Part shown: one piece after another, positions 1 to 64,000 of the stretch
Position numbering within the stretch: position 1 is the stretch's first letter
Layout of the letters: each line of letters opens with the position of its first letter
Source: Anaerolineales bacterium
Lineage (GTDB): Bacteria; Chloroflexota; Anaerolineae; Anaerolineales; Villigracilaceae
Direction of reading: 5' to 3'
NCBI GenBank assembly: GCA_030834895.1
Contig: JAUQXA010000018.1
Location: forward strand, 310,001-374,000
DNA: 64,000 nucleotides
The notes under the pieces: generated by a model
Databases searched by the model: none
What the model was told of the DNA's origin: nothing
What the model saw: only the letters and a program-made list of their open reading frames with translations
Position numbers and translations under genes: made by a program

Positions 1-2
1 AT

Positions 3-1721
3 GCGACAGGTCAATATACCAGCGCTTTTTGGAAATGGCTGGATATAAAGGATTTGTCCGAGCCGCCGATATTGCCGTTTCAATTTGTGCCTGACCGTTA
101 CCTGTGGTGGTGGCGTTCCTCCCGTGTCCTTCAGGATTATGACATGGTCGGCAATCCCCTCGAAGTGATTGACGAATTCCCCTTCTTTTCATTCCTGCTT
201 GGGGATTTGCACCCGCATGTGCTTGCACTTCCCTTTGGTCTGCTTGCCATTGCCGCCGCTCTGCATCTCTTTCTTGGCGGCTGGCGTGGGGAGATCAGAC
301 TGCCCTGGGGCGCAAATATAAATATCAACTATACGGGCTTTTTATTTTCCGCCCTCCTCCTCGGGGGACTTGCCTTCCTCAATACCTGGGACATTCTTAT
401 CTCCGCCGCCCTTATTGTCGGCTCGTACGTTTGCTGGCGTGCCAGCGAAGATGGTTGGAGTTGGGAGCGTCTCGAAGACGTTTTCCTGCTTGGCTTGCCG
501 CTTGGCTTTCTCGCCATCCTTCTTTATCTTCCGTTCTATCTGGGATTCTCATCGCAGGCGGGTGGAATTTTGCCCAACCTGATTTACGTCACCCGTGGCG
601 CGCATCTCTGGGTGATGTGGGGGACTCTGCTCATTCCCATCCTTGCATATCTTGTCCATACTCGAACCCAATATTCGGAGGAAGAAAAGCCCAACTGGAA
701 ACTTGCGCTCATCCTTGGGCTTGGATTCACCCTCCTGCTGTGGATTTTCTCCTGGCTCATTGGTTGGATTGGCTCTTATATCGATCCCGATTTCGTTAGC
801 GTTTTCCTTTCTTCTCAGGGTATGACTGCGGGTGAACTCTTCAAAGCCGCTTCCCGGCGGAGATTGACTTATATTGCCAGTCTCATCACCCTGCTTGCAG
901 TGTTGATACCGGCGCTTGCTCATCTGCTCCGAAGACCTTCAACCATAGACAGTGGACCCCAGCCCACAGACCACGGTCCATCGTCCACGGTCCATCGTCA
1001 ATCTCCAGGTCAGTTTATTCTGTTGCTGTTAACCATCGGTGTGGTTCTAGTGCTTGCCCCTGAATTTGTCTATCTCCGTGACCAGTTCGGTTATCGCATT
1101 AATACCATCTTCAAGTTCTACTACCAGGCGTGGATGTTGTGGAGTCTTGCCGCGGCCTTTGCCGTTGCCTGGTTGTTTCAAAACCTGCGATGGGTTGAAA
1201 ACATCATTTTCCGTGTACTGATGGCGGTGGTTGTTTTTGCGGGACTGTTATATCCAGTGTTTGGCTTGATCACCAAGACGGACAACTTCAACCCGGCCTT
1301 TGGATTCGCCCTCGATGACTTCGACCGCATCAAACGTGACAACCCTGACGAGGCCAGCGCGATCCAGTTCCTGAACACTGTCCCGAATGGAGTCATTGCC
1401 GAGGCGATAGGTGGAAGTTACACCGGATATGCGCGTATTTCCACTTACACCGGCTTGCAGACTGTGCTTGGCTGGCCAGGTCATGAGGCCCAATGGCGCG
1501 GAGGTTACGCCCCGCAAGGCTCCCGCAATGACGATATCATTAGACTGTATTCCACTACTCGCTGGGACGAAGCCCAAGCCATCATCGATCGATATGATAT
1601 CCGTTACATTTACGTCGGCCAGTTGGAATATGGTTCCATGCCTGTGAAGGAGGAGAAATTCCGCGCCCATCTCAAGGCTGTTTTTCAACAAAACAGCGTC
1701 ACCATTTACGAAGTGCCCTAA
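3..1721 (+). CDS. DUF2298 (Chlor_Arch_YYY) membrane protein, 5'-truncated
   Basis: The reading frame is open from the window edge, so the start lies upstream; 572 residues are visible. The first visible part carries the hallmark of the DUF2298/YYY family, a conserved IDEFPFFSFLLGDLHPHV segment next to SRVLQDYD. About a dozen hydrophobic segments follow, then a soluble C-terminal part (from roughly codon 430) with GGSYTGYARIST and LGWPGHEAQWRG. The family is found in Chloroflexi and archaea and is usually next to an Agl23/TIGR03663-type protein, as here; a role in lipid-linked sugar transfer or export is inferred, not proven. Between about 940 and 1009 the protein contains a hydrophilic stretch (STIDSGPQPTDHG then SSTVHRQ) that is encoded by a GTCCATCGTC-type repeat found elsewhere in the window, apparently inserted in frame in a loop between membrane segments. 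Confidence 0.85.
   Translation, partial: ATGQYTSAFWKWLDIKDLSEPPILPFQFVPDRYLWWWRSSRVLQDYDMVGNPLEVIDEFPFFSFLLGDLHPHVLALPFGLLAIAAALHLFLGGWRGEIRLPWGANININYTGFLFSALLLGGLAFLNTWDILISAALIVGSYVCWRASEDGWSWERLEDVFLLGLPLGFLAILLYLPFYLGFSSQAGGILPNLIYVTRGAHLWVMWGTLLIPILAYLVHTRTQYSEEEKPNWKLALILGLGFTLLLWIFSWLIGWIGSYIDPDFVSVFLSSQGMTAGELFKAASRRRLTYIASLITLLAVLIPALAHLLRRPSTIDSGPQPTDHGPSSTVHRQSPGQFILLLLTIGVVLVLAPEFVYLRDQFGYRINTIFKFYYQAWMLWSLAAAFAVAWLFQNLRWVENIIFRVLMAVVVFAGLLYPVFGLITKTDNFNPAFGFALDDFDRIKRDNPDEASAIQFLNTVPNGVIAEAIGGSYTGYARISTYTGLQTVLGWPGHEAQWRGGYAPQGSRNDDIIRLYSTTRWDEAQAIIDRYDIRYIYVGQLEYGSMPVKEEKFRAHLKAVFQQNSVTIYEVP
940..1009. repeat. GTCCATCGTC-type repeat embedded in the DUF2298 gene
   Basis: This stretch alternates ACCATAGAC, CCACAGACCACGGTCC, ATCGTCCACGGTCC and ATCGTCAATC. 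The same word family recurs at 19153-19203, 40476-40504, 45181-45213, 46361-46432 and 59318-59386. It is read in frame as a hydrophilic Ser/Pro/Thr-rich loop. Confidence 0.6.
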
Positions 1722-1730
1722 AACAGGGGT

Positions 1731-1774
1731 GACCCGTCAGGGATCATCACGGCTGTGAAAAAAACTGACGGGTC
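1731..1774. other. Inverted repeat between the two membrane-protein genes
   Basis: GACCCGTCAG at 1731-1740 is the exact complement of CTGACGGGTC at 1765-1774. The loop is 24 nt and no T-run follows, so this is a weak terminator at best and may be a remnant of an interspersed palindrome. Confidence 0.35.
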
Positions 1775-1810
1775 GCCCTCTACTCAATTTAACCGATTAC
1801 AATTACCCCC

Positions 1811-3514
1811 ATGAACTACAGACATTTCAAACACGAAGGCTGGCTGTATGCGCTGGCGTTCCTTTTTGCGGTTATTTTGCGATTTGTCCAACTTGGCGCA
1901 ATGCCTCTAACTGACATGGAGGCCGCTCCAGCATTGCAGGCGCTTCAAATCGCACAGGGACTCAGACCCACGCTCAACCCGCATCCCTTTTACATCCTTT
2001 CCACGGCTGTCATCTTTTTCATCTATGGCGGCGGGACTGATTTTCTTGCGCGCTTCATCCCCGCGCTGGCGGGAAGCCTGCTGGTCTTTGTCCCCCTGCT
2101 TTTTGCGGACCGGATCAAACCTCGCGCGGCAGTAGTGCTTGCCTTCTTCCTTGCCCTCGACCCGGGACTGGTAGCCCTCTCACGCCAGATTGCCAGCCCC
2201 ATTCTTGCCCTGACTTTTCTGCTCTTTGCTCTCGGATTTTACAATCAAGGTAAGACCAGCCTTGCAGCCTCCTTTGCAGCCCTCACCCTTCTCAGCGGAC
2301 CTTCCCTCTGGAATGGCGTTATCGGCCTTGCCATCACCTGGAGCATTCTACGCTTTATTAACTCCCGCCGCGCTTCTGCCGAAGAAGAATCGAAAACTGC
2401 GCCTCTCATTTCGCCATTGAGCCGCGAAACACTTATTCCTTTCGTCGCCGTTTTCCTTGTTGTCGGTTCTCTCTTCTTTATCGTCCCCAACGGATTGAGT
2501 GCAGCGCTTGCATCCATCCCATCATTTTTTGAAAGCTGGTTGGCGGTGGACGTTGTCCCTGTAATCAGGATTTTCTTCTCGCTCCTGGTTTATCAGCCGC
2601 TTGGGATTTTCCTCGCCATCTTTGCCATGGTTCGTGGTTGGCGAAATGGAAGCAGGCGCATCATCCCGCTCAGTATATGGTTCTTTGTTGCGCTGCTTCT
2701 TGTACTCATCAACCCGTCCCGTCAGCTTGCCGACCTGTCCTGGGCTTTGATTCCACTTTGGGCGATGTCTGCGCTCGAAATTGTCCGTAACTTGGACATC
2801 TATGCCGAGGAACGTGCCGAAGTGGGTGGGGTGGCCTTTCTCACCGCCTTTATCTGGACTTTTGCCTGGCTTGATTTTTCCGGGCTAACCACGCTTCCCG
2901 TTGACTCGCGGGAATATGCCATGCGCCTCTGGCTGTTGATTGGTTCGCTCTTCCTGTTGGTGATGAGCCTGCTGTTGGTTGCGGCGGGATGGTCGATTCG
3001 CACAGCGCGCATCGGCGGCATTTTGGGGATGGCGCTTGTATTGGGAGCGCTTGGGGTGGGGGGTGCCTTCGGGACGGCTGGCCTGCGTGGGGGAGCCTTC
3101 CCTGAATTGTGGTGGCTCCGCCAACAACCCATTCACGCGCGGCTGCTGGAATCAACCGTCAGCGATGTTTCCGAATGGGGAATTGGCGACGACCATGCCG
3201 CGGCGGTGACAATCGTCGGCGTGAACTCCCCCGCCCTCGAGTGGACATTACGCGAGCGCCGGGTCTCTGTTGTCCAATCGCTTGATGCGGCCAGCACGCC
3301 GGAACTTGTCATCACCCCGCTTCAGGAAAATCCCGTACTTTCCTCCGCCTATCGCGGACAGGATTTTGCCTGGCGGCAGACTCCGCTTTGGGATGTCACC
3401 GTGCCGCAGGATTGGATCCGTTGGGTGGCTTTGCGTCAAATGCCCACGAGCGGCGAGACGCTCATCCTCTGGGTGCGTGACGACCTGTTCATTAACTCGA
3501 CATCGGCACAATAA
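1811..3514 (+). CDS. Agl23/TIGR03663-like multi-TM membrane protein
   Basis: The 567-residue product is an integral membrane protein with an N-terminal pattern typical of PMT/GT39-like and Agl23 proteins: a first membrane segment followed by LTDMEAAPALQALQIAQG with an acidic Asp-x-Glu pair, then PFYILSTAVIFFIYGGGTDFLARFIPALAG. About ten further hydrophobic segments precede a short soluble tail. It sits 89 nt after the DUF2298 gene, the arrangement typical of Chloroflexi genomes where both are linked to surface polysaccharide or glycan-lipid handling. The assignment to flippase-associated function is by family analogy. A TACAAT box at 1798-1803 ends 7 nt before the ATG and no Shine-Dalgarno sequence is visible, so translation may be leaderless. 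Confidence 0.75.
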   Translation: MNYRHFKHEGWLYALAFLFAVILRFVQLGAMPLTDMEAAPALQALQIAQGLRPTLNPHPFYILSTAVIFFIYGGGTDFLARFIPALAGSLLVFVPLLFADRIKPRAAVVLAFFLALDPGLVALSRQIASPILALTFLLFALGFYNQGKTSLAASFAALTLLSGPSLWNGVIGLAITWSILRFINSRRASAEEESKTAPLISPLSRETLIPFVAVFLVVGSLFFIVPNGLSAALASIPSFFESWLAVDVVPVIRIFFSLLVYQPLGIFLAIFAMVRGWRNGSRRIIPLSIWFFVALLLVLINPSRQLADLSWALIPLWAMSALEIVRNLDIYAEERAEVGGVAFLTAFIWTFAWLDFSGLTTLPVDSREYAMRLWLLIGSLFLLVMSLLLVAAGWSIRTARIGGILGMALVLGALGVGGAFGTAGLRGGAFPELWWLRQQPIHARLLESTVSDVSEWGIGDDHAAAVTIVGVNSPALEWTLRERRVSVVQSLDAASTPELVITPLQENPVLSSAYRGQDFAWRQTPLWDVTVPQDWIRWVALRQMPTSGETLILWVRDDLFINSTSAQ

Positions 3515-3552
3515 AACTTGGACTTGGCGGGTTCCACAAAACCCCCAGGTCT

Positions 3553-3558
3553 TATAAT
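3553..3558 (+). promoter_or_regulatory. -10 box (TATAAT) of cmk, leaderless-type spacing
   Basis: A perfect TATAAT ends 8 nt before the cmk ATG, which places the expected transcription start at or next to the start codon. There is no purine-rich ribosome binding site in the gap, and no clear -35 hexamer at the usual distance. Confidence 0.5.
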
Positions 3559-3566
3559 CAATCATC

Positions 3567-4250
3567 ATGACAAACAAAACTCCCCCCTCCATCATCGCCC
3601 TCGACGGTCCCGCCGCATCGGGGAAATCCACACTCGGACAAAGCCTTGCCGATTCCCTTGGCTATCTTTTTTTCGACACGGGTATCATGTACCGCGCTGT
3701 CACCTGGATCGCGCTTCAGCACGATTTGAATTTGAAGGATGAAGCCGTCATCACCGAACTTGCGCAGAAGGCACAAATCGATATCCGTCCGCCTTCAATG
3801 AAGGATGGTCGTTCGTGTGACGTGGTCATCGAGGACCGTGATGTTACCTGGGAGATGCGGGGCGGCGATGTGGATGCCAATGTCTCCGTCGTTTCGGCCT
3901 ATGCGGGTGTGCGCAAGGCATTGTCCGAGCAACAGCGCCGCATTGGGATGCGCGGCAAAGTGGTCATGGTGGGGCGTGACATTGGGACAGTTGTCCTGCC
4001 CGAAGCAGACCTAAAGATTTATCTCGACGCCAGCGCCGAGGAGCGCGCCAAACGCAGGTACGACGAACTCATCGCCCGCGGCGAAAAAGCCGATTACGAG
4101 GAAATCCTCCGCAAGGTCATCCAGCGCGACCGCATTGACTCCACCCGCGCCGTCGCTCCGCTGCGTCCCGCTGACGATGCCGTCATCATTGATTCGGATA
4201 AAATGAACGCCAAACAGGTCTTTGACCATGTCCTGGGGTTGTGCAAATAG
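3567..4250 (+). CDS. cmk: Cytidylate kinase
   Basis: The enzyme phosphorylates CMP and dCMP with ATP in pyrimidine nucleotide recycling in the cytoplasm. The 227-residue protein has the usual family length. It shows the P-loop GPAASGKST near residues 14-22, the CMP-kinase signature FDTGIMYRAVT, the GRDIGTVVLPEADLKIYLDASAEERAKRR block typical of the LID/NMP region, and RDRIDSTRAVAPLRPADDAVIIDS near the C-terminus. It lies between the membrane glycosyltransferase-like gene and a sensor kinase on the same strand. The start is supported by the position of the P-loop, which begins about a dozen residues in, as is normal for this family. Confidence 0.96.
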   Translation: MTNKTPPSIIALDGPAASGKSTLGQSLADSLGYLFFDTGIMYRAVTWIALQHDLNLKDEAVITELAQKAQIDIRPPSMKDGRSCDVVIEDRDVTWEMRGGDVDANVSVVSAYAGVRKALSEQQRRIGMRGKVVMVGRDIGTVVLPEADLKIYLDASAEERAKRRYDELIARGEKADYEEILRKVIQRDRIDSTRAVAPLRPADDAVIIDSDKMNAKQVFDHVLGLCK

Positions 4251-4301
4251 CTCCACGGATGAGGCCCACATTTTTGTAATCATGTCTGTATCAATTGTGG
4301 C

Positions 4302-4307
4302 TATAAT
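4302..4307 (+). promoter_or_regulatory. -10 box (TATAAT) of the sensor kinase gene
   Basis: TATAAT ends 8 nt before the ATG at 4316 with no Shine-Dalgarno sequence between, the same geometry as at cmk. This suggests a leaderless transcript starting close to the start codon. Confidence 0.5.
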
Positions 4308-4315
4308 CTAGCAAA

Positions 4316-7300
4316 ATGGAATTTATTCCCAAGCTCTTTACCGGCATTGCATTTCCAGCCACACCCACTCTGGCAGGTTGGGTGGTATGGGTATCCCTGC
4401 TGGGAGTGTTGGTTTATGCATTGCTTCGCTGGAGAGAGTATCGGCCGGCATGGACGGGACGTGAATGGGGAATTTTTATTGTCTTTTTTGTCCTGGTTGC
4501 GATTACCAATTTGTTTATTGGATTAAGAATTACGTCCGCTTCCGCCCGCCCCATGCCTGGCGTTCCTGCAAATCCGGGCGCCGCGTTGATGGTTTTTTCC
4601 GCCATCTTCTGGCTTCTGGGCGGAGGTTTGCTTGGTTCCGTGGGGGCGGCGGTGTTGGGAGCATTTGCGGGGCTTGTCCGTGGTGCCTGGGATTCATATT
4701 CCCTTTTTCCCATCGTTGAACTTGCCTTGTTGAGCATGCTGTTTTCCATCAACGTGCGCCAGCGTTTCCGGACGCGAGGTTATGCCTGGCTGCGCCAGCC
4801 TTTGGTGAGCGCGTTGTTGTTGATTCCATTTCACACCTTGTTCTATATCATCAGCGCGTTGTTTACCCAATGGGGATTGGATGCGGTTGTGCCGCCCACT
4901 GCGCGCCTTGATTTTGCCATCAGTAATGCGGGGATTGTAACCCTCGCTTTCGGCGGGGAGATGCTGGTCGGGGGGCTTGTGGCACAGATCGTTTCCCAGG
5001 CATTTCCCGTCATGTGGGGCGGCGCGAAAAAAACATTTCAACCTTCGCCTGCAGAGAAGAGTCTTGAGTCGCGCTTCCTTTTGGGGGTTGGCACGTTTAT
5101 TGCCCTTTTGCTTACAACCTTGTTGATTCAAGATTGGGTGGTGGCGGGGCGGGCTGCGCGTGACATGCTGGAGGATCGCTTGTCAAGCGCGAGCGAATCT
5201 GCCGCGCAAAGCGTGCCCTTCTTCCTCGAAACCGGACAAAACCTGACGGTGCAATTGGCGTCTGATCCGCGGCTGTTGGCCGCCACCGGCGACGAGTTGA
5301 AATCCATCATCGGGTCGAGAATGCAAGCCGTGCCATATTTCGATCAGTTCTTTGTGTTGGAGGCGAAAAACGATCAAAAACTGCTGGCGGGGTATCCTGA
5401 TTCAGCCAGCGGCAACTTTCAGCTCTACCCCGATGAAATATCCGGCATGTTGCTGGCATCCAGCGGCGTGTTGACACAGATTTATTCCATTCCACCCACT
5501 TCCGCCGACGATGCCTCGCGTGTCTCCTTTTTGGTTGCCATTGTGGATGGCGCCGGGCAGGTACAGCGTGTTTTGATCGGGCGCACCACGCTGGAGACCA
5601 ACCCGCTTACCCTGCCCCTGGTTGAAAACATCAATAATATGCGCGACCTGGGCGGCGCGGGCTTTTTATTGAATGAAAATGGGCGCATCATCTATCATTC
5701 GGATAAAACGCAATTGTTGGCCACCTATGCTGAACCGCGCGGCGACCAGCCCCGCTTTTACGACAGCACTGCTTCGAATGGCACGCGACAATTGGAATAC
5801 TACCAGCCTGTGAAGGGCCGTCCATGGGCGGTGGTGCTGACGGTCCCGGCGCAAAAGGCCCAGCAACTTGCGTTGAACATCGCCATGCCGCTTTCAGTGA
5901 TGATTATTTTGTTGGCCTTCTTGGCGATGATTTCGCTGCGCATAGGCTTGCGCGTAGTGACCGGTTCCCTGAAAAGCCTGGCAACCGAAGCCAACCGTAT
6001 CGCACAGGGCAATCTTGATCACCCGCTGCAAGTGGATGGCGTGGACGAAGTCGCTCAATTGCGCCGCGCCTTCGAACAGATGCGTTCCAGCTTGCAGGCG
6101 CGCCTCGGCGAAATCAACAGCCTGTTGCGTGTCAGTCAGGGTGTGGCATCCAGCCTTGAGATGCAGGATGCGGTCAAACCCGTGTTGGATGCAATCCTCT
6201 CCACGGGCGCAAATTCGGTCAGTGTGGTTCTCTCTCCCAGTATCCTGCCGGATACCTTTGTGGAACTTCCTTCGCGTTTTGCATTGGGAGCCGCACAGGA
6301 TGCCTACTCCCACTTAGATAAACAAATCCTCGCGCTGGCGCAAAACCAGGAAAAGATCGTTTTGCCAAACCTCAGCCGTTCACGCGACCTGACGTTTGAT
6401 TCGTCCCTGCCGCAGCCGCTGGCCTTGTTGGCTGTTGCCCTGCGGCACGAGAATCGTTATTACGGCGTGGTGTGGGCTGGTTTTGAACAGCCGCGCGCGT
6501 TCTCTGATTCGGATGTCCGTTTTGTGACCACGCTTGCGGGTCAGGCGGCTTTAGCGGTTGCAAACGCGCATCTGTATCTGAATGTGGAAGCCTCCCGCCG
6601 ACAGTTGGAAGCGGTTCTCAATTCCACCCCTGACCCGGTGCTGGTGACCGATCATCGCAACCGTCTCCTGCTTGCCAACCGCGCCGCTTCGGTTGCCCTG
6701 GGACAAAACAAGGATACAACAAGTGATATTGGCCGGAAGACAGAACAGGTCGTAAAACTCAGGACGCTGCTTAACTTGCTGGAAAGCACAATTACCGAAA
6801 ATCAATCCGCCGAGATCATGCTTGCAGATAAACGCACCTATCTCGCAACCGCCTCATCAGTGATTGTGGAAGGACGACAGATCGGGCGTGTCTGTATCAT
6901 GCGGGATGTAACCCACTTCAAGGAACTGGACACCATGAAATCGGAGTTCGTGGCAACAGTCAGTCACGACCTGCGCTCCCCGTTGACGTTGATGCGCGGC
7001 TACGCCACCATGCTTGAAATGGTCGGCGAGTTGAACGAGCAGCAGCAGGGCTATGTCAGGAAGATAATTTCGGGCGTGGAGAATATGTCGCGCCTGGTGA
7101 ACAACCTGCTCGACCTGGGGCGCATCGACCTTGGCGTTGGGCTTCAGGTGGAACATGTCACCGTGGTGGATATCATCGAACGTGTGACAAGCGCCCTGCA
7201 ATTACAGGCAACACAAAAGAACATTATCTTGAGCGTTGAGCTTGCCAAGGATATGCCCAATGCGGTGGAAGCCGACCAGGCGCTCCTGCATCAGGCTGTA

Positions 7301-7633
7301 TATAACCTCGTCGAAAATGCGATCAAATACACACCCAATCACGGGCAGGTGACCATTCGGACTTCCTCGCAGTCCGGTTTTCTTATCTTTTCAATAGTAG
7401 ATTCAGGGATAGGCATTTCCGCAGACGACCTGCCGCGCCTGTTCGAAAAATTCTATCGTGGCAAGCAGCGCGAGGCCCGCGCCCAGCATGGATCGGGACT
7501 GGGACTTGCCATCGTCCATTCCATTGCCGAAAGCCACGGGGGACGTGTGTGGGTGGATAGTGTGGTTGGCAAAGGCAGTACATTCCATTTGCAGATTCCC
7601 ATTTCACAGCCCAAAGAATCCAGGCCTGCATAA
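4316..7633 (+). CDS. Membrane-bound hybrid-sensor histidine kinase (MASE-like/dCache-HAMP-GAF-PAS-HisKA-HATPase)
   Basis: This 1105-residue kinase begins with about eight membrane segments (residues 1-275), followed by an extracytoplasmic region (about 280-510) of the double-Cache type with a second transmembrane segment near 520-540. A HAMP segment (SLKSLATEANRIAQGNLDHPL), a GAF-like region (about 610-750), a PAS domain (QLEAVLNSTPDPVLVTD), and the kinase core follow. The core shows the H-box VSHDLRSPL, the N-box NLVENAIKYTPN, and the G1 and G2 boxes DSGIGIS and GSGLGLAIV. No receiver domain is present and no response regulator lies nearby, so the partner is unknown. The ligand is also unknown; the large N-terminal membrane sensor plus Cache plus GAF plus PAS suggests integration of several signals. 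Confidence 0.92.
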   Translation: MEFIPKLFTGIAFPATPTLAGWVVWVSLLGVLVYALLRWREYRPAWTGREWGIFIVFFVLVAITNLFIGLRITSASARPMPGVPANPGAALMVFSAIFWLLGGGLLGSVGAAVLGAFAGLVRGAWDSYSLFPIVELALLSMLFSINVRQRFRTRGYAWLRQPLVSALLLIPFHTLFYIISALFTQWGLDAVVPPTARLDFAISNAGIVTLAFGGEMLVGGLVAQIVSQAFPVMWGGAKKTFQPSPAEKSLESRFLLGVGTFIALLLTTLLIQDWVVAGRAARDMLEDRLSSASESAAQSVPFFLETGQNLTVQLASDPRLLAATGDELKSIIGSRMQAVPYFDQFFVLEAKNDQKLLAGYPDSASGNFQLYPDEISGMLLASSGVLTQIYSIPPTSADDASRVSFLVAIVDGAGQVQRVLIGRTTLETNPLTLPLVENINNMRDLGGAGFLLNENGRIIYHSDKTQLLATYAEPRGDQPRFYDSTASNGTRQLEYYQPVKGRPWAVVLTVPAQKAQQLALNIAMPLSVMIILLAFLAMISLRIGLRVVTGSLKSLATEANRIAQGNLDHPLQVDGVDEVAQLRRAFEQMRSSLQARLGEINSLLRVSQGVASSLEMQDAVKPVLDAILSTGANSVSVVLSPSILPDTFVELPSRFALGAAQDAYSHLDKQILALAQNQEKIVLPNLSRSRDLTFDSSLPQPLALLAVALRHENRYYGVVWAGFEQPRAFSDSDVRFVTTLAGQAALAVANAHLYLNVEASRRQLEAVLNSTPDPVLVTDHRNRLLLANRAASVALGQNKDTTSDIGRKTEQVVKLRTLLNLLESTITENQSAEIMLADKRTYLATASSVIVEGRQIGRVCIMRDVTHFKELDTMKSEFVATVSHDLRSPLTLMRGYATMLEMVGELNEQQQGYVRKIISGVENMSRLVNNLLDLGRIDLGVGLQVEHVTVVDIIERVTSALQLQATQKNIILSVELAKDMPNAVEADQALLHQAVYNLVENAIKYTPNHGQVTIRTSSQSGFLIFSIVDSGIGISADDLPRLFEKFYRGKQREARAQHGSGLGLAIVHSIAESHGGRVWVDSVVGKGSTFHLQIPISQPKESRPA

Positions 7634-7693
7634 TTTGAACTATAATCCCGCCCTGCGCCTTAATTTTCAAGGCTATACTTTGTCAGCAAGCTG

Positions 7694-9664
7694 GTGTTTA
7701 TGATTAATAAAGAAAACAATTCGCAAACCCCGATTATCGAGCGTACCGCAAACTATAAGCCGCCTCGCACATTAAGCTCCTGGCTGATTGGACGTCCATT
7801 GTCCACAGCGGATGCTGTGCACGAGACAATCGGCAAGGGTGTGGGGCTTGCTGTGTTCGCAGCCGACGCCCTTTCATCCAATGCGTATGCCACTCAGGAA
7901 ATCCTGGTGATTTTGGCGATGGCAGGTGCCCAGTCTTTCGGGTACGTTTTTCCGATCTCCATCGCGATTGTTCTCTTGCTTACAATCGTTTCCATTTCCT
8001 ACGAACAGATTATCCACGCTTATCCCGAAGGCGGCGGCGCTTATATCGTTGCCCGCGATAATATGGGAGATGTCGCCGCATTGATTGCGGCGTCATCGCT
8101 CTTGATGGATTACATCCTCACTGTCTCAGTATCCATTTCCTCGGGAGTGGCGCAAATTGTCTCGGCTTTTCCGGAAGCGTATGAATACCGCGTGTATATT
8201 GCGGTGGCGGCTGTGAATCTTGTTATGTTGATCAACTTGCGCGGTGTGAAAGAATCCGGCGCGGCGATTGCCGTCCCCAGTTTTTTCTTTATCATCAGCA
8301 TGTTCATAACCCTGGCGCTGGGATTGGTGAAGTATTTTACCGGGTCCCTCGGTGTTGTGGTTGACCCGCCTGAACTTGTCGAAACGCATGGTGCGCTTGT
8401 GGCGGTAACTCCATTCCTGATCTTACATGCGTTTTCCAGCGGTACGTCCGCTTTGACGGGGATCGAGGCAATCTCGAATGGCATTACTGCGTTCAAGGAA
8501 CCGCGCAGCAAGAACGCAGGTATTACATTGATCTGGATGGCTGTTATTCTGGCAAGCCTGTTTTTGGGGATATCATTCCTGACAGTTCAAACCAATGCCG
8601 TGCCGTCTGAATTTGAAACTGTTATTTCCCAGCTTGCGCGCACAGTGTATGGCGGACAGGGCATCCTGTATATCGCGGTCATTCTGGCAACCACAGTGAT
8701 TTTGATTCTTGCCGCCAATACAGCTTATGCCGGTTTCCCCCGTTTGAGCGCTCTCATGGCAAAAGATGGGTTTTTACCGCGCCAGTTTACCTATCGTGGC
8801 AGCCGGCTTGTTTACTCGCGTGGCATTGCCGCCCTGGCGGTTGTGGCCTCCATATTGATTGTGATTTTCCAGGCCAGTGTCACACGTCTTATCCCGTTGT
8901 ATGCAATTGGCGTATTTCTTTCGTTCACTTTTTCCCAATTCGGCATGGCATTACGCTGGTGGAAGAGCGGACACCTGAAATCCGATCAGGAGATTGTTGT
9001 GCATGGGTCGACCCTCCGGTTCGATCCGCTTTGGAAGTTAAAGATGGTTGCCAACGGCTTTGGCTCGCTTTGTACCGCAGTAGTTATGATGGTCTTTGCG
9101 GTGACGAAGTTCCATGACGGCGCGTATATCGTTTTGGTGCTCATCCCGTTGTCCGTTGGTGTTCTTTGGCTTATCCATCGTCATTACAACAATCTTGCCA
9201 AAAAACTTTCCCTCGATAACTTTGGCGTCATCCCCCCCCACGCCATCCGTCACCGGGTCATCATGCCGGTCAGCGGTGTGCACCAGGGGACGCTTGCCGC
9301 GCTGCGTTATGCGCGCATGTTGTCCGATGATGTGACGGCTGTGCATGTGGTCATCGAACCCGCCGATGCCGAAAAGGTCCGCGCAAAATGGGAGACCTGG
9401 GGCGGGGGCGTGCGCATGGTCCTTCTTGATTCCCCCTATCGTCTGTTCATCGAACCGATTCTTTCATATATCACCGATATTGCCAACGCGCGCCAGCCGG
9501 GCGAGACGATAACCGTTGTTGTTCCCGAATTCATCACGGACAACCGGCTCGCCGGCACCCTGCATACGAATACTGCCAATATCCTGCGCGAACAATTGAA
9601 AAATATGCATGGCATCGTGATTACAAATGTGCCATATCATGTGCATGAAGAAAGCATAGTTTAA
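7694..9664 (+). CDS. KimA-like APC-superfamily potassium transporter
   Basis: The product (656 residues from the GTG at 7694; an in-frame ATG at 7700 is equally plausible) has about twelve membrane segments and a soluble C-terminal domain of some 150 residues. The segments FAADALSSNAYATQEILVIL, EQIIHAYPEGGGAYIVARDN and LLMDYILTVSVSISSG match what I know of KimA (YdaO), the APC-type K+/H+ symporter of Firmicutes, better than amino acid permeases. Two TrkA-type RCK genes follow within 15 nt, which strongly supports potassium as the substrate. In KimA the cytoplasmic domain binds c-di-AMP; whether this one does cannot be seen. A generic amino acid permease is the alternative. Confidence 0.8.
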   Translation: MFMINKENNSQTPIIERTANYKPPRTLSSWLIGRPLSTADAVHETIGKGVGLAVFAADALSSNAYATQEILVILAMAGAQSFGYVFPISIAIVLLLTIVSISYEQIIHAYPEGGGAYIVARDNMGDVAALIAASSLLMDYILTVSVSISSGVAQIVSAFPEAYEYRVYIAVAAVNLVMLINLRGVKESGAAIAVPSFFFIISMFITLALGLVKYFTGSLGVVVDPPELVETHGALVAVTPFLILHAFSSGTSALTGIEAISNGITAFKEPRSKNAGITLIWMAVILASLFLGISFLTVQTNAVPSEFETVISQLARTVYGGQGILYIAVILATTVILILAANTAYAGFPRLSALMAKDGFLPRQFTYRGSRLVYSRGIAALAVVASILIVIFQASVTRLIPLYAIGVFLSFTFSQFGMALRWWKSGHLKSDQEIVVHGSTLRFDPLWKLKMVANGFGSLCTAVVMMVFAVTKFHDGAYIVLVLIPLSVGVLWLIHRHYNNLAKKLSLDNFGVIPPHAIRHRVIMPVSGVHQGTLAALRYARMLSDDVTAVHVVIEPADAEKVRAKWETWGGGVRMVLLDSPYRLFIEPILSYITDIANARQPGETITVVVPEFITDNRLAGTLHTNTANILREQLKNMHGIVITNVPYHVHEESIV

Positions 9665-9676
9665 GGAGCTGCTGTC

Positions 9677-10345
9677 ATGAACTTCATCGTTATTGGGTGC
9701 GGCAGGGTGGGCGAGCAACTTGCCTACCGCCTTTATCAACAAAAGCACAAAGTTGTGGTTGTGGATAACAACCGCAATAATTTCAACCGCCTCTCCCCAG
9801 ATTTTCATGGACGAACTGTCGAAGGCGAGGTGCTTTCCCTCGACACCTTCACCCGCGCTGGTGTCGCAACCGCGGATGGGGTTGCCGTGGTCACCAATTC
9901 GGATGTCATGAATGCTGTCATCGGTCACGCCATCCGCTCGCATTACCCGCAGGTGAAACGTGTGCTTGTCCGCAATTATGATCCCGCCATGCGCGAAATG
10001 CTGGAGGCGTTTGGCTTGCAGGTGATTAGTTCCACTGCCTGGGGCGCGGAACGTTTGCAGGAGTTGTTGATTGACGCCTCCTTCCGCACGGTCTTCTCTG
10101 CCGGCAATGGTGAAGTGGAACTTTATGAAATGTATATCCCGGAACATTGGGGAGAACGCACCGTATCCGACATGTTATCTGGCTGCTCCAATACGATTGT
10201 GATTGCGGCGTTGACCCGCGGCGGGCGCGCCGCACTGGTTTCTCCCGATTCGGTGCTCAAAGGCGGGGATGTCCTCACCATCAGTGCGACACTGGAAGGC
10301 GTGACAGCCCTTCACGCGCGTTTACATGAAGGAATGGAGGCCTAA
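9677..10345 (+). CDS. TrkA-type potassium channel/transport regulator (RCK), first copy
   Basis: The 222-residue protein begins with a Rossmann NAD-binding RCK-N domain (MNFIVIGCGRVGEQLAYRL, GCGRVG nucleotide loop, then VVVVDNN with the acidic residue that binds the adenosine ribose) and ends with an RCK-C/TrkA-C domain (about 140-220). Such proteins gate K+ transporters by binding NAD(H), ATP or c-di-AMP on the cytoplasmic face. It is 12 nt behind the KimA-like gene with AAGGAG just upstream of the ATG, and is followed directly by a second RCK gene, so the three form one operon. Confidence 0.9.
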   Translation: MNFIVIGCGRVGEQLAYRLYQQKHKVVVVDNNRNNFNRLSPDFHGRTVEGEVLSLDTFTRAGVATADGVAVVTNSDVMNAVIGHAIRSHYPQVKRVLVRNYDPAMREMLEAFGLQVISSTAWGAERLQELLIDASFRTVFSAGNGEVELYEMYIPEHWGERTVSDMLSGCSNTIVIAALTRGGRAALVSPDSVLKGGDVLTISATLEGVTALHARLHEGMEA

Positions 10346-10346
10346 T

Positions 10347-11027
10347 ATGTTTGTTGTTATTGCGGGCGGCGGAAGGACTGGCGCCCAACTGGCAATGCAG
10401 TTGCTGGCTCAAAATCACCAGGTTCGCATGATCGAACATCGACGCGAACTGTTGAACCTGCTGCATCGGGAACTTCCCACCGAGGTCATCTACGAGGGAC
10501 ATGCCACAGATCCAAATATTTTGAAACTCGCGGGTTTGGACAAGGCAAATGTCCTTATCACCACCAGTAACGATGACGCTGCCAACCTCATCACCTGTTA
10601 CTTGGCGCGCACGCTTTTCAATGTCCGCCGCACGGTGGCCCGCATCAACAATCCGCTCAATGCCTGGCTCTTCGACCAGAATTTTCACGTGGATGAAGTC
10701 ATCAACCAGGCGGATGTGATGGCGCACCTGATCCAGGAGGAAATGTCGATGGGCGACATGATGACCCTGCTCAAACTGCGGCGCGGGCGTTATTCGCTTG
10801 TGGAGGAAAAGGTTCCCCCAGGAGCAAAGGCGTTGGGTGTGCCCATCAAGGACCTCGGATTGCCCGATACCTGTGTGATCGCGGCGATCATCCGCCACGG
10901 ACAGATCACCCTGCCGCGCGGCACGATCAGCTTCGAGGAAGGCGACGAGGTTCTGGCTGTAACTGATGACGAGGGCGCAAAGGAACTTGCCAGATTGTTG
11001 GAGCCTCCGTCAAGACCTGTGAAGTGA
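10347..11027 (+). CDS. TrkA-type potassium channel/transport regulator (RCK), second copy
   Basis: The protein starts MFVVIAGGGRTGAQLAMQLL, with a GGGRTG nucleotide loop; I prefer the ATG at 10347 to an in-frame ATG 21 nt upstream because it follows GGAATGGAGG at good spacing and lies directly after the stop of the first RCK gene. The RCK-N fold (about 1-130) is followed by a TrkA-C domain with PGAKALGVPIKDLGLPDTCVIAAIIR. The two RCK genes are clearly diverged (different nucleotide loops), which would allow a hetero-octameric gating ring or separate ligand sensing. The operon ends at a strong terminator immediately downstream. Confidence 0.9.
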   Translation: MFVVIAGGGRTGAQLAMQLLAQNHQVRMIEHRRELLNLLHRELPTEVIYEGHATDPNILKLAGLDKANVLITTSNDDAANLITCYLARTLFNVRRTVARINNPLNAWLFDQNFHVDEVINQADVMAHLIQEEMSMGDMMTLLKLRRGRYSLVEEKVPPGAKALGVPIKDLGLPDTCVIAAIIRHGQITLPRGTISFEEGDEVLAVTDDEGAKELARLLEPPSRPVK

Positions 11028-11036
11028 TGGTCTCCA

Positions 11037-11070
11037 GACCCTAAAGGTTCAAAAACCTTTAGGGTCTTTT
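11037..11070 (+). terminator. Rho-independent terminator of the kimA-like/trkA/trkA operon
   Basis: A perfect 13-bp stem (11037-11049 with 11054-11066) closes a 4-nt loop and is followed by TTTT. It begins 10 nt after the second trkA stop codon. Confidence 0.9.
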
Positions 11071-11090
11071 ATCACGACAGCGAGGTGTGT

Positions 11091-12671
11091 ATGAATCGAA
11101 AACTGGATTGGGGTGGGCTTCTTCTCTTTATGGCATTGCTCTTTGGCGCGGTGGTACGTTTTGTACCTGCCGCCTCCAACGGATTCCCGCTCAACGACGG
11201 CGGTTTGTTCTACACAATGATCCGCGACCTGAAGGCGAATCACTTCATCCTGCCGCAAATCACAACCTATAACTTTGTGGACATCCCCTTCGCCTACCCG
11301 CCAGTTGGTTTTTACATCGCCGCGATTTTTTCCACCCTTTTGCCTGTCTCTGATTTACAGGTACTGCTCTGGCTTCCGCCCCTGGTCAACACGCTCGCCA
11401 TCTTTTTCTTTTTCAAACTTGCCGAACAAATCCTTCCTTCGCGCACATCCGCTGCTTTAGCCGCGTTGATCTACGCCCTCTCGTCCCGCGCCTTTCTTTG
11501 GCAGGTGATGGGCGGCGGAATCACCCGTTCCTTTGGTATGGTGTTTTTGATTCTCATGCTCTGGCAGGCGGTGCAACTCTTTCGTGCGTCGCACCGAAAT
11601 CAACAGAATAATGCCAATCTGTTAGGTGCGACGCACCCTCACCTTGCACTGACCATTCTCTTCGGCGCTCTCGCGGTGATGAGTCACCCGCAGACGGCTT
11701 TGCACGCCGTGCTGGGCGGCTTGATGGTTTTCCTGTTTTACGGACGTAGCAAACGCGGAGTCATTTCTGCGCTGTGGGCGGGTGTGGGCGTTATTTTGCT
11801 CTCCGCCCCGTGGTGGGCGACTATCTTCCTGCGGCACGGGTTCGAGCCTTTGCTTTCGGCAGGACAGACCAGCCAACGCACGCTGGAGTTCTATCTCATT
11901 GTTTTACAACTTCACAGCCCGACTAACTATCTCGCCCTGCCGTTTTTGATTTTCTTCTACATCGGACTTTTTCTCTCGTTCAAGCGGCGCGAGTTTTTCT
12001 TCATCACCTGGATTGTGATCGCCTACCTGATCGACACACGCGGCGGTGACGGTGTGGTTCTGCTGGCGGAGTCGATGCTGGCGGCGATTGGGTTGATTCA
12101 ACTCTCGGCGTGGATCACTCGTTTGGATGGTAACCAACCTGAGACGGTGATGGCGAAGCCTGTCAGCCAGATTCTGGTGTTCGTGTCCGCCTTCTATTTC
12201 CTTCTCGCCGCCAGCATCACGGACTTCCAGTTGGTCAACACCAGCTTGAAGCCCGCAGACCTCGAGATGATCACATGGGTCAATTCCAATGTGGAGGACG
12301 GGCGGACGTTTTTGCTTTCGACGGGGCGTGAGTTTTCGATGTCCGACCCGATGCAGGAGTGGTTCCCTGCGCTGACGAAGCAGCACAGCGCCACCACCTT
12401 GCAAGGCTTGGAATGGACTCTGTCCGAGAAGTTTTTCCCCTGGTATGAGCAGTTGGTGGATTTCCAGCATTGCCCCGATATGGATTGTGTTGCTTCGTGG
12501 AGCGCCGCCAACGGCGTGAAATACGATTATCTGCTCGTGACCATTCCGCCCAAGGAAGATGAAAGCGATTTCGCGGATTACCTGCGAAGCCTTGCCGCTT
12601 CCGCCCGCGATTCCGATCTGCTCGCGCTGGCGTACGAGTCGAAGTCCGCGCTGGTGTTTAAAAAGAAATAA
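11091..12671 (+). CDS. Multi-TM membrane protein, glycosyltransferase-39-like
   Basis: The protein (526 residues from the ATG at 11091, which follows AGCGAGGTG) has about ten to twelve hydrophobic segments and a soluble tail. Its start, membrane segment then NDGGLFYTMIRDLKANHF, has the acidic residues after the first membrane helix that are typical of polytopic GT-C glycosyltransferases, and IPFAYPPVGFYIAAIF fits the second loop. A GT-C fold using a lipid-linked sugar donor is an inference; no specific family was recognised. The segment around codons 165-182 is encoded by a palindromic repeat (11584-11636) that appears to have inserted in frame in a loop. Confidence 0.7.
   Translation: MNRKLDWGGLLLFMALLFGAVVRFVPAASNGFPLNDGGLFYTMIRDLKANHFILPQITTYNFVDIPFAYPPVGFYIAAIFSTLLPVSDLQVLLWLPPLVNTLAIFFFFKLAEQILPSRTSAALAALIYALSSRAFLWQVMGGGITRSFGMVFLILMLWQAVQLFRASHRNQQNNANLLGATHPHLALTILFGALAVMSHPQTALHAVLGGLMVFLFYGRSKRGVISALWAGVGVILLSAPWWATIFLRHGFEPLLSAGQTSQRTLEFYLIVLQLHSPTNYLALPFLIFFYIGLFLSFKRREFFFITWIVIAYLIDTRGGDGVVLLAESMLAAIGLIQLSAWITRLDGNQPETVMAKPVSQILVFVSAFYFLLAASITDFQLVNTSLKPADLEMITWVNSNVEDGRTFLLSTGREFSMSDPMQEWFPALTKQHSATTLQGLEWTLSEKFFPWYEQLVDFQHCPDMDCVASWSAANGVKYDYLLVTIPPKEDESDFADYLRSLAASARDSDLLALAYESKSALVFKKK
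11584..11636. repeat. Palindromic element inside the 11091 gene
   Basis: GTGCGTCGCACC (11584-11595) is the exact complement of GGTGCGACGCAC (11625-11636). A second inner pairing (AACAGA with TCTGTT) makes the whole 53-nt stretch a nested hairpin. It is translated in frame into a polar loop rich in His, Asn and Gln between two membrane segments. Confidence 0.75.
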
Positions 12672-12674
12672 CAC

Positions 12675-12759
12675 GTCATTGCGAGGGCGAATGCCCGAAT
12701 CAATCTTCTCGCAACAAGGGATTGCTTTGTCGCTGCTGTCATTCGCTTCTTGCAATGAC
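12675..12759. repeat. GTCATTGCGAG-type interspersed palindromic element
   Basis: The 85-bp element starts GTCATTGC and ends GCAATGAC. It has the same arms and the same inner words (GCGAGGGCG, GCCCGA) as the element at 29398-29491. It lies between two convergent genes, and could fold into a long hairpin in either transcript. Confidence 0.75.
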
Positions 12760-12764
12760 ATCAG

Positions 12765-13421
12765 TTATTCCAAATCCTTCCCTTCCCATTCCAGCATAAA
12801 CTGTTGGAGGAACCTCAACATCACCTCATGCCGCCCTTCTGCGATTTTCTTCGCGGTGGCGGTATTCATTTTATATTTGAGCAGCAACAGTTTCTCGTAG
12901 AAGTGATTGATGGTCGCACTTTTGCTGTTTTTGTATTCCTCGAAGGTCGCGTGCATTTGTTTTTCCGCTTCGGGGTTGTGCATCGGGCGGTTTTTATATC
13001 CGCCATAAGCGAAGGCGCGACCGATGCCGATGGCGCCAATGGCGTCGAGGCGGTCGGCATCCTGCACGATGAAACCTTCGAGAGTCTTCATTTTGTTTTC
13101 GACCTGCGCCCCTTTGAACGAGACATTCATGATGATGTCGCGTACAGCTTGGATAGTCTGCGGTTCAACGCCACAGGATTCCATCCAGGCGATGGCGCGG
13201 CGCGGGGTTTCGTCTCCGCTCTCGTTGAACTTCCAATCGTCGAGGTCGTGGAGCAGTGCCGCGAGTTCCACGATGAAGCGGTCGGCTTGTTCGCGTTCCC
13301 AAATGGCGATAGCGTTCTTCCACACTCGGTAGATGTGCCACCAGTCATGCCCCGAAGAATCGTCGCCGAATTCCTGCTTGATGAAGTCCACTGTTTTTTG
13401 GATGATATCGTTTTGATTCAT
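12765..13421 (-). CDS. HD-domain phosphohydrolase (YedJ-like)
   Basis: The 218-residue cytoplasmic protein has an HD-superfamily metal site: His in SSGHDWWHIYRVWKNA, the HD pair in LAALLHDLDDWKF, and a downstream Asp in VQDADRLDAIGAIGIGRAFAYGG. This is the pattern of YedJ/YfbR-like metal-dependent phosphohydrolases acting on small phosphorylated molecules; the substrate cannot be deduced. The gene is antisense to an open frame that overlaps it entirely, but the HD motifs show this strand is the coding one. A TAGAAT box lies 7 nt before the ATG on this strand with no ribosome binding site. Confidence 0.88.
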   Translation of the reverse strand: MNQNDIIQKTVDFIKQEFGDDSSGHDWWHIYRVWKNAIAIWEREQADRFIVELAALLHDLDDWKFNESGDETPRRAIAWMESCGVEPQTIQAVRDIIMNVSFKGAQVENKMKTLEGFIVQDADRLDAIGAIGIGRAFAYGGYKNRPMHNPEAEKQMHATFEEYKNSKSATINHFYEKLLLLKYKMNTATAKKIAEGRHEVMLRFLQQFMLEWEGKDLE

Positions 13422-13428
13422 AGGCGTA

Positions 13429-13434
13429 ATTCTA
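13429..13434 (-). promoter_or_regulatory. -10 box (TAGAAT) of the HD phosphohydrolase gene
   Basis: Read on the minus strand, TAGAAT ends 7 nt before the ATG and no Shine-Dalgarno sequence is present. This is the same leaderless-type spacing as at cmk, the sensor kinase, mutS2 and pcrA. Confidence 0.4.
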
Positions 13435-13490
13435 CAACATCCCGGCGTGATATACTGCCTGCTGTCTACGTTGTAATAAAAGGAAGCCCC

Positions 13491-14993
13491 ATGAAAATCA
13501 GCAGCTTGATTTGTGTATTTTTCGCCGGTTTGTTGATTGTATCAGTCGTCACGGCATGCAGTCCCTTTTCATCATCGCCGATTAGCCCTCCCGTGGACAT
13601 AACGGCTGTCATCGTTCCCGAGGAAGCCATCGGAGAAGAAGCAGAGGCCGGGTCGTCAGGTCTGGGCGATTCCTACTACCCGGGCTTTGGCAATGGTGGC
13701 TACGATGTGACTCATTACACATTGGACATCACAGTGGATGATATATCCATCAGTGACCTGACAGCGGTTACGACCATTGAGGCGACTGCCACTCAGGACT
13801 TGCGCAGTTTCAACCTGGACTTCCTCGGTTTTCGCATCGACTCGATTACCGTCAACGGTGTGACCGCGGACTCGTCACGCAAAGGACAGGAGTTGACCAT
13901 TACTCCGCTCAAGCCGCTCGTGACTGGTCAATCTTTCACGACGGTAATTCACTATCACGGCTCGCCGGAGGAGATGCAGTCTGTGGCTTTGCCTGTGCAA
14001 ACAGGCTGGATAACAGTGGGAGACCGCAGTTTCGTTTTGAGCGAACCGGACGGCTCAGCAAGCATTTATCCCGTCAACGACCATCCGCTGGACAAGGCGA
14101 CCTATACCTTCCGCGTGACCGTGCCTAAGCCTTTCGAAGTTGCGGCAAATGGCGTCTTGACCGAAACGCTCGATAACGGTAATACAACCACATTCACTTT
14201 TGAACTCCTTGACCCGATGGCGAGTTATCTCGCCACCATTGACATAGATGAGTTTGACATTGAGACCATGGAATCCAAAGGCGGTATCTCCATCCGCAAT
14301 TATTACTCTTCCGATCTGCCTGAAGAGGTCCGCAAGCCATTTGCGCGGCAGGGTGAGATGCTCGATTATTTTAGTGAAGTCTATGGACCATATCCCTTCG
14401 AGGTGTATGGCTCGCTGGTGATGAATACCGACTTCGGCGCGGCATTGGAGAACCAGACCCTGTCCATTTTCGGAGCTGACATGATCGATGTTGAAGACTT
14501 GGAAGGTACCGAGTTGACCGTGGCGCACGAACTGGCGCATCAATGGTTCGGCGATAGTGTCAGCGTGGCGGATTGGAGCGACATCTGGCTCAACGAGGGT
14601 TTTGCCACTTACTCCGAAGGGCTGTGGCTGGAACACCTGTACGGGCGTGAGGGAGTGGATGACTTTGTGCGGTTCCAATATGCCGAGGTAACCACCTACC
14701 CTGACGCCTATGTTTCGCCGGGTGACCCGCCTCCAAATGACCTGTTCAACGGCGGAGTCTATGTCTGGGGCGGGTTGACGCTCCACGCCCTGCGGTTGGA
14801 GATTGGTGACGAAGCCTTCTTTAAGACCTTGAAGACATACTTTGCCCTCTACAAAAATAGCAACGCCACCACCGATGATTTCATTGCCGTCGCCGAGAAG
14901 GTCAGGGGGAAGAATTTGGACGGGTTCTTCGATACCTGGCTTTACAGCGAGACGATTCCGCCAATTCCCGAAATGGGACTGGGGTCTGAATAA
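13491..14993 (+). CDS. M1-family metallopeptidase, lipoprotein
   Basis: The true start is the ATG at 13491, which follows AGGAAG and opens a lipoprotein signal peptide with lipobox VTAC (Cys23). The mature part has the N-terminal beta-domain of M1 aminopeptidases, then GAALENQTLSIF in place of the GAMEN exopeptidase loop, and a zinc site HELAH (His346, Glu347, His350) with the third ligand Glu369 in NEGFATYSE, the family spacing of HExxHx18E. At 500 residues it has the N-terminal and catalytic domains but lacks the large helical C-terminal domain of full-length M1 enzymes. It should act outside the membrane on peptides. The modified GAMEN loop may alter specificity. Confidence 0.92.
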   Translation: MKISSLICVFFAGLLIVSVVTACSPFSSSPISPPVDITAVIVPEEAIGEEAEAGSSGLGDSYYPGFGNGGYDVTHYTLDITVDDISISDLTAVTTIEATATQDLRSFNLDFLGFRIDSITVNGVTADSSRKGQELTITPLKPLVTGQSFTTVIHYHGSPEEMQSVALPVQTGWITVGDRSFVLSEPDGSASIYPVNDHPLDKATYTFRVTVPKPFEVAANGVLTETLDNGNTTTFTFELLDPMASYLATIDIDEFDIETMESKGGISIRNYYSSDLPEEVRKPFARQGEMLDYFSEVYGPYPFEVYGSLVMNTDFGAALENQTLSIFGADMIDVEDLEGTELTVAHELAHQWFGDSVSVADWSDIWLNEGFATYSEGLWLEHLYGREGVDDFVRFQYAEVTTYPDAYVSPGDPPPNDLFNGGVYVWGGLTLHALRLEIGDEAFFKTLKTYFALYKNSNATTDDFIAVAEKVRGKNLDGFFDTWLYSETIPPIPEMGLGSE

Positions 14994-15080
14994 AATATCC
15001 CGAAGGTTTTCTTGAAAAACCCTGTTCATCCGATCAAGCCTTCGAGACGTTTGCTGAGGTTTGAGTTATAAGGAGCAATC

Positions 15081-15932
15081 ATGATTAATGAACCTCGTAC
15101 CTATCGCCGTTCACCGGTCCAATACATATTGGTCATGGTGGTGTTGGTGCTTGTCGGTATCAGCATCCTGCCGACATTTCCCCGTGATAGCTACATTATC
15201 CTGCTTCCGTTTGTGCTTGTCATTGGAATTGCTTTTGCCTCCACGTTGTATTCGATGACGCAAAAGACGACCATCTCCGATGATGGGATTTCTGTGCAGA
15301 GCATTTTCGGTGAAAAGTCGCTCCGCTGGGGCGAGATCAGCCGCGTATCGGGCAGGGGACATGGCATCAAACTACACAACTTCGATGGGGATGTGACGGT
15401 TGCACCCAGTTCTCAACTGCCCGGTTACGAGGAAGTCGTGGAATGGATTGGAATCAAACGCCCTGACTTGTTCAATCCGCAGGAATACAGCGAGATGAAA
15501 CAAAGCGCGTTCACACCGGTGATACTTGCTGTGTTTGTCCTGGTATTGGTAGGTATACTAATCGCTGCCGGAGTCTTGTCCTTTTATAACAGTGACCGCC
15601 TGGATACCCTCCTCCCGCTGGCTTTTATCATTTTCATCCTTGCCGTTGTGTTTGCCTCGACATTCTTCTTCCGACCCCAATCTTTGACTCTGGAGGGAAG
15701 GTCCCTGCGGGTGAAATATCTTCTCAACGAAAAGACCCTGCTGACAGATGAGATCGCATCGGTTGATCTTCGATATTCCCAATCACGCAACGGAAAAAAT
15801 TACTTTGTTCAATTGACCCAGACGGACAAAAAGAAGATAAAGATTTCGGGGTTAAGTCCCAGCCTGCCGATTGTCTATCTTGTCCTGAAAAACTGGCATG
15901 GGAAGAATACTGGTACATCTTGGCAGAAATAA
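15081..15932 (+). CDS. PH-like membrane protein, paralog 1
   Basis: The 283-residue protein has two repeats of the same layout: a pair of membrane segments followed by a beta-rich region (TTISDDGISVQSIFGEKSLRWGEI, then RSLRVKYLLNEKTLLTDEI) resembling a bacterial PH (YcxB-like) domain. The start is supported by AAGGAG eight nt upstream. It is followed by a close paralog and by a half-length relative, which marks a local gene duplication. No function is known to me; the family is probably membrane-associated and cytoplasm-facing. Confidence 0.7.
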   Translation: MINEPRTYRRSPVQYILVMVVLVLVGISILPTFPRDSYIILLPFVLVIGIAFASTLYSMTQKTTISDDGISVQSIFGEKSLRWGEISRVSGRGHGIKLHNFDGDVTVAPSSQLPGYEEVVEWIGIKRPDLFNPQEYSEMKQSAFTPVILAVFVLVLVGILIAAGVLSFYNSDRLDTLLPLAFIIFILAVVFASTFFFRPQSLTLEGRSLRVKYLLNEKTLLTDEIASVDLRYSQSRNGKNYFVQLTQTDKKKIKISGLSPSLPIVYLVLKNWHGKNTGTSWQK

Positions 15933-16034
15933 ACTGCTTCAGGCAAAAACCGATCTGAGAACAATGGGCGTATTTACGCCAAAGAGCACCAGGTAGATTG
16001 AACGATCCCGCATATATAAAACGAGTTGGCCAAT

Positions 16035-16871
16035 ATGCTTGATAAACCGCGCACATACCGTCATTCACTGGTTGAATTTATCTTGGGAATGGTGATTTTG
16101 GTGATTGTTGGCATCAGTATTCTGCCAGCGTTTCTCCGTGTGCTCCTTATTGGGATTGTTTTCTTGTCTGTACTATATTTGATAACGCAAAAGATGGTCA
16201 TTTCTGACGAGGGAATTTTTGCACAGACCATTTTGGATGAAAAATTCCTTCGCTGGGATGAGATCAGCCGCGTGTCGGGGCGGGGGGATGGAATCAAATT
16301 GTATAATTTCAATGGTGACGTGACCATTGCTCCCAGCCCAAACCTGTTTGGCTATGAGGAGATCGTCTATTTCATTGGCAACAAACGCCCCGACCTGTTC
16401 GACCCGCAGGAATATGGTGTAATGAAGCAAAGTGCCTCCGTGCAGGTTATGCTTGATGTACTTGCCGTGGCGTCGGTGGGCGTACTCCTTGTTGTAGGAG
16501 TCTTGTTTTTTTATAAAAGAGAAAGCTCGGCATTCTTACTTCCACTATCTCTTCTTGTTTTTATTCCTGTCGGTATGTTTGCCGTAATTTCTTTTTTCCA
16601 GGTGCAAGCTGTAATACTTGATGGAAAGTACCTGCATTTGAAATATCTCCTCCAGGAGAAGACCTTGTCTGCCGACGAAATCGAATCTATCAGCCTGTGT
16701 TATTTCAAAACATGGCAAACACGAGGAATGGGAATAAAAAACTATTTCATTATGCTTGTCCAAAAGCACAAAGAGACAATACGTATTTCCAGGTTGAGTC
16801 CCTGCGTGCCGATTGTGTATCTTGTCCTCAAGAATTGGCATAAGAAGAATGTTCAAATCAAAACGGACTAA
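16035..16871 (+). CDS. PH-like membrane protein, paralog 2
   Basis: This 278-residue protein aligns by eye with its upstream neighbour throughout: the N-termini (MLDKPRTYRHS against MINEPRTYRRS), the RWDEISRVSGRGDGIKLYNF block and the C-terminal PIVYLVLKNWHKKN. The ATG at 16035 is chosen by that alignment over a TTG nine nt upstream. It keeps the two TM-pair plus beta-domain repeats. Its codons are more A/T-rich than those of paralog 1, suggesting relaxed constraint or different origin of the copy. Confidence 0.7.
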   Translation: MLDKPRTYRHSLVEFILGMVILVIVGISILPAFLRVLLIGIVFLSVLYLITQKMVISDEGIFAQTILDEKFLRWDEISRVSGRGDGIKLYNFNGDVTIAPSPNLFGYEEIVYFIGNKRPDLFDPQEYGVMKQSASVQVMLDVLAVASVGVLLVVGVLFFYKRESSAFLLPLSLLVFIPVGMFAVISFFQVQAVILDGKYLHLKYLLQEKTLSADEIESISLCYFKTWQTRGMGIKNYFIMLVQKHKETIRISRLSPCVPIVYLVLKNWHKKNVQIKTD

Positions 16872-16878
16872 AAGTAGA

Positions 16879-17325
16879 ATGAGCAAAACAACAATATATG
16901 CAAAGGGTTTTTACAATTTATTAGGAATATTTGTGTTGATTTTTATAATCATCATTGTCGTAAACATGATTCGGTCTGCAAGTTGGATCGGCGTTTTTAT
17001 TGTCTGTTCTCTGGGAATTATAAATTTATGGTATTGGTTATTTTCACCGCAGTCCGTTGTTTTGGAAGGTGATACAATCAAAGAAAGCTGTTTTTTTTCA
17101 AAAAGAACTTTCAAAGCTCACGAAATAGAAACTATCAAGGTTAACCGCCGCGTTCTGAATTTTGGGAGAGGACAAAGCGCACATAGTTTTGTTGATATTC
17201 AAGCCAAAAACGGTTGTGTTATTTCCATAGAATATTTTGCTGATAAAAACCCTGACATATATGAAATTCTCTCGGAATGGCACAAAAGGAATACTTCAAT
17301 TGGTCTGACAACTCAACAAAATTAA
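16879..17325 (+). CDS. Half-length PH-like membrane protein, paralog 3
   Basis: The protein (148 residues from the ATG at 16879; an ATG at 16849 that overlaps the previous gene is possible) has one pair of membrane segments and one PH-like beta region (VVLEGDTIKESCFFSKRTFKAHEI). It ends LSEWHKRN, like the LKNWHKKN end of the two full-length neighbours. It therefore looks like the second half of that family alone. It is distinctly A/T-rich. Confidence 0.6.
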   Translation: MSKTTIYAKGFYNLLGIFVLIFIIIIVVNMIRSASWIGVFIVCSLGIINLWYWLFSPQSVVLEGDTIKESCFFSKRTFKAHEIETIKVNRRVLNFGRGQSAHSFVDIQAKNGCVISIEYFADKNPDIYEILSEWHKRNTSIGLTTQQN

Positions 17326-17520
17326 CACATGCCGGTAACTTTCTGTTAACGGGGATACTGCTATAATATGCCCATCTTTATCGACAGGCGGTATGCCCAC
17401 ATGATCCACACTTCCCACTAAATTTATGACCTGCGTTGCAAACAAGGTTCTAATGCAGCGCACGTATTTTTGCCTACGGCTCGTGTCTGCGGACACGTTT
17501 TCACAACTGGTACCTTAACC
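17326..17520 (+). promoter_or_regulatory. Leader region of the R3H/AAA gene
   Basis: This 195-nt stretch has a TATAAT at 17362-17367 with no convincing -35 hexamer, and no ribosome binding site just before the start at 17521. If that box is used, the transcript has a leader of about 150 nt. I see no recognisable riboswitch. Confidence 0.3.
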
Positions 17521-19152
17521 ATGACTCAACATCGAATTACAGACGACCTGGAAGTCCTCCTCGACGTTTTACCCCCCAACATTCGCCATGCGGTGGAAAA
17601 GGCGAACAACAGCGATAAATTACTCGAAATCGTCATTGACCTGGGACGCATCGCCGCCGCGCGTTTTGTGGACGGCGAAGTTCCCCTTTCCGTAAAGGAA
17701 ATCAGCCGCGCGGAAATCGACCACGTCACCGAACGCATCGGCAAGTTCGACGCGGATAATCGCGCGGGCATGGAACGCACGCTTCACCGCATCTCCGCCA
17801 TCCGCAACCGGCTTGGAACTGTCGTCGGGTTGACCTGCCGCGTGGGTCGCGCCGTCTACGGGACGGTGGACATCATTCAGGACATCATCGAATCGGGCAA
17901 GTCTGTGCTGATTCTCGGACGCCCCGGCGTGGGCAAGACCACCCTCCTGCGTGAAGCCGCCCGCATCCTCGCTGAAAACAAACGCGTGGTCATCGTGGAC
18001 ACGTCCAACGAGATCGGTGGCGACGGCGACGTGCCGCATCCAGCCGTCGGACGGGCGCGCCGCATGCAGGTCCGCGAGCCGATGCTCCAGCACGAGGTGA
18101 TGATCGAAGCGGTCGAGAATCACAATCCCGAAGTCATCGTCATCGACGAGATCGGGCGTGAACTCGAAGCGCAGGCGGCGCGGACCATCGCCGAGCGCGG
18201 CGTCCAACTCATCGGCACGGCGCACGGTCAGACGCTGGAAAACCTCCTGCTCAACCCCACCCTCAGCGATCTGGTTGGCGGCATCGAAGCAGTCACGCTG
18301 TCGGACGAGGAAGCCCGTCGGCGCGGAACCCAGAAGACGGTGTTGGAACGTCGTGCGCCCCCGACCTTCGACGTGGTGATCGAAATCCAAAACCGCGACC
18401 GATTTGCCGTTCACAGCGACGTGACAATCTCGGTCGATTCCCTCCTGCGTGAGATGCCGATGCTGCCCGAAGTCCGTACGCGCGATGCCGAAGGGAAGAT
18501 CGTGATCGAGAAAGCCGCACCCGCTCCCCGCACGAAGATGGAACCAAAGGAAGTGGGTAAGACCCGTCGCGGACGTCAGCCCGCCAGCCCGCCGCCCCAG
18601 CCTATTCCAGCGGGGACTTCCCAGCCTCAAGCTGATTCCGCTTCCGAGGAGCAGAGTCAACCTTCAAGTGTCGTCACATCCCCTTTGCAGACCGTGCGTG
18701 TCTTTGCCTATGGTGTGGCGCGCAACCGTTTGATGCAAGCCGCCAAGCGACTCGGCGTGCCTGCGGTCATTGTGACCGAAGTTGACGAAGCCGACGCCGT
18801 CGTCACACTGCGGACGTATTACCGCAACCGCGAGCAGACGGTCATGGAAGCCGAGCATCGCGGACTGCCGATCTATGTCCTGCGCGCGAACACGGTGGCG
18901 CAGGTCGAGCAGTTTTTGGGCGACCTGTTCAACCTGACCGAGATGCAACATCCGCGAGACAGGATGGACGACGTGCGTGAGGACACCCAACGCGCGATTG
19001 CCGCCGTCCTCAACGGTGAGCGCTGGGTGGACCTGCCGCCTGGTACGTCGCTTGTGCGAAGATTGCAGCACGAAATGGCTCGCAATGCGGAACTGGTTTC
19101 CCACTCATACGGGAAGGAGCCGAGAAGGCATGTGAGGATTTTCAGGGAGTAA
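17521..19152 (+). CDS. R3H-domain AAA ATPase (SpoIIIAA/ycf45-like)
   Basis: The 543-residue protein has a RecA/SpoIIIAA-like ATPase domain with P-loop [14 protein letters not shown], the switch-like [12 protein letters not shown], and Walker [19 protein letters not shown] followed by [13 protein letters not shown] Pro/Ala-rich linker (about 330-390) leads to a C-terminal part ending in an R3H-like single-stranded nucleic acid binding motif ([29 protein letters not shown]). The family occurs in cyanobacteria, plastids (ycf45) and Chloroflexi; its role is unknown, but a nucleic-acid-remodelling ATPase is the usual inference. The start at 17521 is chosen because the residues upstream do not resemble the family. 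Confidence 0.88.
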
Positions 19153-19167
19153 GACCATGGACGATAG

Positions 19168-19205
19168 ACCGTGGACGGTGGAATGTAATTGCCGTCCACG
19201 GTTTT
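19168..19205 (+). terminator. Hairpin terminator built from a GTCCACGG-type repeat
   Basis: ACCGTGGACGG (19168-19178) pairs with CCGTCCACGGT (19192-19202) and is followed by TTTT. The arms and the preceding ACCATGGACGATAG belong to the same word family as the repeats inside mutS2 and the DUF2298 gene. Here the repeat serves as a terminator for the R3H gene. Confidence 0.7.
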
Positions 19206-19230
19206 CGTTTAGTTCCTAAGAGACATCAAA

Positions 19231-19719
19231 ATGACAACCAACATTAAGCAAAAATCTTCCATATTCAGGATAATCATCGTTGTGATTTTAGGATGTGTCT
19301 CAGCCCCGTTTGTGCTTAACTTTGCTCTCCAATTCGCTGCCGATACAATCTTTCCTGTAATTGGTCCTGATAGCGTGTATGCCATCAGGAAAACTTCAGA
19401 TCAATTTGTAACTTCTTTGAAGGTTGGCGATAAAGAGGAGATACATCGGCTCGTGGACGATGCTACCGATGAGGTGCAGATAATGCGCGATATAGAAGCT
19501 CTTGTAAATGAAGAGGCAATAATCAATTATGATGATCTTTATATTTGCGACTGGCAGTTTAAAGGAGACATGACCAATAATTTTGGGCTGATATATTTCA
19601 ACGAGACTTCCATGCGCTTCAATATCCAGTTGATAAAGGATGCAAATAAATCATGGAAGGTTCATAGATTTATACTCTTGCCAGAGCTTGAACCAGGACC
19701 ATTTGAAAATTGTCAGTAG
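19231..19719 (+). CDS. Hypothetical protein with N-terminal membrane anchor
   Basis: The 162-residue product has one N-terminal hydrophobic segment (IFRIIIVVILGCVSAPFVLNFAL) and an acidic soluble region. The layout (DQFVTSLKVGDKEEIHRLVDDAT, then a beta-rich C-terminus) resembles small extracytoplasmic NTF2/DUF4864-like domains, but I cannot assign a family. It is flanked by a repeat-derived terminator upstream and a bidirectional terminator downstream, so it is monocistronic. Confidence 0.65.
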   Translation: MTTNIKQKSSIFRIIIVVILGCVSAPFVLNFALQFAADTIFPVIGPDSVYAIRKTSDQFVTSLKVGDKEEIHRLVDDATDEVQIMRDIEALVNEEAIINYDDLYICDWQFKGDMTNNFGLIYFNETSMRFNIQLIKDANKSWKVHRFILLPELEPGPFENCQ

Positions 19720-19737
19720 GTAAATTCGTTTTGAAAG

Positions 19738-19780
19738 AATCAACGCCAACTTTTCGAAAGCTGGCGTTGATTTGTTTTTT
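19738..19780. terminator. Bidirectional terminator between convergent genes
   Basis: AATCAACGCCA (19738-19748) pairs with TGGCGTTGATT (19762-19772) around a partly self-complementary loop. A T-rich run (TTTGTTTTTT) follows on the plus strand. It separates the hypothetical gene from the minus-strand protease gene. Confidence 0.8.
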
Positions 19781-19804
19781 ATTCCACCATGAGTGACTGA
19801 CTTC

Positions 19805-20956
19805 TTAATTGTGACTCGACTCCCCAAGCGTGATGGTCAAATCAACCTGCTTGCCATCTCGCATGACGCCGAGCTTTACTTCATCGCCCGGCTTGAAGGT
19901 GAACAGGGTATTGATGTAGGAGTGGGTTTCGTCGAGCGTCATGTCACCGATCTTGAAGATGATATCGCCCTGTTGCAAGCCTGCTGTGCTGGCGGGACTT
20001 CCCTGCGAGACCTCGGTTACGTACACGCCCCATTGCACGGGCAGGTTATAGGCGGCGGCGATGTTCGGCGTCACCTGTTGGAAGCGGATTCCCATGAACG
20101 GGCGCGAGAAATATCCCTTCTGGATGATCTGTTCCGCGACGGCGCGCGCGGTGTTGACAGGGACGGCGAACCCCAAGCCTTCCGCCACGTCACCACTGTT
20201 GGTGTTGCGGACGACCAGCGTGTTGATGCCGATCACTTCGCCCGCGAGGTTCATCAGCGGTCCGCCCGAATTGCCGTGGTTGATTGCCGCGTCGGTCTGA
20301 ATCAAATCTTCGATCTGGTATCCGCTGCCAGTGTCGATGGAACGTCCCGTGGCGCTGACCACACCCACCGTCACCGTGTTCTTGAAATTCCCAAGCGGCG
20401 AGCCGATGGCGATCACCGATTCACCGGGGTTTAGCAAGTCGGAGTTGCCAAGTGTCGCCACTGCGGGCGCTTGGGCGTCTGTCTTCAAGACGGCTAAATC
20501 TGAATACATGTCTGTGCCGACGATGGCGGCTTTTTCCTCAGTCCCATCCGAGAGGACGATGTAAACTTCCTTCGTGCCTTCGACCACATGGTTGTTGGTC
20601 AGGATGTAGCCCTCGTCCGAGATGAAGACGCCGCTGCCGCTGACGGTTGCATCGCCCGTCTGCCCGAAGAAGGTCATCTGCCCGGGGATGGTGCCAACGA
20701 TGGTCACGACCGCGGGACCGACTTTTTGCACAGACTGCGTGACGGCTGTCTCCACGTCCGTCGAATTCATCACCAGGGTTTCATTCGGGTTGGTTGACGT
20801 GTTCGACGCGGGCAGGATGGACTGAATGGGATTTGCCGATTGCTTGCTGCCAACTGCCTGATAGACTGCAATTCCGCCAGCCACTGCGCCTGTCAATGCC
20901 GAACCGCCGGCGACCACGACAACGAGCAGGATATAAAGTATCTTTTTCCAATTCAT
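19805..20956 (-). CDS. HtrA/DegP-type serine protease with PDZ domain
   Basis: The 383-residue protein has an N-terminal membrane anchor (residues 6-30), a trypsin-like domain with catalytic triad His123 (ILTNNHVVEG), Asp153 (YSDLAVLKT) and Ser230 (NHGNSGGPL), and one C-terminal PDZ domain (about 285-375). It should degrade or refold damaged proteins outside the cytoplasmic membrane. A GGAGG ribosome binding site precedes the ATG. It stands alone, between a terminator and a repeat element. A second HtrA-like gene lies at 26103. Confidence 0.93.
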   Translation of the reverse strand: MNWKKILYILLVVVVAGGSALTGAVAGGIAVYQAVGSKQSANPIQSILPASNTSTNPNETLVMNSTDVETAVTQSVQKVGPAVVTIVGTIPGQMTFFGQTGDATVSGSGVFISDEGYILTNNHVVEGTKEVYIVLSDGTEEKAAIVGTDMYSDLAVLKTDAQAPAVATLGNSDLLNPGESVIAIGSPLGNFKNTVTVGVVSATGRSIDTGSGYQIEDLIQTDAAINHGNSGGPLMNLAGEVIGINTLVVRNTNSGDVAEGLGFAVPVNTARAVAEQIIQKGYFSRPFMGIRFQQVTPNIAAAYNLPVQWGVYVTEVSQGSPASTAGLQQGDIIFKIGDMTLDETHSYINTLFTFKPGDEVKLGVMRDGKQVDLTITLGESSHN

Positions 20957-21077
20957 TTCTACCTCCGTAACTGCATCAATCCTAGTCCACGAAAATTACA
21001 CACCGATTAAAAAGTTTTGGCGTAAAATAAAACCAGGTTAAGAAAGTTGTAGGAAAATTGTTAACTCTCTCGAGTGT

Positions 21078-21183
21078 GTCACTCTGAGCGCAGCGAAGAG
21101 ACTCTTTGCTTTTACTGAGACTCTCACTGCACTGGCGTGCAGCGCAAGTGTCAGTCGCGACGGACACACTCCCTCAGAGTGAC
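21078..21183. repeat. GTCACTCTGAG-type interspersed palindromic element
   Basis: The 106-bp element has exact terminal inverted repeats GTCACTCTGAG and CTCAGAGTGAC. Inside, 21129-21152 is the reverse complement of a GACACTTGC...CGCCAGTGC module also present at 29410-29433. It occupies most of the upstream region of tmk. Confidence 0.75.
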
Positions 21184-21201
21184 ATAACGACAACGAGGCA
21201 T

Positions 21202-21825
21202 ATGTTCATCACACTCGAAGGACCCGAAGGCTCCGGCAAGACATCCCATATCCCCTATCTCGTGGAATATCTGCGCGAGAAGGGTTACACCGTTTTCCCC
21301 ACCCGTGAACCGGGCGGAACGTCCATCAGCGAGCAAATCCGCGACGTGCTGCACGACTTGAAGAACGCCGAAATGCTCCCGCGCACTGAGACCCTGCTCT
21401 ATCAAGCCGCGCGCGCCCAGATCGTGGAACAGGTCATCAAGCCGAGGCTGGCGGCAGGTGAGATCGTCATCTCCGACCGCTATTACGATTCGACGATTGC
21501 CTATCAGGGCTACGGTCACCAACAGGATTTGGAGCAGGTGCGCGGACTGGTGTGCTACGCCACCGGCGGCTTGACTCCCGACCTGACGGTTTTGCTCGAC
21601 CTCGACGTGGAAGTCGGTTTGCGGCGCAAGACTCAGAACGAAGTCGAGTGGAACCGCATGGACGCCTACACCGTGGAATTCCACCGGCGAGTCCGCGCGG
21701 GATATTTGGAGATGGTCAAAGCCGAACCGCGGCGCTGGGTGGTGGTCAACTCCGAGCAGAAGTGGGATGATGTGCAGGCGGAGTTGAAGAAAGTGATCTT
21801 GGATAGATTGGTCAAAAGTCAATGA
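21202..21825 (+). CDS. tmk: Thymidylate kinase (dTMP kinase)
   Basis: The enzyme converts dTMP to dTDP for DNA synthesis. The start at 21202 places the P-loop EGPEGSGKT at residues 6-14, as usual; the open frame upstream is repeat sequence. Other signatures are the DR-type motif TREPGGTSISEQIRD, DRYYDSTIAYQGYG with the catalytic loop, and LDLDVEVGLRR. The 207-residue length is normal. It overlaps the map start by 4 nt (ATGA), so the two are translationally coupled. Confidence 0.96.
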   Translation: MFITLEGPEGSGKTSHIPYLVEYLREKGYTVFPTREPGGTSISEQIRDVLHDLKNAEMLPRTETLLYQAARAQIVEQVIKPRLAAGEIVISDRYYDSTIAYQGYGHQQDLEQVRGLVCYATGGLTPDLTVLLDLDVEVGLRRKTQNEVEWNRMDAYTVEFHRRVRAGYLEMVKAEPRRWVVVNSEQKWDDVQAELKKVILDRLVKSQ

Positions 21826-22565
21826 TTGTTGAACACGAAGAAGACATCGCAGGCTTGAAAGCCATCGGTCACATCTGCGCGGGGACGTTGCGGACGATGA
21901 TGGAAGCCGTCCAACCCGGCATGACCACTATGGAGTTGGATGAAATCGGCAGGGAGGTTCTCGACAAGGCGGGCGCGAATTCCGCGCCGGTTTCGTTGTA
22001 TAAGTTCCCCGGCATCACCTGTATCAGCGTTTCGCCGGTCATCGCGCACGGCATCCCCAGCGACCACGTTTTGCGCGAAGGCCAGTTGATCAACATCGAC
22101 GTCTCAGCAGAGATGAATGGTTACTTTGGCGACACAGGCGCTTCGATGGTGGTCGCGATGCATGTGCCGGAATATGAAAAAATCATCGCGGCAGCAAAGT
22201 CCGCATTGGAGAAGGCGGTACAAGTGGCTCGCACCGGGCAGACCATCAACAGCATCGGCAAGGCGGTTCAAGGGGTGGCAAGGCGGAACGGCTATGGCGT
22301 CATCTACGACCTGACCGGTCACGGCATTGGACGTCATTTGCATGAGGAGCCGGTGCAGGTCTTCAATCACTTCAAGCCGCGTGACCGCTACGTTTTGAAG
22401 GAGGGACTGGTTCTGGCAATCGAACCCTTCCTCACCACCGGCAAGGGACACGTTGTCGAGGAAGCCGACGGCTGGTCCCTGCGGACAACGGACCGCACCA
22501 TCGCGGCGCAATTCGAGCACACGATCATCGTCACCAAAGACGAACCGATTATTCTCACGATATAG
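21822..22565 (+). CDS. map: Methionine aminopeptidase, type I
   Basis: This enzyme removes the initiator methionine from nascent proteins. The 247-residue product has the five metal ligands in order: Asp in INIDVSAEMNGYFGDTG (two Asp), His in DLTGHGIGRHLHEEP, Glu in AIEPFLTTG and Glu in AAQFEHTIIVT. The substrate-binding His is in SPVIAHGIP. It is a short type I form without N-terminal extension. It overlaps tmk by 4 nt. Confidence 0.96.
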   Translation: MIVEHEEDIAGLKAIGHICAGTLRTMMEAVQPGMTTMELDEIGREVLDKAGANSAPVSLYKFPGITCISVSPVIAHGIPSDHVLREGQLINIDVSAEMNGYFGDTGASMVVAMHVPEYEKIIAAAKSALEKAVQVARTGQTINSIGKAVQGVARRNGYGVIYDLTGHGIGRHLHEEPVQVFNHFKPRDRYVLKEGLVLAIEPFLTTGKGHVVEEADGWSLRTTDRTIAAQFEHTIIVTKDEPIILTI

Positions 22566-22570
22566 GCTTG

Positions 22571-22601
22571 GCTCTTTCGGGGGCTTAGCCCCCGAAAGAG
22601 C
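22571..22601. repeat. GGGGGCTTAGCCCCC-cored palindrome
   Basis: A 15-bp arm GCTCTTTCGGGGGCT is mirrored almost without loop by AGCCCCCGAAAGAGC. There is no T-run, so it is not a classic terminator. The same core, GGGGGCTTNGCCCCC, occurs at 61586-61618. Confidence 0.75.
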
Positions 22602-22612
22602 GGAGAAAATAT

Positions 22613-23224
22613 ATGATCAAATCCCTCATCCAACGAGTCAAGAAAACCGAGCATGGCTTCACCGACATTTTGAGAGCCGCCGAAGAAGTCTTTTCCAGTC
22701 ACAGCCGGGCGGAGACCCTCTCCATCGCCAAAGAGTTGCACGCCTCCGATGTCAATCAGGCGCGCATGTTGGCGACCTTTCTATTTGGGTTTCTGGCGGC
22801 CAAGTCAAAGACCAGCCTTGACATCATGCGCAAGCAAATCAGCAGGGATACAGATTGGCGCGTGCAGGAAATCCTTGCCAAAGCCTTCGACCAGTATTGC
22901 AGTGACGTCGGCTATGGGGACGCCCTGCCCGTCATCGAGGACTGGCTGCGCGACGAGCACCCAAATGTCCGCCGGGCAGTGACCGAAGGTCTGCGCATCT
23001 GGACCGGGCGCGAGTATTTCTGTGACCACCCCGAAGTTGCGATTCGACTCCTCAGTCAGTTGAAGGCGGACGAAAGCGAGTACGTCCGCAAGTCGGTGGG
23101 CAATGCCCTGTGCGACATCAGCCGCAAGCACACGGAACTGGTCCGCGCCGAGTTGGCGACTTGGGACGCGTCCGATAAACGTATCCGCCTGACCTACAAA
23201 CTGGCAAGCAAGTTATTGGGATAA
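22613..23224 (+). CDS. HEAT-repeat DNA alkylation-repair-like protein
   Basis: The 203-residue all-helical protein has paired-helix repeats (DTDWRVQEILAKAFDQYC, EHPNVRRAVTEGLRIW, ESEYVRKSVGNALCDIS) of the HEAT type found in AlkC/AlkD-like proteins. WRVQEILAKAFD and YVRKSVGNALCDISRKH are close to the AlkD-family pattern. A DNA glycosylase or DNA-binding role is inferred; I cannot confirm the catalytic residues. It is followed 4 nt later by a peptidase-E-like gene. Confidence 0.75.
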   Translation: MIKSLIQRVKKTEHGFTDILRAAEEVFSSHSRAETLSIAKELHASDVNQARMLATFLFGFLAAKSKTSLDIMRKQISRDTDWRVQEILAKAFDQYCSDVGYGDALPVIEDWLRDEHPNVRRAVTEGLRIWTGREYFCDHPEVAIRLLSQLKADESEYVRKSVGNALCDISRKHTELVRAELATWDASDKRIRLTYKLASKLLG

Positions 23225-23228
23225 AGCC

Positions 23229-23912
23229 ATGCCAAACCTCCACCTTTTTTCCTCCCCCGGCAAAGACGATATCCGCTACGTGATCGAAGCGAGCCAACCC
23301 TACCTCGAAGGCAAGCCCGACGCGACCGTGGCGTATCTTCCGCTTGCCTCACTGTTTGCGGAACGTTGGCAGGAATTCACCGCCGACTCTTTCAAAGGCT
23401 TGGCGCGGATCGAAACGATCAACGCCGAGCTCATGACCCTGCCGCAGATGGAGGATGTGGTTCGCCGCGCTGCGCTGGTCTACATCCCCGGCGGGAACAC
23501 CTTCCTGTTGAACCATCGTCTGAATATCAGCCGGTTGATGCTTTTCCTGCGGAAGAAGGCCCAGGCTGGCCTGCCCGTCGTCGCCTTCAGCGCAGGGACA
23601 GTCCTCTGCGGACCGAACATCCTGACCTCCAAAGACATGAACACAGTCCCCACGCCGCACTTTGAAGGATTGAACGCGACGCCGTTTAATTTTCTCGTTC
23701 ACTACGCAGACGATGCCTACGGAAAAGCTGTCCACGATGACTGGCTGGCGGATTATCATTTCTTCCACGATAATCCGGTGGTCATGCTGTGTGACGGGGC
23801 GTATGTCAGGGTCGATGGAAAGAAGACGATCCTTGTCCGCGGCGAGGCTTGGATTTTGCGCAAGGATTCAGAAAAGGAAAGGCTCGAAGAAGGAAAGTTG
23901 ATAACTTTATAG
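23229..23912 (+). CDS. Peptidase E (S51)-like protein
   Basis: The 227-residue protein has the class I glutamine-amidotransferase-like fold of dipeptidase E and cyanophycinase. It shows the nucleophile elbow AFSAG (Ser121) and an upstream YIPGGNTFLLNHRL block that forms the oxyanion loop. The expected substrate is Asp-X dipeptides or a related isopeptide; it should be cytoplasmic. It sits in a same-strand run behind map and the HEAT gene, with gaps of 4 and 10 nt on either side. Confidence 0.85.
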   Translation: MPNLHLFSSPGKDDIRYVIEASQPYLEGKPDATVAYLPLASLFAERWQEFTADSFKGLARIETINAELMTLPQMEDVVRRAALVYIPGGNTFLLNHRLNISRLMLFLRKKAQAGLPVVAFSAGTVLCGPNILTSKDMNTVPTPHFEGLNATPFNFLVHYADDAYGKAVHDDWLADYHFFHDNPVVMLCDGAYVRVDGKKTILVRGEAWILRKDSEKERLEEGKLITL

Positions 23913-23922
23913 GAGATGACTT

Positions 23923-24426
23923 ATGGCTGAACAATGGATACCTGGGAACAAGCGCGAATTGACGTCCGCCATCAAGCGGGAGTGGAAGCTCCTGATGGAT
24001 GTGGCGGACAAGTTGACCGACGAGCAGATGACCAAACCCGACGCCGGGAGCTGGTCGCCAAAAGATAACCTTGCCCATCTTTCAGAGTGGATGAATGTCC
24101 TCATGGGCTATCACATCGACCATCGCCCGGCGCATGAAGTCCTTGGAGTATCCGAGGATGTGACGAAGGATTGGGACATGGAAGTCATCAACCCTGTTCT
24201 TCTTGAGCGGAACCGCAGCCGTTCAAGGCAGGATGTGATGGACAAGTTGAATCAAGTCTATGATAAGTTAATGGCAAAGCTGGAGTCAATGACCTTCGAA
24301 GACATGCTAAAGCCGCGTCATGCAGACGACCCCAAAAAGCGCCCCCTGCTTCTTTGGATATTGGGGGACACCACAGAGCATTTTGCCGAGCACCGCGAAA
24401 CAATCGAAAAGGCGATAAAAGGTTGA
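23923..24426 (+). CDS. ClbS/DfsB-type four-helix bundle protein
   Basis: The 167-residue protein has NKRELTSAIKREWKLLMDVADKL and WSPKDNLAHLSEWMNVLMGYH, typical of the ClbS/DfsB (DUF1706) branch of the DinB-like superfamily. ClbS itself is a colibactin cyclopropane hydrolase that protects DNA; most relatives have no known substrate. GGAGATGACTT upstream gives a good ribosome binding site. It closes the tmk-map run and is followed by a terminator. Confidence 0.82.
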   Translation: MAEQWIPGNKRELTSAIKREWKLLMDVADKLTDEQMTKPDAGSWSPKDNLAHLSEWMNVLMGYHIDHRPAHEVLGVSEDVTKDWDMEVINPVLLERNRSRSRQDVMDKLNQVYDKLMAKLESMTFEDMLKPRHADDPKKRPLLLWILGDTTEHFAEHRETIEKAIKG

Positions 24427-24431
24427 GACGA

Positions 24432-24465
24432 ACACCCCACAGATAACGTACCTGCGGGGTGTTTT
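24432..24465. terminator. Terminator between convergent genes
   Basis: ACACCCCACAG (24432-24442) pairs with CTGCGGGGTGT (24452-24462) with a single A-C mismatch and is followed by TTTT. It lies between the ClbS-like gene and the minus-strand LOG gene. Confidence 0.75.
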
Positions 24466-24467
24466 GA

Positions 24468-25049
24468 TTAATCCTCTCTCATCCAGCGTTTGACCGCTTC
24501 ATGTGGATGGGCATACTTGTTCATCGCGTCGAGTAACTGACGCGGCTCCGCCTCACAGCAAATCGCATCCCGATGTTCCTTGAAGATGAATCCTTCCACC
24601 ACGGCGTGATCCATTGCGGCGAGCAGGGGATTGTAATATCCGCGCACGTTGAGCAAGCCGACAGGTTTCTCGTGTGCCCCGGTCTGCGCCCAGGTGACGG
24701 TCTCGAAGAGTTCGTCCCAAGTGCCGAATCCGCCGGGCAGGGCGATGTAACCGTCGGAGAGTTCGTGCATCCGCGCTTTGCGGCTGTGCATGTGCGGGGT
24801 CACGTCCATGCGGGCAAGCCCGGTATGAGCCAGCGCCGGCGTGTTCATCGAAGGGATGATGACACCGATGACTTCGCCGCCCGCATCCACCGCCCCACCT
24901 GCCACTTTGCCCATCAAACCGGTCTTGCCGCCGCCATACACCACGCGGATTCCGCTTTCAGCAAGCAGTTTTCCCAACTGGTATGCGGCAGTTTTATAGT
25001 CCGCGTGGACGGAGTCCGAAGAGCCACAAAAAACACAGATTGATTTCAT
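24468..25049 (-). CDS. LOG-family protein (TIGR00730 Rossmann fold)
   Basis: The 193-residue protein begins MKSICVFCGSSDSV and carries the PGGFGTWDELFE signature of the LOG family, which cleaves nucleoside 5'-monophosphates at the N-glycosidic bond (cytokinin-activating phosphoribohydrolase in plants and pathogens). GGGKTGLMG is the phosphate-binding loop. The internal start at 25049 follows GAGGAGAAT and matches family N-termini, so the longer upstream frame is discarded. In a free-living bacterium the physiological substrate is uncertain. Confidence 0.9.
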   Translation of the reverse strand: MKSICVFCGSSDSVHADYKTAAYQLGKLLAESGIRVVYGGGKTGLMGKVAGGAVDAGGEVIGVIIPSMNTPALAHTGLARMDVTPHMHSRKARMHELSDGYIALPGGFGTWDELFETVTWAQTGAHEKPVGLLNVRGYYNPLLAAMDHAVVEGFIFKEHRDAICCEAEPRQLLDAMNKYAHPHEAVKRWMRED

Positions 25050-25188
25050 ATTCTCCTCATTGTCACGGTATTCGCAATGCCATGATCTTTTTAGGCAACT
25101 GTACCACACAAAAACCACAGGTTAGAGTTATGTTAGCGTGCCTTTTGGGCGCTTGACTCTGAACTGCCGTGGTGATAACAATGGAATT

Positions 25189-26079
25189 ATGGACTATAAG
25201 GATTATTACAAAATTCTCGGCGTGGAACGCAAAGCCAGCGCGGACGATATCCGCAAGGCATATCGCAAGCTTGCCATGCAGCACCATCCCGACAAGAACC
25301 CCGGCGATAAAAAGGCTGAAGAGAAGTTCAAGGAAATCAACGAAGCCTACCAGGTCTTGAGCGACGAGACCAAACGCGCCCGCTACGACCAGCTTGGGAG
25401 CGCGTATTCCAATTTCCGTACGCAGGGCGGGCGACCGGGCGATTTTCGCTGGGAGGATTGGACGGGCGGCGGCTCCTCGGTCAACATGGATGATATGTTC
25501 GGTGGCGGCGGGGGATTCTCGGATTTCTTCAGAGCCATCTTCGGCGAAGCCATGCGTTCCTCCATCCGCAATCAGGCGGCACAACAGCAGCAACAGGGGT
25601 ATCAGCAGGAGGTTCAGATCAGTTTCAAGGAAGCATATGAAGGTACGACCCGTCAACTGCAAACCAATGGGCGCAAGTTACAGGTGCGCATCCCGGCCGG
25701 GGTGAAGACCGGTTCCAAAGTCCGTGTGGCAGGTGCGGGACCGGAAGGGCTGGACCTGTATCTCGTGGTGAACATCACGGATGAAGACCGCTTCGAGCGG
25801 GATGGTTACGACTTGTACACTACATCCACCTTGAGTGTGTTCACCCTGATTTTGGGCGGTGACGCTGATGTGGAGACCCCCACGGGAAAGGTTAAATTAA
25901 ACATCCCTGCTGGTACACAGCCTGATCAAGTCTTTCGCCTTGCCGGGCGGGGGATGCCGCATTTGAAGAGTTCAACCACAAAAGGCGATCTTTATGTCAG
26001 GTTGAAGGTACAAATTCCCAAATACCTATCGTCCAAGCAGAAAGAGCTTCTAGAAGAGGCCGCCCGCATTAAGTTTTAG
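25189..26079 (+). CDS. DnaJ-family co-chaperone, CbpA-like
   Basis: The 296-residue protein starts with a J-domain ([20 protein letters not shown] at residues 33-35), then a Gly-rich region ([10 protein letters not shown]), and a C-terminal substrate-binding region ([37 protein letters not shown]). It lacks the zinc-finger CxxCxGxG repeats of DnaJ, so it is CbpA-type. It stimulates DnaK ATPase activity. The internal ATG at 25189 is chosen because the J-domain starts there. A HtrA-like lipoprotein gene follows 23 nt later. Confidence 0.92.
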
Positions 26080-26102
26080 CAATTTTCAGGAGTGTTTAGG
26101 AA

Positions 26103-27233
26103 ATGAAAAAAGTTTTATTGGCTTTAACGGTTTTGGCGCTTGCGATGCTTGCCTGCCAGGCGGCCACATTGCCCAGTCAGCAACCAGCGCCTTTGATCAT
26201 GGTACCCACGATTGCCCCAATCGATTCAAATGCTGTCAACCCCGCCTCTGAGCAGGAAGGTTTGGTGGCGCTCTATGAGACTGTCAGCGCCGGTACGGTT
26301 GCCATCATCACAGATACGGGACAGGGGTCGGGTTTTGTATTCGATGGGCAGGGAAACATCGTCACGAATTACCACGTCATCGAAGGCGCGGAGACGGTGG
26401 AGGTCCGGTTTACCTCCGGTTATATGGCGTATGGAAAAGTAATTGGCACCGACCTAGATTCCGACATTGCCATCGTCAAAGTGGATGCGCCTGCCTCTGA
26501 ACTTCGTCCGCTCCCGCTGGGTGACTCGACTACGCTGAAGGTTGGCCAGACGGTGATTGCCATTGGCAATCCCTTTGGCTTGAACAGTACCATGACCGTT
26601 GGCATTATCTCCGCATTGGGACGCACACTGGATTCGGCGCATCAAACCGGCGAAGGTAACTTCTTCACCGCTGGTGACATCATCCAGACCGACGCGGCAA
26701 TCAACCCCGGCAATTCGGGTGGCCCGCTTTTCAATATCAACGGCGAAGTGATCGGCATCAATCGCGCCATCCGCACCACCAACTTTACCGAGACCGGAGA
26801 GCCGGTCAATTCAGGTATCGGTTTTGCGATTTCAGTCAACATGGTGAAACGTGTTGCTCCGGTGTTGATCGAAACAGGCAAGTATGATTATCCTTACCTT
26901 GGAATTTCGGCCCTGCCAAGCGAACTCCTGACCCTGCCGGTGGTCGAAGCATTGGGCTTGAAGTCCTACACCGGCGCGTATGTCACAGATGTTGTCAAAG
27001 GCGGTCCTGCCGATAAGGCGGGAATCATTCCCGGTACAAAACCCACTGACATCCAAAACCTGTTGGGCGGTGGCGATTTGATTGTCGCCATAGATGGGCA
27101 TCCCGTCCGTACCTTCGATGAGATGCTCGCCTACCTCATCACCAACAAAGGTCCCGGCGACTCGGTGGTTCTGCAAGTCCTGCGTGGTGATGAACGGGTG
27201 GACGTGACCGTCGTCCTCGGAAGCAGGCCATAG
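26103..27233 (+). CDS. HtrA-like trypsin-type protease, lipoprotein
   Basis: The 376-residue protein has a lipoprotein-like signal peptide (LAMLAC, Cys18), a Ser/Pro linker, and a protease domain with triad His91 (TNYHVIEG), Asp121 (DSDIAIVKV) and Ser205 (NPGNSGGPL). A PDZ domain (about 285-370) follows. It is placed directly behind the CbpA-like gene, consistent with a protein quality-control pair, one cytoplasmic and one extracytoplasmic. It is clearly diverged from the HtrA at 19805. The lipobox is imperfect (Met at -3), so anchoring is probable, not certain. Confidence 0.92.
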   Translation: MKKVLLALTVLALAMLACQAATLPSQQPAPLIMVPTIAPIDSNAVNPASEQEGLVALYETVSAGTVAIITDTGQGSGFVFDGQGNIVTNYHVIEGAETVEVRFTSGYMAYGKVIGTDLDSDIAIVKVDAPASELRPLPLGDSTTLKVGQTVIAIGNPFGLNSTMTVGIISALGRTLDSAHQTGEGNFFTAGDIIQTDAAINPGNSGGPLFNINGEVIGINRAIRTTNFTETGEPVNSGIGFAISVNMVKRVAPVLIETGKYDYPYLGISALPSELLTLPVVEALGLKSYTGAYVTDVVKGGPADKAGIIPGTKPTDIQNLLGGGDLIVAIDGHPVRTFDEMLAYLITNKGPGDSVVLQVLRGDERVDVTVVLGSRP

Positions 27234-27247
27234 AAAACATAAAATGG

Positions 27248-27285
27248 AAAGGCTCCACAGACTGAAACCTGTGGAGCCTTTTTGT
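27248..27285 (+). terminator. Rho-independent terminator after the HtrA-like gene
   Basis: A 13-bp stem (27248-27260 with 27269-27281) is followed by a T-rich run that contains TTTTT. It ends the dnaJ-htrA pair. Confidence 0.9.
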
Positions 27286-27337
27286 TTGGCTGTTAAAACC
27301 GTTCCTGTGGCGGTTTTATTCCATAATACCCTCGGCG

Positions 27338-27379
27338 CACAAATTGCGCTTCCCGCAGGGTAAAAAGGCGCAATTTGTG
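27338..27379. other. Long inverted repeat upstream of the CitE-like gene
   Basis: CACAAATTGCGC (27338-27349) is the exact complement of GCGCAATTTGTG (27368-27379). Outer ATACCC and GGGTAT may extend the pairing. It is centred about 110 nt before the start codon of the next gene, with a GGTATACTTGA stretch right after it. It may be an operator or an mRNA structure. Confidence 0.45.
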
Positions 27380-27468
27380 ACCGTGTTGGGTATACTTGAC
27401 CCGGGAAAATTGAAAACCTTTTTGAAGGTGTTTCGTTTTATCTGATTTATTTAAATTGGGAGATTATT

Positions 27469-28335
27469 ATGCACTCACGACGCGCATTGCTTTACATGCC
27501 CGGCGACAACTGGAAGATGATCACCAAGTCCATCACTCTCGGCGTGGACTGCATCTGCATGGATATGGAGGACGGGACTGCCATCAACAAAAAGGCTGAG
27601 GCGCGAGCCACGATTACCCGCGCTTTGCGGGAATTGGATTTTGGCGCGAGCGAAAGACTGGCTCGCATCAACTCAGTGGGGTCTGGCTGGGAAAAGGACG
27701 ACATCGAAGCCGTCCTGCCGTACCATCCCCATGGGATCGTGATTCCCAAGGTCGAGGCCTTCGACCAGGTGGAATGGGCAAGCCGCATCATCGAATCGGC
27801 GGAGTTGATGCATGGCTGGCAGGTCAATTCCATCCGCGTGTTGATCGGCGTGGAAACTGCAAAAGGGATTTTGAATCTCAAAGAGATTGCGGCGCATCCG
27901 CGTCTGGATGCGATCATCTTCGGCGGCGAGGACTTTGCCGCTTCGGTTGGCGCGACGCGAACAAAGGAGGCAACCGAATTGCTCTATGCGCGTCAGGCGG
28001 TAGTGGTGGCTTGTGCCGCCAATGATTTGCAGGCAATTGACATCGTGAACATTGATTACAGGGACATCGAAGCCTTGCGCGCCGAAGCGGAGTTTGGCGC
28101 ACGGCTTGGCTACAGCGGAAAACAGATCATCCACCCGGCGCAGGTTCAGCCGGTACAGACCGCCTTCACGCCAAACGATGAAACGATTGTCCATGCCAGG
28201 CGTATCGTCGAAACCTTTGAAGCAAGTCAAAGAGAGGGGAAGGGAGCGTACTCGCTGGATGGTAAGATGATCGATAAGCCACTGTTGAAGAATGCCCAAA
28301 AGGTGTTGGACAGGGCAAAAGCGGCAGGGAAATGA
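27469..28335 (+). CDS. CitE-like CoA-ester lyase (HpcH/HpaI family)
   Basis: The 288-residue TIM-barrel protein begins RRALLYMPGDNWKMITKS and has CMDMEDGTA, VIPKVEAF and IFGGEDFAASVGATRT. This is the pattern of citrate lyase beta-like and malyl-, citramalyl- or beta-methylmalyl-CoA lyases: Mg2+ ligands are the Glu in VIPKVE and the Asp in GGEDFA. No CitD/CitF genes are nearby, so a stand-alone CoA-ester lyase or thioesterase is more likely than citrate lyase. The start follows GGGAGATTATT. Confidence 0.88.
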   Translation: MHSRRALLYMPGDNWKMITKSITLGVDCICMDMEDGTAINKKAEARATITRALRELDFGASERLARINSVGSGWEKDDIEAVLPYHPHGIVIPKVEAFDQVEWASRIIESAELMHGWQVNSIRVLIGVETAKGILNLKEIAAHPRLDAIIFGGEDFAASVGATRTKEATELLYARQAVVVACAANDLQAIDIVNIDYRDIEALRAEAEFGARLGYSGKQIIHPAQVQPVQTAFTPNDETIVHARRIVETFEASQREGKGAYSLDGKMIDKPLLKNAQKVLDRAKAAGK

Positions 28336-28350
28336 ACACAGGAGATTACA

Positions 28351-29196
28351 TTGTTATCCATTCTATTAGGTCTCGGGGCGGCGCTTAGCTGGGGAACGGG
28401 TGATTTCACAGGTGGGCTGGCTTCGCGCAAGACGGGCGCGTACCGTGCGGTTTTTTACAGCGAAATCATTGGCGTGTTCCTGCTGTTGATTTACCTGGGT
28501 GTTTCCGGGGAATCGTTTCCGGAAATCAGGGCAATTCTCTTTGCTGCATTTGCGGGCGTGATCGGTACATTTGGCTTGATACTTTTATATCATTCCATGA
28601 CGCTGGGGTTGATGAGCATTTCCGCGCCTGTCTCGGCGTTGCTTGCCGCCGTGTTGCCGGTGGTTGTCGGCGCTTTCAAAGAGGGGTTGCCCGATCTGCC
28701 GATATTCCTGGGTTTTGGGTTTGCGCTCTCCGCAGTTTGGCTGGTTTCCCAAAGTCAAGGCGGAATGAAGGACATACTTTCCCATATTTCCGATTTGAAA
28801 TTGCCCCTGCTGGCTGGGATTGGATTTGGTCTGTATTTCATCTTCATGCACGAATCCACCGCTACAGGGGCGCGAGTTTGGCCCATGCTGGCGTCACGCA
28901 CGGGAGGCTCCATCCTGATCGCAGTCTACATGCTCATCAGCCGTACTTCACTCAAAGTGGGGGACAAATCCGCCTGGGTCTTCCTCATCCTCAATGGTTT
29001 CTTTGACGTCGGCGGAAATGTGTTCTTCGTGTACGCAGGTCAGGCGGGGCGGCTTGACGTTGCCTCGGTGTTGAGTTCCCTTTTCTCAGGTGTTACCGTC
29101 ATGCTAGCCTGGATATTTCTCCGCGAACGCCTCACCCGCGGACAGTGGGTCGGTGTTCTTTCAGCTTTGATAGCCATCATTTTGATGACGATATAA
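28351..29196 (+). CDS. EamA/DMT-family transporter
   Basis: The 281-residue protein has ten hydrophobic segments in two EamA repeats (LGLGAALSWGTGDFTGGLASRK at the start; ASVLSSLFSGVTVMLAWIFLRERL at the end). It starts at TTG, nine nt after AGGAG, 15 nt behind the CitE-like gene, so the two are probably co-transcribed. The substrate is unknown. Confidence 0.87.
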   Translation: MLSILLGLGAALSWGTGDFTGGLASRKTGAYRAVFYSEIIGVFLLLIYLGVSGESFPEIRAILFAAFAGVIGTFGLILLYHSMTLGLMSISAPVSALLAAVLPVVVGAFKEGLPDLPIFLGFGFALSAVWLVSQSQGGMKDILSHISDLKLPLLAGIGFGLYFIFMHESTATGARVWPMLASRTGGSILIAVYMLISRTSLKVGDKSAWVFLILNGFFDVGGNVFFVYAGQAGRLDVASVLSSLFSGVTVMLAWIFLRERLTRGQWVGVLSALIAIILMTI

Positions 29197-29277
29197 CCCA
29201 ATTTCTGTGGTAGACTCCCGTCCGCTCTCATTGGAGAGTAAATTTTCTGGGAAGTTGTTTTGATCACTCTGGACTAC

Positions 29278-29307
29278 AAGCCCGATGAAGTTTGGTCGGG
29301 CTTTTTT
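29278..29307 (+). terminator. Rho-independent terminator after the EamA gene
   Basis: AAGCCCGA (29278-29285) pairs with TCGGGCTT (29296-29303) and runs into six T residues. Confidence 0.85.
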
Positions 29308-29397
29308 GTTGGGCGGGTTTGCTTGCAAAAGTAAACTTTGTTGACAGGAAGAAAGTTAAGCGGAGTCATCGAAACATCCCGCATTATGTCATTGCGA

Positions 29398-29491
29398 GGG
29401 CGTTAGCCCGACACTTGCACCGTGCGCCAGTGCGGTGAGCAATCTCCACTTATAAGGAGATTGCTTCGCTCCTTACAGTCGTCGCAATGAC
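29398..29491. repeat. GTCATTGCGAG-type interspersed palindromic element with inner modules
   Basis: The 94-bp element has exact arms GTCATTGCGA and TCGCAATGAC. Nested inside are a GACACTTGC...CGCCAGTGC module (29410-29433) and a second palindrome, GCAATCTCC...GGAGATTGC. It ends 17 nt before the helicase start codon. The 29197-29507 gap otherwise holds only the EamA terminator. Confidence 0.8.
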
Positions 29492-29507
29492 ATCAAAGGA
29501 CTAAACA

Positions 29508-31169
29508 ATGACAACCGATTTTTCTTCTCTTAACCTGCGTGACGAGATCATGCAGGCGATCACCGAACTTGGCTATGCCGAGCCAACCCCCATTCAAGCG
29601 GGCATGATTCCGCTCATGCTCACCGGCGCGGACGTGATCGGTCAAGCCCAGACCGGTACCGGCAAGACCGCCGCCTTCGCCCTCCCCATTCTTCAAAATT
29701 TCAAACCGCAGCAACATCCGCAGGCGTTGGTGCTTGCGCCCACCCGCGAGCTTGCCTTGCAGGTTGCCGACTCGATGGTCCAGTACGGCAAGTACCTGCG
29801 GGTGCGAGTCCTCGCCGTCTATGGCGGACAACCCTACAGTCCGCAGATCAACAGCCTCAAGCGCGGCGTGGATATTGTCGTTGGCACACCGGGACGTTTG
29901 AACGACTTGCTCGAACGCGGCGTCCTCAACCTGAGCGAGATCAAGACCGTCGTTCTCGATGAGGCGGATGAAATGCTCAATATGGGGTTCATCGAAGAAG
30001 TTGAAAAGATTCTGGCGACGACTCCGCCCGAACGTCAGACCGCCCTATTCAGCGCCACCATGCCCGCGCGGATTCGCAAACTGGCGGATGGTTTCATGCG
30101 CGACCCGCAGTCGGTCATCGTCAAGAAGAGCACGCTTACCCTTTCCACTACCGAACAGCGTTATTACCTTGTCCATGAGAACGACAAGACCAACGCGCTG
30201 ACCCGCCTCTTCGAGATCGAACCCATTCACAGCGCGTTGATCTTCGCCCGCACGCGCGCCGAGACCAGCACCCTCGCCAATGAACTCGTCGTGCGCGGAA
30301 TCCCAGCCGAAGCCATTCACGGCGATCTGGATCAGAATGCCCGCGAGCGTGTGCTGGGACGTTTTCGCGCCAACCAGTTGAAGGTGTTGGTTGCGACTGA
30401 TGTCGCTGCGCGAGGTTTGGACATCGACGATATTTCGCACGTTTTCAACTATCACCTGCCTGACGATGCAGAGGTGTACGTCCACCGCATTGGGCGCACG
30501 GGACGCGCCGGCAAGACGGGCATTGCCATCACCCTGCTTTCTCCGCGGGAGAAGCGCCGCATGAGAGAGGTTGAAGCGTTGACCAAGCAGGTTGTGACGA
30601 AGATGGAGTTGCCGACCACCACCGAAATCATCCGTCACCGCGAATCGAAAACCGTTGAAAACTTGAAGGTCTGGCTTGGGCGCGGACGTTTCAAGCGCGA
30701 ACTGGAGATGGTGCAGGAATTGATTGAAGCAGGTCACGAACCGATCAACATTGCCGCCGCCGCCATCAAGATCGCGCGCGCCGACGAGAAACAGCGTCCG
30801 ATTGCCGAGGTGTCCGAGGTGAAGGCGGAGTTTTCCCGCAAGCCTGAGCGTGGTTTTGGACGCGACTCGAAGGGCGGTAAACCCGCTGGCAGGCGCGAGT
30901 TCGCCCAAAAGCCCGGTCGCCGCGATTCGCACGAGGAGGGTATGATCCGCTTGAAGATCAACAAAGGCAAGGCGCACAACATCCGCCCGAACGACATCGT
31001 GGGACAGATCGCCTTCCATGCCAACATCCCCGGCTATACCATCGGCAAGATTCGCATAGAGGACAAGTACAGTTTTGTGGATGTGCCCGAGGAATTTGTG
31101 GATCAGGTCATCAAGCACAGCGGCAACTACAAGATCGGCAAGGAAAAGTTCAGCGTGGTCAAGTCGTAG
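29508..31169 (+). CDS. DEAD-box ATP-dependent RNA helicase with DbpA-like RNA-binding domain
   Basis: The 553-residue protein contains all DEAD-box motifs: the Q motif (YAEPTPIQAGMI), I (AQTGTGKT), Ia (PTRELALQ), II (DEAD), III (SAT), V (ATDVAARGLDID) and VI (HRIGRTGRAGKTG). A basic linker (about 435-470) leads to a C-terminal DbpA-type RNA-binding domain (MIRLKINKGKAHNIRP to the end). It probably acts in ribosome assembly or RNA decay, and its position before a cold-shock gene fits a CsdA/DeaD-like role in cold adaptation. That role is inferred from context. Confidence 0.95.
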   Translation: MTTDFSSLNLRDEIMQAITELGYAEPTPIQAGMIPLMLTGADVIGQAQTGTGKTAAFALPILQNFKPQQHPQALVLAPTRELALQVADSMVQYGKYLRVRVLAVYGGQPYSPQINSLKRGVDIVVGTPGRLNDLLERGVLNLSEIKTVVLDEADEMLNMGFIEEVEKILATTPPERQTALFSATMPARIRKLADGFMRDPQSVIVKKSTLTLSTTEQRYYLVHENDKTNALTRLFEIEPIHSALIFARTRAETSTLANELVVRGIPAEAIHGDLDQNARERVLGRFRANQLKVLVATDVAARGLDIDDISHVFNYHLPDDAEVYVHRIGRTGRAGKTGIAITLLSPREKRRMREVEALTKQVVTKMELPTTTEIIRHRESKTVENLKVWLGRGRFKRELEMVQELIEAGHEPINIAAAAIKIARADEKQRPIAEVSEVKAEFSRKPERGFGRDSKGGKPAGRREFAQKPGRRDSHEEGMIRLKINKGKAHNIRPNDIVGQIAFHANIPGYTIGKIRIEDKYSFVDVPEEFVDQVIKHSGNYKIGKEKFSVVKS

Positions 31170-31276
31170 GAAACCGCTCCGATAATTGGTGGCGATATTT
31201 CATTGACATATCCGCATCTGCGTGATAAATTAACGCCACGTACGGATACCAGTAAGTTCGCTTTGGAAGTATAACC

Positions 31277-31315
31277 AACGGCTCATGGGTAAAAGTCCAT
31301 GAGCCGTTTTGTTTT
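31277..31315 (+). terminator. Rho-independent terminator between helicase and csp genes
   Basis: A 12-bp stem (31277-31288 with 31297-31308) is followed by TTTTGTTTT. It lies about 110 nt after the helicase stop codon and 60 nt before the cold-shock gene. Confidence 0.88.
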
Positions 31316-31374
31316 GTCTGTTCTGGCGAAAGAACCGGATCCTCCAAATTTTTTTCTTGCCTAAGGAGGCAAAC

Positions 31375-31587
31375 ATGTCAGAACGTATTCTTGGAACAGT
31401 CAAATGGTTTAACGGAAGCAAGGGCTACGGCTTTCTCGCCCGCGAAAGCGGCGCGGATGTCTTCGTCCACTTCTCCGCGATCCAGGGTGACGGTTTCAAA
31501 AACCTTGAAGAAGGTCAGAAAGTCGAATTCACCGTTGAGAAAGGCCCCAAGGGTCCGCAGGCTACCAACGTAGTTATCCTCAGCTAA
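31375..31587 (+). CDS. Cold-shock protein (CspA family)
   Basis: The 70-residue protein is a single cold-shock domain with the RNA-binding motifs KGYGFL (RNP1) and VFVHFS (RNP2). It binds single-stranded RNA and DNA in the cytoplasm. The start is set by TAAGGAGGCAAAC directly upstream; the open frame before that crosses a terminator. The upstream leader is short (about 60 nt after the terminator), so it does not have room for the long thermosensing leader of E. coli cspA. Confidence 0.97.
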
Positions 31588-31602
31588 TTCAGACTGAATA
31601 CG

Positions 31603-31638
31603 AAAACTCCCCAGGATGAAAATCCCGGGGAGTTTTTT
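31603..31638 (+). terminator. Rho-independent terminator of the cold-shock gene
   Basis: AAAACTCCCC (31603-31612) pairs with GGGGAGTTTT (31627-31636), running into a T-rich tail. Confidence 0.9.
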
Positions 31639-31652
31639 GATTTGAAAGGTTA

Positions 31653-31717
31653 CTTCGTGTTGAGCGTAGTCGAAGCACGGTTTGTCTGATGTCCGCCCTT
31701 CGGCTTCGCTCAGGGCG
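31653..31717. repeat. Repeat (TTGAGCGTAGTCGAAG / CGCCCTTCGGCTTCGCTCAGGGCG) between convergent genes
   Basis: The first part, CTTCGTGTTGAGCGTAGTCGAAG, has complementary ends. The second is a hairpin with CGCCCT (31694-31699) and AGGGCG (31712-31717). It overlaps the last codons of ppgK and supplies its TGA. A related CTCCGGGCTCCGCTCAGGACAGG word lies inside the STAND gene near 49404-49426. Confidence 0.6.
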
Positions 31718-32447
31718 ATTTTTTTGCCGCCAGCGCCGCGCCGACGATGCCCGCCTGGTTAAGCATTTGCGCGGGGATGACGGGCGTTTCAATCGTCAGC
31801 AGGGGCAGGAATTTTTCGTGTTCCTTGCTGATTCCGCCGCCGACGATGAACAGGTCGGGCCAGAAGAGTTTTTCCATGCGTTTCATGTATTTGTTCAGGC
31901 GTTTGGCGTATTTCTTCCATGAAAGGTCTTCGCGCTGACGTGCCGCGTCCGAGGCGCGGAATTCGGCATCCTCGCCGTCCAGTTCCATGTGACCAAACTC
32001 GGTGTTAGGGAGCAGGTGTCCGCGGTGGAAGATGGCGGTGCCGATGCCCGTCCCCAAAGTCAGCATGATGACGGTGCCGGGTTGTCCGCGTCCCGCGCCG
32101 AAGGCCATTTCCGCCAGTCCCGCCGCATCCGCGTCGTTGACGAGGGTGCAGTCACAGCCGGTGATTTTGGTGAAGAGCGCGTCCGCGTTGACGCCGACCC
32201 ACTTCTCGGAGATGTTGGCCGCCATCATGGCCACGCCGCCCTTGATCGGCGCGGGGAAGCCGATGCCGATGGGACCGTCCCATTTGAAGGATTCGGCGAT
32301 CTGTTTCACCACCTCTGCGACGGGTTCGGGCTCCGCGTTCCTTGGGGTCTTGATGCGAAGCCGTTCTGCCGCCAGTTCCCCCGTTTCGATATCCACGGGC
32401 GCGCCCTTGATGCCCGATCCGCCTACGTCAATTCCGAGAGTTTGCAT
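31710..32447 (-). CDS. ppgK: Polyphosphate glucokinase (ROK family)
   Basis: The enzyme phosphorylates glucose using polyphosphate (and often ATP). The 245-residue protein starts [19 protein letters not shown], a ROK phosphate-binding loop, and contains [19 protein letters not shown] (catalytic Asp) and [13 protein letters not shown], both characteristic of PpgK. Length and order fit the family. The ATG at 32447 is preferred over an upstream frame extension that does not resemble any ROK protein. The stop codon falls inside a repeat element. Confidence 0.92.
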
Positions 32448-32831
32448 GGTCTGTTCCTGAGTTTGGATTTTAATCTGCTGGTATTTAACCACAAATACCG
32501 TGAGATGCAAACCTTTCTTTTTTGTTTTGTGGTCTTTCAAAAATGTTAGTATCACTTATGAGCCTATTATTGTAGAATGAAAATAGGCAAGACTGAACCA
32601 ATACAATTTACATAAATGGCGGGACTTTGAATTAGATTTCTCCCCATCCAAGTCAAATTCCCACCAGTTTTATCCCACTGAGGAAAGCTGTTTTTGTTCC
32701 CTGTTCGTATTGGATTATGCAGCATCGACATGCAGAAAGGAGGATTTATTGCCAGTATAGGATGAGTATAGGACGGGTATAGGATGACTATAGGACAAAA
32801 ATCAACCAAACTACATGAAAAGGAGTTCAAT
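32448..32831. promoter_or_regulatory. Divergent intergenic region with 11-bp direct repeats
   Basis: This 384-nt A/T-rich gap separates ppgK from the gene at 32832. It contains the four direct repeats at 32755-32798 and a good Shine-Dalgarno AAAAGGAG just before 32832. A stray AAGGAGG at 32738-32744 leads to no open frame. Nothing else is recognisable. Confidence 0.4.
32755..32798. repeat. Four tandem 11-bp direct repeats (GTATAGGATGA)
   Basis: The copies are GTATAGGATGA, GTATAGGACGG, GTATAGGATGA and CTATAGGACAA, in immediate succession. The 11-bp period is about one helical turn, so a protein binding each copy would sit on one face of the DNA. They end 33 nt before the start codon of the next gene. 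Confidence 0.85.
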
Positions 32832-33380
32832 ATGGCAACAGTACGTAATAATATCGTAATTAAAGGTCTCAGCGGCTCGCTTGGAGACCAACTTGTCATT
32901 AAGAACGACAAGGCGGGACGGACAATTGTAGCGGTAAAGCCCGAATTCAACCCCAACTATGCCTTTTCCGAGGCACAAATGGCAGTACAGGAAAAATTCC
33001 GTGAAGCTACTGTCTACGCAAAAACCGTCAAGGGCGATGAGATTTATGTCAATAAAGCCAACGGTTCAGTCCAAAGCCCGTATAACGTGGCTATAGCAGA
33101 TTGGTTCCATGCGCCGGAAATTCTCGAATTGGATGCAAGCGCGTGGAATGGCGCACCAGGACAAGTGATTCGCATCAAGGCGATGGATGATGTGCAGGTG
33201 ACACAAGTAAGCGTGGCCATTACCGACGGCGCTGGCACGGTTTCGGAGCAAGGACAGGCTGTACGTTCGGATGGGTTGTGGTGGAATTACACTACGACTG
33301 CAACTGCTCCCGAGGGACCGCGCATTGTGGCGACGGCACGAGACCTGCCGGGGCATATTGCAGAACTCAATTTGGATTAA
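32832..33380 (+). CDS. Hypothetical protein, 182 aa
   Basis: The protein starts MATVRNNIVIKGLSGSLGDQLVIKNDKAGRTIVAVKP, after AAAAGGAG at good spacing. The N-terminal part is predicted beta-rich with a GxxGSLGDQLVI turn reminiscent of short proteins found in Bacteroidetes and other groups; I know no function. The C-terminal part (about 110-180) looks like an Ig-like beta domain (VIRIKAMDDVQVTQVSVAITDGAG). No signal peptide or membrane segment is visible. Its control region has four 11-bp direct repeats. Confidence 0.7.
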   Translation: MATVRNNIVIKGLSGSLGDQLVIKNDKAGRTIVAVKPEFNPNYAFSEAQMAVQEKFREATVYAKTVKGDEIYVNKANGSVQSPYNVAIADWFHAPEILELDASAWNGAPGQVIRIKAMDDVQVTQVSVAITDGAGTVSEQGQAVRSDGLWWNYTTTATAPEGPRIVATARDLPGHIAELNLD

Positions 33381-33399
33381 GTCCTGACTCCTCTCCCAG

Positions 33400-33436
33400 C
33401 CCCTCCTCATCTGGAAGAACGCCAGATGGGGAGGGG
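33400..33436. repeat. CCCCTCC/GGAGGGG palindrome
   Basis: CCCCTCCTCATCTGG (33400-33414) pairs with CCAGATGGGGAGGGG (33422-33436) with one T-G wobble. There is no T-run. It follows the 182-aa gene and may act as a transcript end or belong to the dispersed palindromes. Confidence 0.6.
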
Positions 33437-33480
33437 AACAAAGAGGTGGGGTATACTCGAAAACAGCAAGAAAATACCCC

Positions 33481-33681
33481 ATGAAAACCTTGCGGATAAT
33501 CCTAACTCCCCTACTTGTCATACCGATTTCATTATTAGTATTTCACGTTCTATACCCTTATAAATGGTCTGCTGAAGTGGAATATCTTTATGCGCTTTTT
33601 GGATTACCAATTGGAACGTTCAATTATTGGGCATGGTTTGAGCCAATCATTATTGAAAGGCTCTTTTTCATGAAAGAATAG
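33481..33681 (+). CDS. Small membrane protein, 66 aa
   Basis: The product has an N-terminal hydrophobic segment (LRIILTPLLVIPISLLVFHVLYP) and a second aromatic-rich one (YALFGLPIGTFNYWAWF). No strong ribosome binding site is visible. Codon use is plausible, but there are no recognisable homologs, so this could be a chance frame. It lies just upstream of the restriction-modification genes. Confidence 0.4.
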   Translation: MKTLRIILTPLLVIPISLLVFHVLYPYKWSAEVEYLYALFGLPIGTFNYWAWFEPIIIERLFFMKE

Positions 33682-33717
33682 AGATAAGAATTAAAAGTGA
33701 TCTTTCAGAGCTAATGC

Positions 33718-33723
33718 TATAAT
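33718..33723 (+). promoter_or_regulatory. -10 box (TATAAT) upstream of the R-M genes
   Basis: TATAAT ends 29 nt before the ATG at 33753, with weak -35 sequence. A GAGGG ribosome-binding-like stretch lies between. It is the best promoter candidate for the nuclease-methylase gene. Confidence 0.35.
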
Positions 33724-33752
33724 CGTTTCACCACACTTTCGAGGGTATAAAA

Positions 33753-35780
33753 ATGTCCTATTCTGTTGACACCATCTTTCGAAACGCCGAGACCAAGCAC
33801 GGCTTGACCTTGTTCGAGCCGCAGGATATTGCATGGATTGAAAAGCAGTTATTCAAGAAGTCGGGCAAGCCTTACATAAAATGTCAGGTCAAAGATACCG
33901 ACCGACCTGCCAAGCCCGAAGAGATTGTGCGGCAGTTATATTTGCGGCGACTGCTGACGCACTACAACTATCCCAAAGACAGAATAGATGTGGAATCGGA
34001 AGTTCATCTCGGCGTGGAGAAGAAACGCGCCGACATTGTCATCTACGATAAAGATCAGCCGAATGCTCGTTATATTATTGTGGAAGTGAAGAAGCCAAAG
34101 CGCGGCGATGGAAAAGAACAACTGCGTTCGTATTGCAATGCCACAGGCGCGCCGATTGGGGTTTGGACAAACGGTAACGAAATCGAGTTCTGGCACAGGC
34201 GCGACCCGAATTACTTCGAACCGCTGCTGGATATTCCCGATGGGGATATGAGTTTTGCGGATTTTCTCAACAAGCCTTTTACCTTGAATGACCTGATTGA
34301 AAGGGATGCAAAAGAGGCGCAGACACAGCCCAGTCTGAAAGACTTGATCGTGGAAATGGAAGATGAAGTTCTTGCCAAAGAAGGTGCGGATGTGTTCGAG
34401 GAAGTATTCAAACTCATCTTTGCCAAGATTTACGATGAGTGGAAATCGGGTAATGAAGACCGCACCGCCCGCACACCACGCAACCTGCAATTCCGTAATG
34501 TTGGCACAGAGGCGGAAGTCAAGAAGCATATTGAAAATCTTTTTGAGGCGGCAAAGAAAAAATGGGAAAAGGTATTCCCTGATAAAGATGTAATCGAACT
34601 CACACCTTCCGCGCTGGCTACCTGCGTGGCGTTTCTCGAAAACCGTAAACTGCTCAATTCCAACCTTGACTTGGTGGACGAAGCCTTTGAATATCTCATC
34701 AATAAAACTTCCAAAGGCGAAAAGGGACAATACTTCACTTCCCGTTGGGTGATTGATATGGCGGTGAAAATGCTCAACCCCAAAGAACATGAATATATGA
34801 TTGACACGGCGGCAGGTTCTTCGGGCTTTACTGTGCATACCATCTTCCATGTCTGGGAGCAGATTTTACGGGACATGAACCTAAACCTGTCCCATCTTTT
34901 CACCAGCGAAGACAAGCCCGCCCGCTGTTATGAATACGTGCAGGAGCGCGTCTTTGCGATTGATTTCGACCAGAAAGCCGTGCGCGTGGCACGGTGCTTG
35001 AACCTTATTGCGGGCGACGGGCAAACGAACGTGCTGGAATTGAATACTTTGGATTGGGAACGCTGGAAGGAACGCTCGGAACAGACCACATGGCAGGATG
35101 CTTACTTTGAAGGCTTCAAACGCCTGCGTAAACTAGTTGCGGAAAAGGATAGTTTCCGCAACTTCAAGTTCCACTTACTGATGGCAAACCCACCCTTTGC
35201 AGGCGATTTGACGGGACGCGACGCGCGAATCATTCACAAATACGAGATTGCCAAAAACGAAAAAGGCAAATACAAGGAAACCATCAGCCGCCATATTCTC
35301 TTCATCGAGCGCAATTTGGAATTTTTGCGACCTGGCGGACGCATGGCGATTGTCTTGCCGCAAGGCGTTTTCAACAACTCGTCCGATAAATTCATCCGCG
35401 ACTTTATCGCCAAAAAGTGCCGCATTCTGGCTGTGGTGGGATTGCATGGCAATACCTTCAAGCCGCACACTGGCACAAAGACCAGCGTCTTGTTCGTGCA
35501 AAAGTGGAACGACGACCCCGAAGCGGGCGAACTTTGCCCCTACAAGGAAGATTACAACATCTTCTTTGCCACACAGCAGACCAAAGGCAAGGACAACAGC
35601 GGCGATAAGATTTTTGCCAAAGACAAAGGCGGCAACTTATTACTGGACAAGAACGGACACCGCTTTGTAGAGCATGACCTTTTCAGCGTGGAACTGGCGG
35701 ACGGCACACGCACGCCCGCGGGAATAGCCGAAGCCTTTATTGAGTTCGCCAAGAAGGAGAAGTTAAGTTTTTTTCGTTAA
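33753..35780 (+). CDS. Nuclease-methyltransferase fusion (HsdR_N-type domain + N6-adenine methylase)
   Basis: The 675-residue protein joins a PD-(D/E)xK nuclease domain of the HsdR N-terminal type (about 50-160: Asp94 in RADIVIYD, Glu111 and Lys113 in IIVEVKKPKR) to a type I-like gamma-class adenine methylase. The methylase has the SAM-binding motif DTAAGSSGF (351-359) and catalytic NPPF (479-482). The specificity gene follows. No helicase (HsdR motor) gene is in the window, so cleavage would be done by the fused nuclease, as in BcgI-type systems, where one subunit carries R and M and the other is S. The frame ends at KLSFFR-stop after a run of seven T; a -1 shift there would join it to the S frame. 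Confidence 0.9.
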   Translation: MSYSVDTIFRNAETKHGLTLFEPQDIAWIEKQLFKKSGKPYIKCQVKDTDRPAKPEEIVRQLYLRRLLTHYNYPKDRIDVESEVHLGVEKKRADIVIYDKDQPNARYIIVEVKKPKRGDGKEQLRSYCNATGAPIGVWTNGNEIEFWHRRDPNYFEPLLDIPDGDMSFADFLNKPFTLNDLIERDAKEAQTQPSLKDLIVEMEDEVLAKEGADVFEEVFKLIFAKIYDEWKSGNEDRTARTPRNLQFRNVGTEAEVKKHIENLFEAAKKKWEKVFPDKDVIELTPSALATCVAFLENRKLLNSNLDLVDEAFEYLINKTSKGEKGQYFTSRWVIDMAVKMLNPKEHEYMIDTAAGSSGFTVHTIFHVWEQILRDMNLNLSHLFTSEDKPARCYEYVQERVFAIDFDQKAVRVARCLNLIAGDGQTNVLELNTLDWERWKERSEQTTWQDAYFEGFKRLRKLVAEKDSFRNFKFHLLMANPPFAGDLTGRDARIIHKYEIAKNEKGKYKETISRHILFIERNLEFLRPGGRMAIVLPQGVFNNSSDKFIRDFIAKKCRILAVVGLHGNTFKPHTGTKTSVLFVQKWNDDPEAGELCPYKEDYNIFFATQQTKGKDNSGDKIFAKDKGGNLLLDKNGHRFVEHDLFSVELADGTRTPAGIAEAFIEFAKKEKLSFFR

Positions 35781-35809
35781 GCCCGTTTGATGAGGCAAGG
35801 TATAAGACC

Positions 35810-37240
35810 TTGTTGGACGGGCTGGAAGTTTCGGAAGTCAAGTTAAGTGAATTGGAACGAACGAAAAGAATTGATGCAGAATATTATCGTCCTGCATTTC
35901 TATCCTTATTGAAGATACAAGCAGAAAATACTAAAAAGACTAAATCCCTTCTTGATGCGTGCGAGAAAATTGATGTAGGATTTGTCGGCTCAATGGTACA
36001 TGCTTATTCGGATGAAACAGGCGTGCCATTATTGCAAACTCAAAATATAAAACCGTTCTTTATAGATACTTCTGATTTGAAGTATGTCTATTCTTGGTTT
36101 CACGATGAACTCAAGAAATCGCAAATATTTACTGGGGATGTATTAATAGCAAGAAGCGGAAGCATTGGAAACGCAGTCGTTGTTAGTAAAAACGATCCTC
36201 AACCTTTGAACTCGTCTGATATTATTATCATTCGCCCCAAAAAGAATTTAAATGAATATTATCTTTGCGCTTATATCAATTCAAAGTTCGGACAAATTCA
36301 AATTGAAAGATTGTCAAGCGGTGGAGTACAAGGACATATAAATTTAGGCGCATTAGAAACAGTTATTGTTCCAATTACAAGTTCTGAATTTCAATCTGCC
36401 ATCGAAAATATAGTAAAACTTGCCCGTTCTAAATTGGAACAAAGTAAACGCCTGTACGCCGAAGCGGAAGAAATTTTGCTCAATGAGTTGGGATTAAAGA
36501 ACTGGAGTCCGCCCAAAGAAAGCGCGGCGGTCAAGTCCTTTTCAGAGAGTTTTGGCAAGTCGGGACGGTTGGATGCGGAACATTATCATCCTAAATATGA
36601 TGCTGCCCTTAAAGCCATTCTTTCTCTAAAACCTTTGGAAATGTTGCCTTTGGGCGAAATGGTGACAGAGATTACCAATGGACATACTCCTTATTGGCAT
36701 GATTTATCCACTGGCGAAATTCCATTTATCACTGCTGAATTTGTCTCTGATTTCCGTATCAACTTTGAAAGTGACAAATTCGTTACACAAAAACATCATC
36801 AAGGCGAACTAGAAAAGACCGCCTTGAAAGAAAATGACCTGCTAATCACCATCAAAGGCAGAACTGGCAATGCCGCTGTTGTAAATCACCTGCCTGGAGA
36901 AATGAATATCAATCAAGACGTAGGTTTGATTCGTCTCAATGAAAAATATCATCCTTATTATGTTGCCGCCTTCTTGAACTCTATTTTAGGCAAAGAACTT
37001 ACAGAGCAAGCTAGCACAGGTCAAATCAACCCATTTTTAGGATTGGGTAATTTGAAATTTGTCCCAATCCCTATCTTTGAGACAAGGCTAATGAACAAGT
37101 TAGGCGAGAAAATAAAATCTCAACTAGAGAAAGCCTACAATGCCAGTCAAGAATCCAAACGGCTGCTGGAAATGTCCAAGCGTGCGGTGGAAGTGTCCAT
37201 TGAGAGAGGGGAGTCAGCGGGGATGAGGGTGTTGGAGTAA
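35810..37240 (+). CDS. Restriction-modification specificity subunit (HsdS-like, two TRDs)
   Basis: From the TTG at 35810 the product has 476 residues; the frame is open further upstream to 35744 without any normal start codon. It contains two target-recognition domains, each preceded by an AEYYRP/AEHYHP segment (about residues 20 and 255) and ending in a helical spacer (EQSKRLYAEAEEILLNELGLKNW and ASQESKRLLEMSKRAVEVSIERG). The hallmark RSGSIGNAVVV and IKGRTGNAAVV segments are present. Residues encoded upstream of the TTG (SLSPFDEARYKT) look like a genuine HsdS N-terminus, so translation may enter from the methylase gene by frameshift. The base composition is A/T-rich compared with the methylase. 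Confidence 0.9.
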   Translation: MLDGLEVSEVKLSELERTKRIDAEYYRPAFLSLLKIQAENTKKTKSLLDACEKIDVGFVGSMVHAYSDETGVPLLQTQNIKPFFIDTSDLKYVYSWFHDELKKSQIFTGDVLIARSGSIGNAVVVSKNDPQPLNSSDIIIIRPKKNLNEYYLCAYINSKFGQIQIERLSSGGVQGHINLGALETVIVPITSSEFQSAIENIVKLARSKLEQSKRLYAEAEEILLNELGLKNWSPPKESAAVKSFSESFGKSGRLDAEHYHPKYDAALKAILSLKPLEMLPLGEMVTEITNGHTPYWHDLSTGEIPFITAEFVSDFRINFESDKFVTQKHHQGELEKTALKENDLLITIKGRTGNAAVVNHLPGEMNINQDVGLIRLNEKYHPYYVAAFLNSILGKELTEQASTGQINPFLGLGNLKFVPIPIFETRLMNKLGEKIKSQLEKAYNASQESKRLLEMSKRAVEVSIERGESAGMRVLE

Positions 37241-37511
37241 ATCATAAATAATCTCTGCTAAAACGGGTTTATGCTAAGCTTAGGCGGTATCCTTTGATGA
37301 TAAACTACTTTCTGGTTGGTTGTCTCTAATATAAACCGTTATTGAGTAAGTGATAAAATGAATATAGATAGGACCAAAGGCTTACATAGCTGGTTTTTAG
37401 GTTTATATAAAATTGCCATTATCGAAAACACATTATGACAAATTAAGCTATAAGCAGTTATGTGGAAACCATCAATCGAAGTCCTGGCTAGCCACATGAA
37501 AAGGAGATACT

Positions 37512-37685
37512 GTGTCACTTACAACGGATCTCTATTATCCATGGGTTGATATCAAAAATGAAGACTAGCTAAAAAGTGCTGCTCTTTATAAGGAGAAAAT
37601 CTTTACGCGATAACCCCTTTGCATATGTACTGGCGACAGAAAAAGCATTCGGTTAGCCGACTGCAGGCTAACAATCAGAGAAGAC
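37512..37685 (+). pseudogene. Decayed gene fragment (possible DUF6236-type N-terminus)
   Basis: A good ribosome binding site (AAAAGGAGATACT) precedes a GTG at 37512 that opens SLTTDLYYPWVDIKNED and then hits TAG at 37566. Reading on in the same frame gives LKSAALYKEKIFTR and another stop. Past that, fragments such as PFAYV and RLADCRLTIRED appear in other frames. The N-terminus resembles the DLYYPWIDIKDEAWLK start I associate from memory with DUF6236 proteins, with the TAG where a Trp codon would be. It is best read as a broken gene in the island. The rest of the 37241-37685 gap shows no other recognisable feature. Confidence 0.45.
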
Positions 37686-39635
37686 ATGGATAAGACTAGA
37701 TCAGCAAACAGGCTTCCTAAACTTGGCAAATTGAGCATGGCTGTTATTGAGCATCTAGTACAGCCGGTGATTGGTGATAGGGCCATAAGTGAAATCAAAG
37801 CTCCACTAGTTGAGAAGGAATTACGTGATTCTTTAGCAAAGGCGCTTGTAGATACTGAGGGACGTTTTGTCGCTGAGTATACTGACGCCGAGGTGAAAGA
37901 AGCGGTTTTAAATCTTCCTCTTGCTAATTTGCCAAAAGTTCTTCAGGCAGTTCGCGATTTCTATACAAGACCAACTGACAATACTTTACGCCAGATATTA
38001 CATGACCAAATCACAACTACTTTCAGATGCTTTCCCCCTGAACATATAGACTCTGGAGTTTTAACATACCTTAGAATCTTGCGCGAGGAACTCGCAAATC
38101 TATCGAGCGAGATAAGGGGAAAATTAGATACTCATGCAATCTTGTCCATTGAAGATAATACAATGCAAATTGCAAAAACTCTAAATCGCATAGAATATCG
38201 TTTAAGTGCAAAGCAAGGAAAAAAAAGATCTGGTCCTAAGAGTAATCTCGATTTGGATTTGGTGGATGTGAGTTTTGCTGAAGAAGGGGGTTATGATGAT
38301 TATGATGATTATGATTATGATGATACCCCTGTATTGGATATCAAGTTAAGAAATATTGGTAAAAGGGTGATTTTTCTAAAAAGGGTGACTTTTAGTGTTC
38401 AAAAGATATGGAGAATAAGGCCACTATTAAAAGCTATGGGAGCGGTGAAATCTTCAGCTAAGTATGACATCATGTTGCCTGCTAGTAATATACCCTATTC
38501 CAAGTCTGTGAATATATCTAATGCCATTCCACCAAATGATGTTGATCGATTCATGATCTCCATGGATGCCGAGAGAGACACTATTTACCAGATTGCCATC
38601 AATATTATCTATGATGGAGATGATAAGTCCATTCGTAGTGAAAATATTTTGTTTTTCACGCCAAAGCCAACAAGCATATATACGCTTCCAAGATATTCTC
38701 GCAATTCAGAAGAGATCGAAAGTCTAAATAAGTTCGATTGGATTTTTGATAACAAAAAAGTGCTTGAGGATGTCAGCAAAATCAAGGCTGTAAAAAATCG
38801 AGGGCTACGAGATATTGAACGTTTTATCCTGAAGAGTCTGCGATATTTCGACAGTATTTTAGAAACATACAGAAGAAGATTGCTCGCATTGACAGATGGC
38901 AACACCTCACATATCAATGAAATCGAGTACCTTCTAAATCCTGAATTAGGAATTGAGTTTGAGGGTTCCTGCCTTAGATTCTCGGAAATGACAGACGGTC
39001 AATTGATTTACCTCAGATGTTTGGCTAAATTGGAAGAGCTAGATCTGGGTTTCAGTAGTATCACAAACACAGGGTTAATATGTTTACAGAACTTGGATAA
39101 TCTTCGAAAATTAACGATTGGAGGAGCCGGCATTAACGGTGCAGGTTTAATTCATCTAAGTAAATTCAAAAGGCTTACTTCTTTAGATCTCTCAGGGATG
39201 CCAAAAATAGGTAAGGGTTTGGAGTCTCTTAAGGCATTAAGAAATCTGGAAATTTTGAAGCTTGCGGGTACATCCATAGGAAATCTAGGATTAGTTCACT
39301 TGCGGGAATTGGAAAATCTAAAGATATTAGATCTTACTGATTCAAAAATTACCGATCAGGGTTTGAAGAAATTGCAAGAGATGACCAAGTTAGAGGAACT
39401 CAGGATAGAAGGGTGTCAGATTACCGATGTCGGTTTGACTTATTTACAAGAATTGGAAAATCTAAAGGTGTTAGATCTCGCAAATACAAAAATTACCGAT
39501 CAAGGTTTGAAGAAATTGCAAGGGATGACAAACTTAAGGGAGCTCAAGATAGTAGGCTGTCAAATTACCGATGTCGGCTTGACTTATTTAAAGAGCTTGA
39601 AAAAGCTGAAAATTCAATCCCGAGGTTACTGGTAG
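37686..39635 (+). CDS. Leucine-rich-repeat protein with uncharacterised N-terminal region
   Basis: The 649-residue protein has three parts. Residues 1-180 are helical, with a segment (YLRILREELANLSSEIRGKLDTH) like those that precede NTPase modules in bacterial STAND proteins. Residues 190-340 are beta-rich with an acidic patch (DDYDDYDYDD), and no P-loop is present. From about 420 on there are eight or so 24-residue leucine-rich repeats of the GALA type (LxxLxxLxLxxTxITDxGLxxL). No signal peptide or membrane helix is seen. It lies next to the restriction-modification genes and a decayed gene, in A/T-rich DNA. A defence or sensing role is possible but only inferred. Confidence 0.8.
   Translation: MDKTRSANRLPKLGKLSMAVIEHLVQPVIGDRAISEIKAPLVEKELRDSLAKALVDTEGRFVAEYTDAEVKEAVLNLPLANLPKVLQAVRDFYTRPTDNTLRQILHDQITTTFRCFPPEHIDSGVLTYLRILREELANLSSEIRGKLDTHAILSIEDNTMQIAKTLNRIEYRLSAKQGKKRSGPKSNLDLDLVDVSFAEEGGYDDYDDYDYDDTPVLDIKLRNIGKRVIFLKRVTFSVQKIWRIRPLLKAMGAVKSSAKYDIMLPASNIPYSKSVNISNAIPPNDVDRFMISMDAERDTIYQIAINIIYDGDDKSIRSENILFFTPKPTSIYTLPRYSRNSEEIESLNKFDWIFDNKKVLEDVSKIKAVKNRGLRDIERFILKSLRYFDSILETYRRRLLALTDGNTSHINEIEYLLNPELGIEFEGSCLRFSEMTDGQLIYLRCLAKLEELDLGFSSITNTGLICLQNLDNLRKLTIGGAGINGAGLIHLSKFKRLTSLDLSGMPKIGKGLESLKALRNLEILKLAGTSIGNLGLVHLRELENLKILDLTDSKITDQGLKKLQEMTKLEELRIEGCQITDVGLTYLQELENLKVLDLANTKITDQGLKKLQGMTNLRELKIVGCQITDVGLTYLKSLKKLKIQSRGYW
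39306..39593. repeat. 144-bp tandem duplication in the LRR region
   Basis: The sequence starting GAATTGGAAAATCTAAAG recurs after exactly 144 bp (39306-39449 and 39450-39593). Each copy encodes two 24-residue leucine-rich repeats and the copies are nearly identical over long runs. This is a recent in-frame expansion. Confidence 0.8.
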
Positions 39636-39760
39636 CGCTCAACCACGCCGATATCCAGCATGTAGGGCATCTCTATTTTTCTTTTCACTATATATTCCAA
39701 TCTGCTTTTGAAAGGAATAAAGACGCCGTCACTTCTCATCCGAAAATCATCAGGGAAGTT

Positions 39761-39958
39761 ATGAAAACGTTGCTGATCATACTTGTCGTTGTTGTTATCG
39801 GCGGGATTGCTGGACTGTTCGCAGGTAGGTTTGTAGGTGTGTATGTCGAATCTCGCTGGAATGGAATGGGAATAATAGTTGGTTTCATTTCAGCAATAAT
39901 CACCAGTTTTGCGGTTGGTTACGTTGTCAAACGAGGAGTAGGAAAGCTGGGTAGCTGA
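39761..39958 (+). CDS. Small two-TM membrane protein, 65 aa
   Basis: The product begins MKTLLIILVVVVIGGIAGLFAGRFVG and has a second membrane helix (MGIIVGFISAIITSFAVGYVVKRG). The start follows AGGGAAG. Its stop overlaps the ATG of the following glycosyltransferase by one base (TGATG), suggesting coupling. No family was recognised. Confidence 0.6.
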   Translation: MKTLLIILVVVVIGGIAGLFAGRFVGVYVESRWNGMGIIVGFISAIITSFAVGYVVKRGVGKLGS

Positions 39959-41016
39959 TGAAATTCAAGGGAAAGCTGGCATTGCAACAGCGCGTTCTGC
40001 CTTCATACCGTGTGCCGTTCTTTGATCTGCTCGCGCAATCCTGCGAAGGCATGAGCCTGTTCGCGGGGCAGGCGCGCCCTGTGGAGATGATCTCCAACGG
40101 AAGGACGCAAATTGCAAAATACGTCGAGGCGCGGAACATCCATCTGCTGAGCGGTCCATTTTATTTATGCCATCAGCCGGGCTTCGTCAACTGGCTCGAG
40201 GATTGGAATCCCGACGCCTTGATCATGGAAGCGAACCCACGTTACCTGTCCACACCTGCGGCGGTCAAGTGGATGCACGCACGCGGACGAAAGGTCATCG
40301 GCTGGGGATTGGGTGCGCCAAAGCGAAGCCTGGTTTGGCAGAAATTCATTCGTCAGTTCGATGCCATGCTTTCCTACAGTCAGCGCGGCGCGGATGAATA
40401 CGCCGCCCTCGGCTTTCCGCGCGAAAAGATTTTTGTGGCGCATAATTCGGTGTCGGCGAAGCCAGAGCGAAAGCCAGATGATAGACCGTTGACCATGGAC
40501 CGTGCGGCGATTCTATTCGTGGGAAGACTGCAAGCCCGCAAACGGGTTGACTCCCTGCTCCATGCCTGCGCTGAAATGGAATCCAAACCACGCCTGATGA
40601 TCGTCGGCGATGGACTCGAACGTGTTGCGCTGGAATCGCTGGCAAAGCAAGTTTATCCCTCCGCCGAATTTGTCGGCGCTAAACATGGCGCGGAACTCAA
40701 ACCCTACTTTGAGCAGGCAGACTTGTTCGTTTTGCCAGGAACGGGCGGACTTGCCGTACAGGAGGCGATGAGCTATGGTCTGCCAGTCATTGTGGCGAAA
40801 GGTGACGGCACGCAGGATGACCTTGTCCGCGAAGGGAATGGCTGGCAGATTCAACCCGAAGATTACGGTGCGTTGGTCTCCGCAATGAAAAACGCCCTGT
40901 CAGACAGGGCGCGCTTGCGAAAGATGGGTAAAGAATCATTTCGCATCGTCTCGGAAGAGATCAACATCCAAAAGATGGTGGAAGTTTTTGTAGATGCGTT
41001 GAATAGCCTGGGTTAG
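39958..41016 (+). CDS. Glycosyltransferase family 4 protein
   Basis: The 352-residue protein has a GT-B fold. The second half contains the donor-binding part with ILFVGRLQARKRVDSLLHA, LMIVGDGLERVALE, and the EX7E-type segment LPGTGGLAVQEAMSYGLPVIVA. It should transfer a sugar from a nucleotide sugar to a cell-surface glycan; the acceptor is unknown. Codons 174-182 (DDRPLTMDR) coincide with a GACCATGGACCGT-type repeat (40476-40504), another in-frame insertion between the two halves of the enzyme. Confidence 0.88.
   Translation: MKFKGKLALQQRVLPSYRVPFFDLLAQSCEGMSLFAGQARPVEMISNGRTQIAKYVEARNIHLLSGPFYLCHQPGFVNWLEDWNPDALIMEANPRYLSTPAAVKWMHARGRKVIGWGLGAPKRSLVWQKFIRQFDAMLSYSQRGADEYAALGFPREKIFVAHNSVSAKPERKPDDRPLTMDRAAILFVGRLQARKRVDSLLHACAEMESKPRLMIVGDGLERVALESLAKQVYPSAEFVGAKHGAELKPYFEQADLFVLPGTGGLAVQEAMSYGLPVIVAKGDGTQDDLVREGNGWQIQPEDYGALVSAMKNALSDRARLRKMGKESFRIVSEEINIQKMVEVFVDALNSLG
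40476..40504. repeat. GACCATGGACC-type repeat embedded in the glycosyltransferase gene
   Basis: GATGATAGACCGTTGACCATGGACC has the same words as 19153-19172 (ACCATGGACGATAGACCGTGGAC) and 46371-46385. It is translated as a polar linker before the FVGRLQ strand. Confidence 0.5.
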
Positions 41017-41098
41017 AAAAGACTATTATGGGTGGACGTCAAGTGTTTTCTGCTCAAGCAGGCGCAATTTTCCTCCCTGATTTATTTTGCAAAATTTC

Positions 41099-41662
41099 CT
41101 AAAGCCAATCTTCGGCTTTGCAATGAGATATGAGTTCCTGAAGAAGTTTTTTTCTTCCCCTGTGCAGCCTAATTTTCACCACATCCAGGTCCAATCCAAG
41201 GATCTCGGCAATCTCGTTAGCCGCCAACTCTTCCAATTCACTGAGTTCCACGATCGTCCGGTAGTTCGATGGGAGAGTTTCAATGCAATCGCAATAACAC
41301 TTATATCTTTCCTTGCGAAAGAGTTGCTGTTCAGGCGAGGGTGCGTCTTCCCCCGTCCACATATCCTTATCTTTGGTCTCCAGTTCGGCAGAGTCAGAAC
41401 AATCCGACGTCCCATTATAAACAATGTGCTTGAAAGACGGGTTGCGCAGTTTATCCAAGGCGGTATTGGTGGCAATTCTGTATATCCATGTAGATAGTTG
41501 TGATTCGCCTCTAAAAGTTTGCAAGGCGCGGCTGATCTTAATAAAGACATCCTGGGTCAGATCTTCCGCCTCGTACTCGCCCACCAAGCGCGCCAGGTAG
41601 TTTTGTATTTTTGGTCGAAATTCATCGTGGATTTTCTGGAAGTCCAATACTGTCTCATTCAT
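41099..41662 (-). CDS. ECF-type RNA polymerase sigma factor
   Basis: The 187-residue protein has region 2 (HDEFRPKIQNYLARLVGEYEAEDLTQDVFIKI and LSTWIYRIATNTALDKLR) and region 4 (SNYRTIVELSELEELAANEIAEILGLDLDVVKIRLHRGRKKL) typical of ECF sigma factors; sigma regions 1 and 3 are absent. No anti-sigma factor with a zinc motif is adjacent. The next gene upstream on the same strand encodes a small four-TM protein that could be a partner, but this is not shown. Confidence 0.9.
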   Translation of the reverse strand: MNETVLDFQKIHDEFRPKIQNYLARLVGEYEAEDLTQDVFIKISRALQTFRGESQLSTWIYRIATNTALDKLRNPSFKHIVYNGTSDCSDSAELETKDKDMWTGEDAPSPEQQLFRKERYKCYCDCIETLPSNYRTIVELSELEELAANEIAEILGLDLDVVKIRLHRGRKKLLQELISHCKAEDWL

Positions 41663-41797
41663 CGCTTTACCTTACTGCAAGACAAACTACTGTTCGCCAC
41701 CCGCCATGCGCTTCACGCCATGCAACAGGATGAGATGCGCGGCTCAAAATTATTGTATGTCTGAAAAATAAACCAGTCAAGTTGTGTTTGCCGTCCG

Positions 41798-42130
41798 TTA
41801 TTCAGTTTTGGTACGGATCACAAGAGACGCAATCTTTGCCAGACCGATTACGATCAACATCATAGCGAACGATAATTCGAAGTTCGGGTTCCAAACCGTA
41901 TCGACGGCACCCCACACAAGCGCAATGATACCGATGACGGTTGTCGAACCTTTAGCAGGGATACCATTCAGGAGTCGCGCCGCGTTCACCCCGAGCATAA
42001 TCAGACCGGTGCCTATTGCGCCCATGCCGATGGTCAGGGGATCGAACATGATTACCGTACCCCACCAGATAAGCAGCATGCCATTTCCAATGGTTGCAAA
42101 ATTATGTTTCAAAGTATTTGTGTTTTCCAT
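41798..42130 (-). CDS. Small four-TM membrane protein, 110 aa
   Basis: Four hydrophobic segments cover nearly the whole protein (GNGMLLIWWGTVIMF, GAIGTGLIMLGVNAARLL, TTVIGIIALVWGAVDTV, SFAMMLIVIGLAKIASLVI). The start follows GGAGAAAAA on this strand. No function known to me. It lies upstream of the ECF sigma gene on the same strand, about 135 nt apart. Confidence 0.7.
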   Translation of the reverse strand: MENTNTLKHNFATIGNGMLLIWWGTVIMFDPLTIGMGAIGTGLIMLGVNAARLLNGIPAKGSTTVIGIIALVWGAVDTVWNPNFELSFAMMLIVIGLAKIASLVIRTKTE

Positions 42131-42268
42131 TTTTTCTCCAAAAATAATTAATGCATCTTGTACTTTCCATCCTTATAGACGAGAATCTGGCGGGAAAAGA
42201 TACGCTTCCCCAGTTCGGTGAATGTTACTGAGTTTGGATCTAATCGACTCTTTTTTCGCCCACATCTT

Positions 42269-42303
42269 AAAACAGACAGACCATGCTTGAGAGCGTGGTC
42301 TGT
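42269..42303 (-). terminator. Terminator of the HAD gene (minus strand)
   Basis: On the minus strand, ACAGACCACGC pairs with GCATGGTCTGT (one wobble), followed by CTGTTTT. It lies about 55 nt after the HAD stop codon. Confidence 0.65.
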
Positions 42304-42358
42304 TAATAATCACTCACAATTGCTTTGCCCGCGCGTCCACTTGTTTGCCAGCTTACTT

Positions 42359-43015
42359 TTACCCAATCTTAGGCGTATCGCCGATGATTTCCCATCCACG
42401 CTGCGAGGCAATCGCTTTCAACTTTGCTTCGGGATATACTGCCACGGGATGGTCCGCATGTTCGAGCAGGGGGACATCCAGAATCGTGTCGCCGTAGGCA
42501 ACGTCCACCCGATCTACGCCGAGGCGACTCAGCACCTGCTCGATCTTCTTTTCATTTGCCATCAACTCGCCGACCATTTGCACCCGCCCGTTCACGATTT
42601 CGACGGGCGTGCCGATTGCCTGTGCGCCGATGCGTCTGGCAAAGGGTTCGATGAATGGTTCCACCACGCTGCTGGCAATGTAAACCTTTGCCCCCTGTTC
42701 GTGGTGACCGACCAGCCGCGCAATCACATCCTCGCGGCGCTTCTTCCAGAAGTCGTGTTCCACAACCCACTCCGAAGCGCGCGCCAGTTTTTCGGGATTT
42801 GCCTCCTTGATGTAGGCAAGGCTGTCCACCATCAATTTTTGTCCCCATGCTTGCCAGTCGATCCAGCCGTTTTTTGCGAGGACATACGAGGGCATGGCTG
42901 CCGCCAAATAAAAGTTCGCGCGGACTTTGCCCTGATTGTGTTTGATCCAATCCACCAGCCCCAAAAACGGTGAGCCGGTGGTCAATGTGCCCATTAAGTC
43001 CGATGCGACGATCAT
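42359..43015 (-). CDS. HAD-superfamily hydrolase with altered motif I
   Basis: The 218-residue protein has the PSP-like HAD layout: motif I SDLMGTLT (Asp6), motif II IASSVVEP, motif III around NEKKIEQ, and motif IV YGDTILDVPLLE. In nearly all HAD phosphatases motif I is DxDGT, where the second Asp is the general acid/base; here it is Met8. The nucleophile Asp6 and the Mg2+-binding Asp residues of motif IV are kept. Phosphatase activity may therefore be weak or replaced by another reaction. The helical cap lies between residues 20 and 90. Confidence 0.85.
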   Translation of the reverse strand: MIVASDLMGTLTTGSPFLGLVDWIKHNQGKVRANFYLAAAMPSYVLAKNGWIDWQAWGQKLMVDSLAYIKEANPEKLARASEWVVEHDFWKKRREDVIARLVGHHEQGAKVYIASSVVEPFIEPFARRIGAQAIGTPVEIVNGRVQMVGELMANEKKIEQVLSRLGVDRVDVAYGDTILDVPLLEHADHPVAVYPEAKLKAIASQRGWEIIGDTPKIG

Positions 43016-43094
43016 GTTTTCCTCTTTTATGGCAGGTTGCTTTTACTCATACATCAAGGTTGTCAACTATAGGGAAAACACGTCTTTACCCAAA

Positions 43095-43131
43095 AAGATA
43101 TGGGCGGCCCGTCATTTACGACAAGCCGCCC
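43095..43131 (-). terminator. Terminator of the Flp pilin gene (minus strand)
   Basis: On the minus strand GGGCGGC (43131-43125) pairs with GCCGCCC (43108-43102), followed by ATATCTTTTTGG. The stem is 7 bp with a 16-nt loop. Confidence 0.6.
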
Positions 43132-43163
43132 GATGAAATTTTCCCTCTTTGCATTCAACATTA

Positions 43164-43319
43164 CTAGATGCTGGACAGACTACTATTGACCTTGCTAAAC
43201 ACATTGCCGATTACGGGTCCGAGGATCATAAGCGCAGCGATGACAACAATGGCGACTAAAACAAGAATTAGCGCATACTCAACCAGACCTTGCCCCTTCT
43301 CTTTCGGTGAGAATAACAT
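43164..43319 (-). CDS. Flp/Fap-type IVb pilin
   Basis: The 51-residue precursor begins MLFSPKEKGQG and is cleaved after the Gly before LVEYALILVLVAIVVI, with Glu at position +3 of the mature N-terminus, the Flp hallmark. A GGAGG ribosome binding site precedes this internal ATG, so the upstream extension is not used. It forms Tad-type pilus fibres or pseudopilus subunits. No Tad secretion genes lie in the window, so they must be elsewhere. Confidence 0.92.
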   Translation of the reverse strand: MLFSPKEKGQGLVEYALILVLVAIVVIAALMILGPVIGNVFSKVNSSLSSI

Positions 43320-43415
43320 GTGGACTACCTCCTTTCTTTGAAGATGTAAAGCTCTTTCATTATAACCAAAAGAGCTTTTAAAACCAATCATGAATTTCAT
43401 TTTATATAATCATAC

Positions 43416-44189
43416 TCACTGTGCCGTATTGCCGCCATCCACCAAAAGTAAGTGGCCCGTCACGAAGGCGGACTCGTCTGAAGCCAGGAACAGGACGGCA
43501 TTGGCGATTTCCTCGGGTTTGCCAAACCGTCCCATTGGGATGTAGTCGCTTGCCTCCCGAATCGCCTCCTCCAGCGTCACCGGGTCGGAGCCTTCGAAGT
43601 AGCCCTTTTCCATCCAGCGGTCCACAAAGGTATCACCGGGGCAAACCGCGTTGACGCGGATGTTGTCGCGCGCGTAATCGATTGCCATTGCCTTGGTCAT
43701 CATGCCCACCGCGCCCTTGCTGACAATGTACGGCAGGGCATTCTTGCCCGCCACCACCGACCAGTCCGAGCCGTTGTTGACGATCACCCCGCCGCCCTGT
43801 TTCTTCATCTGTGGGATGACCAGACTGCACATGCGCCAGACCGCCGTCACGTTGATTTCGAGCGTCTCGCGCCAGACGTTTTCGGACGTGGTATCCGCTG
43901 TCCCTTTGGTGACGATACCCGCGTTGTTGAACAGGATATCGATGCGACCGAACTCCCGAAGCGCGGAATCCACAACCCGTTGACAATCCTCCGCCTTGGT
44001 GTGGTCCGCCTCGACGAAAAGGCATTGACCGCCCCTCTGCCTGCATTCCGCTTCGACGACTTTTCCCAATCCGCTTCTTCTGCCTGTGACGACGAGGTTT
44101 GCACCTTCCTCTGCAAATCGCAAGGTGGTGGCCTTCCCAATTCCGCTCGTCCCGCCTGTGATAATGGCAACTTTGTTTTTCAATCTCAT
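43416..44189 (-). CDS. SDR-family oxidoreductase
   Basis: The 257-residue protein is a classical short-chain dehydrogenase: NAD(P)-binding TGGTSGIGKA (residues 11-20), NNAG in the fourth strand, catalytic Ser in NNGSDWSVV, and YIVSK as the Tyr-x3-Lys pair. The C-terminal GRFGKPEEIANAVLFLASDESAFVTGHLLLVDGG is typical of FabG-like members. The substrate is not predictable. It is divergent to mutS2 with overlapping upstream sequences. Confidence 0.92.
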   Translation of the reverse strand: MRLKNKVAIITGGTSGIGKATTLRFAEEGANLVVTGRRSGLGKVVEAECRQRGGQCLFVEADHTKAEDCQRVVDSALREFGRIDILFNNAGIVTKGTADTTSENVWRETLEINVTAVWRMCSLVIPQMKKQGGGVIVNNGSDWSVVAGKNALPYIVSKGAVGMMTKAMAIDYARDNIRVNAVCPGDTFVDRWMEKGYFEGSDPVTLEEAIREASDYIPMGRFGKPEEIANAVLFLASDESAFVTGHLLLVDGGNTAQ

Positions 44190-44250
44190 TCCATTCTCTC
44201 CTATTCACTATCTGCTATTCACCATATTTTATCCCCGTTCATCTGTGGTT

Positions 44251-44256
44251 TATAAT
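44251..44256 (+). promoter_or_regulatory. -10 box (TATAAT) of mutS2
   Basis: TATAAT ends 9 nt before the mutS2 ATG at 44266; there is no Shine-Dalgarno sequence. The spacing again fits a leaderless start. Confidence 0.5.
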
Positions 44257-44265
44257 TCTCTCATT

Positions 44266-46680
44266 ATGGACAGCAAGACTCTCAACGTTCTCGAATATCC
44301 AAAAATCCTCGACCGCCTGGCGGGATTCTGCGACTTCTCCGCTTCGATGGAACTGGCTCGTTCGCTGGAGCCGACCTCTTCCTTTGAGTTGGCAACCGCC
44401 CGCCTCGCGGAAACCAGCGAAGCCTGCAAACTGCTTGCGATTCAAGGCATGGGCGTTGGCGCGGCGCATGACATCCGCCCGCAGGCTGACCTTGCCGCGC
44501 GCGGCGGAGTGCTCGACCCGCAGGCTTTGCTCGACGTGAAGTCCACGCTGATTGCATGCCGCGAACTCAAGAAAGCGTTCGAAAAGCGGACAGAGGAATA
44601 TCCGCGCCTGACACAGACCGCGATGGGATTGCCCGACAGCCACGGCTTGGTGGATGCAATTTCACGTATCCTTTCGGATCGTGGCGAGATTTTGGATTCC
44701 GCCTCGCCCAAACTTGGCGACATCCGCCGCGAGCTGAAAGTGGCACAGGACCGTCTGATGAGCCGCCTGCAAAAGTACGTGACCGATTCCAAAACTGTTT
44801 CGATGTTGCAGGAACCAATCGTCACCCAGCGCGACGGGCGCTATGTGATTCCGCTACGATCCGAGTTCAAGGGCAAGATCAAAGCCATCGTCCATGATTC
44901 CTCGTCCAGCGGTGCGACTCTCTTCATCGAACCACTGCCTGTGGTTGAAGCCAATAATCTGTTGCGTGAGTTGCAGCTTGCCGAGCGTGACGAGGAACGC
45001 CGCATCCTGGCGGAGGTCTCGCATCAAATTGGCGAACATGCCGTTGAATTGAAGTATGGCGTGGAGAATCTTGCCGCGCTTGATCTGGCTTTTGCAAAGG
45101 CAAAGTATGCAGAGGAGTTGAGGGCGAGTGAACCAATCCTGTATAAGGATGAAGGCAGAAGGATGAAGGATGAAGGAAAACAATCGTCAATCGTCAATCG
45201 TCAATCGTCAATCAAATTGCTAAATGCCCGCCATCCTTTACTAGATCCTGCCACCGTCGTCCCGATTGACGTTGACCCGGCGCCGGGCACGCAAGCCATT
45301 GTCATCACGGGTCCCAACACCGGCGGCAAAACCGTCTCACTCAAGACGGTGGGACTGCTGGCGATGATGGCGCAAAGCGGACTCCACATCCCAGCCCAAA
45401 GCGGATCAGAACTTCCGTGCTTTCATTCTGTCTGGGCGGACATCGGGGACGAGCAATCCATCGAGCAGTCGCTTTCCACGTTCAGCGGACACATTACTAA
45501 CATCATCCGCATTTTGAAGAAGATTGATAATCGCTCGCTGGTCATCTTCGACGAGCTTGGCGCTGGCACCGATCCGCAGGAAGGCGCGGCAATTGCGCGT
45601 GCGATTTTGAGTCACCTGCTCGAATCGGGCGCGATGACTCTGGTCGCCACGCATTATCCCGAACTCAAGACCTTCGCGCACAGCACCGAGCACGTGGTTA
45701 ATGCCTCGCTGGAATTTGATATCAAAACACTGCGCCCGACCTACAAGTTGACTCTCGGTCTGCCGGGGCGTTCAAATGCCCTGCTTATTGCGCAGAAACT
45801 TGGACTGCCGCAGCCCATCATCGACTCGGCGCGGGCGGAGATCAATCCGCTGGATTTGCGCGCCGACAAACTGCTGGACGACATCCGCAAGGAACGCAAC
45901 CGCACGTCACGCGAGCGCGAGAAGCTGGAGAAGGCGAGGGCGAAGCTGGAGGCTGAAACCCGCGAACTGGAGAAGCGTCTTGAAAAGATCGAAGACGAAC
46001 GCCGCGAGACGTTGGCGAAAGCCCGCGCCGAAGGTGAACTCGAAGTGGCGGTGCTCAAGCGAAACATCGACTCGTTGAAAGCGCAACTGAAGAAAGCCAG
46101 CCAGCCCCTGCAAGCCATCAAAGCCATCGAGGAAAAGATGGAAAAGATGGAGGAGAAGGTGGAACAGCCTGTCGAGCGAAAAGGTAACCAGTTATCAGTT
46201 GGCAGTAATCAGTTGTTGCGTCTGGGTGAACGAGTCACTATCAGCACGTTGAATGCCGAAGGTGTAGTGACAGCTTTGGGCGAGTCCGATGCCGAAATCC
46301 AAATCGGCACGGTGCGGATGCGGGCAAGGCTGTCCGATTTGATCCGAAAATCGAGCGGGCAGACCGTGGACGATAGACCACAGACTATAGCGAGTCACTC
46401 ATCGTCCATCGTCCATCGTCAATCGTCTTCTCCGGGAATGGAAGTTGACCTACGCGGGTTGATGGCGGATGATGCGCTCGACAAAATGGAACGATACCTC
46501 GAACAGGCTTTTCTTGCGGGTCTGCCCTGGGTGCGGATCATCCACGGCAAGGGGACCGGCAGACTCAGGCAGGCGGTACGCGAGGCGCTGCGCGGACATG
46601 AGTACGTCAAGTCGTTCGAGGAGGGCGGCGACAAGGAAGGCGGCGAAGGTGTGACTGTGGCGAAGCTGAAAAGCGGATAG
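44266..46680 (+). CDS. mutS2: MutS2-type DNA structure-specific endonuclease/ATPase
   Basis: The 804-residue protein has the MutS-like core (clamp and lever, about 60-330), an ABC ATPase with P-loop ITGPNTGGKTVSLKT and Walker B VIFDELGAGTDPQEGA, a long coiled coil (about 530-625), and a C-terminal Smr nuclease domain (MEVDLRGLMADDALDKMERYL...IIHGKGTGRLRQAV). MutS2 suppresses recombination or rescues collided ribosomes in known species. Three hydrophilic stretches (45144-45213, 46184-46215, 46361-46432) are encoded by interspersed repeats and fall at linker positions: before the ATPase strand, before the KOW-like segment, and just before the Smr domain. The start is set by the MutS2 N-terminus (MDSKTLNVLEYPKILDRLAGF). 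Confidence 0.95.
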   Translation: MDSKTLNVLEYPKILDRLAGFCDFSASMELARSLEPTSSFELATARLAETSEACKLLAIQGMGVGAAHDIRPQADLAARGGVLDPQALLDVKSTLIACRELKKAFEKRTEEYPRLTQTAMGLPDSHGLVDAISRILSDRGEILDSASPKLGDIRRELKVAQDRLMSRLQKYVTDSKTVSMLQEPIVTQRDGRYVIPLRSEFKGKIKAIVHDSSSSGATLFIEPLPVVEANNLLRELQLAERDEERRILAEVSHQIGEHAVELKYGVENLAALDLAFAKAKYAEELRASEPILYKDEGRRMKDEGKQSSIVNRQSSIKLLNARHPLLDPATVVPIDVDPAPGTQAIVITGPNTGGKTVSLKTVGLLAMMAQSGLHIPAQSGSELPCFHSVWADIGDEQSIEQSLSTFSGHITNIIRILKKIDNRSLVIFDELGAGTDPQEGAAIARAILSHLLESGAMTLVATHYPELKTFAHSTEHVVNASLEFDIKTLRPTYKLTLGLPGRSNALLIAQKLGLPQPIIDSARAEINPLDLRADKLLDDIRKERNRTSREREKLEKARAKLEAETRELEKRLEKIEDERRETLAKARAEGELEVAVLKRNIDSLKAQLKKASQPLQAIKAIEEKMEKMEEKVEQPVERKGNQLSVGSNQLLRLGERVTISTLNAEGVVTALGESDAEIQIGTVRMRARLSDLIRKSSGQTVDDRPQTIASHSSSIVHRQSSSPGMEVDLRGLMADDALDKMERYLEQAFLAGLPWVRIIHGKGTGRLRQAVREALRGHEYVKSFEEGGDKEGGEGVTVAKLKSG
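45144..45213. repeat. Repeat insert 1 in mutS2 with a (CAATCGT)n heptamer tract
   Basis: AAGGATGAAGG-type words are followed at 45181-45212 by four and a half copies of CAATCGT. The block is read in frame as a DEGRRMKDEGKQ and SSIVNRQSSI stretch. Because the unit is 7 bp, gain or loss of one copy would shift the mutS2 frame. Confidence 0.8.
46184..46215. repeat. Repeat insert 2 in mutS2 (CAGTTATCAGTTGGCAGTAATCAGT)
   Basis: GTAACCAGTTATCAGTTGGCAGTAATCAGTT is built of imperfect CAGTWATCAGT words. A reverse-strand relative (ACTGATTACC...ACTGATAACTG) lies at 56304-56331. Confidence 0.55.
46361..46432. repeat. Repeat insert 3 in mutS2 (GTCCATCGTC type)
   Basis: AGACCGTGGACGATAGACCACAGACTATAG is followed by ATCGTCCATCGTCCATCGTCAATCGTC. 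It is in frame and lies directly before the Smr domain. It matches the repeat family at 940-1009 and 59318-59386. Confidence 0.7.
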
Positions 46681-46768
46681 TACTTTTTGGCGGATGACTT
46701 GCGATTCCGTATGCCGCGCCATTGCCGGGAAGATTTATAATTGAGAAAACTCAAACAGGGAGCCGACG

Positions 46769-47011
46769 ATGTCGATTGATGAAGCCGTTCAAAAAATGAC
46801 TGACCTAATCAAAGCCGCCTGCGCCAGCGCGGAAATCAAATCCGCCAAGATGTCGGATGAAGAAGCGCGGCTTTCGGTCTACGCGCCCGCGGGCGACATG
46901 CAAAAGATCAAGGACGCGACGTTCATGCCCGCGATGGATTTGCTGAATAAGGATGGAATGGATGTGCAGGTCTTCGTCTATGACAAGGATGCGCCGCCGC
47001 TGAAAGGATGA
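46769..47011 (+). CDS. Hypothetical protein, 80 aa
   Basis: The small soluble protein (IDEAVQKMTDLIKAACASAEIKSAKMSDEEARLSVYAPAGDMQKIKD) has a helix-beta-helix look with no known motif. The start follows GGGAGCC, and a TATAAT (46737-46742) lies about 26 nt before the ATG. A terminator follows its end. It is probably real because it has its own promoter-like box, ribosome binding site and terminator. Confidence 0.6.
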   Translation: MSIDEAVQKMTDLIKAACASAEIKSAKMSDEEARLSVYAPAGDMQKIKDATFMPAMDLLNKDGMDVQVFVYDKDAPPLKG

Positions 47012-47037
47012 AGGCGGAACGCTTCGCGTGAAGGATG

Positions 47038-47078
47038 AAAGTTGGGCTCTCGCTTAACGGGGAACCCAACTTTTTTGT
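47038..47078 (+). terminator. Rho-independent terminator after the 80-aa gene
   Basis: AAAGTTGGG (47038-47046) pairs with CCCAACTTT (47065-47073) and is followed by TTTTGTTT. Confidence 0.8.
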
Positions 47079-47176
47079 TTCGAAAGACGGCTAAAATGGA
47101 AAGTGGTTGTACAATTGGTGACAGATAGTCGAATAGTCAAAAGTCAAAGGTCGGTTGGCGAGGAACGAGGGTAGAG

Positions 47177-49675
47177 ATGGCAGGAAACAAAGGTTCCAAA
47201 AGCACAAAGGCACAGAATCAGCCTGCGGAGGCGCAGGGAAATATTCACGTGGGCGGAAATGTCGCAGGCGACCATATTGTCGTTGGGAACAACAACGTCA
47301 TCAATTATTACGCCGCCAATGGCGAAAAGCGCGAGATGCGGGGTTGGTTTTATGGACATCGCTACGGCGACTTGGCGACATTCACAGGTCGCGCCGCAGA
47401 AATGCAAATGCTCGACGATTGGCTGGCAAACGACACTGATAACTTATTACTGATCACTGCCTTCGGCGGATTTGGCAAATCGGCGTTGACTTGGCAATGG
47501 TTCAACAACAGGGTGGATAAAGAAAAATGGCAAACGGCGGTCTGGTGGTCGTTCTATGAGAAGGAATCGGGATTTGAGAGTTTTCTCGCGGAGACGCTGA
47601 ACCATCTCGGGGTGGAGGTCAAAGCGTCGGCGCGGTTGCAGGTCAATGATCTGCTGGAGGCGATGCGCGGGACGAATGTCCTGATCGTGCTGGACGGCTT
47701 CGAGCGGTTGCTGCGTCAATACGGTCGGATGGATGCGGCGCTTCAACCCGATGACGAGGATGCGGATATTGACCCATCCCAGCGCGATTGCTCCTCCCCG
47801 CTGACGGAAACCTTCCTGCGCGGGCTGAGCGGCGCGGGGATGAAGTCCAAAGTCTTGATGACCACGCGCCTGTGTCCGCGCGTGTTGGAGAGCGCCGACG
47901 GCAAACTGCTCAAAGGCTGCCGCGAGGTGCCGCTCGCCGCCTTCTCGCCCGAGGATGCGGTGACGTACTTCCACAAAGAGGAGATAAAAGCCAGACGTGA
48001 TGAGATTATCGCGCTGTGCGCCGCGTACGGCTATCATCCGCTGAGTTTGAGCCTGCTGGTCGGTTTGATCAACGCCGACCACGAACATCGTGGCGATATC
48101 GAGGCGGTGAAGAACCTGGAAATCTTCGCGGACGTGAAAGCCAGAAGACATCACGTGTTGGAACGCGCCTACGGAAGTTTAGCCCCCGAGCGCAGGGATT
48201 TGCTGAGCAAGATGTCCTGCTTTCGCGGCTCGATGGAATACGCCGTGCTCAAAAAGGTGTTCCCCAGCCCCGACTTGGACAAAGCCCTGCTCGACCTGCG
48301 CAAGCGCGGACTGCTGCAATACGCGGGCGAGTCCCAGCGCTACGATATGCATCCGATCGTGCGGCTTTATGCCTATGACCATTTCACCGACGAAAAGCGG
48401 CGCAAAGAAGCGCACGTCCAACTTGCAGAGCACTTTATTGATGCCATGCCTGTGACGAACACGAAAGTGAAAACACTGGAAGACCTCGCGCCCGTCATCG
48501 AACTGTATCATCACATGGTCAGGGCGGGGAATTTGGATGAGGCATTGAAGTTGTTTTATGATCGAATAGGCAAGCAAACTCATTATCAATTCGGCGCATA
48601 TCAACTTCAGATTGAACTTTTACGCGCTTTATTTCCTGGCGGTGAAGATAAACCGCCGCGCTTGAAAAGGGATGATTATCAAGCTTTTGCTCTCAACGAA
48701 CTTGCCAACTCCTACTCCCTGAGTGGACAGCCGTACCGCGCCGTTCCGTTGTTGGAAATGCACAATGCCGTTTACGAAAAAGCGGGTGACAAGCAAAATC
48801 TCGCCGTCGGGCTGGGGAACTTAGCGAACAGAAACACAGATCTCGGCAGACTAAGCGCCGCGGAGCGCAACCTGCGCCGCCGTATTGACCTGTGCCGCGA
48901 GATTGAAAATGAAGATAGTGAAGGCAATGGTCATCAGGGATTGGGGCGCGTCCTGTCCTATCGCGGCGCATGGCAGGAGGCAGAGCAGGAATTAGATAGC
49001 GCAATTGCTATTCAACAAAAAATCAAGCATGTTCAAACAGAAGGTATCTCACATGCCTACCACGCCCTACGTTTTCTCCTTATTGCTCGTGCCAATCCCC
49101 AATCGTCAACATTTGCACCGCACGCAAGTGCAGGTGTCGTAAATCTAAAATCGGCAATCGAATGTGCCCAACGCGCCCTTGAACAGGCAGATGAGCAAGC
49201 AAAAGATATACCTATTCCCCGCGATTATGTTCGTGCCTACTATCTACTAGGAGTAGCATATCGCGCCAATAACGAATTGACTCTGGCAGAAGAAAACCTG
49301 TCCAAAGCGCTCAATCTATGCAGACAAATCAATGCGGTTGAAGCAGAAGCCGACATCCTGCTCGACCTGGCGCGGTTGTCCTTCGCCTACGCCCTTCGCG
49401 AGGCTCCGGGCTCCGCTCAGGACAGGCTCTTTGAGGAAGCCAAATCTCGTGCTGAAGAGGCGCTGGTGATCACGGAGAGGAGCGGGTATGTGTTGCAGGG
49501 AGCGGATGTGAATTTGTTTCTTGCCCAATACGCGCTGGAGCAGGAGAAGGATAAAGCCAAGGCAAAGGAATATGCCGAAACCACGCTGAAACTCGCCACC
49601 TGCGATGGTCCGCCGTATTATTACAAGGTGGCGTATGAGGAAGCCGAAAGACTAATTGTGCAATTACAAGAGTGA
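47177..49675 (+). CDS. STAND-type NTPase with TPR repeats
   Basis: The 832-residue protein begins with a short Gly/Asn-rich beta segment (NIHVGGNVAGDHIVVGNNN) seen at the start of many bacterial STAND proteins. An NB-ARC/STAND NTPase domain follows: P-loop FGGFGKSAL (Lys101, Ser102), Walker B LIVLD (Asp173), sensor-like MTTRL, a GxP-type GYHPLSLSLL segment, and a winged-helix region near 330-400 with HPIVRLYAYDHF. TPR-like helices fill 470-830. Such proteins are signal-dependent switches; several bacterial relatives act in phage defence, but no effector domain is visible here. Two in-frame repeat-derived stretches occur near 49110-49141 and 49404-49426. The 3' end carries a 58-bp tandem duplication. 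Confidence 0.85.
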   Translation: MAGNKGSKSTKAQNQPAEAQGNIHVGGNVAGDHIVVGNNNVINYYAANGEKREMRGWFYGHRYGDLATFTGRAAEMQMLDDWLANDTDNLLLITAFGGFGKSALTWQWFNNRVDKEKWQTAVWWSFYEKESGFESFLAETLNHLGVEVKASARLQVNDLLEAMRGTNVLIVLDGFERLLRQYGRMDAALQPDDEDADIDPSQRDCSSPLTETFLRGLSGAGMKSKVLMTTRLCPRVLESADGKLLKGCREVPLAAFSPEDAVTYFHKEEIKARRDEIIALCAAYGYHPLSLSLLVGLINADHEHRGDIEAVKNLEIFADVKARRHHVLERAYGSLAPERRDLLSKMSCFRGSMEYAVLKKVFPSPDLDKALLDLRKRGLLQYAGESQRYDMHPIVRLYAYDHFTDEKRRKEAHVQLAEHFIDAMPVTNTKVKTLEDLAPVIELYHHMVRAGNLDEALKLFYDRIGKQTHYQFGAYQLQIELLRALFPGGEDKPPRLKRDDYQAFALNELANSYSLSGQPYRAVPLLEMHNAVYEKAGDKQNLAVGLGNLANRNTDLGRLSAAERNLRRRIDLCREIENEDSEGNGHQGLGRVLSYRGAWQEAEQELDSAIAIQQKIKHVQTEGISHAYHALRFLLIARANPQSSTFAPHASAGVVNLKSAIECAQRALEQADEQAKDIPIPRDYVRAYYLLGVAYRANNELTLAEENLSKALNLCRQINAVEAEADILLDLARLSFAYALREAPGSAQDRLFEEAKSRAEEALVITERSGYVLQGADVNLFLAQYALEQEKDKAKAKEYAETTLKLATCDGPPYYYKVAYEEAERLIVQLQE
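49110..49141. repeat. GACACTTGC-type module embedded in the STAND gene
   Basis: CATTTGCACCGCACGCAAGTGCAGGTG at 49110-49136 matches the CACTTGCACCGTGCGCCAGTGCGGTG core of the 29398-29491 element with few differences. It is preceded by CAATCGTC. It encodes an in-frame STFAPHASAG insert between two TPR helices. Confidence 0.65.
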
Positions 49676-49769
49676 CAAGGTGTCCCCCGCGGGTGAAGAA
49701 GCCGAAAGACTAATTGCGCAATTACAAGAGTGACAAGGTGTCCCCTGCGGGTGAAGAAGCGGAGAGGAT
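49640..49769. repeat. 58-bp tandem duplication at the STAND gene 3' end
   Basis: GAAGCCGAAAGACTAATTG starts at 49640 and again at 49698, and a third partial copy (GAAGCGGAGAGG) starts at 49756: two full 58-bp units plus the original end. Since 58 is not a multiple of 3, the present stop at 49675 is in unit 1. The third copy reads EEAERMLEKLK-stop, probably the ancestral C-terminus. Confidence 0.8.
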
Positions 49770-49786
49770 GTTGGAGAAATTGAAAT

Positions 49787-49902
49787 AGCCCCCACCCGTC
49801 CTCCCCCAAATACGACATTGAAGCGCTTTCTGGATTCATGTGAAGTATAAATTGTCGTATTTGGGGGAGGTGTCTCCGCCGTAGGCGGGACGGAGGGGGC
49901 GT
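49787..49902. repeat. Composite palindromic (MITE-like) element
   Basis: An 18-bp perfect inverted repeat, CCTCCCCCAAATACGACA (49800-49817) with its complement at 49853-49870, is flanked by weaker outer arms (GCCCCCACCCGTCC at the left, GGGACGGAGGGGGC at the right). It encodes nothing. It could be a non-autonomous mobile element. Confidence 0.65.
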
Positions 49903-49935
49903 TGAAGAACCCTGGAAGCGATTCTGCCGTTAAAA

Positions 49936-49975
49936 CGAAACCGCCGCCGACTTGCCCAAGTCGGCGGCGGTTTCG
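49936..49975. terminator. 18-bp perfect hairpin between convergent genes
   Basis: CGAAACCGCCGCCGACTT (49936-49953) pairs with its exact complement at 49958-49975 around a GCCC loop. There is little T-run, but it lies between the STAND gene and the minus-strand amidase and can serve both strands. The remaining gap up to 50051 shows nothing else. Confidence 0.7.
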
Positions 49976-50051
49976 TAGGAGAATGTTAATTGTTATTATA
50001 TGGAGGGAGATAAATGGAACCTGAACGGCTATTAAAGAGAAGATGAGAGTT

Positions 50052-51533
50052 TTACAACTCCGCCGTCTTCAAAAGCTTCGGCGGGACCCGCACTTTTGTA
50101 GCCTGTTCAAAGGCGTAGGCAAGTTTGATCAATGTCGGCTCGCTCCAGGCTTTGGCGAAGAAGGAAAGCCCCACGGGCAGGCCGAAGATGTAGCCCATCG
50201 GCACGGTAATGTGGGGATAGCCAGCCACCGCCGCCGGTGACGTGCTTTCCATGTCCCAGTTGATGGCGTCTCCGTTGGCAAGGTCGATCATCCACGCCGG
50301 TCCGCCAGAGGGGACGATCAATGCGTCGAGCTTGTACTTCTTCATCACGGCGTCGATGCCGCTCTTGCGGGTCAGCAGGTGATTCTTTGCCAGCGCCTCG
50401 CGATATTTATTGTCGCGCAGACCGCCTTTCTCCTGCGCGGTGAGCATGTGCTCCTGACCGAAGTAGGGCATCACCCGCGCCTTGTTCTCATCATTGAACT
50501 TGATCACGTCCGCCATCGACTTGACACGTCCGTTCGTGCCCGCGAGATACTTGTTCAAGTCCGCTTTGAATTCGTAGTGCAGGACTTCCATTTCGGTCTT
50601 GCCGAATTTGTCGAAGTTCGGCAGGTTTGCAGGGTCGATAATCATTGCGCCGAGACTCTTCATTACAACGATGCTTTGGTCAAAGAGACCAATGATACGC
50701 GTGTCCGTACCGCACATGTTGCGCGCGATGCCGATGCGCGCGCCTTTCAAGCCGTCCTTGTCGAGGAGCCTGGTGTAATCCTTCAACGCCCGCTTCGCGC
50801 TGGTTGTGGTGGCGGTATCGTTTTTGTCAACGCCGGTTAGTGCGCCGAGGAGGATTGCTGCATCGACGACGGTGCGAGCCATGGGACCTGCTGTGTCCTG
50901 GCTGTGCGCGATGGGGATGATCCCGCTGCGGCTGACGAGTCCCAGCGTGGGTTTGATGCCCACGATACCGTTGGTCTGCGACGGACAGATGACCGAGCCG
51001 TCTGTTTCCGTGCCGACGGCGGCGGAACAAAAATTCGCGGTGACGGCTGCTCCCGATCCTGACGACGATCCGCAGGCGGAGCGGTCCAGCGCGTAGGGAT
51101 TGCGAGTCAACCCGCCGCGAGACGACCATCCGCTGACAGAGCGTTTGCCACGGAAGTTCGCCCACTCACTGAGATTGGTCTTGCCGAGGATGACCGCGCC
51201 CGCCTTCCGCAACTGCCTGACAAGGAAGGCATCCCGCGAAGCAATGTTTCCTTCCAATGCCAATGACCCTGCGGTAGTCTGCATTTTGTCGTGGGTGTCG
51301 ATATTGTCCTTGATGAGAATCGGAATCCCATGCAGTGGCCCTCGTACCTTGCCGCCCGTTCTTTCGGTGTCAAGTCCCGCCGCGATACTTTCCGCATCCG
51401 GGTTGACCTCGATCACAGAATTGACTTTGTGGTCGAGGTCGCGGATTCTTTCCAGATACGATTCCATAATTTGCAGCGAAGTCAACTCGCCTGTAGCCAT
51501 TTTTTGCTGGAGTTCCGAGATGGTCTGTTCCAT
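50052..51533 (-). CDS. Amidase signature family enzyme (GatA-like)
   Basis: The 493-residue cytoplasmic enzyme has the amidase catalytic triad: Lys in GIPILIKDNI, cis-Ser in GTETDGSV and the nucleophile Ser in the Gly/Ser-rich ACGSSSGSGAAV. The C-terminal half (VPSGGPAWMIDLAN, PAAVAGYPHITVPMG) is typical of amidases acting on small amides. No gatB or gatC is near, so a stand-alone amidase is more likely than the tRNA amidotransferase subunit. The ATG at 51533 is chosen over one five codons upstream because it starts the family-like MEQTISELQQ helix. Confidence 0.92.
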   Translation of the reverse strand: MEQTISELQQKMATGELTSLQIMESYLERIRDLDHKVNSVIEVNPDAESIAAGLDTERTGGKVRGPLHGIPILIKDNIDTHDKMQTTAGSLALEGNIASRDAFLVRQLRKAGAVILGKTNLSEWANFRGKRSVSGWSSRGGLTRNPYALDRSACGSSSGSGAAVTANFCSAAVGTETDGSVICPSQTNGIVGIKPTLGLVSRSGIIPIAHSQDTAGPMARTVVDAAILLGALTGVDKNDTATTTSAKRALKDYTRLLDKDGLKGARIGIARNMCGTDTRIIGLFDQSIVVMKSLGAMIIDPANLPNFDKFGKTEMEVLHYEFKADLNKYLAGTNGRVKSMADVIKFNDENKARVMPYFGQEHMLTAQEKGGLRDNKYREALAKNHLLTRKSGIDAVMKKYKLDALIVPSGGPAWMIDLANGDAINWDMESTSPAAVAGYPHITVPMGYIFGLPVGLSFFAKAWSEPTLIKLAYAFEQATKVRVPPKLLKTAEL

Positions 51534-51639
51534 GAGGCACCTTTTCACCGAAAAAAATGATGCGTGGAATTATAGTCCATTGCTTTTTACATCGGTCGAA
51601 ACGGGTGAAATGGCTTCCAGGTTTTCTCTTCCAAAACCC

Positions 51640-51670
51640 TTGACTTGGAGTCGACTCCAAGTGTTACACT
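51640..51670 (+). promoter_or_regulatory. MerR-type promoter/operator with 19-bp spacer
   Basis: TTGACT (-35, 51640-51645) and TACACT (-10, 51665-51670) are separated by 19 bp, the overlong spacer that MerR regulators correct by bending. The spacer holds a perfect 20-bp palindrome ACTTGGAGTCGACTCCAAGT (51643-51662). It lies just before the merR-type gene, so autoregulation is expected and the downstream cassette is its likely regulon. Confidence 0.88.
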
Positions 51671-51687
51671 GCCTTCCGAGGTGAATT

Positions 51688-52074
51688 ATGAAGATTGCAG
51701 AAGTCAGCGAACAGTATGGCATTTCGTCGGATACGCTGCGCTACTATGAGCGTGTCGGGCTCATTCCGACGGTCAACCGAAGCGAGAGCGGCATCCGGGA
51801 TTACAACGAACTCGATCTCAGGCGGGTTGGATTCATCAAGTGCATGAGGAGCGCGGGGCTTCCCGTTGAAGTGCTGATCGAGTACATGGGACTGGTTCAG
51901 CAGGGCGACAAAACCATTGAAACCCGAAAAGAAATCCTGAAGGAGCAGCGGGAACTACTTGTCGCCAGAATGGAAGAAATGCAAAAAACATTGGCTCTCC
52001 TCGACCATAAGATTGAAGTATATGAAAGTGCTCTCTTGAAAAAAGAGCAGGAAATCCTTCGGATAGAAGACTAA
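51688..52074 (+). CDS. MerR-family transcriptional regulator (AdhR/NmlR-like)
   Basis: The 128-residue protein has the MerR winged helix (KIAEVSEQYGISSDTLRYYERVGLIP, then GIRDYNELDLRRVGFIKCMRSAGLPVE) and a dimerisation coiled coil (about 80-120). There is no C-terminal metal-binding Cys loop; one Cys (Cys53, in IKCMRSAG) occupies the place of the redox/electrophile-sensing Cys in AdhR and NmlR, so aldehyde or redox sensing is plausible. Its own promoter carries a MerR operator. The downstream transporter gene begins 3 nt after its stop. Confidence 0.92.
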   Translation: MKIAEVSEQYGISSDTLRYYERVGLIPTVNRSESGIRDYNELDLRRVGFIKCMRSAGLPVEVLIEYMGLVQQGDKTIETRKEILKEQRELLVARMEEMQKTLALLDHKIEVYESALLKKEQEILRIED

Positions 52075-52077
52075 AAA

Positions 52078-54008
<1,931 letters not shown>

Positions 54009-54025
54009 ATCAAAAGGAGGTTGCC

Positions 54026-55772
<1,747 letters not shown>

Positions 55773-55837
55773 TTTGAGAAATAGTGAAGGAGTATGGATA
55801 TGGAGAGCAAACGAAGAAAAATATCAGGCTGGACCAC

Positions 55838-56359
55838 ATGACAACCTGGACGAGCGAGGAGCTCAACAAGATCGGAACGGCTGAAGAATTGCAGATCGCG
55901 TCACTCCGACACGATGGCACGCTGCGAAAGCCGGTGATCATTTGGGTTGTGCGCGTTGGTGATGAGCTGTATGTTCGCTCTGTGAATGGACGCACATCCG
56001 CATGGTTTCGTGGTGTTCGGACGCGCCAAGAGGGACAGATCCGAGCTGGAGGTGTTGTAAAAGACGTCACCTTCGTGGAAGAGTCCGACTCAAACATCAA
56101 CGATCAAATTGACGCCGCCTATGCAACAAAGTATCGTCGTTATGCGGCAAGCATCATTAATAGCATCATCAGCCCAGAAGCATGCTCTGCGACAATAAAA
56201 CTCGTGCCGCGCTCAACAAGCTCGCAGTTCAACAACTGCTACAATGTACCCTCTCGTAAATCAAAAAGGAGCGGGACGCTTTACACGGCGCCCGCTCCTT
56301 CCACTACTGATTACCTTTCACTGATAACTGTTTGCTACCTTATCCGTGCCTGCTCATGA
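55838..56359 (+). CDS. DUF2255 (flavin-reductase-like split barrel) protein with abnormal 3' extension
   Basis: The first 120 or so residues match DUF2255 (TTWTSEELNKIGTAEELQIASLRHDGTLRKPVIIWVVRVGDELYVRSVNG, then IISPEACSATIKLVPR). Family members normally end about there. Here the frame continues over another 50 residues of low-complexity sequence that runs through the minus-strand terminator of the next gene and a CTGATTACC-type repeat, and overlaps the aminotransferase end. The original stop has probably been lost. The ATG at 55838 is chosen because the upstream residues do not fit the family. It ends the MerR cassette. Confidence 0.75.
   Translation: MTTWTSEELNKIGTAEELQIASLRHDGTLRKPVIIWVVRVGDELYVRSVNGRTSAWFRGVRTRQEGQIRAGGVVKDVTFVEESDSNINDQIDAAYATKYRRYAASIINSIISPEACSATIKLVPRSTSSQFNNCYNVPSRKSKRSGTLYTAPAPSTTDYLSLITVCYLIRACS
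56261..56300 (-). terminator. Terminator of the aminotransferase gene (minus strand)
   Basis: On the minus strand AAGGAGCGGG pairs with CCCGCTCCTT, running into TTTTTGATTT. It lies about 40 nt after the aminotransferase stop and inside the abnormal 3' extension of the DUF2255 frame. Confidence 0.75.
56303..56338. repeat. ACTGATTACC/ACTGATAACTG repeat
   Basis: TACTGATTACCTTTCACTGATAACTGTTTGC is the reverse-strand form of the CAGTWATCAGT words at 46184-46215. It lies between the terminator and the aminotransferase stop. Confidence 0.5.
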
Positions 56360-57500
56360 ACCGTTCCATGCGGCGCAAGGCTTCTTCGATCTTGCTGTAT
56401 TCGGTGGCGTAGCACGCGCGGACGAAACCCTCGCCGCCGGGACCAAAGGCAGTGCCGGGCACAACCGCCACGCTTTCCTCTTTTAATAACGTTTCGGCGA
56501 AAGTTTCCTCGTCCATGCCGGAGGCGCGGATGTTCGGGAAGGTGTAGAACGCGCCGCGCGGCTCGAAGGTCTTGAGTCCGAGTTTGTTGAAGCCATCCAC
56601 CATCAACCTGCGGCGGCGGTTATATTCGGTCACCATTTCCATCACGTGCGGCTCGCCCGTCTTCAATGCTTCGGTCGCCGCATCCTGTGCGGTGGTCGGT
56701 GCGGACATGATGGTGTACTGATGTACGCGCAGCATCCCCTGCAAAATATCCTTCGGGGCGCAGGCATAGCCGATGCGCCAGCCGGTCATGGCGTAGGCTT
56801 TGGAGAATCCGCCGAGCAAAACCGTCCGCTCGCGCAGGCTGTCGCTGAGCGCGGGGAAGCAGACATGCTCGAAGTCGTAGACCAGCCTGTCGTAGATTTC
56901 ATCCGAGACGACGATCAGGTTGTGTTCTTCGGCAATTTTCCCAATCTCCAGCATGATCTCACGCGGTGCGACCGCGCCCGTCGGGTTGGATGGGTAGCCA
57001 ATGAAGATGACCTTCGTGCGCGGGGTGATGGCTTTGCGGATATCGTCTGGGTCGACGGCAAAATCGTTTTCGATGCGCGAGGGGATTTCAACTGGAACCC
57101 CGCCTGCCAGAATCACCTCGGCTTGATAGGCGACGAAACACGGCGTCGGGATGATGACCTCGTCGCCGGGTTCGAGCAGGGCGGTGAACGCCAGGTACAA
57201 CGCCTCCGAAACGCCGACGGTTGCCAGCACTTCAGAGGGATCGTATTTCACGTTGTACAGTTTTTGCAGGTTGTCCACGATGCCCTGGCGCAGTTCGATC
57301 TTGCCGCTGTTGGACGTGTAGTGCGTCTCGCCGTGTCCCAACGACTGGATGCCCGCATCGAGGATTGGCTTGGGGGTGGTGAAGTCGGGCTCGCCGATGC
57401 CCAACGAGATGACATCCTTCATCGTCGCCACAATATCGAAAAACTTGCGAATACCGCTCGGCTTCAAATTCGCCACGCGCGTTGAAAGTCTTTGTTCCAT
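56340..57500 (-). CDS. PLP-dependent class I/II aminotransferase
   Basis: The 386-residue fold-type I enzyme has ISLGIGEPDFTTP at the N-terminus, the PLP-binding Lys in GGFSKAYAMTGWRIGYA, ISDEIYDRLVY-like VVSDEIYDRLVYDF and the C-terminal Arg region GFVRACYATEY. It resembles aspartate/aromatic aminotransferases of the AspC/PatA group. The ATG at 57500 follows GGAGAGAAAC on this strand. It is the last gene of a minus-strand run that includes a nucleotidyltransferase. Confidence 0.93.
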   Translation of the reverse strand: MEQRLSTRVANLKPSGIRKFFDIVATMKDVISLGIGEPDFTTPKPILDAGIQSLGHGETHYTSNSGKIELRQGIVDNLQKLYNVKYDPSEVLATVGVSEALYLAFTALLEPGDEVIIPTPCFVAYQAEVILAGGVPVEIPSRIENDFAVDPDDIRKAITPRTKVIFIGYPSNPTGAVAPREIMLEIGKIAEEHNLIVVSDEIYDRLVYDFEHVCFPALSDSLRERTVLLGGFSKAYAMTGWRIGYACAPKDILQGMLRVHQYTIMSAPTTAQDAATEALKTGEPHVMEMVTEYNRRRRLMVDGFNKLGLKTFEPRGAFYTFPNIRASGMDEETFAETLLKEESVAVVPGTAFGPGGEGFVRACYATEYSKIEEALRRMERFMSRHG

Positions 57501-57510
57501 TGTTTCTCTC

Positions 57511-57720
57511 CTACAGGGGTTGGACGTGCCAGTCGTCTGAAACTTCCTGGTACGTGATCTCAAAAGCCATGCCGTTCACCGTCTTCACACGGAATCCCTT
57601 TTCACCGGGTCCACGCCAGCGGGCGAAGATTTCCGCAATCTCCTGGCGGCTTCCCTCCCATAATAGCGAAAGCGGTCTTTCCGCATATTCAGTATCGGAG
57701 CGGCACTCGACGATTTCCAT
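57511..57720 (-). CDS. Hypothetical protein, 69 aa
   Basis: The small soluble protein starts MEIVECRSDTEYAERPLSLLWEG and is followed closely by the aminotransferase start. It begins 3 nt after the stop of the nucleotidyltransferase, so the three genes are an operon. No motif is recognisable; the YAERPLSLLWEGSRQEIAEI stretch suggests a compact alpha-beta fold. Confidence 0.65.
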   Translation of the reverse strand: MEIVECRSDTEYAERPLSLLWEGSRQEIAEIFARWRGPGEKGFRVKTVNGMAFEITYQEVSDDWHVQPL

Positions 57721-57722
57721 GA

Positions 57723-58748
57723 TTATGAGTTGACGACGACGCTGCTGTTGTCGCCGATATTGAGTGAAGAAGGCTGTTCCTTGTTCGCCTGCCCTTCCAC
57801 ACGGCAGTTGCGTCCGATCAGCGAGTGGGTGAGTGACGTGCGGACGAGTTCCGTGCCATCCTCGACGATGCTGTCCGAGATGACAGCCGAATTCACGTAG
57901 CAGTTTGCGCCGATGGAGACGTAGGGTCCGATGACCGCCGCCTCGACTTTGGCTGATGGATGGATGAAGACCGGCGGCTCGATCTTGACCGTTGGTCGGG
58001 TTGCTGCTTTGGACGAATTATCCGCCCCGCGGTCGAGCAGGATGCGGTTCGTCTCCAACGTAGCTTCGATGGTTCCCGTATCCAGCCAGGTGCTGATTTT
58101 GTTTGTGCGGACCTTCGCCCCGCCTTCGATCATGATCGAGATGGCGTCGGTCATGAAGTATTCATTCTTCAACATTACGCCGCGCTTCATTTGCAGATCT
58201 ATCGCGGCAAGTATCTGCTCGGATCTCTTGAAATAGTAACAGCCGACGACCACCTGGTTGTTGTCCAGACTTTGCGGTTTCTCGATGAAACGGGTCACCC
58301 AGCCGTCTGCGCCGGTTTCCGCCACCCCGAAGCGGCGTGGATCGTCCACAGGCATCACCCATGCCACACCGTCCGACTTCTCATCTTTAAGGAAGGAGAA
58401 ATCTGTTTCCATTAGGGTATCCGAGAAGCACATGATCATCGGTCCCTGCAAGTATTCACGCGCCAATGAGATGGCATGCGATTGTCCCTTCATTTCATGC
58501 TGTACCACAAAATGAGCTTTGAGATTGGGGTAGTTTGCCTTGACGAAAGGTGGAATCTGCATCTCGCCAAGATAGGGCCCAAGAATAAAGATGTATTCCG
58601 TGTTTTCGGGGTTTGGCACAGTTTTGAACATATCGAGCAGGTGTTCGAGCGAGGTCTTGCCCGCCACGCTCACCAACGGTTTGGGTTTGCTCCAGGTGTG
58701 CGGGCGCATGCGCGTCCCCCAGCCTGCCATTGGGATCACGATTTTCAT
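57723..58748 (-). CDS. NDP-sugar nucleotidyltransferase with hexapeptide repeats
   Basis: The 341-residue protein has a nucleotidyltransferase domain (MKIVIPMAGWGTRMRPHTWSKPKPLVSVAGK with the Arg/Lys triphosphate loop, MCFSDTLMETD for metal binding, FIEKPQSLDNN) and a left-handed beta-helix tail (PPVFIHPSAKVEAAVIGPYVSIGANC). It should activate a sugar-1-phosphate with NTP. The arrangement is like GlmU/GalU-type or mannose-1-phosphate guanylyltransferases; the sugar cannot be specified. The start at 58748 places the signature loop at the N-terminus. Confidence 0.92.
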   Translation of the reverse strand: MKIVIPMAGWGTRMRPHTWSKPKPLVSVAGKTSLEHLLDMFKTVPNPENTEYIFILGPYLGEMQIPPFVKANYPNLKAHFVVQHEMKGQSHAISLAREYLQGPMIMCFSDTLMETDFSFLKDEKSDGVAWVMPVDDPRRFGVAETGADGWVTRFIEKPQSLDNNQVVVGCYYFKRSEQILAAIDLQMKRGVMLKNEYFMTDAISIMIEGGAKVRTNKISTWLDTGTIEATLETNRILLDRGADNSSKAATRPTVKIEPPVFIHPSAKVEAAVIGPYVSIGANCYVNSAVISDSIVEDGTELVRTSLTHSLIGRNCRVEGQANKEQPSSLNIGDNSSVVVNS

Positions 58749-58865
58749 AGTATCAACCACGATAATTCTCCAGTTAAAGATTTCATGTTTATTGTACCAA
58801 CCTTGTCCTGACAGATATAGTGACGACTTTAGCCGTTTGACGATGACGAATGTCGTCCGTATTTA

Positions 58866-59318
58866 TTACCAAACCCCAACCTGTGGACTGGTTGCTCCCG
58901 CCCGGTATTCCTCCAGCCGACGGCGGTGACCGGGCCATAGGTCGGCTGGCAGGTCATTTAGCGAGAAGGCACGCAGTTCGGCAATTTCAGCGTCGGGCTT
59001 GCCCTTGAATTCGAAATCGGTGCAAAGAAAAAGAATGTTATGGTCGCTCTTCCATTCCACGAAATTGGAATACGCACCCATCAACGTGACTTCGCCCAGT
59101 TCCGCGCCGGTTTCTTCATGGGCTTCACGCCGGGCAGCATCTTCGAGCGTCTCCAACTTCTTCAACCCACCGCCAGGCATGAACCAGCCGGGTACATAGG
59201 TCTGTCGCACCAGCCAGACCATGCCATCCTGAATCATCATTACCCGCACCCCCATGCGGATCGGGCGGAAGAGGAAACAGTGGATTCTGAAGCCGAGGTA
59301 GAGAAGACGAAGGAACAT
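58866..59318 (-). CDS. Nudix hydrolase
   Basis: The 150-residue protein has a hydrophobic N-terminus and the complete Nudix box G-x5-E-x7-REAHEETG (GGLKKLETLEDAARREAHEETGAEL). It hydrolyses a nucleoside-diphosphate-linked compound; the substrate is unknown. The ATG at 59318 is chosen because the residues upstream (TTVHRPSSIVQ) are translated from the GTCCATTGTC-type repeat. It is 60 nt from the pcrA stop. Confidence 0.88.
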   Translation of the reverse strand: MFLRLLYLGFRIHCFLFRPIRMGVRVMMIQDGMVWLVRQTYVPGWFMPGGGLKKLETLEDAARREAHEETGAELGEVTLMGAYSNFVEWKSDHNILFLCTDFEFKGKPDAEIAELRAFSLNDLPADLWPGHRRRLEEYRAGATSPQVGVW

Positions 59319-59386
59319 GGCTTGGACAATGGACGACGGACGATGGACTGTGGTCAACGGTCTATCTATCGTCCATTGTCAAATTA
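59318..59386. repeat. GTCCATTGTC-type repeat between pcrA and the Nudix gene
   Basis: GACAATGGAC (59325-59334) and GTCCATTGTC (59371-59380) are inverted arms. The stretch between has GGACGACGGACGATGGACTGTGGTCAACGG. It is the same word family as the inserts in mutS2 and DUF2298. Confidence 0.7.
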
Positions 59387-61571
59387 TTTTGAGATTTGCC
59401 AGACTTGCCGCAAGGCGCTTTAGCCCGACGGATTTGAATTGGATGACGACGATTTCATCGTTGTCCTGTATTTTGCTTTCCAGCACCGTGCCTTCTCCAA
59501 ATGATGAATGACTGACGCGGTCTCCAGATGTGTATCGACTTTGAATGACAAGGGCGGGCTTCGACGGTGCGGGCATTGACCATCTCATGTTATCGTAGGA
59601 TGACCGGGATGGGCTTGAATAACTGTGGTGCACGGAACGTCCCGTGCGGGTTTTTCCAACCAGCAGATCGGCGGGGATGTCTTCCAAAAAGCGCGAAGGA
59701 TAGGTATCCTCCGTCATGCCACGTCCGCCGCGCTGGATGGCACGCAATAGGTAAAGTTTATCCTTGGCACGGGTAATTCCCACGTAAAAGAGTCGGCGTT
59801 CCTCCTCCATTTGTTCGGGTTCATCGAAGGAGCGGCTGTGCGGGATGATGCCGTCATCGAGCCCAATGATGAAGACCGCGCCAAATTCCAGTCCTTTGGC
59901 AGCATGGAGTGTGAGCAGGGTGGGCGCATTGGCGTCGGTGATGGTGTCCTGGTCGGCGACGAGCGCAATGTTTTCGAGGAACTCGTCCAGTGTGCGGGTG
60001 GAATATTCCATCGCAAGGCGCTTCAATTCCTGCACGTTTTCCCAGCGATCCTTGCTTTCTTCTGACTCGTCCTCGACGATGTATTCCTTGTAGTTGATGT
60101 CTTTCACGATACGGTCGAATAATTCTGGGATGGTGGCGACAGCGGCAAGCGCACGCCAGTTGGCGAGCATCCCGCCGAAATCTGCGAGAGGCAGGGCGGC
60201 GCGTCCCGTGAAGGATTTGTAAAACGGCGAATCTGAACCATGCGCGAGATCAAGCAAAACTGCGCCGGGTGTGATCCCATTTTGACGGGCGACCATGTGC
60301 AAAGTCGTCAACGTCTTCTCGCCGATGCCGCGCGGCGGGACATTGATGATTCGTCCCAGCGAGGCTTCGTCCGCCGGGTTGTGGACAAGACGAATAAAGG
60401 AAATGACATCCTTGACTTCGCGGCGTCCGTAGAACCGCTGCGCGCCGACGAGTTTATATGGAAGTCTTGCCTGCAAAAATGCTTCTTCAAGCAAACGCGA
60501 CATGGCGTTGGTGCGATACATCACCGCGCATTCGCCGGGCTCGAACTGCTTGCTCAGCACCAACTCCGCGATGGTATCCACGACGAAGGCGGCTTCGCCG
60601 TAATCGTCACGGGCTTCGAAAAAGAGGATTTTGTCGCCTGCGCCGCGGTCAGTGAACAGACGCTTCTTGTGACGATTCTTTGCACGGTCAATGACCCCCA
60701 TCGCCGCATCAAGGATGTTCTGGCGCGAACGGTAATTCTCCTCCAGTAGAATCACCTGCGCATCGGGAAAATCCTGCTCGAAGCGGCGGACGTTGCGATA
60801 GTCCGCGCCGCGCCAGGCATAAATGGATTGGTCCGGGTCACCGACACAAAATATATTTTTGTGATGCGAAGCCAGATGCTTGACCAACGCGTACTGCGCG
60901 AGGTTGGTGTCCTGAAATTCATCCACCAATACATGGCGGAAGCGCTGGGCGTACTTATCCCGCACGGCGGGGTTTTCCTCCAGCAGGCGGGCGGTGTAAA
61001 CCAGCAGGTCATCGAAGTCCACAGCATTGCTGGCGATGAGTCGTTTTTGGTACTCGGCGTAAACCCGCTTGACCACTTCGTCGCGGTAGGTGTTGATCGG
61101 ATAATCTTCGGACAAAATCAACTCATTCTTCGCGCGTGATATGGCAGCATGGACACTGGCGGCGCGATATAACTTGTCATTCAGGTTCAATTCCTTGATG
61201 ATGGTCTTGACGATTCGCTCCTGGTCGTCCGCATCGAAGATGACGAAGTTCGACTCAAGCGGCAGGTGATCGGACTCCCTCCGCAAAATCCGCGCGCAGA
61301 TCGAATGGAATGTGCCGAGCATCATGCCCTCGGTCGCCTGTTCATTCAGCATTGCCTTCACGCGGCTGTCCATTTCCTTTGCGGCTTTGTTGGTGAAGGT
61401 GACGGCGAGAATCTGCCAGGGGCGGACTCCTTCGGAGTCGATCAGGTAGGCGATGCGCTGGCTCAGTACGCGGGTCTTGCCGGAGCCGGGTCCAGCCACC
61501 ACGAGGACGGGACTGTCTGCGGCGGTCACGGCCTTGCGTTGTTGCGGGTTGAGATTGTTGAGAAAATCCAT
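59379..61571 (-). CDS. pcrA: UvrD/PcrA-type DNA helicase
   Basis: The 730-residue SF1A helicase has the Q motif region LNPQQRKAVTAAD, motif I AGPGSGKT, Ia TFTNKAAKEM, II VLVDEFQDTN, III GDPDQSIYAWRGAD, IV ENYRS, V TLHAAKGLEF and VI VGITRAKDKLYLL. The C-terminal GDRVSHSSFGEGTVL is the Tudor-like tail of PcrA that contacts RNA polymerase in Bacillus. It unwinds DNA 3' to 5' in repair and replication restart. A TATAAT box lies 6 nt upstream of the ATG with no ribosome binding site. Confidence 0.96.
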   Translation of the reverse strand: MDFLNNLNPQQRKAVTAADSPVLVVAGPGSGKTRVLSQRIAYLIDSEGVRPWQILAVTFTNKAAKEMDSRVKAMLNEQATEGMMLGTFHSICARILRRESDHLPLESNFVIFDADDQERIVKTIIKELNLNDKLYRAASVHAAISRAKNELILSEDYPINTYRDEVVKRVYAEYQKRLIASNAVDFDDLLVYTARLLEENPAVRDKYAQRFRHVLVDEFQDTNLAQYALVKHLASHHKNIFCVGDPDQSIYAWRGADYRNVRRFEQDFPDAQVILLEENYRSRQNILDAAMGVIDRAKNRHKKRLFTDRGAGDKILFFEARDDYGEAAFVVDTIAELVLSKQFEPGECAVMYRTNAMSRLLEEAFLQARLPYKLVGAQRFYGRREVKDVISFIRLVHNPADEASLGRIINVPPRGIGEKTLTTLHMVARQNGITPGAVLLDLAHGSDSPFYKSFTGRAALPLADFGGMLANWRALAAVATIPELFDRIVKDINYKEYIVEDESEESKDRWENVQELKRLAMEYSTRTLDEFLENIALVADQDTITDANAPTLLTLHAAKGLEFGAVFIIGLDDGIIPHSRSFDEPEQMEEERRLFYVGITRAKDKLYLLRAIQRGGRGMTEDTYPSRFLEDIPADLLVGKTRTGRSVHHSYSSPSRSSYDNMRWSMPAPSKPALVIQSRYTSGDRVSHSSFGEGTVLESKIQDNDEIVVIQFKSVGLKRLAASLANLKII

Positions 61572-61577
61572 GGGTTC

Positions 61578-61583
61578 ATTATA
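61578..61583 (-). promoter_or_regulatory. -10 box (TATAAT) of pcrA
   Basis: On the minus strand TATAAT ends six nt before the ATG at 61571 with no Shine-Dalgarno sequence, so a leaderless start is likely. A palindrome lies just upstream. Confidence 0.5.
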
Positions 61584-61585
61584 AA

Positions 61586-61618
61586 CGCTATGGCGGGGGC
61601 TTCGCCCCCGCCATAGCG
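61586..61618. repeat. GGGGGCTTCGCCCCC-cored palindrome
   Basis: CGCTATGGCGGGGGC (61586-61600) pairs with GCCCCCGCCATAGCG (61604-61618) around TTC. The core is that of 22571-22601. It lies between mscL and pcrA, right upstream of the pcrA promoter. Confidence 0.8.
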
Positions 61619-61645
61619 GACACTTTGTTGAACCTGGTTGTTTTA

Positions 61646-62065
61646 TTACTTTTGCATCATTTTTGCGACAGCAAGTTCAGAAGTGCAATTTGGGCAGCGC
61701 GTGGCCTTGATGGAAATGGTGGAGAAACAGTGCGGGCATTCTTTTGTAGTTGGCTCCACGGGGGTGGCAGGAGCAGGCGCCTTCTTCAGACGGTTTGCGG
61801 CTTTAACAATCAGGAAAATAACGAAGGCAATAATGAGGAAGTCGATGATGGTTTGCACAAAAGTGCCCCATTTAATGGCTGCATCGCCGACTGTGATAGC
61901 CAGGTCGCTGAAATTGACCCCGCCCATCACCAGTCCGATCAACGGCATGAGGATGTCATTGACCAGGGAACCGACGATTTTCCCGAATGCGCCGCCGATG
62001 ATGACAGCCACAGCCAGGTCCAGCACGTTGCCGCGCACGACGAATTCCTTGAATTCTTTTAACAT
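61646..62065 (-). CDS. mscL: Large-conductance mechanosensitive channel with C-terminal zinc ribbon
   Basis: The 139-residue protein starts [44 protein letters not shown], the MscL N-terminal helix and TM1, with the second membrane helix near residues 62-85. After a Pro/Ala linker there is a zinc ribbon with CPHC and CPNC (16 residues apart). MscL opens under membrane tension to release solutes during osmotic downshock. The zinc ribbon replaces the usual amphipathic C-terminal helix bundle and probably mediates oligomer contacts or partner binding. The internal ATG at 62065 is chosen by homology. Confidence 0.94.
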
Positions 62066-62511
62066 GATGTTCTCCTTGAAAAAGTGGAATTGCAACTTGA
62101 TTCTATGTCGGGAAGGGGGGCTTGTCAACAATGTGGGAAATTTGAATTTTGTCGGGTATGTGTAAAACCTCCAAGGGGAGGGTTGGTAAGGGCTGGGGAA
62201 AGGATGCATGCTATTGTTCGTTTTTAAGGATATTAGGATATAGTACCCTGGTATTACCTCTGACCAGTTCTTGGGTAGTGTTTTTTTCTAATAAATTGGT
62301 TATGAAAGACGCTCTAAAGGTAGCGGTGTTGACGCCCTAAAAGAATTAGGTATAATTCATCCTGCTTTCTATTTTGGAAGCGGCGTTTATTGGTCGCTGT
62401 TTGTTTTTATCTGAAAGCTGTGAATGGTTGAAACAGGTTTGACTGTGCAGGCGTAATGGCGGCACAAATCAACTTGCGGTACTTATCTCTGCGAAGAAAA
62501 GGATCTCACTG
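62066..62511. other. Divergent intergenic region, 446 nt
   Basis: This region separates mscL (minus) from the Dpp/Opp operon (plus). It contains the strong promoter at 62329-62356 and a leader of about 150 nt before the start codon. No open frame with a credible start and no tRNA is visible. Confidence 0.5.
62329..62356 (+). promoter_or_regulatory. Strong sigma70-type promoter of the ABC transporter operon
   Basis: TTGACG (62329-62334) and TATAAT (62351-62356) are separated by 16 bp, the best housekeeping promoter in the window. The transcript would have a leader of about 150 nt before 62512. Confidence 0.75.
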
Positions 62512-63501
62512 ATGCCTGATCTGTTGTTAGATATAAAGGGTCTTGAGACACATTTTAAGACCCCGGGCGGTATCGTCCATGCTGTAAATGGTGTCTCGTT
62601 TGGGTTGAAGGAGGGTGAAACATTGGGGGTTGTGGGAGAGAGTGGCTGCGGAAAAAGCGTGACCATGCTCTCGGTGCTGGGGCTGATCCCGGTACCTCCA
62701 GGAAAGATTGTTGCGGGGGAAGCGCTTTATTTCGGACAAGACCTGCTTAAACTGTCCAAAGAAGAGATGCGCGACATACGCGGCGCCCAGATTGCCATGG
62801 TTTTTCAAGATCCAATGACTTCGCTGAATCCGGTGTTGACTGTGGGTCTCCAGCTTGCGGAACCGCTGATGCTGCATCTTGGCATGACGCGAAAACAGGC
62901 GGATGAGCGCGCGGCTGCGTTGTTGGAAATGGTCGGTATTCCAAAAGCGAAGGAGCGACTGGGCGATTACCCCCATCAGTTTTCAGGCGGTATGCGCCAG
63001 CGCGTGATGATTGCCATGGCGCTTTCATGCAACCCGCAAATCCTCATCGCTGACGAACCCACGACCGCCCTTGATGTGACCATCCAGGCGCAAATTATGG
63101 ACCTGGTCAAACGCTTGCGAGATGAACTTGGCATGGCAATGATCTGGATTACCCACGATTTGGGTGTGGTTGCCGGACTGGCTCATCGAGTGGTTGTTAT
63201 GTACGGGGGATATCTCATCGAAGAAGCGCCGGTAAAAGAATTGTATGCAAATCCCCAGCACCCCTACACGATCGGCTTGCTGGGCAGTTTGCCGCGTGTG
63301 GACGAAAAGGAACATCCGCGCCTCGTTTCCATTGATGGTGCGCCCCCTGTTTTGTATGAGAAACCAAAAACTTGTCCGTTTGCGCCGCGATGCACGTATG
63401 CAATTGAACGTTGCTGGAAAGAGAACCCCTTGCTGGAGATGGTTGGACAGGACCATCGGGCGGCCTGCTGGGTAGATACCAAAACAAGGAGACCGCGCTA
63501 A
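62512..63501 (+). CDS. Dipeptide/oligopeptide ABC transporter ATP-binding protein (DppD/OppD-like)
   Basis: The 329-residue protein has the ABC motifs: Walker [12 protein letters not shown]-loop [11 protein letters not shown], signature FSGGMRQRV, Walker [12 protein letters not shown] and the His switch ITHDLG. The C-terminal [19 protein letters not shown] block with spaced Cys residues is the oligopeptide-transporter-specific domain (oligo_HPY), which in several members carries an iron-sulfur site. It energises peptide or related solute uptake. It overlaps the next gene by one base (TAATG). Confidence 0.95.
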
Positions 63502-64000
63502 TGCCCGAAGCAAACAATGTACTATTGCGTGTTACCAATCTTGTAAAGCATTTCCCGATTATGCAGGGGATCATTATACAAAAGCAGATCGGCGCGGTTC
63601 ATGCGGTTGACGATGTTTCATTTGATGTAAGACGCGGCGAAACGCTTGGACTGGTGGGCGAATCAGGATGCGGCAAATCCACCACCGGACGGACAGTCCT
63701 TCAACTATATCGGCCCACTTCAGGATCGGTGGTTTTTGATGACGTGGACCTGGTCAATTTAAAGGGCGAAGAATTACGCCGCATGCGGCGTAAAATGCAG
63801 ATGATATTTCAGGATCCGTATGCCAGCTTGAATCCCCGCATGACGGTTGGCGAGATTGTTGGCGAGCCTTTGGTCGTGCACAATGTTGCCAAACAGAAGG
63901 AAATTGAAGAGCGCGTGGCCAATCTGCTTGACCTGGTGGGTTTAAACCCGGCGTTCTCAGCGCGCTACCCGCATGAATTCTCCGGAGGACAGCGCCAGCG
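63501..64000 (+). CDS. Oligopeptide ABC transporter ATP-binding protein (DppF/OppF-like), 3'-truncated
   Basis: The visible 166 residues start with [23 protein letters not shown] and show Walker [11 protein letters not shown], the Q-loop [17 protein letters not shown] and the signature FSGGQRQR just at the edge of the window. [23 protein letters not shown] fits the DppF/OppF subfamily. The gene continues past 64000. It pairs with the upstream DppD-like gene as the second nucleotide-binding subunit. Confidence 0.95.

Follow-up and report, generated by a model that had tools for sequence, protein, structure and literature searches.

Likely rewriting of protein linkers by small mobile DNA repeats: heptamer arrays read in frame in mutS2 and other genes

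Cyanobacterial STRR are heptanucleotide tandem repeats. Other heptanucleotide repeats have been described, namely GGGAATC and GGGGA(T/C)T (accessible part of PMC4692102) and arrays of TAACTGA (available text of PMC4679880). As described, these are direct repeats of a single word and mostly intergenic, with some copies in ORFs. The text of PMC4679880 also reports, from Mrazek 2007, an over-representation of heptanucleotide repeats and the idea of a polymerase footprint. Rickettsia palindromic elements (RPE) are about 150 bp long, fall into ten families and occur in ORFs (Ogata 2000, 2002, cited in the accessible part of PMC10969869). REPs are palindromes of 20-40 bp with a GTAG or CGTC tag at one end, those with GTAG being associated with RAYT genes; some lie within ORFs, among them genes for DNA ligase and repair, and different REPs were found at about the same site of recB in two Xanthomonas species (PMC3733652, available text). 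Judging by the parts of this literature that were accessible, protein-coding palindromes have so far been a feature of Rickettsia, together with REP cases in scattered species. In Nematomorpha mitochondria, perfect inverted repeats of up to 284 bp lie inside protein-coding genes (PMC6649704, accessible part).

The DNA-repair gene mutS2 studied here lies in a window of 64 kb (the whole stretch of DNA that was analysed). The initial annotation had described three repeat-derived blocks in this gene, at 45144-45213, 46184-46215 and 46361-46432; all of them were present, each is an array of 7-nt units, and the phenomenon turned out to be wider than first described. The features of the window are the following.

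44266..46680, plus strand: mutS2, 804 codons, open throughout
45144-45213, plus strand: block 1 (S1), whole; (GGATGAA)n then (CAATCGT)n
45148..45176, plus strand: block 1, purine-rich arm of GGATGAA units
45181..45213, plus strand: block 1, pyrimidine-rich arm of CAATCGT units
46184-46215, plus strand: block 2 (S2), direct CAGTNNN units starting from 46188, no hairpin
46361-46432, plus strand: block 3 (S3), whole; GACNATR units, a loop, then (CCATCGT)n
46362..46388, plus strand: block 3, left arm of GACNATR-type units
46401..46428, plus strand: block 3, right arm of CCATCGT/CAATCGT units
19153..19202, plus strand: repeat sequence of the same type, directly 3' of the stop codon of the ORF at 17470-19152; intergenic by the ORF list
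59324..59376, plus strand: repeat sequence of the same type, on the 5' side of minus-strand ORFs; probably intergenic
942..1004, plus strand: in-frame block of the same repeat family as in mutS2, within the gene for the DUF2298 membrane protein (54-1721); a block-3 match at 310947-311003 of contig C61 is window 947-1003
about 40477-40502, plus strand: just the purine-rich arm, in frame, at the junction of the two halves of the GT4 gene (39958-41016)

The in-frame reading of the mutS2 blocks at domain boundaries, also proposed initially, was borne out by the open frame of 804 codons and by the Pfam domains of the product (MutS_V at residues 345-528, MSSS/SH3 at 654-692 and Smr at 727-802), which place block 1 before MutS_V, block 2 before MSSS/SH3 and block 3 between MSSS and Smr. 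In an AlphaFold2 model of MutS2 (35 sequences; mean pLDDT 79, pTM 0.58) five segments had a pLDDT below 50, three of which (299-312, 622-649 and 696-721) overlap the blocks, the remaining two being 482-502 and 531-533. The linkers encoded by the blocks are predicted from this model to be flexible or disordered. Across the window, five arrays with lag 7 (at least 15/21) were detected, versus 0-1 for lags 4, 5, 8, 10, 11 and 13.

A stop-free, in-frame reading of the linkers was observed directly. Stop triplets in the linkers of 70 MutS2 genes numbered 0 in frame versus 343 out of frame, a zero that is expected in part since the genes were chosen as open frames; the arrays were no exception to it. 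Block 1 has two unit positions at which the TGA of the repeat would be read as a stop codon; instead they carry GGCAGAA and GGAAAAC, the second of which is perhaps no more than the array's end. The stop counts make splicing of the linkers unlikely. Removal of the blocks from RNA or protein, as an intron or intein, is extremely improbable, as nothing was found in its favour and the same counts oppose it; moreover, we know of no splicing domain contained in blocks this short.

A MutS2 match was obtained in 98 of 100 genomes of the same family, and 70 genes, including that of the window, formed the alignment set; the matches of the remaining genomes, many of them partial or split, were left out. 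The lag-7 score of the linker DNA in these genes was 0.485 (S1), 0.481 (S2) and 0.424 (S3), compared with 0.258 for the core. Lags 14 and 21 were also raised in the linkers, and other lags reached at most about 0.31. When codons were shuffled within each linker, lag 7 fell to 0.264, 0.275 and 0.265 (z 35.7, 23.8 and 28.3 for S1, S2 and S3), so that a period of 7 was directly observed at the level of the DNA. At least one linker was significant at p<=0.01 in 58 of the 70 genes, and all three were in 26; significant lag 7 was found in none of the three linkers of 12 genes. The repeat words varied by species (GAAGGTT, GTCAAAG, GGAAAGA, ATGGATC, GACGATG, CAGTNNN and others), and several words were stacked within one linker in L080 and L227.

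The description of all three mutS2 blocks as inserts was supported only in part. In 25 homologues of the class outside the family (the best-scoring class loci), the linkers were of similar length, with medians of 25, 10 and 22 aa at S1, S2 and S3, and had little heptamer signal (lag 7 of 0.332, 0.304 and 0.317). The MutS2 of PDB 7qv3/8qpp, which we take to be the B. subtilis protein, was clearly shorter than the window MutS2 at S1 only. These class and PDB comparisons indicate that the mutS2 arrays occupy junctions that are variable in outside homologues too. Homologues lacking the repeats and having equally long, conserved linkers, named initially as the case against a repeat origin, were encountered as far as length is concerned, but their linker sequence was not conserved. 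The view that every variable linker shows lag 7 was ruled out by S0, a separate variable insert site near residue 105 with a lag-7 z of -2.4 (15 genes with at least 45 nt), and less sharply by the class homologues.

That the outside linkers reach a similar length while showing little heptamer signal is what would be expected of ordinary low-complexity linkers whose period arises from the choice of amino acids. Amino-acid composition is nevertheless rejected as the cause of the period, because codon shuffling removes the lag-7 signal; in addition, a 7-nt period does not keep step with codons, and lags 14 and 21 are raised as well. This explanation is refuted for the gene sets as a whole and is given a very low probability.

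For blocks 1 and 3, imperfect hairpins are predicted. Block 1 (45148-45213) folded better than its shuffles (z -4.4), and contained no inverted repeat at the threshold of the inverted-repeat search. Block 3 contains an imperfect inverted repeat (arms 46361-46388 and 46401-46428, 28 nt, 71% complementary) and had a z of -2.3 against shuffles, while block 2, a direct array, had no hairpin potential (z +0.7 against shuffles). In the family, palindromy was higher than in every one of 20 core windows in 38 of 69 genes for S1 (3.3 expected), 11 of 67 for S2 and 17 of 70 for S3. Of 94 arrays in the genome samples, only 16 reached the hairpin cut-off, as did 1 of 94 random windows; these 16 include an N-run and several that are separate halves of a single hairpin. 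A fixed polarity with the purine arm 5' had been suggested by eye and was not established (10 sample arrays purine-rich, 3 pyrimidine-rich including the N-run, 3 neutral). Concerted arms were not shown either, the own right arm being the best partner at just 6 of 69 S1, 0 of 44 S2 and 2 of 70 S3 sites.

The initial annotation held that the mutS2 blocks share their repeat words with dispersed elements, and a genome-wide excess of these words was anticipated; both were supported, the first by a block-3 family that is spread across the own genome. In the genome of 5.65 Mb, the pattern ATCGTCNATCGTCNATCGTC was matched 10 times, with some overlap between matches, and its reversed pattern not once. 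The pattern GACNATNGACNATNGAC had 91 matches in the own genome, overlapping ones counted, and was present in 15 of 18 family genomes searched, with 0-52 per genome in the other 17. Outside the family there were 39 in G424 (another family of the same order), 11 in G195 (of the class) and 0-3 in each of the others. It occurred at all in 37 of 301 genomes, a search in which the reversed pattern is the CAGNTAN word itself and not a neutral control.

At E<=10, block 3 matched the own genome 53 times, itself and both strands counted, and 18 other loci matched it over at least 50 of 73 nt with 70-80% identity; a dispersed hairpin family is thereby directly observed. Of the 30 block-3 loci examined, 24 were surrounded by an open frame of 150 aa or more, but some of these 24 sit at the end of a gene or in a frame that is doubtful. 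From reading of the translations, 13 of the 30 appear to lie inside conserved genes. The hosts are presumably MutS2, PriA, a HerA-like ATPase, PEP synthase, a MoeA-like protein, AroA, a molybdopterin oxidoreductase, a glycosyltransferase, a dehydrogenase E2, LigA, a Gfo/Idh fusion, GlyQS and an FAD oxidoreductase; of these 13 names, MutS2, AroA and LigA were checked against databases.

In samples of 400 kb, lag-7 arrays (at least 17/21) numbered 8 in the own genome, 4 in G063 and 24 in G058, with 0-4 for lags 4, 5, 8, 10, 11 and 13. Lag 7 outnumbered every other lag in the samples from the own genome and G058; in that from G063, lag 15 equalled it with 4 arrays. Twenty other family genomes (20 kb each, N-runs excluded) had 9 lag-7 arrays per 400 kb and 0-3 for lags 4, 5, 8, 10, 11 and 13. 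A restriction of heptamer arrays to the family was rejected, since 20 genomes of the class outside it, sampled in the same way, also had 9 per 400 kb, again with 0-3 for those other lags.

The prevalence of lag 7 in the own and G058 samples would also suit arrays that are built and rewritten in place, by 7-nt slippage and template switching in hairpins, with no movement between loci. Related units are often seen by eye in both arms, and the over-representation of heptanucleotide repeats with the polymerase-footprint idea, as given in the accessible part of PMC4679880, points the same way. However, such local generation is difficult to reconcile with one degenerate unit extending over a whole palindrome of 55-70 nt in unrelated genes of one genome, or with the words of close relatives, which differ completely and not stepwise. 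It is considered improbable.

A RAYT as the mover found no support in the surroundings of the five Y1_Tnp loci of the own genome. None of the five was flanked by the repeat family (up to about 1.5 kb a side), and one had any lag-7 array nearby, a weak one (15/21) near L378. No transposase could be tied to the repeats among the own-genome Y1_Tnp loci examined.

Blocks in frame had also been proposed for the DUF2298 and glycosyltransferase genes of the window. That of DUF2298 was confirmed at 942-1004, and orthologues carry lag-7 arrays at the site (loop lag 7 of 0.518, z 22.0 against codon shuffles; 30 of 60 genomes with a match). The GT4 block is likewise in frame with lag-7 arrays in orthologues at the site (0.457, z 13.4 against codon shuffles; 20 of 61), but it consists of the purine-rich arm only.

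In AroA and LigA of the own genome, 18 extra residues compared with PDB 7pxy and 12 compared with PDB 1dgs, respectively, form clean insertions. Lag 7 of the AroA loop was 0.529 (z 16.4 against codon shuffles; 23 of 30 genes, 7 with loops under 21 nt being left out), that of a second segment of nearly constant length 0.340 (z 9.9) and that of the AroA core 0.257 (z 1.2). The AroA loop ranged from 3 to 26 aa (30 of 47 genomes with an AroA match), and nearly empty and filled loops were observed directly: it is nearly empty in L320, L327 and L335, and elsewhere holds various small repeats, heptameric or not. A LigA match was found in 61 of 61 genomes searched. The LigA loop had a lag 7 of 0.488 (z 11.9 against codon shuffles; 12 genes), and in 12 LigA relatives it holds different arrays, another repeat, or is short.

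For the comparison of close relatives, 81 MutS2 sequences were used (80 named public MAG contigs and the own gene), several of the contigs coming from genomes that are also in the set of 70 genes; 76 gave an open frame of more than 700 aa and were aligned. Thirty pairs, made up of 30 genes in 10 clusters and thus not independent, had a core identity of 0.94-0.998. Linker differences in these pairs were directly observed: nucleotide identity was below 65% in 25 (S1), 19 (S2) and 19 (S3) of the 30, shuffled S1 sequences scoring 0.49. On either side of S1, some 4-8 codons sufficed for identity to fall from about 0.87 to 0.50 or to recover to 0.85, and S2 and S3 were similar. L197, with a core 97.1% identical to that of the window mutS2, has the same S2 and different heptamer arrays at S1 and S3. 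The cores of L221 and L225 are 99.3% identical, with 41% at S1, 87% at S2 and 96% at S3, and L202 and L212 (core 98.4%) differ in all three linkers, the flanks of S1 being nearly identical. Linkers were kept in some close pairs, such as L230/L236 and L201/L266. Taken together, small mobile DNA repeats are likely to be rewriting protein linkers.

The sharp linker edges at conserved anchors are also compatible with lateral exchange, by which old linker alleles would be swapped between species via conserved anchor codons, the heptamers having been acquired long ago. Among pairs with at least 75% linker identity, the core was below 0.90 in 27 of 33 (S1), 65 of 78 (S2) and 18 of 35 (S3). The S1 allele of L212, which has a nested second repeat, is nearest to that of L219 (core 0.85) and not to that of its near-twin L202, and the linker alleles of L202 and L231 are 82% identical at the nucleotide level in equal register with cores of 76%, which fits exchange too. 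On the other hand, exchange of this kind leaves unexplained the dispersed copies in unrelated genes of one genome, as well as the nearly empty versus filled AroA loops and the unequal copy numbers. It is judged unlikely, while carrying more weight than generation in place.

We consider it probable, with some reservation, that the mutS2 blocks are in-frame copies of small palindromic mobile repeats which settle, and keep being replaced, in linkers predicted to be disordered. We infer that the repeats are mobile. Each copy would originate from the insertion of a heptamer-armed element, and selection would retain those copies that are in frame, stop-free and at tolerant linkers. Later copies may stack on or displace older ones, and deletion would hold the linker length short. 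A broader proposal is speculative and rather unlikely: an unrecognised machinery (transposase- or polymerase-based) would write heptamer-armed hairpins into open reading frames and replace them continually. It would in effect act as a genome-wide diversifier of linkers, altering the same interdomain loops in housekeeping proteins at a pace exceeding that of species divergence.

Coding palindromes are found here at orthologous linkers across a family of a lineage related to Anaerolineales MAGs, and the DNA period, being out of phase with codons, makes the arrays recognisable. A linker can be exchanged while the remaining protein is up to 98-99% identical, so that entry into genes and tolerance by the protein are testable by means of siblings. 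Caution is called for before such linkers are taken to be conserved or functional parts of a protein.

Among the literature matches listed, none dealt with heptamer palindromes in genes of Chloroflexota, subscription journals being mostly outside that scope, and no description of heptamer-armed palindromes exchanged at orthologous linkers was met in the accessible parts of the literature examined. As for MITEs, the repeats here are palindromic, and neither a near-identical empty/filled pair showing a target-site duplication nor an excision footprint was found. The coding palindromes of Nematomorpha are alike in being inverted repeats in coding genes; the available part of PMC6649704 makes no mention of heptamers. 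Tandem 7-nt units beyond chance are shared with heptanucleotide repeats, and reverse-complementing and then rotating TAACTGA (accessible part of PMC4679880) gives the S2 word CAGTTAT. In contrast to heptanucleotide SSR/STRR, there are many words here, often inverted, in conserved enzymes at orthologous sites; a head-to-tail array of a single unit fits block 2 alone, many copies having inverted arms and mixed words.

Like REPs, the present repeats are small dispersed palindromes of which some are intragenic (PMC3733652, available text). They differ in that the longer copies have repeated arms and measure 45-70 nt, CGTC belongs to the repeated unit, and no link to RAYT/Y1 was found; the accessible text of PMC3733652 does not mention heptamers. 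The resemblance to the ORF-embedded palindromes of Rickettsia, suggested in the initial annotation, is supported: in both, palindromic repeats lie in frame in ORFs of unrelated genes and are tolerated by the host protein (accessible part of PMC10969869), block 2 being the exception here. Unlike the Rickettsia elements, which as described there are about 150 bp with a conserved family sequence, those found here have degenerate heptamer arms within 55-75 nt, and their words change between close relatives. These results suggest that the present system is likely of the Rickettsia type, an ORF-embedded palindrome with heptamer arms that is mobile and quickly replaced. As far as the accessible parts of these sources describe them, RPEs, intragenic REPs and heptanucleotide repeats each share part of it.

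At a second site in AroA, ACTGGTC-type heptamers occurred in many of the orthologues (loci L307-L334), within a short segment such as NCLLVTGHS. The length of this segment was nearly constant among the orthologues, and the self-match of the DNA at an offset of 7 nt (lag-7) was 0.340 (z 9.9, compared with codon-shuffled sequences).

In some relatives, the same variable loops of AroA, LigA and MutS2 were filled by palindrome-like repeats of a non-heptameric kind (CCCTCTCCC type, GTAGGGGCGAAGCATGCTTCGCCCCTAC and GGGCGGGTCTGAGACCCGCCC), found at the following sites:

AroA loop: loci L314, L317 and L319
LigA loop: L409
MutS2, insert site at residue ~105: L064
MutS2, first linker site (S1): L026 and L071

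Other repeats were observed in the window:

12675-12698 and 29388-29411: direct repeat GTCATTGCGAGGGCG..GCCCGA
39283-39570: 144-nt tandem duplication in ORF 37686-39635, copies 80% identical
49631-49804: a 58-nt unit in three tandem copies, where ORF 47177-49675 ends

By eye, an in-frame translated stretch of locus L280, presumably a molybdopterin oxidoreductase gene, resembles the direct repeat. The 58-nt copies showed 100, 91 and 60% identity to the first, and each may contain a C-terminal coding stretch with a stop.

Heptamer arrays were also detected outside the family. Locus L370, from a genome of the class, held several arrays inside 5 kb (4324-9329), with mostly GTGTTCC-like units. In genome G424, which belongs to another family of the same order, the GACNATN array pattern had 39 matches versus 0-3 in most of the phylum, possibly reflecting a second amplification.
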